43,983 nt of DNA from a virus (IMGVR_UViG_3300020395_000026:1-43983); one strand, 5' to 3'; shown: positions 1-43,983, numbered from the stretch's first letter. The notes: a model not told the origin generated them from the sequence alone. Translations and numbers: made by a program.

Positions 1-72
1 CTACCGATGAACTTATAGGGATATTGTAGTCTTTGTTACAGTTTATGTTTAAAATAAGGTTTTAAATACCTT

Positions 73-80
73 TATAAATA
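73..80 (+). promoter_or_regulatory. Late-promoter-like TATAAATA box with no gene behind it
   Basis: The octamer TATAAATA is identical to the T4-type late promoter core, and the same box precedes gp25 (7047), gp8 (23979) and the 75-residue fibre-associated gene (34036). Here no ORF begins within the usual 25-30 bases downstream. It may be a chance match in AT-rich DNA, or it may drive an untranslated transcript through the repeat region. Confidence 0.35.
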
Positions 81-96
81 TATCTTCGTGTTTTAT

Positions 97-111
97 AAGG
101 ATAGTATCCTT
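97..111. repeat. 15-bp palindrome AAGGATA-G-TATCCTT
   Basis: This is a perfect 7-bp inverted repeat around a single central base, 16 bases after the late-promoter-like box. It is too short-looped for a stable RNA hairpin and looks more like a binding site for a dimeric protein. The function is inferred only. Confidence 0.45.
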
Positions 112-271
112 GAGTATCTTTGTGTATGTTATAGTATGATTATAGGCACAAAAATACCCACAAAAGCACTTAGAAACCTTCGTGTCTGATGCAGGTTTAG
201 CGAGCGTATCATGAGGCGTTCGTGTTGTCAAGTCACAGGAGCGATTTTTTCGTGAAACCCACATAAAACTC

Positions 272-333
272 TTCGAGATCTTCGTGTTTCATTCGTGTTT
301 TTTTGTTCGAGATCTTCGTGTCTTATTCGTGTT
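272..333 (+). repeat. Two direct repeats of about 28 bp at 34-bp period
   Basis: The units at 272-299 and 306-333 share TTCGAGATCTTCGTGT followed by three variable bases and ATTCGTGTT. Each unit carries two TTCGTGT motifs. The second unit runs directly into the -35 box of the promoter at 332, so the repeats sit where activator or repressor sites would lie. Confidence 0.7.
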
Positions 334-360
334 GACAATCTCGACGAGATCTGCTATAAT
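332..360 (+). promoter_or_regulatory. Perfect consensus sigma70 promoter with palindromic spacer
   Basis: TTGACA (332-337) and TATAAT (355-360) are separated by exactly 17 bases. It is the best match to a bacterial housekeeping promoter in the window and probably an early phage promoter. The spacer contains the inverted repeat TCTCG-A-CGAGA, placed so that a bound protein would block RNA polymerase. The predicted transcript would start near 367 and first meets the small ORF at 400. Confidence 0.75.
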
Positions 361-399
361 ATTCGTATAACTCAACTAGATCTGTTCGAGATTCTCATC

Positions 400-540
400 A
401 TGTATCATCAACTAGATTATGAACTAGATTCTCATCTAGATTCATCATACTCATATACATGTCATCTAGATGATCATGACGAGATATATGCACGTCGAGA
501 CACATCATACGAGACACTTGCAATACGTCATCATGTATGA
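400..540 (+). CDS. Possible 46-residue Leu-Asp/Tyr/His-rich small protein
   Basis: This ORF begins about 33 bases after the predicted start of the consensus sigma70 promoter and ends just before another -10 box. The translation starts MYHQLDYELDSHLDSSYSY and ends IRHHV. It is rich in Asp, His, Tyr and repeated Leu-Asp pairs. The LD pairs are encoded by CTAGAT hexamers (412, 424, 436, 466), so the DNA repeat and the peptide repeat are the same thing. There is no Shine-Dalgarno sequence, as for most genes here. The same frame is open back to 295, but that extension precedes the promoter start. The family is not recognised. It could instead be a non-coding repeat tract that happens to be open. 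Confidence 0.4.
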   Translation: MYHQLDYELDSHLDSSYSYTCHLDDHDEIYARRDTSYETLAIRHHV

Positions 541-546
541 TATAAT
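518..546 (+). promoter_or_regulatory. Promoter-like TTGCAA-N17-TATAAT
   Basis: TTGCAA (518-523) and TATAAT (541-546) have ideal 17-base spacing. The same hexamer pair and spacing recur at 3670-3698, in front of a definite gene, which raises confidence. No clear ORF follows immediately. A second TATAAT inside the palindrome GCATTATAATGC (561-572) lies just downstream. Confidence 0.5.
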
Positions 547-668
547 ATGAACACATAGACGCATTATAATGCACACATACGCATGTTTCACGCAGGTGTG
601 TGCAGTCTATACATTGGCATACAGATATGAGATGGCAGAGGATGTGCCACCTATGAAACTGTATTATA

Positions 669-695
669 GTCGGTTGTTCTCCTATTGCAACCGAC
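669..695 (+). terminator. Hairpin, 8-bp stem GTCGGTTG/CAACCGAC
   Basis: A perfect 8-bp stem encloses an 11-base loop just before the repeat element at 699. There is no long T tract, so termination is only suggested. The stem resembles the GCGGTTG/CAACCGC hairpin at 2092-2111. Confidence 0.5.
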
Positions 696-698
696 CTT

Positions 699-720
699 GT
701 GCCACTTTGTGAACTGGCAC
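699..720 (+). repeat. 3'-end element, copy 1 (GTGCCA-N10-TGGCAC)
   Basis: Perfect 6-bp inverted repeat with a 10-base spacer that contains an in-frame TGA for the tiny frame starting at 653. It has the same layout as the copies at 859, 1166 and 2957. Confidence 0.75.
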
Positions 721-824
721 ATAGGCATTAATATTTGTTACCTAATAATAATTCATCGCAGGGGGAGTGGCGAAGATTTTTGTCCTCGGTGATACCCCTC
801 ACCTCTTTCAGTTGTTACACATAT

Positions 825-830
825 TATAAT
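825..830 (+). promoter_or_regulatory. -10 box TATAAT without a clear -35
   Basis: A perfect -10 hexamer in the ATATTATAATTCAT context lies 115 bases before the ORF at 946. No good -35 hexamer is at the right distance. The similar context at 3263 precedes a gene closely, so the box may be real. Confidence 0.35.
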
Positions 831-858
831 TCATCTGAACATAAAATCTACCCATGTT

Positions 859-880
859 GTGCCACTTATTAAACTGGCAC
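859..880 (+). repeat. 3'-end element, copy 2 (GTGCCA-N10-TGGCAC)
   Basis: Perfect copy with the spacer CTTATTAAAC, which includes a TAA. It is followed by a weak ACCCCT...AGGGGT inverted repeat (893-925). No definite gene ends here, which makes it an orphan copy. Confidence 0.75.
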
Positions 881-945
881 ACTGATGGTTGCACCCCTTG
901 GAATTTGATGGCATCATAGAGGGGTAAACACAAAGCAGCATTTAA

Positions 946-1179
946 ATGATTGCATCTGAACAATTTGGTAGGCACTTCTGGATCTCATATGATGGAGATT
1001 TCTGCAGTTGCCCCACTTTCATTGATGGCACACCCGATAGGGCAAATATGGATTACCTTGAGAACTGGGAGGGTGATGATCTCACCGTGCTTGAGTTTAA
1101 TGAGATTGTAAGAATCTATCAACGCCTTCTTGCCAGAAAAGAAAGTGGATGGTTAGATAAGATCTGTGCCAATTTTTAA
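946..1179 (+). CDS. Unknown 77-residue protein
   Basis: The family is not recognised. The product is small and acidic. It begins MIASEQFGRHFWISYDG, has a CSCP pair of cysteines near residue 25, and ends in a basic helical segment (VRIYQRLLARKESGWLDKI). Stop codon TAA lies inside the third copy of the 3'-end element, and a clear terminator follows at 1192. This gene-element-terminator plan is shared with its neighbours and supports it being a real transcription unit. There is no Shine-Dalgarno at a useful distance. The start at 946 is the first ATG after the preceding hairpin. Confidence 0.75.
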   Translation: MIASEQFGRHFWISYDGDFCSCPTFIDGTPDRANMDYLENWEGDDLTVLEFNEIVRIYQRLLARKESGWLDKICANF

Positions 1180-1187
1180 ACTGGCAC
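1166..1187 (+). repeat. 3'-end element, copy 3 (GTGCCA-N10-TGGCAC)
   Basis: Perfect copy overlapping the last codons and TAA of the 77-residue gene. The stop ends three bases before TGGCAC, as at 712 and 2073. Confidence 0.8.
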
Positions 1188-1191
1188 ACAT

Positions 1192-1224
1192 AACCCCCAT
1201 TCGCTTGAGTGGGGGTTTATTATT
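1192..1224 (+). terminator. Rho-independent terminator
   Basis: AACCCCCA (1192-1199) pairs with TGGGGGTT (1210-1217), followed by TATTATT. It ends the transcript of the 77-residue gene. The TATTAT at 1218-1223 may double as the -10 box of the next gene. Confidence 0.75.
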
Positions 1225-1256
1225 AACACATACCAAACAAATCATTCTTTAAAGAA

Positions 1257-1772
1257 ATGAAAACTTCCATCACACCAGAGCAGAAGTATCAAACACTTTA
1301 TGAACAACTCTACACAGTTTGTGAAGAAAATGGTTGGGGTGATCCCTTCTCATATGCTCGCTCCCGTGAGATTCATATGGCAGGAATTTTGGGGCATACT
1401 GTTGCTGATGATTATTCAGGTGCAGATGCCTATGATGAAGAGGGAGGGTGCGAATATAAAAGCACTATTGCCCCTAAGATCAACGCAACTTACAATGGAA
1501 TCTCTGTTCAGGATACTTGGGCAGAACAGGAGCGTTACGTTGTGGAGGAGAAAATTGGCAACTACAAGAACCACTACTTCGCACGTTATGAGGGTGGCAA
1601 GGTTGCTGAGATCTGGAAACTCAAGTATTGGGATGTTCTTAAACTCATCCTACCATCTATTAAGAAACAATGGAAGGAAATTAATTCTGGAGTATCCACA
1701 AGAAAGGATCCTCGCATAGGTGCAAGAATCAATCACAATCAGATCTATGAGATCGGTGAAAGAATTCTGTAA
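1257..1772 (+). CDS. PD-(D/E)XK nuclease-like protein, restriction-endonuclease fold
   Basis: This 171-residue protein shows a credible PD-(D/E)XK catalytic core. Asp57 lies in SGADAYD, followed eight residues later by Glu66-Tyr-Lys68 in CEYKST, with an upstream helix glutamate in RSREIH (Glu38). Such nucleases cut DNA with Mg2+ at the D...E-x-K cluster. The segment INATYNGISVQ and the aromatic KNHYFARYEGGK look like conserved core strands. I recall similar proteins in phages, but I cannot name a characterised homologue. It may be a freestanding homing-type endonuclease, a host-DNA-degrading enzyme or a restriction-like nuclease. No partner methylase is next to it. It sits in its own unit, with hairpin terminators on both sides. 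The start is the ATG after AAAGAA. A second 139-codon frame inside it is a shadow. Confidence 0.75.
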   Translation: MKTSITPEQKYQTLYEQLYTVCEENGWGDPFSYARSREIHMAGILGHTVADDYSGADAYDEEGGCEYKSTIAPKINATYNGISVQDTWAEQERYVVEEKIGNYKNHYFARYEGGKVAEIWKLKYWDVLKLILPSIKKQWKEINSGVSTRKDPRIGARINHNQIYEIGERIL

Positions 1773-1790
1773 AGATTCTTAAGAAGAGTG

Positions 1791-1810
1791 GCAACTCCTC
1801 TCTGAGTTGT
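1791..1810 (+). terminator. Hairpin CAACTC/GAGTTG after the nuclease gene
   Basis: A 6-bp stem with a CTCTCT loop lies 18 bases after the stop. It is followed by TATGAT (1811-1816), a -10-like box for the gene at 1843. The T tract is poor. This unit lacks the TGGCAC element. Confidence 0.45.
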
Positions 1811-1842
1811 TATGATAACATTGTTAACCAAAGGATTCACTA

Positions 1843-2073
1843 ATGCAACTCCTCAAACTCGGCACTAATCAAACTCAGATCACCCTTGCTGATGGGCATC
1901 AGGTATTTTTCTCTTATAATACACCTGTTGCGGCAAGAACACCTGATTACGATTACTACAGAACAGAGCGTAAGTGGAGTGCCACAACCTCACGCCACAT
2001 CAACAAATGGTTAGAGGGTGTTAATGCTACCACAATGCCACAAGATTTCTTTGATAACCTAACCAGTAATTAA
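1843..2073 (+). CDS. Unknown 76-residue cyanophage-type small protein
   Basis: The protein begins MQLLKLGTNQTQITLADGHQ and then FFSYNTPVAA, a beta-hairpin-like pattern. It continues with Tyr/Arg-rich YYRTERKWSATTSRHINKWL. I recall this N-terminal pattern (LLKLG.N...ITLADG..VFFSY.TPVAA) from small phage and viral proteins of unknown function, possibly the DUF8033 family. I could not check that. The SATTSRHINKWL segment could contact nucleic acid. The stop codon lies in copy 4 of the 3'-end element, and a GC-rich hairpin follows at 2092. Confidence 0.8.
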   Translation: MQLLKLGTNQTQITLADGHQVFFSYNTPVAARTPDYDYYRTERKWSATTSRHINKWLEGVNATTMPQDFFDNLTSN

Positions 2074-2081
2074 ACTGGCAC
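2062..2081 (+). repeat. 3'-end element, copy 4 (CCAGTAATTAAACTGGCAC variant)
   Basis: The right half TTAAACTGGCAC is conserved. GTGCCA is replaced by CCAGT, which still pairs with ACTGG (5-bp stem, AATTAA loop). The core CAGTAATTAAACTGGCACA is shared exactly with the copy at 3214. Confidence 0.75.
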
Positions 2082-2091
2082 AACATGGGTT

Positions 2092-2111
2092 GCGGTTGCC
2101 CTCTCAACCGC
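2092..2111 (+). terminator. Hairpin GCGGTTG/CAACCGC
   Basis: A perfect 7-bp stem with a CCCTCT loop lies 18 bases after the stop of the 76-residue gene. It is followed by TATTAT (2113-2118), a likely -10 box for the next unit. There is no strong T tract, so it may be an attenuator or stabiliser instead. Confidence 0.5.
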
Positions 2112-2139
2112 CTATTATTCACATATCAGATTTAATTCA

Positions 2140-2277
2140 ATGTCTTTCCCACGTTTCGATGACTACCTCACAGACGATGCAATCGCAGCACTCATGGAGG
2201 ATGCCATCTCTGAATCATTAACAGAGGAAACAAAGCAGGATCTTGATTTCTTTCTGAATTCTAAAAACGATTTCTAA
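2140..2277 (+). CDS. Unknown 45-residue acidic small protein
   Basis: The translation starts MSFPRFDDYLTDDAIAALME and ends FFLNSKNDF. It is strongly acidic and probably helical. No family is recognised. It begins 22 bases after a TATTAT box and is followed, after three bases, by the next ATG. It is therefore the first gene of a three-gene unit (2140-2532) that shares the 3'-end element at 2531. Coding is supported by the tight packing and clean stop-start junctions. Confidence 0.6.
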   Translation: MSFPRFDDYLTDDAIAALMEDAISESLTEETKQDLDFFLNSKNDF

Positions 2278-2280
2278 CAA

Positions 2281-2415
2281 ATGACTCAAGTCACTTTGAA
2301 AAACACTAAGGCACAAATCTTTGATGCCTTACAAAGTGTTAAGGATGTAAGAGAAGAGCGTAACGCCCTTGCTATCCTTAGTATAATACTATTCACCACT
2401 ACTTGCCTTTTTTAA
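2281..2415 (+). CDS. Unknown 44-residue protein with hydrophobic tail
   Basis: The first 30 residues are polar and helix-forming (TKAQIFDALQSVKDVREERN). The last 14 (LAILSIILFTTTCLF) are hydrophobic and may be a single membrane segment. I recall small cyanophage proteins of this layout, but they have no known function. It is the second gene of the 2140-2532 unit. Its stop TAA is directly followed by the next ATG. A TATAAT inside its 3' part (2381-2386) could be an internal promoter for the third gene. Confidence 0.6.
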   Translation: MTQVTLKNTKAQIFDALQSVKDVREERNALAILSIILFTTTCLF

Positions 2416-2532
2416 ATGCAACCTTTAACATCTGAGATCTACGCAGCACTCAAAGAAGCAGAGCGTAGGCAAAAGGAAGAGGTAATTTCTTATGCACCAC
2501 GCAGAAGAACCTCAATCTTAAACGATTATTAA
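2416..2532 (+). CDS. Unknown 38-residue basic small protein
   Basis: The translation is MQPLTSEIYAALKEAERRQK followed by EEVISYAPRRRTSILNDY. It has a charged helix and an Arg-rich patch (PRRRTS) that might bind nucleic acid. It abuts the preceding stop codon with no gap. Its own TAA ends three bases before the TGGCAC half-element, which is the same position as in other units and the best evidence that it is a real gene. The family is unknown. Confidence 0.55.
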   Translation: MQPLTSEIYAALKEAERRQKEEVISYAPRRRTSILNDY

Positions 2533-2540
2533 ATTGGCAC
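2531..2540 (+). repeat. 3'-end element, copy 5 (half element AAATTGGCAC)
   Basis: Only the right half is present, with one C-to-T change. It directly joins the terminator at 2544. Confidence 0.6.
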
Positions 2541-2543
2541 AAA

Positions 2544-2568
2544 GGGGGTTCACACCCCCTCTTTTTTT
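2544..2568 (+). terminator. Strong rho-independent terminator
   Basis: GGGGGT and ACCCCC form a 6-bp GC stem with a TCAC loop, then a T-rich run (2560-2568). The -10 box of the next gene starts three bases later, so termination and initiation are packed back to back. Confidence 0.9.
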
Positions 2569-2570
2569 GC

Positions 2571-2583
2571 TATACTGTGTATA
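2571..2583 (+). promoter_or_regulatory. -10 box in the palindrome TATAC-TGT-GTATA
   Basis: TATACT (2571-2576), with TG one base upstream, makes an extended -10. The same bases form the inverted repeat TATAC-TGT-GTATA, an operator-like site. TATACTGTGTATATGAACAA recurs exactly at 3010-3029. The -35 region is occupied by the terminator. Confidence 0.6.
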
Positions 2584-2783
2584 TGAACAAAACAAATCAA
2601 ATGAATCTCTCTAAAGAAGATCTACGATTAATCAACGAAGTTTTTACTCAAGCATACTGCTTTGATCTCCCTGAGAAGTGGGATGAGGAAGCGGAAGAGT
2701 ATTCCGATGTTGATGAAAACTCCAATTTCACCTCTGAGCGTTTCTCTCAGGTGTGGGATCTCATCTCAAAGGAGGTGGGTTAA
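2583..2783 (+). CDS. Unknown 66-residue acidic protein, probably leaderless
   Basis: The protein is acidic, with DLPEKWDEEAEEYSDVDENS in the middle and a C-terminal helix. No family is recognised. The frame is open from GTG 2577, but that codon lies directly after the -10 hexamer and could not be in the transcript. ATG 2583 is about where transcription should start, which would give a leaderless mRNA. ATG 2601 (MNLSKEDLRLINEV) is the alternative start. It is the first gene of a two-gene unit, and its TAA abuts the next ATG. Confidence 0.7.
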   Translation: MNKTNQMNLSKEDLRLINEVFTQAYCFDLPEKWDEEAEEYSDVDENSNFTSERFSQVWDLISKEVG

Positions 2784-2966
2784 ATGAGTTGCCTACATCA
2801 CGAAGTGTTATTAGAAACCTGTTACGATGAAGCGTGGGTGGATTACGCAAAGGCGAATAATCTAACCTTCGATCAACTGGATGCAATAGATCAGGATTCA
2901 GAGTTAGGTTACTTACCTATTATTGCAGATGAAGCACAGCGAAGATTTGAGGAACTGTGCCAGTAG
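2784..2966 (+). CDS. Unknown 60-residue acidic small protein
   Basis: It begins MSCLHHEVLLETCYDEAWVD and continues as a helical, acidic protein ending FEELCQ. I recognise the opening pattern (MSC..HE..LE.CYDEA) from small cyanophage proteins of unknown function. It is translated from the same transcript as the gene at 2583, with no intergenic base. The stop TAG lies in the full 3'-end element at 2957, and a strong terminator follows. Confidence 0.75.
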   Translation: MSCLHHEVLLETCYDEAWVDYAKANNLTFDQLDAIDQDSELGYLPIIADEAQRRFEELCQ

Positions 2967-2978
2967 GCAAAGTGGCAC
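2957..2978 (+). repeat. 3'-end element, copy 6 (GTGCCA-N10-TGGCAC)
   Basis: A perfect inverted repeat with a 10-base spacer. The spacer sequence differs (GTAGGCAAAG), so both the arms and the spacing, rather than the spacer bases, appear to be conserved. Confidence 0.8.
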
Positions 2979-3004
2979 AAGGGGGACACCATTCCCCCTT
3001 TTTT
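2979..3004 (+). terminator. Strong rho-independent terminator
   Basis: AAGGGGGA (2979-2986) pairs with TCCCCCTT (2993-3000), followed by more T. It ends the two-gene unit 2583-2966. Confidence 0.9.
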
Positions 3005-3009
3005 ATGGT

Positions 3010-3022
3010 TATACTGTGTATA
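3010..3022 (+). promoter_or_regulatory. Second copy of the TATAC-TGT-GTATA promoter
   Basis: Identical over 20 bases (3010-3029) to 2571-2590, including the start codon. The repeat covers the -10 box, palindrome, start codon and two further codons, and nothing upstream of the -10. Confidence 0.6.
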
Positions 3023-3219
3023 TGAACAATTTTAATCAAACCGCTTTCAATCCTTCTTTCCCATACACAGTGGTATGCCCATCTGCTCCCTTTGAGAATA
3101 CAATCAAAAAAACACTTGATGAGTGTTGGGGTTTATGCCTTGGGTTATCCGAAGAGTATGGATACGCTGCCGTATATTATGGCAAGTGCCTAATGGGTGA
3201 GTATCACAATGGACAGTAA
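3022..3219 (+). CDS. Unknown 65-residue protein, probably leaderless
   Basis: It begins MNNFNQTAFNPSFPYTVVCP and continues with a compact Cys/Tyr-rich part (WGLCLGLSEEYGYAAVYYGK). No family is recognised. The frame is open upstream to 2923, but that stretch crosses the previous gene's end and a terminator. ATG 3022, seven bases after TATACT, is the only sensible start. There is no room for a leader, so a leaderless transcript is inferred. The stop lies in copy 7 of the 3'-end element. Confidence 0.75.
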   Translation: MNNFNQTAFNPSFPYTVVCPSAPFENTIKKTLDECWGLCLGLSEEYGYAAVYYGKCLMGEYHNGQ

Positions 3220-3231
3220 TTAAACTGGCAC
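3214..3231 (+). repeat. 3'-end element, copy 7 (CAGTAATTAAACTGGCAC)
   Basis: Identical to copy 4 over the CAGTAATTAAACTGGCACA core. CAGT can pair with ACTG. Here the first TAA is the stop; in copy 4 the second TAA is used. Confidence 0.75.
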
Positions 3232-3236
3232 ACACT

Positions 3237-3258
3237 AGCACCCTTCGGGGTGCTTTAT
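3237..3258 (+). terminator. Rho-independent terminator with UUCG tetraloop
   Basis: AGCACCC and GGGTGCT make a perfect 7-bp stem around TTCG, an exceptionally stable loop, followed by TTATCCTTT. It ends the transcript of the 65-residue gene. Confidence 0.85.
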
Positions 3259-3262
3259 CCTT

Positions 3263-3268
3263 TATAAT
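3263..3268 (+). promoter_or_regulatory. -10 box TATAAT for the 69-residue gene
   Basis: A perfect -10 hexamer 24 bases before ATG 3293, directly after the UUCG terminator. No matching -35 is visible. Confidence 0.55.
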
Positions 3269-3292
3269 ATTCATATACACATCAGAGGCACT

Positions 3293-3502
3293 ATGGCAAA
3301 AGCAATCGGAACTGTAAGAGCAACTGATACAAACATTAAGGGATCAGTTCTCCGTGCCTCATCAGGTAGAGGCGGCACATTCACACCAGCACGGGGATTG
3401 GGAAAGTGTATGGTAGCAGATTTGGAAGGGGTGATCACCCGTGCTAAGGCACAGTATCGCAAGGATCGCATAGCGATGATTCGTGAGGGAGCAGCAGCGT
3501 AG
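3293..3502 (+). CDS. Unknown 69-residue basic protein
   Basis: The protein is basic and Gly/Ala/Arg-rich (SVLRASSGRGGTFTPARGLGK), with a C-terminal helix (ITRAKAQYRKDRIAMIREGA). The charge suggests nucleic-acid binding; this is inference. No family is recognised. A weak purine-rich AGAGG precedes the ATG, one of the few Shine-Dalgarno-like sites here. It is the last gene of the minigene chain and is followed by a C-rich hairpin region instead of the TGGCAC element. An antisense frame over the same bases is a shadow. Confidence 0.7.
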   Translation: MAKAIGTVRATDTNIKGSVLRASSGRGGTFTPARGLGKCMVADLEGVITRAKAQYRKDRIAMIREGAAA

Positions 3503-3527
3503 GCGGTTCGTTCGTGTATTGGCAGTG

Positions 3528-3560
3528 CCCCCGTGATCGGGGGTTCGCCCCCCGCCCCCG
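3528..3560 (+). terminator. Two competing GC-rich hairpins
   Basis: CCCCCG-TGAT-CGGGGG (3528-3543) overlaps a second possible stem, CGGGGG-TTCG-CCCCCCG (3538-3554). The middle arm can pair with only one side at a time. Neither has a proper T tract, since TTTAAAAAA follows. The layout resembles an attenuator or switch but may only be a transcript end. Confidence 0.5.
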
Positions 3561-3669
3561 TTTAAAAAAGCATAACTACCCTAACCTACAAAGTGTTACG
3601 AAAGCGAGAACAATATTCCATAAGACTTCAAATTTTTTTTCGCTGTTAAAAAACGCCCACAGGGTTGAC

Positions 3670-3698
3670 TTGCAAAAAAATCCATGATGATATATAAT
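3670..3698 (+). promoter_or_regulatory. Promoter TTGCAA-N17-TATAAT
   Basis: TTGCAA (3670-3675) and TATAAT (3693-3698) have a 17-base spacer, matching the promoter at 518-546. The gene at 3719 follows 20 bases later. An overlapping TTGACT at 3665 is badly spaced (22 bases). This is probably an early promoter for the 3719-5305 operon. Confidence 0.65.
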
Positions 3699-3718
3699 GC
3701 AAAAAGAGAATACTTGTA

Positions 3719-3886
3719 ATGCAAAAAAATAATCCAGAAGATATTCGCCCCTTAGAGGTTGATTCAGTAACTGGAGAATATTATGTAAGGATTCCTGAAT
3801 GGGCAGTTAATGATCAAGGATGGTATGAAGATACTGAATTAAAGTTTAAAACAGACGGTGAAGAACTTATTATTACAGAACAATGA
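3719..3886 (+). CDS. Unknown 55-residue acidic protein
   Basis: The translation begins MQKNNPEDIRPLEVDSVTGE and continues YYVRIPEWAVNDQGWYEDTE. It is acidic and Trp/Tyr-containing and looks like a small all-beta protein. No family is recognised. It is the first gene after the promoter at 3670. Its TGA overlaps the next ATG as ATGA, the usual sign of translational coupling. The operon continues through two oxygenase-like genes. Confidence 0.7.
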   Translation: MQKNNPEDIRPLEVDSVTGEYYVRIPEWAVNDQGWYEDTELKFKTDGEELIITEQ

Positions 3887-4065
3887 GTAACACATATCAC
3901 ATATACTTAAGAGGTGAAGTTCTTTTTAAAGACTTAGATAAGTATGAATTTAAAATTATATGGGGTAGGTTATATCATTCATATTATAAGGATGAGATAG
4001 AATATGAAGAGATTGAATATACAACAGATCAAGAAAAAGATTTACTACAGGATGCTTCTTATTAA
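3883..4065 (+). CDS. Unknown 60-residue cyanophage-type small protein
   Basis: It begins MSNTYHIYLRGEVLFKDLDK, and the second half is acidic (DEIEYEEIEYTTDQEKD). I recognise the opening (MSN.YHIYL....L.KDL) from conserved small cyanophage proteins with no assigned role. It overlaps the previous gene by four bases, and its TAA is directly followed by the oxygenase ATG at 4066. It is thus tightly coupled to that enzyme and may be an accessory to it; this is inference. Confidence 0.8.
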   Translation: MSNTYHIYLRGEVLFKDLDKYEFKIIWGRLYHSYYKDEIEYEEIEYTTDQEKDLLQDASY

Positions 4066-4656
4066 ATGAGATATACAATTACTGATGATTATCTTGATGA
4101 GAAGTATATTTCGCATTTAGAGAACAGAATATTACAGAGTGGACCAGAGTTTCAATGGATCTTTCAGGAACAGGTTGCTCACGGAGAGGATGGTGCAAAT
4201 GATGCATTCTATTTTGTTCATGAAGTGTATAATCATTACTTTCCTCAGAGTGCTATGCACGAGGAGTTAAATTATCTCTATAATATGTTAGATGTTCGTG
4301 CATTAATTAGATGTCGTATTATAATGTATGTAAATCAAGGAAGACAGATTATTCATGCACCACACGTAGATTTTGGTTATGATCATAAAGCAGCATTACT
4401 CTATATGAATGATTGTAATGGTTATACATTAATGTCTAATTCTGATTGGGATGCAGAGAATGATACTACATTTGCAGATGATAGTGGTCAGAAGGTTGAT
4501 GTTCTTGAATATATGAAAGAGAAGATCTTTACTAATGAAGAGAAGGTAGTAAGTAAAAGGAATCGATTACTTTTACATGATGGTTCTAGACCTCATTGTA
4601 GTACTACTTGCACAGATGCAAAGAAGAGATATCTGATTGCATTAAATTACTTTTAA
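4066..4656 (+). CDS. 2OG-Fe(II) oxygenase-like protein A
   Basis: This 196-residue protein has the signature of 2-oxoglutarate/Fe(II)-dependent dioxygenases. An HxD pair lies at His100-Val-Asp102 (HAPHVDFGYDHK). A distal His177 is in GSRPHC, and Arg188 in KKRYLIALNYF can bind the 2OG carboxylate. A strand-rich core (AALLYMND) follows the HxD as in the double-stranded beta-helix fold. The family uses O2 and 2OG to hydroxylate proteins, nucleobases or small molecules. Nothing here shows which. Length is near the minimum for the fold. It is coupled to the small gene before it and lies five bases from a second oxygenase-like gene. Confidence 0.85.
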   Translation: MRYTITDDYLDEKYISHLENRILQSGPEFQWIFQEQVAHGEDGANDAFYFVHEVYNHYFPQSAMHEELNYLYNMLDVRALIRCRIIMYVNQGRQIIHAPHVDFGYDHKAALLYMNDCNGYTLMSNSDWDAENDTTFADDSGQKVDVLEYMKEKIFTNEEKVVSKRNRLLLHDGSRPHCSTTCTDAKKRYLIALNYF

Positions 4657-4660
4657 TTAA

Positions 4661-5305
4661 ATGATAAAACACGTAGAACAAATAGAAACTTTCGCAGAAC
4701 CTCCTATAAGAGTGTATGAGTGGGATGGAGAGATACAACCATTACTTGAGTTTTTAAGTAAAGAGAAGTTTGTGCATTCTAATGGTAATGTAAAATCTGA
4801 GAATGTATGGTTATTTGAAGAACCTATATTTGCAGATTTAAAGAAGTTTTGTTTAGAAGCTTGTCAGCAGTATGCATTGGATATTACTGATACTGAGCAA
4901 GAGTTAGAGATACAACAGTCATGGGCAAATGTAAATGAGCCTGGTATGACGAATCCACAGCATTGGCATAGTAATAGTTTTCTGAGTGGAACATTCTACT
5001 TAATATCAGCACAGGAAAAAGGTGCTCCGATTGTATTCAGTACTCGTGGTAGGCAGTTCTCTTTATACTTAGAACCAACAAGTAGATATGAACCTGATGA
5101 TCAAGTAGAGCATAATAAGTATATGGCATCAGCATTAAATGTTGCATCTGTTCCTGGTTCATTAGTAGTGTTTTCTTCTTTAATGCCACATCAAGTACCT
5201 CCGAATGAATCAGATTCAGTAAGAATTAGTTTATCGTTTAATACTTTCCCTAAACGTCCTTTTGGGTATGATACCGACCTAAATTCAGTCAAATATTTAA
5301 GTTGA
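4661..5305 (+). CDS. Putative 2OG-Fe(II) oxygenase-like protein B
   Basis: This 214-residue protein matches the phage-associated putative 2OG-Fe(II) oxygenase pattern (2OG-FeII_Oxy_5 / TIGR02466 type). It has HWHSNSFLSGTFYL at residues 101-114, a proline-glycine strand (VPGSLVVFSSLMPHQVPP) with His177, and Arg188 in SVRISLSFN. The first metal motif is HxH rather than HxD, as I recall for that group, so catalysis is less certain than in protein A. N-terminal residues 1-90 form a separate mixed helical part. It is the last gene of the operon from 3670. The next promoter overlaps its stop codon. Substrate unknown. Confidence 0.8.
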   Translation: MIKHVEQIETFAEPPIRVYEWDGEIQPLLEFLSKEKFVHSNGNVKSENVWLFEEPIFADLKKFCLEACQQYALDITDTEQELEIQQSWANVNEPGMTNPQHWHSNSFLSGTFYLISAQEKGAPIVFSTRGRQFSLYLEPTSRYEPDDQVEHNKYMASALNVASVPGSLVVFSSLMPHQVPPNESDSVRISLSFNTFPKRPFGYDTDLNSVKYLS

Positions 5306-5330
5306 CTTTTACTATATAATCGCATATAAT
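5302..5330 (+). promoter_or_regulatory. Promoter TTGACT-N17-TATAAT
   Basis: TTGACT (5302-5307) overlaps the stop codon of the preceding gene. TATAAT (5325-5330) follows at ideal 17-base spacing. A second TATAAT at 5315 is too close to the -35 to use it. The gene at 5354 starts 23 bases downstream. Confidence 0.75.
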
Positions 5331-5353
5331 ATAAGAGTAATTACAACATAATA

Positions 5354-6109
5354 ATGTCAAAAGGATTTACGGTAAAAGCGAAATCTCCTGTTGTCAAGAA
5401 AGCACCTGAATGGGACTACGAGAAAGCAAAGGAGATGGTAAAGGGTAAGACAGTAGTTTTCTGTCTACCAGGAAGAGGAGTATCATATGCATTTTTAAAG
5501 AGCTTTGTTCAACTATGTTTTGATCTGGTTCAAAATGGAGCAAGTATCCAAATCTCGCAGGATTACTCATCAATGGTCAACTTTGCACGGTGTAAGTGCT
5601 TAGGTGCGAATGTTCTTCGAGGACCTGATCAGAAACCTTGGGATGGACAGTTAAAGTATGATTACCAACTATGGATCGATAGCGATATTGTATTCAACTC
5701 TGAGAAGTTCTGGCAAATCCTTTTGATGGATCAGGATATTGCATCTGGTTGGTATTGCACTGAGGATGGTAAGACAACTTCAGTTGCTCATTGGATGGAA
5801 GAGGATGATTTCCGTTCTAATGGTGGTGTTATGAATCACGAAACCCTCGAAAGCATCTCGAAAAGAAAGAAACCATTTACGGTAGATTACACTGGTTTTG
5901 GTTGGACACTGATTAAGAATGGTGTGTTTGAGCACGATGAAATGAAGTATCCTTGGTTTGCTCCTAAGATGCAAGTCTTTGAGTCTGGTGAGGTTCAAGA
6001 TATGTGCGGTGAGGACGTTTCGTTCTGCTTAGATGCGAAAGAGGCTGGTTTTGAGATATGGTGTGATCCTCGTGTAAGAGTTGGTCATGAAAAACAAAGA
6101 GTTATATAA
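5354..6109 (+). CDS. Glycosyltransferase-like protein (GT-A type)
   Basis: This 251-residue protein has the layout of a small GT-A glycosyltransferase. A Rossmann-like opening (TVVFCLPGRGVSYAFLKS, residues 33-50) is followed by the metal-binding Asp-Ser-Asp at 109-111 (LWIDSDIVF). An acceptor-loop segment with GFGWTLIKNGVF comes next. GED at 219-221 then leads to His245 in RVRVGHEK, the typical C-terminal catalytic and metal-ligand pattern. Such enzymes move a sugar from a nucleotide donor to a protein, lipid, glycan or modified base. Donor and acceptor are unknown. It has its own promoter. The next gene begins inside its 3' end, overlapping by 23 bases in another frame. Confidence 0.8.
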   Translation: MSKGFTVKAKSPVVKKAPEWDYEKAKEMVKGKTVVFCLPGRGVSYAFLKSFVQLCFDLVQNGASIQISQDYSSMVNFARCKCLGANVLRGPDQKPWDGQLKYDYQLWIDSDIVFNSEKFWQILLMDQDIASGWYCTEDGKTTSVAHWMEEDDFRSNGGVMNHETLESISKRKKPFTVDYTGFGWTLIKNGVFEHDEMKYPWFAPKMQVFESGEVQDMCGEDVSFCLDAKEAGFEIWCDPRVRVGHEKQRVI

Positions 6110-6251
6110 TATCTTTGAGGGTGATAAACTTCTCTTTGAGAACCTCACCCAAGATGAATACTTTGATGCTATGGAAGATCTTGCTCAAGAATTCTATAGC
6201 ACTGGGGTTCATAACCCCCAAGATTTAAGAACTGAAATTAAAGCGAATTAA
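6087..6251 (+). CDS. Unknown 54-residue acidic protein, overlapping gene
   Basis: The translation starts MKNKELYNIFEGDKLLFENL and continues as an acidic helix (DEYFDAMEDLAQEFYSTG). Its ATG lies inside the end of the glycosyltransferase gene, and its stop is two bases before the next ATG. Compact helical phage proteins of this size are common and of unknown role. A perfect GGGGTT-CAT-AACCCC hairpin (6204-6218) lies inside the coding sequence and has no T tract. It could affect translation of the following gene. Confidence 0.65.
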   Translation: MKNKELYNIFEGDKLLFENLTQDEYFDAMEDLAQEFYSTGVHNPQDLRTEIKAN

Positions 6252-6253
6252 TT

Positions 6254-6400
6254 ATGGCAAAATTTAAACAAAGTCTATCTGGATCTACATTTGTAGAATC
6301 AACACCGAAAAAAACTCGTCAAGGAAGGGGAAAACATTCAAAATATGCCGCTTCGTCTCGAAATAAAGCACCTAAAAGATATAGAGGACAAGGTAGATGA
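6254..6400 (+). CDS. Unknown 48-residue very basic protein
   Basis: The translation begins MAKFKQSLSGSTFVESTPKK and continues with TRQGRGKHSKYAASSRNKAP and KRYRGQGR. About one third of residues are Lys or Arg, so nucleic-acid or ribosome binding is plausible. I recall near-identical small proteins in many cyanophages, where they carry no assigned function. It is coupled on both sides, with a two-base gap before and a four-base ATGA overlap with the oxygenase-like gene after it. Confidence 0.8.
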   Translation: MAKFKQSLSGSTFVESTPKKTRQGRGKHSKYAASSRNKAPKRYRGQGR

Positions 6401-7026
6401 ATCAAGAACCTAAACTTCTAGGTCTTAAACATCATTCAAACTTTATATCTGAATTTCTATTCGACTCAAATGATCTAAATTTGGGTCATTTTATTGACTA
6501 TTTTGAACTGATACATTCAAATGGAGTTCATATGCCTCGCAACATAAGAGGTGTAAAAGATACTCAAGTTTTTATGAGTGAGATACTTGCTGGTTGCTTT
6601 CCTGGTGTAGATGATATAACTGCGGAAAGAACTGGTATAATTTATGGGCAATTTCAAGAATTATCTAAAATTGCTATCATAGAATACTTTAATCAATACG
6701 AAATTCTTCAGACAAAGAAGATTGAACATAAACTTTTGAAATTACAACGCACAAAACCATGTGAAGGATTCCATTCTTGGCATGCTGATCAAGGTCCAAG
6801 TAATCCATACCGACAATTAGTCACTTTGTTATATTTGAACGATGATTTTGAAGGTGGAGAGACAGAATTTATTCATCAAAACGTAAGAATTAAACCTCAA
6901 GCAGGAAAATACGTGATTTTTCCAACTTCTTGGACGCATACACACCGTGGAAACCCTCCAATTGGTGGAAATAAGTATATTTTAACCTCTTGGGTAGAGG
7001 AATTTTCAGATTCTGCATCGAAATAA
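6397..7026 (+). CDS. 2OG-Fe(II) oxygenase-like protein C (prolyl-hydroxylase-like)
   Basis: This 209-residue protein has the clearest 2OG-Fe(II) oxygenase signature of the three (PF13640-like). It has His129-Ala-Asp131 in HSWHADQGPS, then LVTLLYLNDDFEGGETEF, the hallmark strand and GGE-T turn. KPQAGKYVIFP follows, then His183 in THTHRGNPP, and GGNKYILTSW with Lys193 where many relatives have the 2OG-binding Arg. Prolyl-4-hydroxylase-type relatives hydroxylate protein side chains. The substrate here is unknown. It ends the early cluster, and a late promoter and the baseplate genes follow. It is different enough from proteins A and B not to be a recent duplicate. Confidence 0.9.
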   Translation: MNQEPKLLGLKHHSNFISEFLFDSNDLNLGHFIDYFELIHSNGVHMPRNIRGVKDTQVFMSEILAGCFPGVDDITAERTGIIYGQFQELSKIAIIEYFNQYEILQTKKIEHKLLKLQRTKPCEGFHSWHADQGPSNPYRQLVTLLYLNDDFEGGETEFIHQNVRIKPQAGKYVIFPTSWTHTHRGNPPIGGNKYILTSWVEEFSDSASK

Positions 7027-7046
7027 AATAATTCGTAAAAATTAGG

Positions 7047-7054
7047 TATAAATA
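7047..7054 (+). promoter_or_regulatory. T4-type late promoter TATAAATA
   Basis: The octamer lies 30 bases before gp25 ATG, after the stop of the oxygenase-like gene. In T4-type phages this box is read by the gp55 late sigma factor with gp33/gp45. It marks the start of the structural module. A weaker CTAAATAA box lies at 7069. Confidence 0.85.
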
Positions 7055-7084
7055 AAAAGATATAATACTAAATAAACCGTTCTG

Positions 7085-7486
7085 ATGGCAATCGAACGCA
7101 CATCTCAAGCATTTAAAGACATAAGTTTTGCTTTCAAACCACATCCTGTGACGAAAGACCTACCTGTGTTGATGAATGAACGTGCAATTATACGTTCTGT
7201 AAGGAATTTGGTCGAGACAATCCCCACAGAGAGGTTTTTTCAGTCTGATATTGGAACCGATATAAGGGCAAGTTTGTTTGAAAACTACTACCCTACCATG
7301 AAGAAGGTGATTCAAAACCAAATTGTTGAAACAGTTGAGCGATATGAACCTAGAGTTGCAAATTTAGAGGTTCAAATCAATGCTGCTATGGATGACAATG
7401 CATTTGAAGTATCTGTATTGTTTGAAATTGTAGGATTAGAAGTTCCGATACAATCATTTTCCTTCTTATTAGAACCAACAAGATAA
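7085..7486 (+). CDS. gp25: Baseplate wedge protein gp25 (lysozyme-like GPW/gp25 family)
   Basis: The 133 residues match the length of T4 gp25 (132). The family core is clear: an N-terminal strand and helix with NERAIIRSVRNL, then FQSDIGTDIRASLFEN, and the conserved Glu88-Pro89-Arg90 followed by VANLEVQINA. gp25 joins gp6, gp7 and gp53 in the baseplate wedge and primes sheath assembly. The late promoter lies just upstream, and gp6 begins four bases after the stop. No Shine-Dalgarno is visible. The start at 7085 gives the expected N-terminus. Confidence 0.95.
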   Translation: MAIERTSQAFKDISFAFKPHPVTKDLPVLMNERAIIRSVRNLVETIPTERFFQSDIGTDIRASLFENYYPTMKKVIQNQIVETVERYEPRVANLEVQINAAMDDNAFEVSVLFEIVGLEVPIQSFSFLLEPTR

Positions 7487-7490
7487 TAAT

Positions 7491-9431
7491 ATGCCTTTTA
7501 CTCAATTTACAAGTTTAGATTTTGACCAGATTAAAGCCCAAATAAGGGATTATCTTCGTGCTAACAGCAATTTTACTGATTTTAACTTTGAGGGTTCTAA
7601 CTTTTCGATTTTAATTGATACTTTAGCATACAATACCTACATTAATGCCTTTAATGCAAACCTAGTTGTAAACGAATCCTTCTTAGATTCAGCAACTGTA
7701 AGAGAAAATGTAGTTTCTTTGGCAAGAAATATAGGTTATGTACCCCGTTCAAAAACTGCTGCAAAGAGTTCTATTCACTTTGATGTAGAAACTAACTCAA
7801 CTGCACAAACAATACACTTAAAACCTGGTTTAGTATGCACTGGGGCAGCAAATAACACTACATTCAGATTCTCTACTACTCAGAGTATATCCGCAGCAAT
7901 TAAAAATGGTGTTGCTTCCTTTGGTTCTGAAAGTGAACCTATTGAAATACTACAAGGAACATTTTTAGAAACAAGATTTGTAGCAAATAATAACGCAGAC
8001 CAAAGATTTATACTCGCAAACCCAAATATTGATACATCTACACTTAAAGTATATGTTGCTGGAATATCAGATACTGGTATTGGAAGACAATACAACATGA
8101 TTGATAATATCCTGAATCTTAATAAAGACTCTGAAGTTTTCTTTGTTCAGGAAATTCAAGATGAAAATTTTGAAATATTATTTGGTGATGGGTATTTTGG
8201 TAAAAAATTAGAAAATAATTCTATTATCACAGTTCGATATATTGTAACTGATGGTAAAGAAGGTAATGGTGCTTCAGAATTTAGTTTCCAAGGAGTTTTT
8301 AAAGATAGGGATCCTGATGATATAGGTGCATCTACAATTATTCCTAACAGTGGAATCTCGGTAAACACTGTTAATAGTGCCTCAAATGGTGCTGAAATGG
8401 AAGGTGTATCATCTATTAAGTATTTTGCACCTAGAATTTATTCATCGCAGTATAGGGCGGTTACACCAAGGGATTATGAGGCAATAATACAGTCAATTTA
8501 TCCTAAAACAGAATCTGTTGCCGTTGTTGGTGGTGAAGAATTAACTCCACCTAAGTTTGGACAAGTTCAAATTAGCATTAAACCTAAAAATGGAACATAT
8601 GTTTCTGATTTTGACAAACAACAGATAAAAAACAAGTTAAAGAGTTACGCAATCGCTGGAATTAACTCAGAAATCGTAGATCTTAAGATTTTGTATGTTG
8701 AATGTGATTCAACCATCTATTATAACACTGCACAAACAAATAATGCGGATGATTTGAAAACAAGGATTACTGATTCTCTTACAACTTACTCCAAAACTGT
8801 AGATATTAATAAGTTTGGTGGTAGGTTTAAGTATAGTAAGATCTTACAGTTAATTGATAGAGTTGATACTGCAATTACATCTAATATTACTACTTTAAAG
8901 ATTAGAAGAGATCTAAAAGTTCTAATAAATCAATTCGCACAGTATGAATTATGTTTTGGTAACAGATTTCACATAAATCCTTTAGGTTTTAACATAAAAA
9001 GCACTGGATTTACTGTAAGTGGGTCAAATGATGTTGTATATTTAACTGATGTTCCAAATAAAAAGGAAGATGGAACTCTAGATGGTAGTGGAAAGGGTAT
9101 TTTGAGTGTAATTTCAAGAAACCAAAAAGATGAATTGAATGTTATTGCAAAATCTGCAGGAACAGTTGATTACATGAAGGGTGAAATTATCTTAAATACG
9201 TTAAATATAACAGGAACTTCAGCAAATAACGATTTGATTGAAATTCAAGCGTTCCCAGAATCAAATGATGTAGTTGGATTGAAGGATTTATACTTAGTTT
9301 TCAGCGTTGCAGATAGTCGGATAAATATGGTTAAAGATGTAATAGCATCGGGAGAAGACGTTTCAGGCGTTGTATTTACTAGAGACTATTACACATCAAG
9401 TTACGCAAATGGAGACCTAGAGAGAAAATAA
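7491..9431 (+). CDS. gp6: Baseplate wedge protein gp6 (baseplate J-like)
   Basis: The 646 residues are close to T4 gp6 (660). Residues 35-95 have the gp6/J-like core (ILIDTLAYNTYINAFNANLV, SATVRENVVSLARNIGY). Around residue 320, YRAVTPRDYEAIIQSIYP is the strongest family motif, followed by a domain with FGQVQISIKP. gp6 dimers form the ring that holds the wedges together and connect to gp25 and gp53. The gene is packed between gp25 and the gp7-like gene with almost no spacing. Minus-strand frames within it are shadows. Confidence 0.95.
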   Translation: MPFTQFTSLDFDQIKAQIRDYLRANSNFTDFNFEGSNFSILIDTLAYNTYINAFNANLVVNESFLDSATVRENVVSLARNIGYVPRSKTAAKSSIHFDVETNSTAQTIHLKPGLVCTGAANNTTFRFSTTQSISAAIKNGVASFGSESEPIEILQGTFLETRFVANNNADQRFILANPNIDTSTLKVYVAGISDTGIGRQYNMIDNILNLNKDSEVFFVQEIQDENFEILFGDGYFGKKLENNSIITVRYIVTDGKEGNGASEFSFQGVFKDRDPDDIGASTIIPNSGISVNTVNSASNGAEMEGVSSIKYFAPRIYSSQYRAVTPRDYEAIIQSIYPKTESVAVVGGEELTPPKFGQVQISIKPKNGTYVSDFDKQQIKNKLKSYAIAGINSEIVDLKILYVECDSTIYYNTAQTNNADDLKTRITDSLTTYSKTVDINKFGGRFKYSKILQLIDRVDTAITSNITTLKIRRDLKVLINQFAQYELCFGNRFHINPLGFNIKSTGFTVSGSNDVVYLTDVPNKKEDGTLDGSGKGILSVISRNQKDELNVIAKSAGTVDYMKGEIILNTLNITGTSANNDLIEIQAFPESNDVVGLKDLYLVFSVADSRINMVKDVIASGEDVSGVVFTRDYYTSSYANGDLERK

Positions 9432-12400
9432 ATGAGTATAGGAATTGATAAGAGAATTCAAGTCAACAGAATTATTGAGAGTCAGATACCTGAATTTTTA
9501 AGGTCTGATTTTCCTAATGTAACTGAATTTTTTAAACAATATTACCGTTCTCAAGAATTTCAAGGAGGTCCTACTGATCTAATTGAAAATTTAGATCAGT
9601 ATTTAAAATCAGATAACTTAGTTCCTGAAGTTATTCATGGAACAACTTCATTATTAGCGGCAATTACAGCATCTGATACAACTATTACCGTTGCATCTAC
9701 AAAGGGATTTCCTGATGAATATGGTCTTTTAAAGATCGGTGATGAAATTATTACCTATACAGGTAAAACTGATACATCATTTACTGGATGTGTTCGTGGA
9801 TTTAGTGGTGTAAGTGGATATAGTGTTGGAATATCTTCATCATTAGATAATGTTAACAAAGAAGGTTTATTATTTGAAAGTACTAGAGCAAATGATCATG
9901 TTGCTAGTAGTGTTGTTAATAATCTAAGTGTTTTATTCTTACAGGAATTCTATAAAAAATTAAAGAGAACATTCCTACCTGGATTAGAAGATAATGATTT
10001 TGCAGAAGGTATTGATGTTGGTAATTTTATAAAGAATGCAAGATCTTTTTATCAATCAAAAGGTATTGAAGAATCTATAAGAATATTATTAAAATTATTA
10101 TTTGGTGTAGATGCTAAAATATTAGATCTTGAAGAACAGTTACTTAAACCATCTACTTCCGAATTTATAAGAAGAGAAGTTATTATTGCGGAAGCAATTA
10201 ATGGAGATCCGTCTAAATTAGTTGGTCAGACCATTACAAAATCAACAGATTCTAGAACTAATGCATCAGTTTCAGAAGTTGAGATATTAACTAGAGAAAA
10301 TAAAATATATTATCAACTTTCTTTATTTGTTGGATTTAATGATAGGGATTTAATTGAAGGAACATTTACAATACCAGGTAAAACAAAGGCATTAGAACCT
10401 TCTCTAAAAGATTCTTCAGTACTTTCTGTTGATTCTACTGTTGGATTCGCTAAAACTGGTTATGTATTGTGTGGAATTAACTCAATTACATATAGTTCAA
10501 AATCAGTTAATCAATTCTTTGGTTGTACTGGTATTGAAGAAGATATTTCAACAGGATCTGATGTAAGAGCTGATGAATTTATCTTTGGGTATGAGGATGG
10601 TGATTTAACCAAGAAAGTTGATTTAAGGATTACTGGTGTTCTTTCAGAGTTTAAAACTGTTTCTGATATCGCTTTAGTTTCACCAGGTGAGAAAGTTTTT
10701 GTTAAAAATGTAGGAGAATCTATACCAAATCCAGATTTTAATAAAACTTATAAGGAAATATTTGCAAACTCATGGATATACAATACTAGTTGTAGATATG
10801 AGATTTCTGTAATCTCTGGTTCTAGTATTACAGTATCCAGTAAAGTAGATAAGTCTAGTGTAAAGGTTGGAGATATTGTTGAAATATTACAGAGAAACTC
10901 TGAAACAGTTGTAGCACCATTTGCAGAAGTTACTGGTATTAATGCTACTAAAACGGTATTAACAGTATCTGGTATATCAGCATTTACTCCAGTAGATGGT
11001 TTATTTTATGATTTGAGAAGAAAATTAAACAAAGCATCTAGTAGTGGTATAGAAATAAAGGAAGGAAATTCAAAAATATTATCAGATGTATCTAATGTTT
11101 ATATTGATGGTAAAACAGATGCATATGTTGCATCTAATTCATTACCATCTTATGAATTAGATTCTATAGTTAGAAGAATTTCTGTCGGAATATCATCAGC
11201 ACTTCCTAATTTAAATTGTTTTGATGTTGATCTTCAAACATATAACTGCATTCAGTTTGATAATTCAGATTTTAGATTAATTACAGGTGATGCTGTAGTA
11301 TATACTTCCGATGATCCATTGGAAGGGTTATCCAGTGGTGATCTTTATTATCTTGAAAAAATAGAAGCTACTACATCAAATGTTGGTTTTACTACTGTTA
11401 GATTATACAAATCAAGAGGACAGATAGGCACTCCAGATAATGCAGTTAGATTTAAATCTCAGACTACATCCAATAGTCATACACTTACAAGAGTAGATCA
11501 TTATGATAGAGATTTATCTGCAAATAAAATATTAAGAAAGTATCCATTAACCCAAAATTTATACGTATCTGGTACAGATGAGACTCCTGTTGGTGGAGTT
11601 GGTATGTTAATTAATGGTGTTCAGATAGAAACACCAATATCTTCGGATTATATTTACTATGGTCAAATTGATAATGTAGATGTTTATAATAGTGGTGACG
11701 GATATGATGTTATAAATCCACCAAAATTAGATGTTGATCCAAGTAATAATGGTGGAATAGATGCAATAGTTGAACCAATTATTGAAGGTAGTGTTAAAGA
11801 GGTTATAGTTGATCCTCATGATTTTGATATTGATGATGTAAAATCTATTGCACTAACAGGTGGAAATGGAGATGGTTGTGTATTAGAACCAGTTATAGGT
11901 ATTAGATTTAGAGAAGTTGAATTTGATAGTAGAGATATTTTCTTCTCAGGTGGTTTATCTATTGAAGATGAAACAATTACCTTTAAAACAGAGCATTTTT
12001 TAACTACTGGAGAGGTTGTTTATTATAATAGTAATGGTAATGTTGAAATTGGAACTGGACCATTTGGGGATGTTGGAAATACTGCTACTGGGTCATTAGC
12101 AACAGGAACACCATATGCTGTTAGTTTTGTAAATTCAAAAACTGTTAGATTACATAACACCAGTGAAGAGGCAATAGCAGGTATTAATACAATTGGTATT
12201 TCAACTTCAACTAATGCTAGTGGTATTCATAAGTTTAGAACAGTATCTAAGAAAACATTACAATCAGTTAAAGTATTAAATGCTGGTTCTGGGTATCAAT
12301 ATAGAAAATTAGAAGTTCAACCTGTAAATGTATCAACTGAATATTCAAGAATAGATTTTAATGGTCATGGATTTAAAAATGGTGATCTTATTGAATATAA

Positions 12401-15400
12401 TACTACAGGAACTGTGATTTCTGGATTAGATATTACTCATTCTTATCATGTGTTAAAGATTAATGAAGATTCATTTAAATTAGCAGATGCTGGATTAAAA
12501 GAATCGCCATCAGATGTGAATTATGTTAGAAATGACTATATTAATTTAGATTCAGTAGGAATAGGAACCCAGATATTCAAATATCCAGATATTAAAGTCA
12601 CTGCTGATGTAACATTCCCATCTGAAGTTACTGGAACATTTAATTTCACTCCAATTGTTACTGGTGGTATAATTGATACTTACACTTATGAGAAAGGAAC
12701 AAAATATGGATCAACTATCTTAAATCACCAACAAAATCCTTCAATAAAGGTTAGAAATGGTGAAAATGGTGTAGTAAGTGCATCCATAGTTGATGGTAAA
12801 GTAGTTGCTGTTCAAGTTTTGAACAGAGGTAAGAATTATTTCTCTCTTCCTGAGATTAAGTTAGAAGCAACTGGTATAACAACTACTGGTGTTTATGGAA
12901 GTGGTGCTATTTTAAAACCAGTTGTTGATGTAACTGGTAAATTACAAGAAGTAAAGGTTATTAATTCTGGTATTGGATATACTGCATCTCAAGTTTCTAT
13001 TAGTGTTAAATCTAGAGGATCAAATGCAATATTTGAACCAAGAGTTAGAAAATTAACTATTGATAATAATTTTAGACATGGTAATCATAATTTAAGTTCA
13101 GAGGATAATGATTTACATTTAAGTATTCACGGATATTCTTCAAATATTGCTGCTGAATTTAAGGATGATGGTTCAAAACATTCTCCAATTATTGGTTGGG
13201 CATATGATGGAAATCCAATTTATGGACCATATGGGTATACTAATAATACACAATTAGGTCCTTCTGTTGGAATATTAACTACAGGATACAAATTAGATGC
13301 AAGTAAAGTATTTGATAGACCTGATCATATTGCTGAATTTGTTCCAGGATTTTTCATTGAAGATTGGCATTATGATCCAGATTTAGGTGATCTTGACGAT
13401 CATAATGGTAGGTTCTGTAAAACAGACGAATTTCCTAATGGAGTTTATGCATATTTTGCTAGTGTATCTCCTAGTACCCAAACAAATACTTTAGAACCAA
13501 GTTTCCCATATTTTGTAGGTAAAACTTATAGATCACCTTTCATAGAGGTAAATGATACATTAAATCAAGAATTTGATTTTAATAATTCTAATCTATCAAG
13601 AAATACCTTCCCATACAAAGTTGGTGATTCAACAGCAAATAATGATTTTATTATAGAATCTAATGAATACTTAAGGCAACTAACCACTATAGAATCTGTT
13701 ACTACAGGTCAAATAGATGAGTTGCAAGTTTTAGATGGTGGTACTGGATATCAGGTTGGTGATTTTACAGATTTTGATGATACGGGAACTAATGGAACTG
13801 GACTTAGAGGTCAAGTTAAGACTATAGCAGGTATTGGTGTTTCTAGTATTAAAACCCAGTTAGAAAAGTTTGAAGGTGCAGTATTTACTTGGAAAAATTC
13901 TAATGAAGTTTTAGCAAAGTGGGAACCATTTATAGAATTGAATGATGGTGATACTGTTTCTATTAGTGAATTAACTAGTTCTATAACAAATCTAACAAAT
14001 TCATTCAGTGTTGGAATAAAAACTGATGTTATTGGTTTAGCAAAATCAATGACTGAAAATCCTATCACTCAAGGTAGAGTTGATGATATTTACGTTGATG
14101 TAATCCCTGATAGTGTTTCAGTTGGATCAAGTATAAGAATTAATGATGATGAGATTGTTAGGGTTCTTAATGTTTATGATATAGGTTCTATTTTAAGAGT
14201 AAAGCGTTTTACTGTAGGTGCTGCTCATACTTATGGATCTAAGTTAGATGTATTAAACAATGAATTAAAGTTCTCTGTTAAAACTGAGCAATTTAATTCT
14301 AAAAGAAATGAACTTGTTTACTTTAATGGTAGGCAATCTGTTGGTGTTGGAACAACAGCAGGTGGTGGTATAAGTGTTGATTATGTTGTAGGTGAAACAA
14401 CTATAGAAACACCAATTCCAACTAGAACAATTTATATCCCAGATCATCCATTTAAAACTGGAGATGAATTAACTTTCACGAAGAAAGGAACTGCTGCTTC
14501 TATGGTTGTTGGTGATAGTGATCAACCAACTAATCTATTCAATATACCAAATGTAACTACTGATACTTACACTGTTTATGCTATTAATAAAGGACAGAAT
14601 TATGTTGGTTTATTAACTGAAAGAACATCCATAGGAAGCACAAGTGAGGGTTTATTCTTCCACGGAAATGGTTCTGATGATTTTGAGTATGCGTTAGAAA
14701 CAAATTATGATCAAGTTACTGGTGATATTGATAAAATAACTTCTACAGTTCTCACAAAAGTTGCTGCTGCAAATACTACAACACATGGATTAAGTAATGG
14801 TGATGTAATTAATATTAACTTAATACCAAATACTGTTGTTGGTTTTGGTAGCACATCTCCATTAAGTGTTGAATTTAATGAAACTTTCCAAAAGTTAATC
14901 CTTAATAATACTGGATTTGAATCTAGTGCTATTGATACCGCAGATTCTTCAATAACAATACTTAATCATGGATATAAAACTGGTGATAAGGTTCTTTATA
15001 GTGCAATATTCCCATCATTTACACCTGCAACTGGTTTGAGTGAACAATGTTATTATGTTTATAAATTAAGTTCATCTAAGTTTAGTCTTGGTAAAACCCT
15101 TAAGGATGTTCAATCTGAACCACCATTATTAGTTAATATTACTGCGGCTGGTGTTGGAAATCATGCTGTTGGATTAGTTAATCCTCAAATTAAAGTTGCT
15201 AAAAATTCTAAGATATCTTTCCAAGTTTCTGATAGTAGTTTGCAGGGGTATGACTTAAAGTTCTTCTATGATCAGAAGTTTGAAAATCAATTCATTAGTG
15301 CTCAAGATGACAATATATTTAATAGATCGCAAGTAGGACCTGTTGGCGTTGGAACAACAAGTGTTATTTCACTTTCATATTCAAAATCTGCACCAAATTC

Positions 15401-18400
15401 AATATATTATGCTATAGACAAAGGTGGTTATATTAGCACAGCAGATTCTTCAATTGATAATTATTCTGAAATTAAATTTGTAGATAGTGTTTATGATGGA
15501 TCTTTCAGAATCTTTGATAGAACTGATGAATCTTTCAAAATTTCACCATCTTCAATACCAGAATTGATGTCATATGAAGAGGATCAATGTGAAGTAATTG
15601 AATATTCTACAGAATCAAAAACAGTTTTTGGTGCAATTAAAGATCTTAAAGTAATTTCAAGAGGTTTTGATTATAAGAGAATTCCTAAATTTACTAGTGT
15701 TGTTAGTTTAAATGGAAAAAATGCAAATATCGTAGCACTATCAACTTCAATAGGTAGGATTGGTGAAGTTAGGATAGTTGATATTGGATATGAATATCCT
15801 TCAGATAAGACATTAAGTCCAGAAGCATTTGTATCACCTGTTATTAGAATTGATAATGTAGATTCTATTGTTGGTATTGATGTAATTGATGGTGGAAAAG
15901 AATACCTATCTTCCCCAGATATTGTCATATTTGACCCACAATCTAATAATATTGTTGACGAAACTTCTGTAATTGCTAATACACCAAATCAATCTATTTC
16001 AACTGTTGAGATTATTGCTCCAATTCAAGGTTTAAATTCAGTAAATCATAAAGTTGTTGCAATAAACAATTCAAATGGAGTTGGTATCAATTCAATGGCA
16101 GGTAGTTCAGCTGGTATTGTTACTTGTACTTTAGAAACACCAATAACTGGATTTAGTATTCCACCATTTGCTGCTGGTGATGAGGTTTTTGTTGAAGGTG
16201 TTGAATTATTTGGTGAGGCGGGTATTGGATCTCAAACTTCATCTGCTGCTGGTATTGATACAACAGGAACTGGGTATAACTCTAAAAATTATAATTTCCA
16301 ATTCTTTAGAGTTGAAGAGTTTGTAAATTCAAATCCAGCTGTTCTAAAATATAGCATAGCAGGATTAACAACTAATCCTGGTGTTGCAAAAACATTCCAA
16401 TCTGGATATGCAACTATTGTAAACAAAGATAATTATCCTGTTTTTGAAGCTATCCAAGAAAGAGGTAAGTTTTTATTAAATGAAACTGTTTTGGTTAGTA
16501 TTAATGATCAATTCATGGATCAAGGATTAACTGTAGTAGAAAGTAGAGAAGATTTTATAAAGATTGATGGTAATTATGAACTACAGATAGGTGATAGAAT
16601 TAGAGGTGTAAACAGTAATGTTGGAGCAAGTGTAACAGATATTGTTGGTAATATTGCTAAATTTAAAGTAGATTATTCAAATCGTAGAGATTATGGTTGG
16701 AATGATAATACTGGTAAATTAAATGAAGATTTCCAAGTATTACCAAATAATGATTATTATCAAAATCTATCATATTCTATTAAGAGTCCTGTTACTTGGG
16801 ATAATTTAGTTGATCCTGTTAACAGATTAGTTCATCCTTCTGGACTTAAGAATTTTGCGGATGTTGGAATAACCTCTAGTATTAATGTTGGCATAGGAAC
16901 AACTATTCAATCAACACCAGTTATCGTTATAGATCTTATTGGTGATAAGAGAGTTGATACAATTAATAATTTTGATTTGGCAAGAGATTTTGATGCTAGA
17001 CCTGAAAATGATCCAACAAAGTCAAAATTTGTTACTTTTGATAACTTAAAATTAACAGATTATACATTGTGTAAATCAAATAGAGTTTTGATTCATGATG
17101 ATATTAGCGGAAAATTCTCAAGTACGGGATTTAAAGATCTATTTACAGAAATTGAAGAAGTTAATAGTGAGTTCACTAAGTATCTTGTTCAAATAATAAA
17201 TCCAGATACCAAAGATGTTCAGTTTAATGAAGTTGTTGTTTTAACTACTCAAAATGATGCATTTATTGTAGAAAAATCAAAAGATTTCTCAAATATGTTA
17301 TTAGGGGAGTTTGATGCATTATCAGATTCTTTCCAAAGAAAAACTTTAAACTTTACTCCAACCGATAGGTATGATAGGGATCATGATATTAAGATTTTAA
17401 AGACAGAATTTAAATCTAGTGCTCTTATATCTGAAACCAAAGCAATAGGAAGTGTTGATATAACTGGAACTAATGTTAAGGTTGCTATTGCTAATACAGA
17501 TTTAGATGCTAATGGTGACGTTATAGTTACTTCACCAAAAACAACAACTATAGCACAATTCTCCGAAACTGATTTTAATGGTTTTTATGCTGATGTTTTA
17601 CTTCAAGACGATGTTTTTAAAACAATTAATTATGGTGAAGTAATTGTTGATTTTGATGGAACAAACGTTTACTATGCTGAATCTTATATTGATAGTTTAC
17701 CTTCCAATTACAGTGCTTCTTCAGTTGGTATTCTAACTGCAAGATATGAATCAGGAGTCATTTATCTTGAATGTGAAAATGAAACTCTTAGAGAAATTAA
17801 CGTAAGTGCAAATATTGTTGGTTTGGGTAATACTCTTGCAGGTATTTCAACCTATAGATATGCGGTTCCAGGTCAACCTGAAGGTGCAGAAAGAAGTGTT
17901 AGATTAGAATCTCTTTATGATACTGGAACTTCTTCACCAATATTAGTAACTAAGATTGATAAGCGTATTGATAGCACGGTTAAATCGATTGTAAGGGTAT
18001 CTAATGAGAATAATGAGTCCGCAATACATCAAGTAGTTGTAATGCAGGACGAGGGGGATGCAGTGACAGTTATGTATCCTTTCACTGGTCAATCAGATGT
18101 AGGTTTAGGAGTATTTGATGCAGTTACTAATGGAGATGAAGTTAGTATTAATTTCTATCCAGACGCATCTCAAACAACATTAATTGAAGTTCAATCATTC
18201 AATACTGTATTTAATTCAGATAATGATTTTCAAAATACACCCTACCCTCTCGAAATAGGTCCAACTTCAAAAGAATTATTCTTATCTGCTTATGATGGAA
18301 TAAATGGATCTAGAGCAAATAAAGTTAATTTTGATTTAACACATGAGGGTGTTCCAATTTACAGTAAGGTATTTAATCCAGCAGATGTAGATGCAGAAAC

Positions 18401-21400
18401 TGGTGAATTTATAATAGATAATCACTTCTTTAATACAAGTGAAGAGTTAAACTATGAACCAGGATCAACATTTATAGGTATTGGTGCAACTCCAGTTTCT
18501 ATTGGATCCACAATGAATAATGCTGGTATTGTAACTGATCTAATGCCAGAACAAGTTTATGTTAAGATTAAAAATCAAAATAGATTTGAATTATACAGTA
18601 GAAGAGAATATATTACAACTGGTGCTGCAATAACATTCACTGGTCTTGGTGAAGGTAATGCACACAAATTGACTATGACAAAGGAACTATCTAAAACTGT
18701 TATTGGTTTAGATGGTATTGTTCAACAACCTATTACATTTACTTCAATTGAACATACACTTGATGGTGCTATTGGTGCAGGAACTTCACAGTTTGTTCTT
18801 AGTGGTATTAGTTCTGTTCAACCAAGAGATGTATTAAAAGTTGAAAATGAATATATGAAGGTTGAGCAGGTTGGATTCTCAAGTCTACCTGAAGGAACAA
18901 TCAATGATTCTACAGACGTTGCATTGGGTATTTGCACTTTACCAGTTGTTAAAGTTAGAAGAGGATCTTTGGGTATAGGAGCAACTCCACACGATGACAC
19001 AACCGCAGCCAGGGTTCATAGAGGATCATTTAATATAGTTGATAGCACAGCATGGTTCCTAGATCCACCTAAAGGAAATAGTAGAGAAAGAAGAAATGAA
19101 ACTAATTTGCCATATGTAAAGGCAGAATATTCTGGAAGAACTTTCCTAAGAAGTAGTTATGATACCAATATGGTATTTGATGATATTTCTGATGTATTTA
19201 CTGGAATAGGAAGAACATATACTATGACTGTAGGTGGTGCTAACACTGATACTGGTGTTGGTATTGGAAATGGTATCTTGTTTATTAACGGAGTATTCCA
19301 GACACCATTAACTTTGAATAATGCTGGAAACAACTACGAAATATTCCCAGATACAGTTTCTGGAATTTCTAGTGTTGTATTTACTGGAATTACTTCAGAA
19401 AACGGCACTCCAATGCAATCTGAATATGATATTAATCAGAATCAACTACCAAGAGGTGGTTTGATTGTTTCTATGGGATCAACTCCAGGACTTGGATATG
19501 CTCCTCTTGTTGGTGCTGAAGTAAAACCAGAATTGACTGATAATAGTAATTTATTTGCTGCTGGTTCAATAACAAGTATTGTAGGTATTGCCACATCTTC
19601 TAGGTATGGTTTAGGTATTCAAACTGCTGCTTATGATGGAGTAACTGGAATTATAACTGTTACTACTAATGATACTCATGGATTTGCTTTAGAGTATCCA
19701 AGCACTGTTAGATTAGAAGGATTAAGATTTTCTTGCCCAACTAAGGATGTTGGAACTCCTGAAGTAGGTGGAACAGTATATGAACCATCAACTGGTGAAT
19801 TAACAATAAAGATTACTAATCATGGTCTTCAAAATGGTGATGCTATTAAGTTTAAGAGAGAATCTTTACTATTCAGTTGCACTTACGGTAGTGGTGGTAA
19901 TGGATCTTATCCAAGAGAAGGTGATCCTGCCGATGATCAGTATCTAACTGTAGGTACGGTAACACCAGATACATTTAAGGTTAATGTATTGTTAGGAACA
20001 ACTCCAACTAATACAGATCCACATACATTCATCTCTGCAACTAATAATGCAGTTCAAACTCTTAATTATGTTGGAGTTACAACTTCAATATTCCAAGATC
20101 ATACTTCAGGTAAAGGTGGATTAACTGGATTAGCTGGTTTACCTGTAGTTGGTATCGTTTCTGAAAGATCTTTTGAAGTTCAGGTAGGACTTGCTACTAT
20201 TCCACACATTTATCAAGGTGGTGGTGATGTTTGGGAATGGTATAACGATTTAACTACAGGATCTGGATATAGAGATCCTATTAATGTTGAAGTTACTGAT
20301 ATAGAATTTGAACATAAGTTTGTTTCAGCAACTAATAGTGCGGTTGTTGCAACTGTTTACCAAGGTAATTCTCAATCATTTAAACCTGAAAAGGTTGATT
20401 ATATATCATCAACGGGTGATTTAATTTTAACTATTGGTGATAATCATGGATTAACTGGAGCATCAGAGTGGGATATACAAGGTGCATCATATGATCCAGG
20501 AACTGGTGTAGTAAGTGTTACTACAGGTGTTCTTGTTAATGGTCATGGATTCAATGATAATGATTGGATTAAGATAAAAGATAATTCAATGACATTCACT
20601 TGTGATATGGACGGAAATACTTCTGAGAAAACATATCCAAGAGCATCAGATCCTATAAGCGGAAAATGGGTTCAAATTACAAATGTATCTCAATTTAGTT
20701 TTGAGTTTAATGTTGGCACATCTCCTGGATTGGCATTTACACCTACTAATGCAGATTACGATCCAGTAACTGGATTGATGGAATTGGTAATAGGATCTCA
20801 TAATTTAACACCAGGCACAAGTGTTAAACTTGCAGCAGAATCTATCAAATTTATGTGTGATGTTGATAATAACAGTGCTGAAAAAGCATATCCAAGAGCA
20901 ACAGATCCTTATCATGATACAGCGATTAATATTGAATCAGTTACAGAAACAAGTATTACACTTAAAGTTTTAAGTTCAATACCATCTACTAATACAACTA
21001 GACATACTTTCTCTGGTGCTAATCCAAATGCAGTAACAACTGGTGGAAACTATGTTCATACTTTTGTTACTGGTAAAGATGCAGCTAAAAATGCATTATT
21101 AAGAACAACGGATACTGCTATAATATCTGAAAATTCTCTATCATTTACTTGTTCAAGAGATAACCATGATAGTGTTCATTCATATCCTAGATCAACAGAT
21201 CCAGCTGGTGGAAATTTACTTTTAGGTATAGAGAATGCCACAAGTAATACTATCACAGTTAATGTTGGATCTGGTGGTGGTGGAGGAACTGATGCTATTG
21301 TTGAGGCAAAAGTTGCTAGTAACAAACATAAATTTGAAAGTGCTGTTGTGGATGGTGTTACTGTTTCTTATGGAACTACAACAGTAACTGATGCATCTTA

Positions 21401-23966
21401 TAATCCAGATACTGGTGAGTTGATTATTGTAAGTAACAATCACAATGTTAGTGGTGCTTCTACTATAACACCAACTGCTGCTTCTTATGTTAAGAATACT
21501 GGAAACTTAACTCTTACTAAAGCAAATCATGGATTTAATGTTGGTGATAAGATTTTAATTGAAGATCATGGTTTAACATTCACTTGCACTAAAGATAACA
21601 ATCAAACGGAACATTCATACCCAAGATCAACTGATTATGCAAGTGGAAGATGGTTAGAGATTGCAGCAGTTCCTAATGTGGATACATTTAGAGTTAATGT
21701 TAATCCAAATCCATCTGATTTCCAATTTACACATACTTTTGTACCAAGTAAGACTGTAAATGGATGTATCCAAAAATCAAATGCAACCGCAACAATAAGT
21801 CCAGCATCACTTATATTCAGATGTGCTCAGGATGAATATCAAACAGAACATTCATATCCAAGAATAACCGATCCAGCATATAATACTCCATTACCTGTAG
21901 GTAAAGTTACAATTAATACTATGAGATTGCAGGTTGGTAAATCACCTGCTGGAACTGGTGGTGCTTTAGAATTTACTATCAAGAATCAGGGAGCAAAATA
22001 TGTTAATCCTGAAATTATGGTTCCTGATCCAGTTTATGAGAATATGCCAATTGTTGGTATTTCTAGATTGGGTGTAGGTCTAACAGAAGATACTGGAGAG
22101 AATTTACTTTTAAATATCGATGTTAGTGCAGCATCAACTTCTATTGGAGTTGGTAGAAGCATGTTTGAAATTTCTAAATTTACTATTGCTAGATCTGGTC
22201 ATTCATTTGCTATTGGTGATAAGTTTAAACCAGTTGGATTGGTTGTTGATAAGAGATTAAGAAATCCTTTACAGGAATTTGAACTTGAAGTTGTTACTAC
22301 ATTTAATGATTATTTCTCTGCTTGGCAATTTGGTGAATTAGATTTTATTGATGATATTGGTCCAATGGTTAACGGGACTAGAAAGAGATTCCCATTATTC
22401 TTTAATGGTCAACTCTTAAGTTTTGAAATTGATAAAGATTCTCTTCTTGGAGATCAGATAGATTTAAATGCTGTTCTATTGATATTCGTTAATGGTGTTA
22501 TGCAAACACCTAATATATCATATCAGTTTGAAGGTGGAACTACATTTACATTCATTGAACCACCAATGGCAAGTGATAAAGTAGATGTATTCTTCTATAA
22601 AGGACAAGATGGTGTTGATATTGAATTAGTTAATGTAAATGAAACAATTAAGATTGGTGATGATATTATTCTCCACAAACACCCATCATACTTAGATACA
22701 GTTGATCAAGAAAAGAATAGAACTATTAAAGATATTCTAGGATCCGATCTTGTTGAAACTACAATGTATCGTGGAATAGGTATTAATGAAAATCAATCAA
22801 AACCATTAGATTGGACAAAGCAAAAAGTAGATAAAATTGTAAAAGGTGATTTGATCTCTAAAGCAAGAGAAACAATGGAACCTCAAATTTATCCAACTGC
22901 AAAGGTCATTTATGACGTTAATACGACAGATGGAACAGGAACCACTGGTGGAATATTTGTTGATGATGCAGAATCTTTCTTCTATGAAGATGATGCTAAC
23001 CCTGCTTTAGGCACTGTAGACCGTTATGGTGTTGTTATTACTGCAGTTGATACTATATTAATGAAACCAGCAATTACAGAACAAGCAGAAATTTCTGCAA
23101 CTGTTTCTGATGATGGTGATATTGAATCTCTAACCATAGTTAATCCTGGTAGTGGATATGTTGGATCTTCTCATACTATAAGTATTGCTGCTCCAATAGG
23201 AGTTGGTATTGGAACAACAGATAAAACTAAGTATGCTGTTGTGGGAGTATCTACATTTGCAGAGGCAACTGCAATTATAACAGATGGAAAAGTTACAGGA
23301 GCAACAATAACCAATATTGGTTTAGGATATTCAAAGACAAATCCACCACAATGTATAATTAAGAAACCAGAATATGATACTGAGAAAGTAACTTCATTAT
23401 TGAATGTTGAAGGTTATACTGGAATTATTACTGGAATTACAGGTGAAAATAGTGGAGGTGGATTGCAACTTAGATTCTTCTATACTTCATTTAAATCAAA
23501 TGCAAATAAATTACAGGTTGGATATCCTATCTTAATTAAAGATACTGCAATATCTGTAGGATCTGGAGTTACTTCTGTTGATAATAATGATGATGAGATT
23601 GTTTCAATTGGTTCTACTTTCTTAGATAATATCTACAAAGTTCATTCGTTCTCGCAATTGAATGATAATCAAGCAGAAATTACATGTAATGTTCTAAGCA
23701 CTACTAATGGTATTGTTGGAATAGCATCAACTGGTTTCTACGATAAAACTGATATTGGTGCAACAATTTCTCTAGGTAAGATAACTTGGGGTAGATTGTA
23801 TAATGGCGAAAGATCTGCTAATCCAATTTCTATTGGTGTTACTGGATTGACTGTTGATGTTGGATTATCTACTTTCCCAACAATACAAAGAAGGAATTAT
23901 GGTGGTGAAAGTTCGGAACCTGGATTAAGAAATACAGGTGCTATTAGAGTTGTTACTGGATTATAG
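9432..23966 (+). CDS. gp7: Giant gp7-like baseplate wedge protein, 4844 residues
   Basis: Position between gp6 and gp8 identifies this as the gp7 equivalent. Its opening (IQVNRIIESQIPEFLRSDFP, FKQYYRSQEFQGGPTDLIEN) and the helical part near 200-250 (FYQSKGIEESIRILLKLLFG) are like cyanophage gp7 as I recall it. T4 gp7 is 1032 residues, so this is almost five times longer. The extra length is mostly beta-rich modules: repeats with Gly-x-Gly-Tyr followed by Pro and a Gly-rich turn, a degenerate YHYH-like domain (about 1249-1365), an array of at least six F-x-C...YPR repeats (about 3430-4180), and a C-terminal GVTGLTVDVGLSTFPTIQRR. The frame is open for 14.5 kb without interruption. It may form an enlarged wedge or external decoration of the baseplate. 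Function of the added modules is unknown. Confidence 0.85.
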   Translation: MSIGIDKRIQVNRIIESQIPEFLRSDFPNVTEFFKQYYRSQEFQGGPTDLIENLDQYLKSDNLVPEVIHGTTSLLAAITASDTTITVASTKGFPDEYGLLKIGDEIITYTGKTDTSFTGCVRGFSGVSGYSVGISSSLDNVNKEGLLFESTRANDHVASSVVNNLSVLFLQEFYKKLKRTFLPGLEDNDFAEGIDVGNFIKNARSFYQSKGIEESIRILLKLLFGVDAKILDLEEQLLKPSTSEFIRREVIIAEAINGDPSKLVGQTITKSTDSRTNASVSEVEILTRENKIYYQLSLFVGFNDRDLIEGTFTIPGKTKALEPSLKDSSVLSVDSTVGFAKTGYVLCGINSITYSSKSVNQFFGCTGIEEDISTGSDVRADEFIFGYEDGDLTKKVDLRITGVLSEFKTVSDIALVSPGEKVFVKNVGESIPNPDFNKTYKEIFANSWIYNTSCRYEISVISGSSITVSSKVDKSSVKVGDIVEILQRNSETVVAPFAEVTGINATKTVLTVSGISAFTPVDGLFYDLRRKLNKASSSGIEIKEGNSKILSDVSNVYIDGKTDAYVASNSLPSYELDSIVRRISVGISSALPNLNCFDVDLQTYNCIQFDNSDFRLITGDAVVYTSDDPLEGLSSGDLYYLEKIEATTSNVGFTTVRLYKSRGQIGTPDNAVRFKSQTTSNSHTLTRVDHYDRDLSANKILRKYPLTQNLYVSGTDETPVGGVGMLINGVQIETPISSDYIYYGQIDNVDVYNSGDGYDVINPPKLDVDPSNNGGIDAIVEPIIEGSVKEVIVDPHDFDIDDVKSIALTGGNGDGCVLEPVIGIRFREVEFDSRDIFFSGGLSIEDETITFKTEHFLTTGEVVYYNSNGNVEIGTGPFGDVGNTATGSLATGTPYAVSFVNSKTVRLHNTSEEAIAGINTIGISTSTNASGIHKFRTVSKKTLQSVKVLNAGSGYQYRKLEVQPVNVSTEYSRIDFNGHGFKNGDLIEYNTTGTVISGLDITHSYHVLKINEDSFKLADAGLKESPSDVNYVRNDYINLDSVGIGTQIFKYPDIKVTADVTFPSEVTGTFNFTPIVTGGIIDTYTYEKGTKYGSTILNHQQNPSIKVRNGENGVVSASIVDGKVVAVQVLNRGKNYFSLPEIKLEATGITTTGVYGSGAILKPVVDVTGKLQEVKVINSGIGYTASQVSISVKSRGSNAIFEPRVRKLTIDNNFRHGNHNLSSEDNDLHLSIHGYSSNIAAEFKDDGSKHSPIIGWAYDGNPIYGPYGYTNNTQLGPSVGILTTGYKLDASKVFDRPDHIAEFVPGFFIEDWHYDPDLGDLDDHNGRFCKTDEFPNGVYAYFASVSPSTQTNTLEPSFPYFVGKTYRSPFIEVNDTLNQEFDFNNSNLSRNTFPYKVGDSTANNDFIIESNEYLRQLTTIESVTTGQIDELQVLDGGTGYQVGDFTDFDDTGTNGTGLRGQVKTIAGIGVSSIKTQLEKFEGAVFTWKNSNEVLAKWEPFIELNDGDTVSISELTSSITNLTNSFSVGIKTDVIGLAKSMTENPITQGRVDDIYVDVIPDSVSVGSSIRINDDEIVRVLNVYDIGSILRVKRFTVGAAHTYGSKLDVLNNELKFSVKTEQFNSKRNELVYFNGRQSVGVGTTAGGGISVDYVVGETTIETPIPTRTIYIPDHPFKTGDELTFTKKGTAASMVVGDSDQPTNLFNIPNVTTDTYTVYAINKGQNYVGLLTERTSIGSTSEGLFFHGNGSDDFEYALETNYDQVTGDIDKITSTVLTKVAAANTTTHGLSNGDVININLIPNTVVGFGSTSPLSVEFNETFQKLILNNTGFESSAIDTADSSITILNHGYKTGDKVLYSAIFPSFTPATGLSEQCYYVYKLSSSKFSLGKTLKDVQSEPPLLVNITAAGVGNHAVGLVNPQIKVAKNSKISFQVSDSSLQGYDLKFFYDQKFENQFISAQDDNIFNRSQVGPVGVGTTSVISLSYSKSAPNSIYYAIDKGGYISTADSSIDNYSEIKFVDSVYDGSFRIFDRTDESFKISPSSIPELMSYEEDQCEVIEYSTESKTVFGAIKDLKVISRGFDYKRIPKFTSVVSLNGKNANIVALSTSIGRIGEVRIVDIGYEYPSDKTLSPEAFVSPVIRIDNVDSIVGIDVIDGGKEYLSSPDIVIFDPQSNNIVDETSVIANTPNQSISTVEIIAPIQGLNSVNHKVVAINNSNGVGINSMAGSSAGIVTCTLETPITGFSIPPFAAGDEVFVEGVELFGEAGIGSQTSSAAGIDTTGTGYNSKNYNFQFFRVEEFVNSNPAVLKYSIAGLTTNPGVAKTFQSGYATIVNKDNYPVFEAIQERGKFLLNETVLVSINDQFMDQGLTVVESREDFIKIDGNYELQIGDRIRGVNSNVGASVTDIVGNIAKFKVDYSNRRDYGWNDNTGKLNEDFQVLPNNDYYQNLSYSIKSPVTWDNLVDPVNRLVHPSGLKNFADVGITSSINVGIGTTIQSTPVIVIDLIGDKRVDTINNFDLARDFDARPENDPTKSKFVTFDNLKLTDYTLCKSNRVLIHDDISGKFSSTGFKDLFTEIEEVNSEFTKYLVQIINPDTKDVQFNEVVVLTTQNDAFIVEKSKDFSNMLLGEFDALSDSFQRKTLNFTPTDRYDRDHDIKILKTEFKSSALISETKAIGSVDITGTNVKVAIANTDLDANGDVIVTSPKTTTIAQFSETDFNGFYADVLLQDDVFKTINYGEVIVDFDGTNVYYAESYIDSLPSNYSASSVGILTARYESGVIYLECENETLREINVSANIVGLGNTLAGISTYRYAVPGQPEGAERSVRLESLYDTGTSSPILVTKIDKRIDSTVKSIVRVSNENNESAIHQVVVMQDEGDAVTVMYPFTGQSDVGLGVFDAVTNGDEVSINFYPDASQTTLIEVQSFNTVFNSDNDFQNTPYPLEIGPTSKELFLSAYDGINGSRANKVNFDLTHEGVPIYSKVFNPADVDAETGEFIIDNHFFNTSEELNYEPGSTFIGIGATPVSIGSTMNNAGIVTDLMPEQVYVKIKNQNRFELYSRREYITTGAAITFTGLGEGNAHKLTMTKELSKTVIGLDGIVQQPITFTSIEHTLDGAIGAGTSQFVLSGISSVQPRDVLKVENEYMKVEQVGFSSLPEGTINDSTDVALGICTLPVVKVRRGSLGIGATPHDDTTAARVHRGSFNIVDSTAWFLDPPKGNSRERRNETNLPYVKAEYSGRTFLRSSYDTNMVFDDISDVFTGIGRTYTMTVGGANTDTGVGIGNGILFINGVFQTPLTLNNAGNNYEIFPDTVSGISSVVFTGITSENGTPMQSEYDINQNQLPRGGLIVSMGSTPGLGYAPLVGAEVKPELTDNSNLFAAGSITSIVGIATSSRYGLGIQTAAYDGVTGIITVTTNDTHGFALEYPSTVRLEGLRFSCPTKDVGTPEVGGTVYEPSTGELTIKITNHGLQNGDAIKFKRESLLFSCTYGSGGNGSYPREGDPADDQYLTVGTVTPDTFKVNVLLGTTPTNTDPHTFISATNNAVQTLNYVGVTTSIFQDHTSGKGGLTGLAGLPVVGIVSERSFEVQVGLATIPHIYQGGGDVWEWYNDLTTGSGYRDPINVEVTDIEFEHKFVSATNSAVVATVYQGNSQSFKPEKVDYISSTGDLILTIGDNHGLTGASEWDIQGASYDPGTGVVSVTTGVLVNGHGFNDNDWIKIKDNSMTFTCDMDGNTSEKTYPRASDPISGKWVQITNVSQFSFEFNVGTSPGLAFTPTNADYDPVTGLMELVIGSHNLTPGTSVKLAAESIKFMCDVDNNSAEKAYPRATDPYHDTAINIESVTETSITLKVLSSIPSTNTTRHTFSGANPNAVTTGGNYVHTFVTGKDAAKNALLRTTDTAIISENSLSFTCSRDNHDSVHSYPRSTDPAGGNLLLGIENATSNTITVNVGSGGGGGTDAIVEAKVASNKHKFESAVVDGVTVSYGTTTVTDASYNPDTGELIIVSNNHNVSGASTITPTAASYVKNTGNLTLTKANHGFNVGDKILIEDHGLTFTCTKDNNQTEHSYPRSTDYASGRWLEIAAVPNVDTFRVNVNPNPSDFQFTHTFVPSKTVNGCIQKSNATATISPASLIFRCAQDEYQTEHSYPRITDPAYNTPLPVGKVTINTMRLQVGKSPAGTGGALEFTIKNQGAKYVNPEIMVPDPVYENMPIVGISRLGVGLTEDTGENLLLNIDVSAASTSIGVGRSMFEISKFTIARSGHSFAIGDKFKPVGLVVDKRLRNPLQEFELEVVTTFNDYFSAWQFGELDFIDDIGPMVNGTRKRFPLFFNGQLLSFEIDKDSLLGDQIDLNAVLLIFVNGVMQTPNISYQFEGGTTFTFIEPPMASDKVDVFFYKGQDGVDIELVNVNETIKIGDDIILHKHPSYLDTVDQEKNRTIKDILGSDLVETTMYRGIGINENQSKPLDWTKQKVDKIVKGDLISKARETMEPQIYPTAKVIYDVNTTDGTGTTGGIFVDDAESFFYEDDANPALGTVDRYGVVITAVDTILMKPAITEQAEISATVSDDGDIESLTIVNPGSGYVGSSHTISIAAPIGVGIGTTDKTKYAVVGVSTFAEATAIITDGKVTGATITNIGLGYSKTNPPQCIIKKPEYDTEKVTSLLNVEGYTGIITGITGENSGGGLQLRFFYTSFKSNANKLQVGYPILIKDTAISVGSGVTSVDNNDDEIVSIGSTFLDNIYKVHSFSQLNDNQAEITCNVLSTTNGIVGIASTGFYDKTDIGATISLGKITWGRLYNGERSANPISIGVTGLTVDVGLSTFPTIQRRNYGGESSEPGLRNTGAIRVVTGL
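13178..13540 (+). other. Degenerate YHYH-like domain inside the giant gp7
   Basis: Residues about 1249-1365 read HSPIIGWAYDGNPIYGPYGY, then LDDHNGRFCKTDEFPNGVYAY, and later PSFPYFVGKTYRSP. This is the order seen in YHYH-domain proteins (Pfam PF14240): G-x-A-x-DG-x-PIYGP, then NGR, then a YHYH tetrad, then FPY. Here the tetrad is YAYF, so both histidines are gone. A structural role, not a metal-dependent one, is likely. Confidence 0.65.
19730..21960 (+). repeat. Array of F-x-C...YPR-x-x-D repeats inside giant gp7
   Basis: At least six protein repeats occur, with YPR codons at about 19908, 20634, 20889, 21183, 21618 and 21854. Each has F-x-C, about 10 polar residues, then YPR-x-(S/T/G)-D, and a following valine-rich strand. 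Examples are FTCSRDNHDSVHSYPRSTDP and FTCTKDNNQTEHSYPRSTDY. A degenerate earlier copy is FSCPTKDVGTP (about 19730). Spacing ranges from about 85 to 240 residues. The single cysteine per repeat is unusual. Confidence 0.85.
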
Positions 23967-23978
23967 TGAAATTATGTC

Positions 23979-23986
23979 TATAAATA
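23979..23986 (+). promoter_or_regulatory. T4-type late promoter TATAAATA before gp8
   Basis: The box lies 25 bases before the gp8 ATG, in the only real gap between gp7 and gp8. It allows gp8 and the following genes to be made without reading through the 14.5-kb gp7 gene. Confidence 0.85.
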
Positions 23987-24011
23987 AAGAAAAAAAGATT
24001 GTTTAATAATC

Positions 24012-25622
24012 ATGCCAGCAATTGTTACTGATCAGTTTAGGATTTTAAACGCAAACAATTTTGTCGAATCAGTAGAATCAGATCAAAATTCATATTATGT
24101 TTTTATTGGATTACCAAATCCAGCAGGAACACCAGAAACTTCTGTCAGAGTTGGGTATGGAAGATCTAGTGATTGGAATGCAACTCAAAAAACACCTAAA
24201 CCTATAGATAGTTTTTCCAATATTGCTCATATTGGTGATACTATGATGTTTGGTAAAAGAATATCATCAGCCAATATACGAAGAATTATTAGAAGAATAG
24301 ATTGGTCTGCTGGAAAAAGATATGAGATGTATAGAGATGATTATTCTACAGAGGAAAATAAGCAAAGTCCTATAACATCTTCTACTAGATTATATAATGC
24401 AAATTATTATGTAATGAATTCTGAATATAAAGTTTATCTTTGTATTAGTAATGGTGGATATGGAGAACCTGGATCAAATACTGCTAAGGGTAATATATCT
24501 CAAGATGAACCAACATTTACCGATTTAGAACCTTCTAGAGCAGGTAATAGTGGTGATGGATATATTTGGAAATATATGTATACTGTTTCACCAGCAGATA
24601 TTTTAAAGTTTGATTCAACAGAGTATATTACTGTTCCTAATAATTGGTCAACAAGTGATGATGCTCAAATCAAAGCGATTCGTGAAAATGGTGATTCAAC
24701 ATTAAATAATAACCAAATTAAACATGTTTATATTGAAGATGGTGGTGGAAAGTATTCTGAAGGTTTAGGTCAAGAAGTTGATATTGTAGGTGATGGAACA
24801 GGAGGTAAAGCTAGAGTTGATGTAGTTGGTAAAGTAGTTACTGATGTTGCAGTAAGTTCAGGTGGAAGTGGATATAGTTATGGTTTAGTTGATTTGGGTG
24901 GTTTACAAGATGCTGATCATCCAAGTAATCAAAGAGCAAAACTTGTTCCTATTATCCCACCATCTTTAGGTCATGGGTATGACATTTATAAAGAATTGGG
25001 AACTGATAGGGTTTTAATCTATGCAAGATTTGATGATTCAACTAAAGATTTTCCATCAGATACAAAGTTTGCACAAGTTGGAATAGTTAAGAACCCAACT
25101 AAAGTAGGAACAGTTGATCTTTATACTCAACCTACATTTTCATCTATGAGTGCATTCATATTTGATACAGTCTCTGCTAACGAACCATTAGTGGGTGAAC
25201 GCATAACTCAAGTGTTACCTGATCAAAGGATTGCACAAGGTTATGTTGCATCATATGATAAAGATACTAAGGTTATGAAATATTTTAGAGATAGATCTCT
25301 AAACTTTACAACACCTAGTAATGATCATAAAGATTATGCTGGTATATCAACAACTGGTAGAATATATGACTTTTCTGCTAGTGGTGGATCTATAAAAGGT
25401 GACAGTTCTGGTTTTAGTGCAAGTATTAATGCAAATTTCAGTGGAATAACAACAAATCCAACTGGAACTAAGTTGATTGATTTAGGAATAACATTCTCAG
25501 GTGGGTTATCTAATACTGAGATAAATAAAGGATCAGGGGAAATTGTTTACTTAGACAATAGACCTTTGATTGCTCGTAATGAAAGACAAAAAGAAGACGT
25601 CAAAATCATCCTGGAATTCTAA
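24012..25622 (+). CDS. gp8: Baseplate wedge protein gp8, with insertion
   Basis: Both ends align by eye to T4 gp8. Near the start are AIVTDQFR, VGYGRSSDW and PKPIDSFSNIAHIGDTMMFG. In the middle are VYLCISNGG and SGDGYIWKYMYTVSP, and at the end IVYLDNRPLIARNERQKED. T4 gp8 has 334 residues and this protein 536. The surplus lies in the C-terminal half and includes the Gly-rich module GGKYSEGLG...SGGSGYSYG (about residues 245-290) also found in gp7 and gp14. gp8 forms dimers on the wedge periphery between gp7 and gp10. It has its own late promoter. Confidence 0.95.
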   Translation: MPAIVTDQFRILNANNFVESVESDQNSYYVFIGLPNPAGTPETSVRVGYGRSSDWNATQKTPKPIDSFSNIAHIGDTMMFGKRISSANIRRIIRRIDWSAGKRYEMYRDDYSTEENKQSPITSSTRLYNANYYVMNSEYKVYLCISNGGYGEPGSNTAKGNISQDEPTFTDLEPSRAGNSGDGYIWKYMYTVSPADILKFDSTEYITVPNNWSTSDDAQIKAIRENGDSTLNNNQIKHVYIEDGGGKYSEGLGQEVDIVGDGTGGKARVDVVGKVVTDVAVSSGGSGYSYGLVDLGGLQDADHPSNQRAKLVPIIPPSLGHGYDIYKELGTDRVLIYARFDDSTKDFPSDTKFAQVGIVKNPTKVGTVDLYTQPTFSSMSAFIFDTVSANEPLVGERITQVLPDQRIAQGYVASYDKDTKVMKYFRDRSLNFTTPSNDHKDYAGISTTGRIYDFSASGGSIKGDSSGFSASINANFSGITTNPTGTKLIDLGITFSGGLSNTEINKGSGEIVYLDNRPLIARNERQKEDVKIILEF

Positions 25623-25628
25623 AGAAAA

Positions 25629-28600
25629 ATGCCACAAAAGACAAACTTAAATATAAGTCCTTATTATGATGATTTTGATAAGGCAGATAATTATTATAAG
25701 GTTCTGTTTAAACCTGGATATCCAGTTCAAGCAAGAGAATTAAATAATCTCCAGTCTATATTACAGAATCAAGTAGAATCTTTTGGTAGCCATATTTTCA
25801 AAGAAGGATCTATGGTTATTCCTGGTGGAGTAACTTATGATAGTACATATTTTTCAGTAAAAGTAAATCCTGATCATTTAGGTGTTGATGTTTCAATATA
25901 TTTGGATGCTTTAATAAACAATAATAATGGTAAAGGAACGAAAGTTATAGGTCAAAATTCACAAATAGTTGGAACTATTAAAAATTATATTTTACCGCCA
26001 ACTGAAGGTGTTGAAGATATTACACTTTTTGTAAAATATAATGAATCTGGAACAAATTCTATCAGTGAAATGTTCCCTCATGAGGAAATATTAACACTTA
26101 AAGAAAATGTCACATATGGAAATACTACATTAAATGCAGGAGAAACAATATTAACAGTCCTATCTGAAGATCCATGTCGAATTGGATCAGCTGTTGGTGT
26201 TGATGCTGGAATATATTTTATTAGAGGAACTTTTGTAAGTGTTCCAAAATCAGTCATAGTATTAGAACCATATTCAAATAGACCATCATATAGGGTAGGT
26301 CTTGAGATATCAGAAACTGTTATAACTTCTAATGATGATTCTGATTTAAATGATAATGCTAAAGGTTTTACCAACTATGCTGCACCAGGTGCAGATAGAT
26401 TTAGAATAACTGTTAGATTAGCTAAAAAAGCATTATTAGATTTTGAAGATACTAATTTTGTTGAACTTGTCCGTGTTAGAGATGGTGAGATTAAAAAACT
26501 TCAAGATAAGACGGAATATTCTGTAATTGCAGATTGGCTTGCTACAAGAACATACGATGAATCTGGTAACTATGCAATAAAACCATTTAGAGTTAATGTA
26601 CAAAATTCTTTAAATGATGAAATTAGATCTAATGGTCTGTATACTGAAGGACAAAAAACTGATGATGGAAATGATCCTTCTGACGATTTAATGTGTGTTA
26701 AATTATCTTCAGGTAGAGCATATGTTAGAGGATATGGAATAGATGTCTGGAATAAAGTTATAGACATTGATAAACCAAGAGATACTAAAACAAATAAAAA
26801 TGCATCAGTTGCATTTAGAATGGGTAGTTTGTTAAGAGTTAATAATGCAGAAGGAACTCCTTGGATGAATATTGGAGGAACAACTGCTAATACTATTGGT
26901 CTTTATAATCGTAGAAAAGGAACTGGTAATGTTGATCCATCGGGTGCAGGTCCATCTGGTAGTAATGCTATAAAGATTGGACAAGCTCGTGTTTATTCTT
27001 ATGGGGTATCGTCTGATGCATATAGTGGTGATTCAACAGAATGGGATCTTCATTTATATGATATTCAAACTTATACAATATTACAAATCTCAAATCCAGG
27101 AGCAGCTATCAATATTACAGTTCCTCTTTCAACTCGTGTTAGAGGATTAAGTAGTGGTGCAATTGGATATGTTGCAGAGCATACTGGAAATCCTAATGAA
27201 ATTAGTATATCTCAAACCACAGGATCCTTCATGCAAGGTGAGCAGTTAATTTTTAATGAACAAGAAAGTAAAAGTAAATCATCTATTATAAAAGTTCTTT
27301 CATATACTATAGATGATATTAAATCAGTATATCAAAATTCTGATTCATTAAATTCGGATTTAGTATCAGATTTTAGTGCTGATTCTGTTCTATATGATAG
27401 GGTATTACCTAATTTTTCTAAATTTGATCCTTTAACTGTTACTGGTGCTAGTAATGGAAATAGTGCATCTGCAGTATCACCTCGCAGGAGATTTGCTGGA
27501 AAGGTTGGTATAAAAACTGATTCTATAGTTGGATATTCAACTGATGTAGGATCTCAAACTTATAATAGAGTTGCTATTATACAACCAGATGGTGAGACTT
27601 TACAGTTACAACCAGTTGAAGATGTAGCTGGTGTTAATAGTGGTAGAATTATTGCAGGTGTAACAACTTCTAATGTATTCAGAATTAAATCACCTAAAAT
27701 TCTCAATTTAAATAATTCTGGATTATATACAAAATTATCAAAACCTAATGTTTCTAATGTTGATCTTTCAAATTCAACTCTTGTTATTAATAGGCAGGTA
27801 ACAGGTAAAACACCAGGTAGTGGATCATTAACTATTAGTACTGCAGATGCATTAGACGTTGCTGCTGGAATCACAAGTGCTTTCTTTGAACCATTTGACA
27901 ATGAAAGATATTCTATTCACTATAATGATGGAACAACAGAATCCTTAACATCAGACCAAGTTACTATTACCGATAATGGCAGTAATATAACATTTAGTGG
28001 TTTATCTCAGAATGTAGCATGTACTGTTAATGTAACCTTGAAAAAGGTAGGTATAATTAGTAAATCAAAAGATTTTATTAGAAGTTCTCAATTAAACATA
28101 ACAAACACTGTTGGTGTTTCTACTAATAGTGGAATGTCTGAAAGTAGTTATTATGGTTTAAGAGTTGAAGATAAAGAAATATCTTTAAATGTTCCTGATG
28201 TTGTAAGAATTCATGGAATTTTTGAATCGAAGGATACTAGTACCCCAACTCTTGATAGATTAACATTTGTTTCAGGTCTTGCATTAGATACTAATACAAT
28301 TGTTGGTGAGAAGATAGTAGGTAAGTCTAGTAGAGCAATTGGTCAAGTTGTTAATAGAGTATCTGCTACAGAGATTGAGTTTGTATATTTAAATGCAAAT
28401 ACTTTCTCTAAGGGAGAAACTATTAATTTTAAAGAATCTAATATTGAAACAAATTTACAAGGAATAACTTCTGGAAATTATGTTAATAGAACTGCAAATT
28501 ATACTTTAGATAAAGGTCATAAAAAGCAATATTCAGATTATTCAAGGATAGTTAGAAAACGTGCTTCTGGAATACCTTCTAACCAATTATTAATTATATT

Positions 28601-31600
28601 TGATTATTATAAAACTCAAAGTGCAGATAGCGGTGATTTATTTACTGCAAATTCATATACTAAGGATAGGTATACTACAGATGTTCCTCATATTGCAAGA
28701 GATAGAGGAACAGATATACTCGACTTTAGACCTAGAGTTAATGAATTTGATCCTGCCGTTCCTAAATCTCCATTTGATTTTAATGCCAGAACTTTTGAGA
28801 ATATGACAAAATATGTTGTTGCTCCTAATGAAAGTTCTATTGTAGGATATACCTATTATCTACCAAGAGTTGATAAATTGGTTATTAATAAAAATAATCA
28901 AGTTAAATTAGTAAAAGGTGTTTCTGCAGACAATCCAACTCCACCTACAGAAGTTGGTGATTCTATGGAAGTTGCTCAAATTACATATCCACCATTTTTA
29001 TACGATCCAATAAAAGGTCCTAAGATTAGGTTATTTGATAATAGAAGATATACCATGAGAGATATTGGTAATCTAGAGAAACGAATAGATAATCTTGAGG
29101 TTATGACTTCTCTTACTGCTTTAGAGAATGATACCAAATCTTTACAAGTTACTGATGCAGATGGTTTAGATAGGTTTAAAACTGGATTTGTAGTAAATGA
29201 CTTTAAGGATAGGAATTTTATAAACTTCAATAGAACTCAAGGTTCTAGATGTGATGTTGATGTTGTTAATAAAGAATTAATTAGTGCAGTTGATTTTTGG
29301 TCACTAAGAGCTGAATTAGCATTAGATCCTTCAATTGATGAGACTACTGTAGACACATCTTTAAATACTAAATTATTAGATGCAAATTGCCAGAAGACAG
29401 GTGATTTAATTACTTTAAAATATGATGAAGTTGCTAGTGAAATAAAAAATACACAAGCAACACAAGTTGAAAATATTAACCCATTTAATGTTATTGTTTT
29501 TGCAGGTCAAGTTAATTTAGATCCACCATCAGACAACTGGACTAGAACCATTTATATTGATGATTTTAGAACTGAATCTACTGGAGCAACTTGGTCAGAA
29601 GAAGCAAATATTGTTTCTGATACAACAACAGTTGATACTGACGTTAATGTAACTGAAACTGAGGTAGAAACCGATCAGGATATCTTTGAGGGTAATCATA
29701 GAGATATTACTACTACAAGGACAACTACAACAACACGTAATGTTGAAACATCATTTACAAACACCATTGATCCTTTAAGAGAATTTGATTATGTTGAAAG
29801 TGTTAAAATTAGTGGAGCAACAGATCCATTTATGCGTTCTAGAAATGTTGGATTTGATGCAAATGGTTTAAAACCATTCACAAAACATTATAGTTACTTA
29901 GATAGTGGAATACCAGATATTTTCCCTAAAGTAACTGAGATTGAGATGACATCTGGAACATTTACTGTAGGAGAAACTGCAAGTATTCTTAGGAATGGTA
30001 TTGAAATTGCTAGAGTTAGAGTTAAAGCACCAAATCATAAGTATGGTGTAGATCCAATTATTTCAACCACAGTTGCTACAACTACATCTACCGCTAATGT
30101 TGCTGGTGGAAGTATTGAAACATTTAGTGTAGATATTTTTGATAGAACAAGACCTGCACCATCTAATCTATACTCATCAACTTCAAAAATCTTTAATATT
30201 GATGTTGTTGCTTTAGCAAATGATGAAAGATATTTTGGATATATTAACAGAGGTTGTTCAATTGTTGGAGAATCAAGTGGTGCAACTGCAACTGTAACAA
30301 ATGCAAATTTATATTCTGATAATTGGGGTGATGTTATAGGAACATTCTTCTTTAGAAACGCTAATGCAGTTCCAGCACCTCCAACTCTATTCAGATCAGG
30401 AACAAAAACATTTAAAGTAACAGCAGCACCAGTAGGAACAGTAACTTTACCTGGAAGCACTGCAATGGCAAGTGATGCTACTGGAACCTACCATGCTACA
30501 GGAACGATCCTAACACAACAAACAAAGACTGTTGGTGTTAGAAATCCACCCGAACCACCACAAAGACCTAATGAAACAACAACAAGTATTAGTATAAATG
30601 AAGAATCTGAAACTGAAAGAATAGAGGCTCCATATAGAGATCCTTTAGCACAATCATTCAGAGTTGATGAAACTGGTATGTTCTTAACATCAATTGATGT
30701 TTATTTTGGAAGTAAAGATCCTAATGCTAAAGTATATGTTGAAATTAGAGACGTTGAATTGGGAACACCAACTAATTTCTTAGTTCAAGATTATGCACAA
30801 GTTTCATTAAATCCAAATGATATTCAAATATCTGATGATGCATCTATAGCAACTAATATTAGATTCCCATCACCAATTTATTTGGAAGGTGGTAAAGAGT
30901 ATGCTGTCGTATTCTTAGCACCAGCTTCCGACTTGTATGAAATGTGGTGTTCCACAATGGGTCAGAAAACTGTTAAAACTGCAAACCTACCAGATGTTGA
31001 AAGTGTTGTTCATACTAAGCAATATATTGGTGGTAGTTTATTTAAATCACAGAACGGAACTATTTGGACACCAAGTCAATATCAAGACTTAACATTCCAA
31101 TTATATAAAGCAGCATTTGTTCCTAGTGGAACAGTTACTTTCTATAACAGTCCAATTGAAGCTGGTGGGTCAAATGTTCAGATTTTACCAGATAATCCAG
31201 TTAAAACTTTACCTAGAAAACTTAAGGTGAATGTTAGCGGTCTTCTTGCTTCCGAAGCACCAGTTAGACGTAAGTTAAGCACTGGAGCTGAAGCTGATGA
31301 AGAAGATGGAAGTGTAACAGGTATAGTAGAGAGAATAGCTGCTCCTATTGATACTGCAGTTCAACCAGAAATTATTTCTGCTGGTGCTGCATATGAATTT
31401 GCTGGTCAAGTTGCTACAGGCAATGATTGGTATAAAAATGGTGTACCTATAAAATCATTAACTAGTGATGGTAGTGGAGCAACTGCAACTGTTACTATTG
31501 ACGGAACCACTGGGGCAGTTAAGTTAATTGAAAATATAACTGCAGGTAGTAGATTTAGTGTTGGTGATGTTGTTACTGTTGATAACAGTAGTGCTTTGGT

Positions 31601-33137
31601 TACTAGAGGTGCTGGTGCTAAATTTGCAATTAAACAAATTGCATCTACTTTAGATACAGTATATCTAACGGATGTTCAGGGTGAAGTTTTCAAGAATGGA
31701 GAACCTATTATTCATTATGGTGTGAATAATGATACAAGAACATCTTCAACTGGTGGATCAGTAAATAGTGATTCTGAAGTTGTTAGTGATCTTTATGCTG
31801 GAAATGTTATTGAAGTTTCTCAATATAATCATGGGCATCATGGTGGAAATAACATAGTTAGATTGAAAGGGATTGAACCAGATAGTACTATAATTCAGAC
31901 TACTAGTGCATTAAACATTGGAGAGACTAATGTTTCTGTAGGTAATACCACACCATTTACTAATTTTGCTGGTATTACAACAGATAGAGGTGAGGCATTA
32001 ATTGAAAGTGAAGTTATTTCATATGTTGTTGGTATGAATAAACTTACAGTTAGTGGTAGAGGATTGGAAGGATCTCCTGTATCAAATCACCCACCTAGTG
32101 TAAATATTCAACCATATCAAGTAAATGGATTCCCATTAGTTGGTATTAATAGTACATTAAATATTCCATCAAATACAACTTTAAAGAATGCATCAAATAT
32201 TGATAATTATTATCTAGAAATAGATAGAGGAACTGGTGGTAGAGGAAATAATGTTGCAGATAATCCAGCATTATTATGTTTCACCACTGAAAAGGCAGTA
32301 GGTGGTAATCATGTTGGAATATCACAAAATCATCAATTCAGTACTTTATCTCCTCAACTTAATGTAATTACTCCAGGTAAAGGAACACTTGCAACTTCTT
32401 CAATTAGAACTGTTAGTGGAACAAGTGCTGGTGGAAACGAGGTATCCTTTATTGATCAAGGTTTTGAACCAACTACATTAAATGAAACTACATTCTTCCC
32501 AACACCAAGATTGGCTGCTTCCAGAGTTAATGAATCTGAAAGATTGCAAACGTTACCTAAAAATAGATCTATAGCATTGAAAGTTGATATGTCATCTTCA
32601 GACAAGAATCTATCTCCAGTTTTGGATACAAAGTATGCATCATTTGTTCTTGGTAGAAATAAGATTAATAATCCTATAGAGGATTATGTAACAGATACTA
32701 GAACAAATACATTGGAGGATGATCCACATGGTTCAATATTTGTATCTAAGAGAGTTAATTTGAAGCAACCTGCTTCATCACTTAAAGTATTTGTTGCTGC
32801 CAATGCTCAACCAGAAGCAGACTTTAGAGTTTTCTATCGATTATTCACTGCAGATTCTAGTGAAGTTTCTCAAACATACAGAGCATTCCCTGGATATGAC
32901 AATTTAATAGATACTGATGGTGATGGTTTTGGTGATGATATTATTGATTTAGGGTTAAATAATGGTAAAGCAGATGCTTATGTGAAACCAAATGGATTTA
33001 ATGATTTCTCAGAATATCAATTCACTATAAATGATCTGGAATCATTTGATGGATTTGCAATTAAGATTGTAATGTCATCAACAAATGAATGCGTTCCAGT
33101 TAGATTAAAAGACTTTAGAGCAATTGCGTTAGCGTAA
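25629..33137 (+). CDS. 2502-residue baseplate/tail structural protein (DUF4815-like)
   Basis: The N-terminus (NISPYYDDFDKADNYYKVLF, PGYPVQARELNNLQSILQNQ) matches, as I recall it, the DUF4815 domain of phage baseplate or tail proteins. A helical segment near residue 1140 (RDIGNLEKRIDNLEVMTSL) may be a coiled coil. Residues about 1325-1385 are a Thr-rich linker (TTTRTTTTTRN). From about 1670, DPLAQSFRVDETGMFLTSID starts a beta-sandwich-like domain. Near the end, Asp2428-TDGDGFGDD is an EF-hand-like calcium loop, and the protein closes with RLKDFRAIALA. Its place after gp8 is where T4 has genes 9-12, so it may replace one or several of these (gp9/gp10-like connector or fibre base). The exact equivalent is uncertain. 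Confidence 0.8.
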   Translation: MPQKTNLNISPYYDDFDKADNYYKVLFKPGYPVQARELNNLQSILQNQVESFGSHIFKEGSMVIPGGVTYDSTYFSVKVNPDHLGVDVSIYLDALINNNNGKGTKVIGQNSQIVGTIKNYILPPTEGVEDITLFVKYNESGTNSISEMFPHEEILTLKENVTYGNTTLNAGETILTVLSEDPCRIGSAVGVDAGIYFIRGTFVSVPKSVIVLEPYSNRPSYRVGLEISETVITSNDDSDLNDNAKGFTNYAAPGADRFRITVRLAKKALLDFEDTNFVELVRVRDGEIKKLQDKTEYSVIADWLATRTYDESGNYAIKPFRVNVQNSLNDEIRSNGLYTEGQKTDDGNDPSDDLMCVKLSSGRAYVRGYGIDVWNKVIDIDKPRDTKTNKNASVAFRMGSLLRVNNAEGTPWMNIGGTTANTIGLYNRRKGTGNVDPSGAGPSGSNAIKIGQARVYSYGVSSDAYSGDSTEWDLHLYDIQTYTILQISNPGAAINITVPLSTRVRGLSSGAIGYVAEHTGNPNEISISQTTGSFMQGEQLIFNEQESKSKSSIIKVLSYTIDDIKSVYQNSDSLNSDLVSDFSADSVLYDRVLPNFSKFDPLTVTGASNGNSASAVSPRRRFAGKVGIKTDSIVGYSTDVGSQTYNRVAIIQPDGETLQLQPVEDVAGVNSGRIIAGVTTSNVFRIKSPKILNLNNSGLYTKLSKPNVSNVDLSNSTLVINRQVTGKTPGSGSLTISTADALDVAAGITSAFFEPFDNERYSIHYNDGTTESLTSDQVTITDNGSNITFSGLSQNVACTVNVTLKKVGIISKSKDFIRSSQLNITNTVGVSTNSGMSESSYYGLRVEDKEISLNVPDVVRIHGIFESKDTSTPTLDRLTFVSGLALDTNTIVGEKIVGKSSRAIGQVVNRVSATEIEFVYLNANTFSKGETINFKESNIETNLQGITSGNYVNRTANYTLDKGHKKQYSDYSRIVRKRASGIPSNQLLIIFDYYKTQSADSGDLFTANSYTKDRYTTDVPHIARDRGTDILDFRPRVNEFDPAVPKSPFDFNARTFENMTKYVVAPNESSIVGYTYYLPRVDKLVINKNNQVKLVKGVSADNPTPPTEVGDSMEVAQITYPPFLYDPIKGPKIRLFDNRRYTMRDIGNLEKRIDNLEVMTSLTALENDTKSLQVTDADGLDRFKTGFVVNDFKDRNFINFNRTQGSRCDVDVVNKELISAVDFWSLRAELALDPSIDETTVDTSLNTKLLDANCQKTGDLITLKYDEVASEIKNTQATQVENINPFNVIVFAGQVNLDPPSDNWTRTIYIDDFRTESTGATWSEEANIVSDTTTVDTDVNVTETEVETDQDIFEGNHRDITTTRTTTTTRNVETSFTNTIDPLREFDYVESVKISGATDPFMRSRNVGFDANGLKPFTKHYSYLDSGIPDIFPKVTEIEMTSGTFTVGETASILRNGIEIARVRVKAPNHKYGVDPIISTTVATTTSTANVAGGSIETFSVDIFDRTRPAPSNLYSSTSKIFNIDVVALANDERYFGYINRGCSIVGESSGATATVTNANLYSDNWGDVIGTFFFRNANAVPAPPTLFRSGTKTFKVTAAPVGTVTLPGSTAMASDATGTYHATGTILTQQTKTVGVRNPPEPPQRPNETTTSISINEESETERIEAPYRDPLAQSFRVDETGMFLTSIDVYFGSKDPNAKVYVEIRDVELGTPTNFLVQDYAQVSLNPNDIQISDDASIATNIRFPSPIYLEGGKEYAVVFLAPASDLYEMWCSTMGQKTVKTANLPDVESVVHTKQYIGGSLFKSQNGTIWTPSQYQDLTFQLYKAAFVPSGTVTFYNSPIEAGGSNVQILPDNPVKTLPRKLKVNVSGLLASEAPVRRKLSTGAEADEEDGSVTGIVERIAAPIDTAVQPEIISAGAAYEFAGQVATGNDWYKNGVPIKSLTSDGSGATATVTIDGTTGAVKLIENITAGSRFSVGDVVTVDNSSALVTRGAGAKFAIKQIASTLDTVYLTDVQGEVFKNGEPIIHYGVNNDTRTSSTGGSVNSDSEVVSDLYAGNVIEVSQYNHGHHGGNNIVRLKGIEPDSTIIQTTSALNIGETNVSVGNTTPFTNFAGITTDRGEALIESEVISYVVGMNKLTVSGRGLEGSPVSNHPPSVNIQPYQVNGFPLVGINSTLNIPSNTTLKNASNIDNYYLEIDRGTGGRGNNVADNPALLCFTTEKAVGGNHVGISQNHQFSTLSPQLNVITPGKGTLATSSIRTVSGTSAGGNEVSFIDQGFEPTTLNETTFFPTPRLAASRVNESERLQTLPKNRSIALKVDMSSSDKNLSPVLDTKYASFVLGRNKINNPIEDYVTDTRTNTLEDDPHGSIFVSKRVNLKQPASSLKVFVAANAQPEADFRVFYRLFTADSSEVSQTYRAFPGYDNLIDTDGDGFGDDIIDLGLNNGKADAYVKPNGFNDFSEYQFTINDLESFDGFAIKIVMSSTNECVPVRLKDFRAIALA

Positions 33138-33646
33138 TGAGAACTTTTCAACAATTTGTATCACTATGTGAAGGTGGTTTAGCAAGGCAACTGAGCAATG
33201 CTAAAGATAAAGATACTGGTCATATATCTGCAGATCGTGGATCTGATGAAGGTGAGAACCGTAAGAAGAGAAAAGGTCTTGAAAAGGATCTAAAGAAAAA
33301 AGGTATTGGTTACAAGAAAACAACTGGTAAGTATAAGTATGATGATGGATCTGATGCTAGTGAAGTTTCATACTCTACTACTAAACCAGAAGGTATGTCA
33401 AAACGTAAGTTTGGTAAAACTATGAGAAAACTTGGTCGCAAACACGATCAGGAATCTGTTATTACTAAGAAACCAGGTAAAAAAGCAACATTACATTATA
33501 CTGATAAGAGTGGTAAGAAATCTGAAGGATTAGGAAAAGAGAAAGCAGGTAAGCATCCAGATGGTTATGGAGAAACTGGTGAAAAACGCCAGAGGGGATC
33601 TAAATTAAAGGATAAAAAGAAAGATAGGAGTATGCATTACGCATGA
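33137..33646 (+). CDS. Basic 169-residue protein with capsid-targeting-like leader
   Basis: The N-terminus MRTFQQFVSLCEGG closely resembles the T4 capsid-targeting sequence (MKTYQEFIAEA, from memory). Leu10-Cys-Glu12-Gly fits the (L/I)-x-E cleavage rule of the prohead protease gp21. The rest is very rich in Lys, Gly and Ser (KKRKGLEKDLKKKGIGYKK), as expected for a DNA-binding internal head protein like T4 IPI-III. I infer that it is packaged in the head and possibly injected with DNA. It overlaps the previous stop by one base and the next start by four. Confidence 0.65.
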   Translation: MRTFQQFVSLCEGGLARQLSNAKDKDTGHISADRGSDEGENRKKRKGLEKDLKKKGIGYKKTTGKYKYDDGSDASEVSYSTTKPEGMSKRKFGKTMRKLGRKHDQESVITKKPGKKATLHYTDKSGKKSEGLGKEKAGKHPDGYGETGEKRQRGSKLKDKKKDRSMHYA

Positions 33647-33843
33647 AAACATTTAAGCAATTTTTAGAAGATTACTCTGTTGGTGGTGGTTTAACACCTA
33701 AACAGATGTTAGGTCCTGGTACTCAGTGGTTTAGAACTCCTGCTGAAAAAATGAAAGAAAATCAAAGATTTATAAGAGTTGCTCCAGGATTTATTCCAAA
33801 TTGGCTACAGGCAAAACGTACTAAACCAGTTAAAAAAGCATGA
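33643..33843 (+). CDS. 66-residue protein with capsid-targeting-like N-terminus
   Basis: It starts MKTFKQFLEDYSVGGGL, again like the T4 capsid-targeting sequence MKTYQEFIAE, but without an exact gp21 cleavage motif. The remainder contains TPKQMLGPGTQWFRTP and a basic C-terminus (QAKRTKPVKKA). It overlaps both neighbours by ATGA junctions, so it is co-translated with the basic 169-residue protein before it. I infer a second small internal or head-associated protein; the family is unknown. Confidence 0.6.
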   Translation: MKTFKQFLEDYSVGGGLTPKQMLGPGTQWFRTPAEKMKENQRFIRVAPGFIPNWLQAKRTKPVKKA

Positions 33844-34040
33844 TACCAGTTGAAGGACATAAAAACCTGTTTCGTGATCCAGAAACAGGTGCGATTTTAG
33901 ATAATGATACTAATGCATATTCTCAACATATTTCTAAAAGAAATAGAAAACTTGATGAGAAAGCAGAACTGGATGAAATGAAAAAAGATATAGATGAAAT
34001 TAAATCTTTATTACAACAGTTAGTTAATCATAAAATATAA
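33840..34040 (+). CDS. 66-residue T4-type small protein with C-terminal coiled coil
   Basis: It begins MIPVEGHKNLFRDPETGAIL and DNDTNAYSQHI, a pattern I recognise from conserved small proteins of T4-type phages with no proven role. Residues 40-62 (DEMKKDIDEIKSLLQQLVNH) have a heptad pattern and probably form a short coiled coil. The start overlaps the previous stop by four bases. The late promoter for the next gene overlaps its stop codon. Confidence 0.8.
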   Translation: MIPVEGHKNLFRDPETGAILDNDTNAYSQHISKRNRKLDEKAELDEMKKDIDEIKSLLQQLVNHKI

Positions 34041-34043
34041 ATA
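34036..34043 (+). promoter_or_regulatory. T4-type late promoter TATAAATA
   Basis: The octamer includes the TAA stop of the preceding gene and lies 29 bases before ATG 34073. Spacing matches the boxes at 7047 and 23979. Confidence 0.8.
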
Positions 34044-34072
34044 ATAGATAGATTCTTGAATTGCTTACATAA

Positions 34073-34300
34073 ATGGCAGAGATTAAGGTCAGGGTAGGGC
34101 AACAAAATGCCGTAAAAGTTATTTCTTCACTTGCTGGAGCCCAAGGACTGTCCTTAGCTGAACTCAGCGATGTTAATGCCACGAACTTACTTAATGGAAT
34201 GGTATTAGTCTATAACGGTGCAACTCAGAAATGGGACGCTACATTATCTTTGACACCTGGAACAGAACAGAATTTAGACATCAACGGGGGAAATTTCTAA
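34073..34300 (+). CDS. 75-residue fibre-associated structural protein
   Basis: It begins MAEIKVRVGQQNAVKVISSL, an opening I know from cyanophage structural genes. It then has LAELSDVNATNLLNGMVLVY and NGATQKWDA, the D-V-N-x-x-x-L-x-x-G-x-x-L-V-Y-N...W pattern common in phage tail-fibre bases. Its last residues (LDINGGNF) resemble the last residues of the next protein (LDGGTF). The stop codon is immediately followed by that protein's ATG. I infer a virion component that works with the fibre-like protein. Confidence 0.75.
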   Translation: MAEIKVRVGQQNAVKVISSLAGAQGLSLAELSDVNATNLLNGMVLVYNGATQKWDATLSLTPGTEQNLDINGGNF

Positions 34301-35875
34301 ATGGCTAGCATTATTAGGATCAAACGATCCTCTGGTACTAACAAACCTGCCAGCCTAAATTGGGGTGAAATGGGTTATGTAACTGGTATCGGCAGTTACG
34401 GTGGAACCAATCAATATAAAGATAGAATATTCCTCGGAGATGATGGAAGTAATGTTTTCCCAGTAGGTGGACATTATTATACTTCAATGATGGAACATCA
34501 ACCAGGAACAGTTGCTGGTGTTCAGAATTCAAGAAATACTGATGGCGGTATAGTTGCTGTCATGGACAACACTAGAAGAGTTGACCAATGGAATGTAGAT
34601 AATCTTAGAATGGATGGTAATGTTATATCATCTACAGATACTGACGGTGATATTCAATTTGACCCTGATGGAACTGGAGAAATTAATATAGTTGATGACA
34701 CTTTCTTATCTTTTGGTAATGATAAGGATGTTAAGTTTGAATATGATGAAGATGGAACTGATAGATTATTAATATCAGGTAAGCAAGTTATGTTCAACAC
34801 TACGTTGAATGTATCTACCGATTCAGTTTTCGGTAAAGTTAGAATTGAAAATAATGTAATTTCTTCTGTTAGTGGAAGTGGTGATAAATTGTTTATTGAT
34901 CCATTCCCCGATGGATTAAGTAATCAAGGTGATGTTATCGTTAAAGGTAACTTACAAGTTGATGGTACTACAACTTCAGTCAACTCAACTAACGTAACAG
35001 TTAACGACCCAATATTTACTATTGGTGATGTAACTAGCGAAAGAACTGTTATGCAATCAGTTGCTACTGGTATTAGCACTATTGTTCTTGATTCTATTGT
35101 TGGTATCAATACTGGTGATATTGTTACTGGAAGCACAGCACTTCCAAATAGTGGTTTAACAACAGTTACAACATATGATGTTGGTGCAAAGATGATTACC
35201 ATCGAAGGCACTACTGTTGCTGGTATTACTACTACATCAGGTTTAACAGTAACACACGCTTTTGATACTAATACTGATCGTGGTATTGCGTTTAATTATA
35301 ATACTGGTATTGGAACTGCAAATGCTAAAACAGGTTTCTTTGGATATGTTGATCAAGATTCAAATGGTGCAAGTAGTGCTCCAGCAAACTCTTGGACATA
35401 TGTTCCAGATGCTACAGTAACAGGTAGTCTTGTAAATGGTACAAGAGGTTTCTTAGATATTAAAGGTATCTATTATCAAACTGCTGATTACAATACACAT
35501 GGTGCGGTATACTTTGACGAGAATGGATTACAAACCTCAACTAATAATCCAGCTGCTCCAATAATTACATCCAAGCAGATATTAACTGCTGTAACTAAAA
35601 ATACTCTTTCATTACCTAGTAATGTAACATTATCAGTTGGTGATATTGTAAGACAAGATACTAGTGGTGCTTATGGTGTTGTTGAATCACCAGTTTCTAA
35701 CGGAAATTCAATTGATGTAGTTGGTGTTGAGGGGATATTTACTAATACTTACAATATTAGAAAGGAAGGTGATAATGGTGCTATTGATAATCTAGCAGTA
35801 ATACCTTCTACGGTTTCTGTGATATATACTAATAAGCCTCATTGGTCTTCAACCCTTGATGGAGGCACATTCTAA
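34301..35875 (+). CDS. Fibre-like virion protein, 524 residues
   Basis: The N-terminus MASIIRIKRSSGTNKPASLN and WGEMGYV is typical of cyanophage fibre or collar-region structural proteins. GDKDVKF-like and NLQVDGTTTSVNSTNVTVND strands follow the pattern of phage beta-helical fibres. Repeated short GIGT/GINTG turns and many Thr/Ser/Val strands suggest a long beta-structured shaft. It lies where T4 carries gene 12 and wac, just before gp13, so a short-fibre or whisker role is possible. It was not matched to either by sequence. It ends TLDGGTF, like its upstream partner. Confidence 0.7.
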   Translation: MASIIRIKRSSGTNKPASLNWGEMGYVTGIGSYGGTNQYKDRIFLGDDGSNVFPVGGHYYTSMMEHQPGTVAGVQNSRNTDGGIVAVMDNTRRVDQWNVDNLRMDGNVISSTDTDGDIQFDPDGTGEINIVDDTFLSFGNDKDVKFEYDEDGTDRLLISGKQVMFNTTLNVSTDSVFGKVRIENNVISSVSGSGDKLFIDPFPDGLSNQGDVIVKGNLQVDGTTTSVNSTNVTVNDPIFTIGDVTSERTVMQSVATGISTIVLDSIVGINTGDIVTGSTALPNSGLTTVTTYDVGAKMITIEGTTVAGITTTSGLTVTHAFDTNTDRGIAFNYNTGIGTANAKTGFFGYVDQDSNGASSAPANSWTYVPDATVTGSLVNGTRGFLDIKGIYYQTADYNTHGAVYFDENGLQTSTNNPAAPIITSKQILTAVTKNTLSLPSNVTLSVGDIVRQDTSGAYGVVESPVSNGNSIDVVGVEGIFTNTYNIRKEGDNGAIDNLAVIPSTVSVIYTNKPHWSSTLDGGTF

Positions 35876-35892
35876 ATTTAGTTGAAAAAATT

Positions 35893-36108
35893 ATGCAACA
35901 ACAAAATAGTGAAGTTGACGTGAATGTTCTTGTAAGTTTATATAATCAAAAACTTGCACAATCATCAAATCAAGTAATCTTACTTGAAGCAAAATTGCAA
36001 ACTTTGAAACAAGACTTTGAAGAAGAAGAAAGAAATCTTCAACAAGAAATTATTAATTTACAAGAAGAAGTTGCAAAACTGAAAAAGACCAAGAAAACTG
36101 ATAGTTAA
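35893..36108 (+). CDS. 71-residue coiled-coil protein
   Basis: From residue 12 on the protein has a continuous heptad pattern (LVSLYNQKLAQSSNQVILLE, LQQEIINLQEEVAKLKK) and no Pro or Gly. It should form a parallel or trimeric coiled coil. Similar small coiled-coil genes occur in cyanophage structural regions, without known roles. A chaperone for the upstream fibre or a bridge to the neck is possible, but this is inference from position only. Confidence 0.75.
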   Translation: MQQQNSEVDVNVLVSLYNQKLAQSSNQVILLEAKLQTLKQDFEEEERNLQQEIINLQEEVAKLKKTKKTDS

Positions 36109-36111
36109 GAG

Positions 36112-36957
36112 ATGGCAAAACCAGCAAGTAGAACACAATTAATAGATTACTGTTTAAGGAAGCTGGGTGCTCCTGTATTGGAGATTAACCTTGACGATGA
36201 TCAAATAGATGATTTAGTCGATGATGCCATTCAACTTTTTAATGAAAGACACTTTGATGGTGTTGAAAGAATGTATCTTAAGTATGAACTTACTCAAGAG
36301 GATATTGATAGAGGACAGGCAAAAAATACTGAAGGAGTTGGTATTGTAACTACAACTGCTACTTCTACAAATATATCGGGTTATGGAACCACTACAAGTA
36401 ACTGGTATGAGACTTCTAATTTTTTACAAGTTCCAGATTCTGTAGTTGGTGTAGAAAAGATATTTAAGTTTGATAGTAGCACCATATCAGGTGGGATGTT
36501 TAGTATTAAATATCAATTATTTTTAAATGATTTGTATAGGTTCAATTCTATAGAATTATTACAATATTCAATGACAAAATCATATCTTGAGGATATCGAT
36601 TTTTTACTAACAACAGATAAACAAATAAGATTTAATAAGAGACAAGATAGGTTATATTTGGATATTGATTGGGGTTCTGAAACTGCTGGTAATTATCTTG
36701 TTCTTGATTGTTATAGAGCATTAGATCCTACATCATTTACTCAAGTTTATAATGATGTATTCTTAAAACAGTATCTCACTGCTCTCATGAAGAGACAATG
36801 GGGACAGAATTTGATTAAATTCCGTGGAGTTAAGTTACCTGGTGGTATAGAACTTAATGGTAGAGAAATTTTTGATGATGCTGAAAAAGAAATAGAAGCT
36901 CTTAGATCAAGAATGTCTTCAGAATATGAATTACCACCATATGATTGTATTGGGTGA
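36112..36957 (+). CDS. gp13: Neck protein gp13 (head completion)
   Basis: Residues 8-50 (RTQLIDYCLRKLGAPVLEIN, DQIDDLVDDAIQLFNERHFD, GVERMY) match the conserved opening of T4 gp13. The C-terminal part also fits (LYLDIDWG, YNDVFLKQYLTALMKRQWGQ, NLIKFRGVKLPGGIELNGRE). The 281 residues are close to T4's 309. gp13 and gp14 close the filled head and form the attachment site for the tail. gp14 starts six bases after the stop. Confidence 0.93.
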   Translation: MAKPASRTQLIDYCLRKLGAPVLEINLDDDQIDDLVDDAIQLFNERHFDGVERMYLKYELTQEDIDRGQAKNTEGVGIVTTTATSTNISGYGTTTSNWYETSNFLQVPDSVVGVEKIFKFDSSTISGGMFSIKYQLFLNDLYRFNSIELLQYSMTKSYLEDIDFLLTTDKQIRFNKRQDRLYLDIDWGSETAGNYLVLDCYRALDPTSFTQVYNDVFLKQYLTALMKRQWGQNLIKFRGVKLPGGIELNGREIFDDAEKEIEALRSRMSSEYELPPYDCIG

Positions 36958-36963
36958 TAAGAT

Positions 36964-38373
36964 ATGGCACTCAATCCGTTTTTTCTACAAGGAACATCAT
37001 CTGAGCAAAGATTGGCTCAAGATTTAATAAATGAACATTTAAAAATTTTTGGTGTTGAAGTAACATATATTCCCAGAAAATTTGTAAATAAATTATCAAT
37101 TATGGAAGAGGTTCAATCTTCTAAATTTGATGATAATTTTGCTATAGAAGCATATGTTAATAACTATGATGGATATGGTGGTGCAGGTGATGTTTTAACA
37201 AAATTTGGAATGAGTTTAAAGGATGAAGTTACTTTAACAATTTCTAAAGAAAGATTTGAGGATTTTATATCACCATTTCTCGCTGCCAATGATGATGGTA
37301 CAGATCAAAGTGAAGTAACATTATCCTCTAGACCTAGAGAAGGTGATCTTGTTTATTTCCCACTAGGTCAAAGATTGTTTGAGATAAAATTTGTAGAACA
37401 TGAAGATCCTTTCTATCAGTTAGGTAAAAATTACGTTTTTCAATTAAAATGTGAACTCTTTGAATATGAGGATGAGGTTATTGATACATCTATTGATGCT
37501 ATTGATACTCAGGTTCAGGATGAAGGATATATTACAACTCTTAGATTAGTTGGTTTAGGAAGAACTGCTATAGCAACAGCAGCATTAGGTCAAGGATATG
37601 TTAGAGAAATATTCTTAAATAATGATGGATCTGGATTTACTTCTCCACCTACAATTACATTTGAAAATTCTCCAGCAGATAATCCAGCAAGAGCAATTGG
37701 AATATTAACAACTAGAGCAAATGTTACTTCTATTGAGAAGATATTAATGACGAGTGCTGGTGCTGGTTATGTTACACCACCACAAATTACTATTTCTGGT
37801 GGTGGTGGAACAGGTGCTGCCGCAACTTGTTCTGTTGAAACTGTTTATCAAGGTGTAACTAGATTTAATATCCTAGATGGTGGTGTTGGTTATAGCACAG
37901 CACCAACAGTAACGGTTGGTCAACCAGGTGCTGGAACCACTGCAGTTGGAATTGCTTCTGTAGGATTAGCAGGTGCTCAACACGTTGTTAAGAGTATATT
38001 TGTAAGTGATCCTGGAATTGGTTATGCATCAATACCTACAGTAACTATTGCAGATCCACCATCTATGGCTGGTATTGGAACATTCCAATTTAATGAAGTT
38101 ATTGAAGGTTCTAGATCTTATGCTCAAGCAAGAGTTAAATCTTGGGATAAAGATACTAATATATTAACCGTAAGTAATGTTGGTATTGGAACAACAGTTT
38201 CTGGATTCTTCCAAGGTGAGGATATTGTTGGAAAGACTTCTGGAGCATCATATACTCTCGGATCATATAATTCCGATGACGTTAATGATAAATATAATGA
38301 TGCTAGTGAATTTGAGTTGAACGCAGATCAGATACTAGATTTTACTGAATCAAATCCCTTTGGTACTTATTAA
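36964..38373 (+). CDS. gp14: Neck protein gp14 with Gly-rich insertion
   Basis: Residues 1-175 match T4 gp14: HLKIFGVEVTYIPRKFVNK, NNYDGYGGAGDVLTKFGM, DEVTLTISKERF, REGDLVYFPLGQRLFEIKFV and DPFYQLGKNYVF. T4 gp14 has 256 residues and this one 469. The added C-terminal part (about 205-380) holds four Gly-x-Gly-Tyr/Phe...Pro modules (AGAGYVTPPQITISGGGGTG, GGVGYSTAPTVTVGQPGAGT), the same type as in gp7 and gp8. The extra domain may decorate the neck. The last part (SEFELNADQILDFTESNPFG) resembles the normal gp14 ending. Confidence 0.93.
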   Translation: MALNPFFLQGTSSEQRLAQDLINEHLKIFGVEVTYIPRKFVNKLSIMEEVQSSKFDDNFAIEAYVNNYDGYGGAGDVLTKFGMSLKDEVTLTISKERFEDFISPFLAANDDGTDQSEVTLSSRPREGDLVYFPLGQRLFEIKFVEHEDPFYQLGKNYVFQLKCELFEYEDEVIDTSIDAIDTQVQDEGYITTLRLVGLGRTAIATAALGQGYVREIFLNNDGSGFTSPPTITFENSPADNPARAIGILTTRANVTSIEKILMTSAGAGYVTPPQITISGGGGTGAAATCSVETVYQGVTRFNILDGGVGYSTAPTVTVGQPGAGTTAVGIASVGLAGAQHVVKSIFVSDPGIGYASIPTVTIADPPSMAGIGTFQFNEVIEGSRSYAQARVKSWDKDTNILTVSNVGIGTTVSGFFQGEDIVGKTSGASYTLGSYNSDDVNDKYNDASEFELNADQILDFTESNPFGTY

Positions 38374-39215
38374 TGTTAGGAACGTATTTTTATCACGAAA
38401 TAATAAGAAAAACCGTTATTTCTTTCGGAACACTTTTTAATGATATTCATGTTCGTCATCAAGATTCTACTGGAAAGGACATTAGTCAAATTAAGGTTCC
38501 AATTTCATATGGTCCTAAGCAAAAGTTTTTAGCAAGAATACAACAACAACCAGAATTAAATAAGGCAACTCAAATATCATTGCCTAGAATTTCCTTTGAA
38601 ATGAATAATATTCAATATGATCCATCTAGGAAATCTGGTATTTCACAAACATTTAAAGCTAGTGATAGTGGAAAACTTAAAAAGGTTTTTATGCCTGTTC
38701 CATATAACTTGGGATTTGAATTGAATATTCTTACTAAATTACAAGATGATTCTCTTCAAATATTGGAACAAATATTACCATTCTTTCAACCTGGTTTTAC
38801 TCTAACAATAGATTTAGTAGATCAGATTGGTGAGAAGAGGGATGTTCCTATGGTTCTTGAGAACATTGCATTTACTGACGATTATGAAGGTAATTTTGAA
38901 ACCAGAAGAGCATTAATATATACTTTAAGCTTTACTGCTAAAACATATATGTTTGGTCCTATTGCAGATTCTACAGATGGACTTATTCGTAAGGTTCAGA
39001 TTGATTACTATTCTGACAGTAATCCACAAACAGCAAAGCGTGAGCAAAGATACACTGTAAAAGCAGCAGCGAAAAAGGATTATAATGAAGATACAGTAAT
39101 TGATCAGTATGATGATCCATTAATTCCACCAGGAGATGATTTTGGATTCACAGAGAGTTCGACTTTCTTTGGTGATGGTAAAGAATATAGTCCAACTAGA
39201 AAGGTAGATTTATAA
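38373..39215 (+). CDS. gp15: Tail completion and sheath stabiliser protein gp15
   Basis: It matches T4 gp15 through most of its length: LGTYFYHEIIRKTVISFGTL, VPISYGPKQKFLARI, LPRISFEMNNIQYDP, FELNILTKLQDDSLQILEQI, LPFFQPGF and the later DGLIRKVQIDYY. Its 280 residues are similar to T4's 272. gp15 caps the tail tube and sheath and connects to the neck. The start overlaps the gp14 stop (TAATG), and gp16 begins two bases after its stop. Confidence 0.95.
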   Translation: MLGTYFYHEIIRKTVISFGTLFNDIHVRHQDSTGKDISQIKVPISYGPKQKFLARIQQQPELNKATQISLPRISFEMNNIQYDPSRKSGISQTFKASDSGKLKKVFMPVPYNLGFELNILTKLQDDSLQILEQILPFFQPGFTLTIDLVDQIGEKRDVPMVLENIAFTDDYEGNFETRRALIYTLSFTAKTYMFGPIADSTDGLIRKVQIDYYSDSNPQTAKREQRYTVKAAAKKDYNEDTVIDQYDDPLIPPGDDFGFTESSTFFGDGKEYSPTRKVDL

Positions 39216-39217
39216 TC

Positions 39218-39649
39218 ATGAAAAATAATTATGATGATTTGAATGAAACATTTAACACTGAGATAGAAGTTCAGCAAGTTAATGAAGGTGGTTGTGTCCG
39301 AAGAAAGGATACACTACCAGATATTACTGATGATGCTGAAAAGGATTATAAGTATGCAAGAGCACAATTATATTCATTAATAGAAAAGGGTCAAGAAACT
39401 TTAAATGGAGTTATGGAACTTGCTGGTGAAAGTGCAAGTCCAAGGGCATATGAAGTTGCTGGTCAAGTATTAAAGTCAACTGCAGATATTACTGATAAAT
39501 TAGCAGATCTTCAGAAGAAAATGAAAGATTTGGATGAAGATAAACCTAAAGTTCCAAGTAACGTTACAAATAACGCATTATTTGTTGGTTCTACATCAGA
39601 ACTTTCAAAGATGATAAAAGAAGGTATTCTAAATAATAAAGACGATTAA
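39218..39649 (+). CDS. gp16: Small terminase subunit gp16
   Basis: At 143 residues it is near T4 gp16 (164). The pattern fits: a disordered acidic start, DDAEKDYKYARAQLYSLIEK, a central helical pair (ESASPRAYEVAGQVLKSTAD, ITDKLADLQKKMKDL) and the conserved NNALFVGSTSELSKMIKEG near the end. gp16 forms a ring that recognises DNA and regulates the packaging ATPase gp17. In T4 gene 17 follows directly. Here gp17 is not in the window, because two other genes come next. Confidence 0.92.
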   Translation: MKNNYDDLNETFNTEIEVQQVNEGGCVRRKDTLPDITDDAEKDYKYARAQLYSLIEKGQETLNGVMELAGESASPRAYEVAGQVLKSTADITDKLADLQKKMKDLDEDKPKVPSNVTNNALFVGSTSELSKMIKEGILNNKDD

Positions 39650-39657
39650 TCCGTTCC

Positions 39658-41301
39658 ATGAAAAATATAACAGTAAAGCAAGAATCTCTAAGCAATTGGA
39701 GAGAGGAATTTGATATTGATGAAGCAAAGGTTGAGGCAGGTCGTTCTGATTATGGTAAAGCATCAGTAAGAAACAAACGAAAGTTTGGTAAGGAGGGAGA
39801 ACCTGCTGTATTTGATGCTAGTGGTGAAAGGGGTAAAATGATAGATCAGAGAAGGGAAGAGCATAAGAAAAGACGTGGTGTAAAAAAAGAACATGTTGAA
39901 GGTGGAATACAAGTTCAAAATGTTGCAGACGGATTAAATTTTACAGAAGTAGAAACAGTAGATATAATTAAACCAGAACCAATTAAAGGTGCTTCTAACT
40001 GGAAATTGGAAATGGTTACAGAGATGCTAATCGCTGAAGGATATAATGATGAAGAGATTGTTACTATATTATCAGAAGAATTACCTAAAATACCACTTGG
40101 TCCAATTGTAACTGGTGCTTTTAGGGGTGCATGGAATCTGTCAACTAAAGGTGTTAGAAATGCATATAATTTAGGTAAAGGTTTAAGAGGAATTGTTAAT
40201 CGTGGTGCAAGAGATACTAAATTAACTAAAGATGTATTTGATACTGCTAAAAAATTAAGAAATCCTGATGGTGTATCAATAACTAAAAGTCCAAGGATTA
40301 ATACATCCAGTAAAGGTGGTGGTCTAGTAAAATCCTTTAAGGGTTTTATGCAAAATGTTAAAGATGCTGGCAGTAATCTAGTAAATAGAACCAAAGGAAA
40401 ATTAGATAGAATTAATGCTAAGAAAGCAGAAATTCAAACAACTGCAAAAGACGTAGATGTATTGGGTGGTGCTGCTACCAATCCAACTACTGCAGTTAAA
40501 CCTATGAAGAATATTACACCAACTCCTATTGGTGATGGTATAGCAAAGGTTGCAAATCAAGTAAAAACTGGAGCTACTGCTGCTGTTGCTGGATCAGGTG
40601 TAGTTGCTGGTAGTAAACTTACTAGTAATTCTCCAAGTAAAGTTGCAACAGGAACTGAACTAAAAGGAGATAAACCATTATCTACTTCCATTCGTGGTGA
40701 TCAGAAAAAGAATACACCATCAGTAGAGAAAAAGGTTGAAGCACCTATAACTAATGATGGTAAAAAGGAAGTTAATCCTTCTAAGAATGAAAAAATAACA
40801 ACTTCACAGAAAAAATCTGGTGGAAGATCATTTGATGCCGATAGAGGAAAAACTGTTGATAGAGTTTATGGAGCACAAATAGCACAGACAAGAAAACTTA
40901 AAGGTGATGCTGCTGCTGATAAACAAAGAAAGAAATTTATGAGTAGACCTGTTACATCTTTAGAGATGGATGAAGGAATGGATAATATGGGTGGTCCTGC
41001 TGCTCTTGGTGCGGTTTTAACTACAACTGTTGGACTTGGTAAGGCTGCTTATGATGGAATTAACAACTTGAAGAATACATTACAAAATAAACAAAATGAG
41101 AAGAAAAAGAAAATCAAAAATCTAACTCAATCTTATTCATGGAGAGATGAATTAGGTCTTATTGAAGGTAATAGAACAAATGAGTTCCTTGGATCAGGTA
41201 ATAGAAAAGACCATTCAAAAGGTCCAAATGAAAAGATTTATGTAGATTATACAAAAATTAGAGCAAATGCTCCTGTGAAGACTGATACAAAGGTGGGTTA
41301 A
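39658..41301 (+). CDS. Unknown 547-residue Lys-rich protein between gp16 and an adhesin
   Basis: No family is recognised. The protein has three short Trp motifs of the form S-x-W-x-x-E: NWREEF at Trp14, NWKLEM at Trp115 and SWRDEL at Trp495. The middle (about 170-440) is low-complexity and basic (Lys, Ala, Thr, Gly). A hydrophobic Gly/Ala segment near 445-460 (PAALGAVLTTTVGLGKAAYD) follows. Ile125-Ala-Glu127-Gly and Leu501-Ile-Glu503-Gly fit the gp21 prohead-protease cleavage rule, so a head-internal protein is possible. The gene starts nine bases after gp16 and abuts the LamG gene. Confidence 0.75.
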   Translation: MKNITVKQESLSNWREEFDIDEAKVEAGRSDYGKASVRNKRKFGKEGEPAVFDASGERGKMIDQRREEHKKRRGVKKEHVEGGIQVQNVADGLNFTEVETVDIIKPEPIKGASNWKLEMVTEMLIAEGYNDEEIVTILSEELPKIPLGPIVTGAFRGAWNLSTKGVRNAYNLGKGLRGIVNRGARDTKLTKDVFDTAKKLRNPDGVSITKSPRINTSSKGGGLVKSFKGFMQNVKDAGSNLVNRTKGKLDRINAKKAEIQTTAKDVDVLGGAATNPTTAVKPMKNITPTPIGDGIAKVANQVKTGATAAVAGSGVVAGSKLTSNSPSKVATGTELKGDKPLSTSIRGDQKKNTPSVEKKVEAPITNDGKKEVNPSKNEKITTSQKKSGGRSFDADRGKTVDRVYGAQIAQTRKLKGDAAADKQRKKFMSRPVTSLEMDEGMDNMGGPAALGAVLTTTVGLGKAAYDGINNLKNTLQNKQNEKKKKIKNLTQSYSWRDELGLIEGNRTNEFLGSGNRKDHSKGPNEKIYVDYTKIRANAPVKTDTKVG

Positions 41302-43917
41302 ATGAAAGTATTAGGTGGAGAAACAAATCTAAACGCTCCTATTAGCGTTGGTAGTGCTCGTGTTGTAAGAGTCTTTAATAGTGATTCTTCAAATTTACTT
41401 GTAACTAGAAAAACTTCTGGTGGTACTACTGTAGGTACTTTTATGGTTCCTGCAGGTGAAGTTGTATATTGTGAAAAGGATTATACAGATACTCTAGAAG
41501 GTAGTGCTAATCTTCAAGCAGCAAGGGTTGCTTTTTCACCTATGATGAGTTTTGTAGGTCAAGATGCTGTTGTACCAACATATACCCATTCAGTATCTGC
41601 CACTGCTGTAGATGAAGGTGGTAATTTTACAACTACAATTACAACTACTAATGTTGATGATGGGACTAATTTATATTGGGAGTTAACTGGCGTACAAGCT
41701 GAAGATTTCTCATCAGGAGCACTAACAGGAACAGTATCTGTATCAAGTAATTCTGCTACTTTCTCTCATACAGTTGATGAAGATTTAACTACTGAAGGAA
41801 CAGAAACTGCTACGATTAAAGTTTATAGTGATTCTGGAAGAAATACTCAGGTAGGTAATAGTTTAACTGTTACTATTTCTGATACTTCAACAACACCTAC
41901 TGGTGATTTTAGTGCTCAATTTGATGGAAGTAATGACAGAATGACATTGGCAGCAACTTCAGATTTTGCCTTTGGAACTGGAGACTTTACAATGGAAGCA
42001 TTTGTGTTTAGGACTTCAGATCCAAAACCATACTCAAGATTATGGCATTTTGGTCCATTTTTTAGTTCAAATGACACAGTTGGAGTTTGCTTTGATGATG
42101 CAGATCATCCCAATAAAGTAACATTTACTTCTTACAAAAATAGAAATGTAGGTGGAGTAAATGCAGCTGGTAGAGTATTAATATCATCCACAAGTGTAGA
42201 AAATAATAGTTGGTATCATATAGCAATTACTAGAGCATCAGGCACTTTTAGATTATACGTTAATGGTGTTGTGGAAGATAGTGAAGCTCAATTTACTGAT
42301 TCTTTAGAAGATTCAGGAACTAATACTCTTGCTATAGGTGGCACGGTTGATAGGATGATAGAAGAACCATTTGCTGGTAGGGTTAGTAATCTTAGAATTA
42401 TAAAAGGACAAGCATTATATACTACAAACAATTTTTCTGTACCAACAGAAGCATTAACAACAACATCTCAAAGTGCTACATCAAGTAATGTTAAACTTCT
42501 ATGCTGTAAAACTTCTACACTTACTGCTGCTGATGTTAAACCAGGAACAATTACTGTTGAAGGAGCAGTATCATCAACAGAAGATCCATTTGCTGGCGAT
42601 TGGAGTTTAGAATTAAATGGTAGTGAAGGATTTAGAACAGGAACTTCAAATGATTTCAAACCTGGACTTGATAGTTTTACTATGGAGGTTTGGGTTAAAT
42701 TTGATTCTGTAAGTGGTCTAGGAGTTATCGTAGACAGTAGATCTGGTTCTATACAAAATACTCCTATACTCAGTAGAGACGCAAGTGGTTACATTTATGC
42801 GGCAAATACAGGTAGTAGTAATCATAGAGGTGGTGCAATGTATCATATTTTGAAAAGCACCACTCAAGTAACAACAGGAAATTGGTATCATATTGCATGG
42901 TCTAGATCTGGTAGTTCTAATAAATTATTCATTAATGGTATTTTAGAAGATACATACACTGATGGTGATAATTACAATGGTGGTCCTGGTTACTTTGAAA
43001 TTGGTGGAGCTGTTCATCAAAGTAATTACTTTACGAATGGTCTATTATCTAATTTTAGATTCACTAAAGGACAAGCACTTTATACATCAAGTTTTAATCC
43101 ATCAGCATCAGCATTAACATTAACAAGTCAAGGTGCTACCGAAAGTAATGTTAAGTTCTTAGGATTTACTAAATCCATGTTGCAACAGTCAGTTTTTAAT
43201 GCTTCTGGATCATTTAATAGTTTTATTGGTAGTCCTAGTATGAAATCTGATGATCCATTTGAGGGTGATCACTCTGTTGAGTTTGATGGTAATGATTATT
43301 TAACTATAGCTGATAGTACTGATTTTGATCTTGATTCATCAGACTTTACAATAGAATGTTGGTATAACCCAGATACCAATCCAAGTTGGTGTGGATTACT
43401 AGCTCAGTGGCCAAATGGAAACTATAATGTAACAAACAGTTGGACATTTGAACCTGTTGGTAGTACTTTATCATTCTATTATTGCAATACTAATGGTGCT
43501 TTTCACAATGCTGATGCATCTGGAGCACTTCAAACAAACCAATGGCAACATTGTGCTGTAACAAGGAGTGGTAATACAATTAATGTTTGGTTGAATGGTT
43601 CTAAAGGACCAGATCATACTATTGTTGGTACTATGCAGAACAGTACTGTTAATGTAGATATTGGTGGTAATGTTGCTGGTACTGGTTATGTTGATGGTAA
43701 GATTTCTAATATAAGACTTACAAAAGGACAGGCACTTTATACAAGTAACTTTACACCTTCAACATCAGCATTGAATACAACAAGTCAGGGTGCTACTGAA
43801 TCGAATGTTAAATTATTATGCTGCAATAAATCTGTTGTAAACATGGCAACAGTTACACCCAATCCAATTACTATTGGTGGAGGAGATCCCACACCATCTA
43901 CTAGTGATCCATATTGA
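41302..43917 (+). CDS. Three-LamG-domain adhesin, probable virion fibre protein
   Basis: The 871 residues divide into five parts. Residues 1-90 are a small unique head. About 95-195 is a Calx-beta-like domain (VDEGGNFTTTITTTNVDDGT, TEGTETATIKVY). Three LamG-like domains follow at about 203-400, 433-621 and 655-843. Each has (F/L)DGS or NG near its start, DFT(M/I)E, a W-Y/Q-H-I/C-A-x-x-R core, a VNG turn and the ending KGQALYT...S.ALTTTSQGATESNVK. LamG folds often bind glycans, so host-surface binding is likely. There is no signal peptide, consistent with a phage structural protein. It abuts the preceding gene. Confidence 0.85.
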   Translation: MKVLGGETNLNAPISVGSARVVRVFNSDSSNLLVTRKTSGGTTVGTFMVPAGEVVYCEKDYTDTLEGSANLQAARVAFSPMMSFVGQDAVVPTYTHSVSATAVDEGGNFTTTITTTNVDDGTNLYWELTGVQAEDFSSGALTGTVSVSSNSATFSHTVDEDLTTEGTETATIKVYSDSGRNTQVGNSLTVTISDTSTTPTGDFSAQFDGSNDRMTLAATSDFAFGTGDFTMEAFVFRTSDPKPYSRLWHFGPFFSSNDTVGVCFDDADHPNKVTFTSYKNRNVGGVNAAGRVLISSTSVENNSWYHIAITRASGTFRLYVNGVVEDSEAQFTDSLEDSGTNTLAIGGTVDRMIEEPFAGRVSNLRIIKGQALYTTNNFSVPTEALTTTSQSATSSNVKLLCCKTSTLTAADVKPGTITVEGAVSSTEDPFAGDWSLELNGSEGFRTGTSNDFKPGLDSFTMEVWVKFDSVSGLGVIVDSRSGSIQNTPILSRDASGYIYAANTGSSNHRGGAMYHILKSTTQVTTGNWYHIAWSRSGSSNKLFINGILEDTYTDGDNYNGGPGYFEIGGAVHQSNYFTNGLLSNFRFTKGQALYTSSFNPSASALTLTSQGATESNVKFLGFTKSMLQQSVFNASGSFNSFIGSPSMKSDDPFEGDHSVEFDGNDYLTIADSTDFDLDSSDFTIECWYNPDTNPSWCGLLAQWPNGNYNVTNSWTFEPVGSTLSFYYCNTNGAFHNADASGALQTNQWQHCAVTRSGNTINVWLNGSKGPDHTIVGTMQNSTVNVDIGGNVAGTGYVDGKISNIRLTKGQALYTSNFTPSTSALNTTSQGATESNVKLLCCNKSVVNMATVTPNPITIGGGDPTPSTSDPY

Positions 43918-43923
43918 TAAATA
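43916..43923 (+). promoter_or_regulatory. Near-consensus late promoter GATAAATA
   Basis: One base differs from TATAAATA. It overlaps the adhesin's TGA stop and lies 23 bases before the next ATG, the same spacing as the other late promoters. Confidence 0.55.
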
Positions 43924-43946
43924 AGTTTATAGTGTAAGTTAGAGTA

Positions 43947-43983
43947 ATGTCAAGAACTTTGATTAAAGGTGCTGAAGCAGCAT
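43947..43983 (+). CDS. Start of a further gene, cut by the window end
   Basis: Twelve codons are visible (MSRTLIKGAEAA). They lie downstream of a late-promoter-like box, so a structural or late gene is likely. The sequence does not start like the large terminase gp17 that would follow gp16 in T4. Identity cannot be decided from this length. Confidence 0.5.
   Translation, partial: MSRTLIKGAEAA

Follow-up and report, generated by a model that had tools for sequence, protein, structure and literature searches.

In the window, by which we mean the whole stretch of 43,983 bases that was analysed (an IMG/VR virus record), and in 11 related cyanophage records, a 24 bp near-palindrome, TGTGmCAsT-N6-AsTGkCACA (in the relatives, TGTGnCAGT-N6-ACTGnCACA), ends 28–30 bp before a TATAAT box. 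Judging from the sequence comparisons set out below, we think it quite likely that this element is the DNA operator of the downstream promoter, bound by a dimeric regulator that is probably phage-encoded or phage-specific and probably an activator.

The source of the window is a T4-like cyanophage, a near relative of Prochlorococcus phage P-SSM2 (Salacisavirus). Aligned to P-SSM2, the region containing the palindrome array gives a 78.9 % match covering 63 % of the query, and the gp6-like protein of the window is 78.8 % identical. An earlier note on this DNA had claimed seven complete or half copies of GTGCCA-N10-TGGCAC, chained with terminators and -10 boxes, and the seven copies were confirmed at 698–3232. 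Exact copies are found at 699–720, 859–880, 1166–1187 and 2957–2978 (four observed, 0.01 expected from shuffles of the sequence), and in three more the right arm is good and the left arm weak, the latter reading CTAACCAGT in the copy at 2059–2082 and ATGGACAGT in that at 3209–3232, and being essentially missing from that at 2518–2541. The full element is 24 bp long rather than 6+10+6. The chaining also holds, as each of the seven copies is followed near the expected distance by a -10-like hexamer, which is weak on the plus strand for the copies at 698 and 858, where the best TATAAT is on the minus-strand side, and terminator-like hairpins follow five of the seven. Between 560 and 3600 there are 12 terminator-like sites versus 2.3 in shuffles. 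The features, in window coordinates, are as follows:

698–721, strand unassigned: element 1, TGTGCCACTTTGTGAACTGGCACA (exact-copy scan and promoter model)
668–663, minus strand: TATAAT of a strong minus-strand promoter (with TTGCAA) that element 1 faces
744–749, plus strand: AATAAT of a weak plus-strand promoter that element 1 also faces
858–881, strand unassigned: element 2, TGTGCCACTTATTAAACTGGCACA (exact-copy scan, promoter model and sequence)
828–823, minus strand: minus-side TATAAT of element 2
889–894 and near 912–917, plus strand: TTGCAC and CATCAT, respectively, on the plus side of element 2
1165–1188, plus strand: element 3, TGTGCCAATTTTTAAACTGGCACA, covering the stop codon of gene A (946–1179) and predicted to drive gene B
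1192–1217, plus strand: terminator hairpin between element 3 and its -10 box
1218–1223, plus strand: -10 box TATTAT, 29 bp past element 3
2059–2082, plus strand: element 4, CTAACCAGTAATTAAACTGGCACA, left arm weak, covering the stop codon of gene C
2092–2111, plus strand: spacer hairpin past element 4, with a poor T tract
2113–2118, plus strand: -10 box TATTAT, 30 bp past element 4, predicted to drive genes D-E-F (2140–2532)
2518–2541, plus strand: element 5, TTAAACGATTATTAAATTGGCACA, a half-site only, covering the stop codon of gene F; the half-site is also found 3′ of the F homologue in P-SSM2
2543–2560, plus strand: terminator hairpin past element 5 with a T7 tract, overlapping a -35-like TTCACA (2549–2554)
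2571–2576, plus strand: -10 box TATACT past element 5, predicted to drive genes G and H
2583–2783, plus strand: gene G, moved relative to P-SSM2, where its counterpart (66992–67165) lies between A and B
2956–2979, plus strand: element 6, TGTGCCAGTAGGCAAAGTGGCACA, covering the stop codon of gene H
2979–3000, plus strand: terminator hairpin between element 6 and its -10 box
3010–3015, plus strand: -10 box TATACT, 30 bp past element 6, predicted to drive gene I (3022–3219)
3209–3232, plus strand: element 7, ATGGACAGTAATTAAACTGGCACA, covering the stop codon of gene I
3237–3254, plus strand: terminator-like hairpin between element 7 and its -10 box
3263–3268, plus strand: -10 box TATAAT, 30 bp past element 7, predicted to drive gene J (3293–3502)

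The element stands at a fixed distance from the -10 box. A TATAAT-like box is present 26–32 bp past the element at 14 of 15 sites in P-SSM2, 24 of 25 in ACG-2014f, all 11 in AG-345-F15 and 11 of 12 in P-RSM4, the background rate in this whole-genome test being 0.10–0.17, and S-CRM01 has a good TATAAT at the expected distance for only 6 of its 20 sites. Among distinct metagenomic elements, 123 of 169 have such a box in that range versus a background of 0.099, and in metagenomic copies the boxes show a sharp peak at 28–31 bp past the element. When 72 sites were aligned, the information was confined to the element and the -10 box with almost none between them, the -35 consensus was nearly absent, and the central positions of the element carried little information; the -10 box was a selection criterion for this alignment, but not for the metagenomic and whole-genome spacing tests. 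The next ORF starts a median of 27 bp after the -10 box (155 sites, ORFs called mechanically). If transcription starts about 7 bp past the -10 box, the centre of the element would be near -53.5. Part of the metagenomic set also includes a TTGACA-like box that peaks exactly 7 bp past the element, and in the promoters that have it an activator might be unnecessary.

The element is used throughout the T4-like viruses of ocean cyanobacteria. A leave-one-out model made up of the element plus the -10 box found 7–31 sites per record in the 11 related records and seven in the window, versus 0–1 in shuffled sequence. It has 8 matches in Syn9, 11 in P-TIM40 and 4–6 in each of P-TIM68, S-TIM5 and S-B05, and zero in T4 and HTVC008M; RB49 and Ma-LMM01, scanned at three mismatches, contained no match. 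In S-TIM5 the half-site often reads AGTGGCCCA, possibly a diverged form of the element half-site. At least 120 stretches of viral contigs include an exact match to the element, and 71 include the stricter form TGTGACAGT-N6-ACTGTCACA. Nor is the placement random. In P-SSM2, P-RSM4, P-TIM40, Syn9 and ACG-2014f the majority of sites are bunched in a single part of the genome, made up of small unnamed genes wherever its annotation was read. Likewise, all seven matches in the window lie within 698–3232, clustered before small unnamed genes and absent from virion genes, and no further copies were found in the other 40 kb, which encodes mostly baseplate, neck and other virion proteins. Absence from close relatives or random placement in them, which had been named as counting against the proposal, was hence not what was found.

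The arms had been said to be kept by selection, and this was borne out, though at the level of DNA. At the two variable arm positions of the 72 sites, 52 pairs were observed versus 66.5 (sd 5.2) in shuffled arms, and G opposite G is the most frequent combination at one of these positions (33 of 72). With pairing at these positions below that of shuffled arms, the element probably acts as DNA, as the binding site of a dimeric protein, and not as an RNA hairpin. Both halves are non-canonical at the G-G position in only 2 of the 72 sites, which fits two half-sites that would be bound by a dimer with one weak half tolerated. An RNA hairpin at gene 3′ ends, acting in mRNA protection, translation-termination control or as a processing guide, was rejected on the arm-pairing test and we consider it highly improbable. 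Perfect copies could fold, a terminator is frequently next, and a stop codon lies inside the element at 63 of the 155 sites (ORFs called mechanically), but the arms do not covary, the distance to the downstream -10 box is constant, and the promoter is kept at copies without a left arm, such as that at 2518–2541. Arms that do not covary had been named in the earlier note as counting against the proposal, and for the RNA-structure reading this is what was found. Among the roles offered there, binding of a regulator stands, and those in mRNA 3′-end protection and translation termination do not, given the fixed 28–30 bp to the -10 box and the minority of sites with an internal stop codon. Folding of the conserved noncoding stretch at 722–830 revealed no unusual stability (z=0.38), and a search of Rfam returned zero families at the gathering threshold, with only chance-level matches at a lax one.

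The overlap with stop codons follows from the compactness of these genomes, the element being part of the promoter of the next gene. The spacer between the element and the -10 box is often occupied by hairpins, GC-rich at 52 of the 155 sites (3.7 expected) and with a T-rich tail at 30 of the 155 (0.35 expected). At about one site in five, an intrinsic terminator is thus nested between the element and the -10 box, and these hairpins indicate that the terminator of the preceding gene is often nested in the promoter of the following one. In the mechanism that we propose, a dimeric regulator, probably an activator, would sit on the 24 bp near-palindrome, with the operator centred about 53–54 bp before the predicted transcription start, and would aid the host RNA polymerase at a -10 box lacking a strongly conserved -35 partner. 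Every such operator-promoter would serve one or a few small genes, and where the spacer of approximately 29 bp also carries the intrinsic terminator of the preceding gene, as in a good share of sites, a single stretch of about 60 bp would end one transcript and start the next.

The source of the regulator was approached from both the host and the phage side. Only 9 of 300 Prochlorococcus-family genomes contain the site at one mismatch or fewer, versus 3 for a reversed control, and with so few close matches in the host family the regulator is probably phage-encoded or phage-specific. Phyletic profiling of element-bearing phages against P-TIM68 and outgroups returned mostly virion-like and 2OG-oxygenase proteins and no recognisable DNA-binding regulator, and no regulator candidate stood out in a list of 27 conserved short proteins.

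Two observations argue against an operator for a repressor or shut-off factor: the element stands ahead of the -35 region at a near-constant distance, the usual position for activators, as in class I sites, and a -35 consensus is nearly lacking in the 72-site set. Though palindromic dimer sites are typical of repressors as well, and the TTGACA-like peak at offset 7 means that part of the promoters could work alone, we consider repression unlikely. Slightly less likely again is that the phages have borrowed the site of a host transcription factor. Pho and NtcA boxes have been reported from cyanophages (PMC3037559) and TTGAC-like boxes lie 7–8 bp downstream of a few of the host copies, but the site is close to absent from the host genomes and the genes adjoining the host copies form no coherent set. 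A host-encoded regulon was rejected on the same two grounds.

That the array is a set of exchangeable cassettes, as had also been suggested, is in part correct. When the window and its relatives are compared, gene order differs in units bounded by elements. Gene G and its promoter follow F in the window and lie between A and B in P-SSM2, with the homology of the gene G block beginning at 2545, 3 bp past element 5. Gene I with the element following it is about 10 kb away in AG-345-F15, and the element-terminator-promoter stretch at 1167–1226 is downstream of gene A in the window and upstream of gene A in AG-345-F15. Among nine ACG-2014f isolates compared for breakpoints, conserved blocks often start at an element start or end 68–86 bp past one, and several start within 4 bp of an element start. 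Breakpoints were found at 11 of 18 element junctions versus 9 of 34 other junctions (P=0.019), a modest difference that is confounded by spacer length and shared ancestry. Element junctions also have longer intergenic gaps.

These breakpoints, and the movement of gene G, gene I and promoter stretches as units among the window, P-SSM2 and AG-345-F15, would be in accord with an element that is mainly a recombination site, the target of a site-specific recombinase or nuclease, used for minigene swapping. However, the breakpoints are equally explained by ordinary homologous exchange through shared intergenic or promoter sequence as by a special enzyme, and the junction test is confounded in that element junctions are those with the longer gaps. 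Furthermore, a recombination site would not be expected to keep a constant distance to the -10 box, the central bases are free to vary, and a conserved core crossover sequence, sought in the 72-site alignment, was not seen, the central positions being low in information. We consider recombination very unlikely to be the main function. The units are shuffled between relatives, with breakpoints enriched at element junctions, but ordinary exchange would give the same outcome, and a cassette role, though possible, would be secondary to that of a regulator-bound operator.

Doron et al. (2016, ISME J 10:1437), working with Syn9 and P-TIM40, reportedly described a new element that regulates early genes and is widespread in T4-like cyanophages. 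The likeness lies in a phage-promoter element common across this group, and the palindrome is present in both phages (8 and 11 matches) and spread over the T4-like cyanophages. Judging by the shared phages, it is fairly likely that the two are the same, in which case the genes downstream of the palindrome would be early ones. What may go beyond that element are the terminators nested in the spacer, the compensation between half-sites and the association with breakpoints. More doubtful is an undescribed class of composite unit that combines the operator of a phage-specific dimeric activator, a terminator of the preceding gene nested between operator and -10 box, and a homology patch preferred for minigene exchange.

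The middle promoters of T4 consist of a MotA box and a -10 box. The cyanophage promoters resemble them in that the -35 region is weak and that an activator would bind upstream, but differ in that the MotA box takes the place of the -35 element and, unlike the cyanophage site, does not form a long palindrome, and cyanophages are reported to be without T4-like middle promoters and motA/asiA (PMC5780444). NtcA and Pho boxes are likewise activator sites, palindromic or repeated, that lie ahead of phage promoters, but have the consensus GTA-N8-TAC and CTTA-N7-CTTA (PMC3037559), and the palindrome is almost missing from host genomes. T4-type phages have promoter-terminator PeSL cassettes tied to modular shuffling (Arbiol 2010; Comeau 2014; both as cited in PMC4503421), and PMC4503421 judged PeSLs sparse in the S-PM2 region that it studied. 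PeSLs are similar in combining a stem-loop terminator with a promoter between small genes, and may be similar in their link to the shuffling of gene content, whereas the cyanophage unit has a 24 bp operator-like palindrome in front and the terminator inside the promoter spacer. A PeSL-like terminator and promoter in one intergenic unit is found for only a subset of sites, namely the 30 of 155 with T-tailed and 52 of 155 with GC-rich hairpins. In the collection of papers searched, no relevant one joins cyanophage, TGGCAC and promoter.

The element and its -10 box provide a precise, searchable signature for the promoters of small unknown genes in the variable regions of T4-like cyanophages and, thus, a way to find such genes in metagenomes. 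They also pose a sharp question, namely the identity of the protein that binds a site hardly used by the hosts. If the genes are truly early, that protein would need to be carried in the virion or synthesised immediately, unless it is a host protein with a different usual site. Together, nested terminators and breakpoints hint at how a new small gene can slot into these genomes with ready-made regulation.

Elements 1 and 2, the copies of the 24-bp near-palindrome at 698..721 and 858..881, each face a -10 box:

668-663, minus strand, TATAAT box faced by element 1
828-823, minus strand, TATAAT box faced by element 2

The stretch at 722-850 is without coding sequence and is kept in P-SSM2, AG-345-F15 and contigs L036, L108 and L147, the conserved sequence being TAGGCATTAATATTTGT...TTCATCGCAGGGGGAGTG; it may be a small RNA on the minus strand. 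Positions 1-560, at the left end, hold few genes and include direct repeats of TTCGAGATCTTCGTGTT together with TCATCTAGAT-like runs, and are partially conserved in P-SSM2 and AG-345-F15. In these same two phages, the protein of gene E, a small gene between elements 4 and 5, is 98-100% identical, versus 43-92% for the adjoining genes.

2281-2415, gene E, ORF of 44 residues

The virion region contains two very long ORFs:

9432-23966, ORF of 4,844 aa
25629-33137, ORF of 2,502 aa

The former comes after gp6; the gene at that place in ACG-2014f is 12.7 kb long and bears the annotation 'baseplate wedge initiator'.

In S-TIM5, a cyanophage that is not in Kyanoviridae, the sites at 163774, 165044, 165330 and 170888 may be a diverged version of the element: their half-site reads AGTGGCCC or CTGGCCC, and they lie 30 bp upstream of TATACT-like boxes. 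A few palindrome copies in host-family genomes (L388, L391, L394 and L396) are likewise followed, at a distance of 7-8 bp, by boxes resembling TTGAC or TTGGC; hence, a similar site may be used by the cell or by a mobile element.
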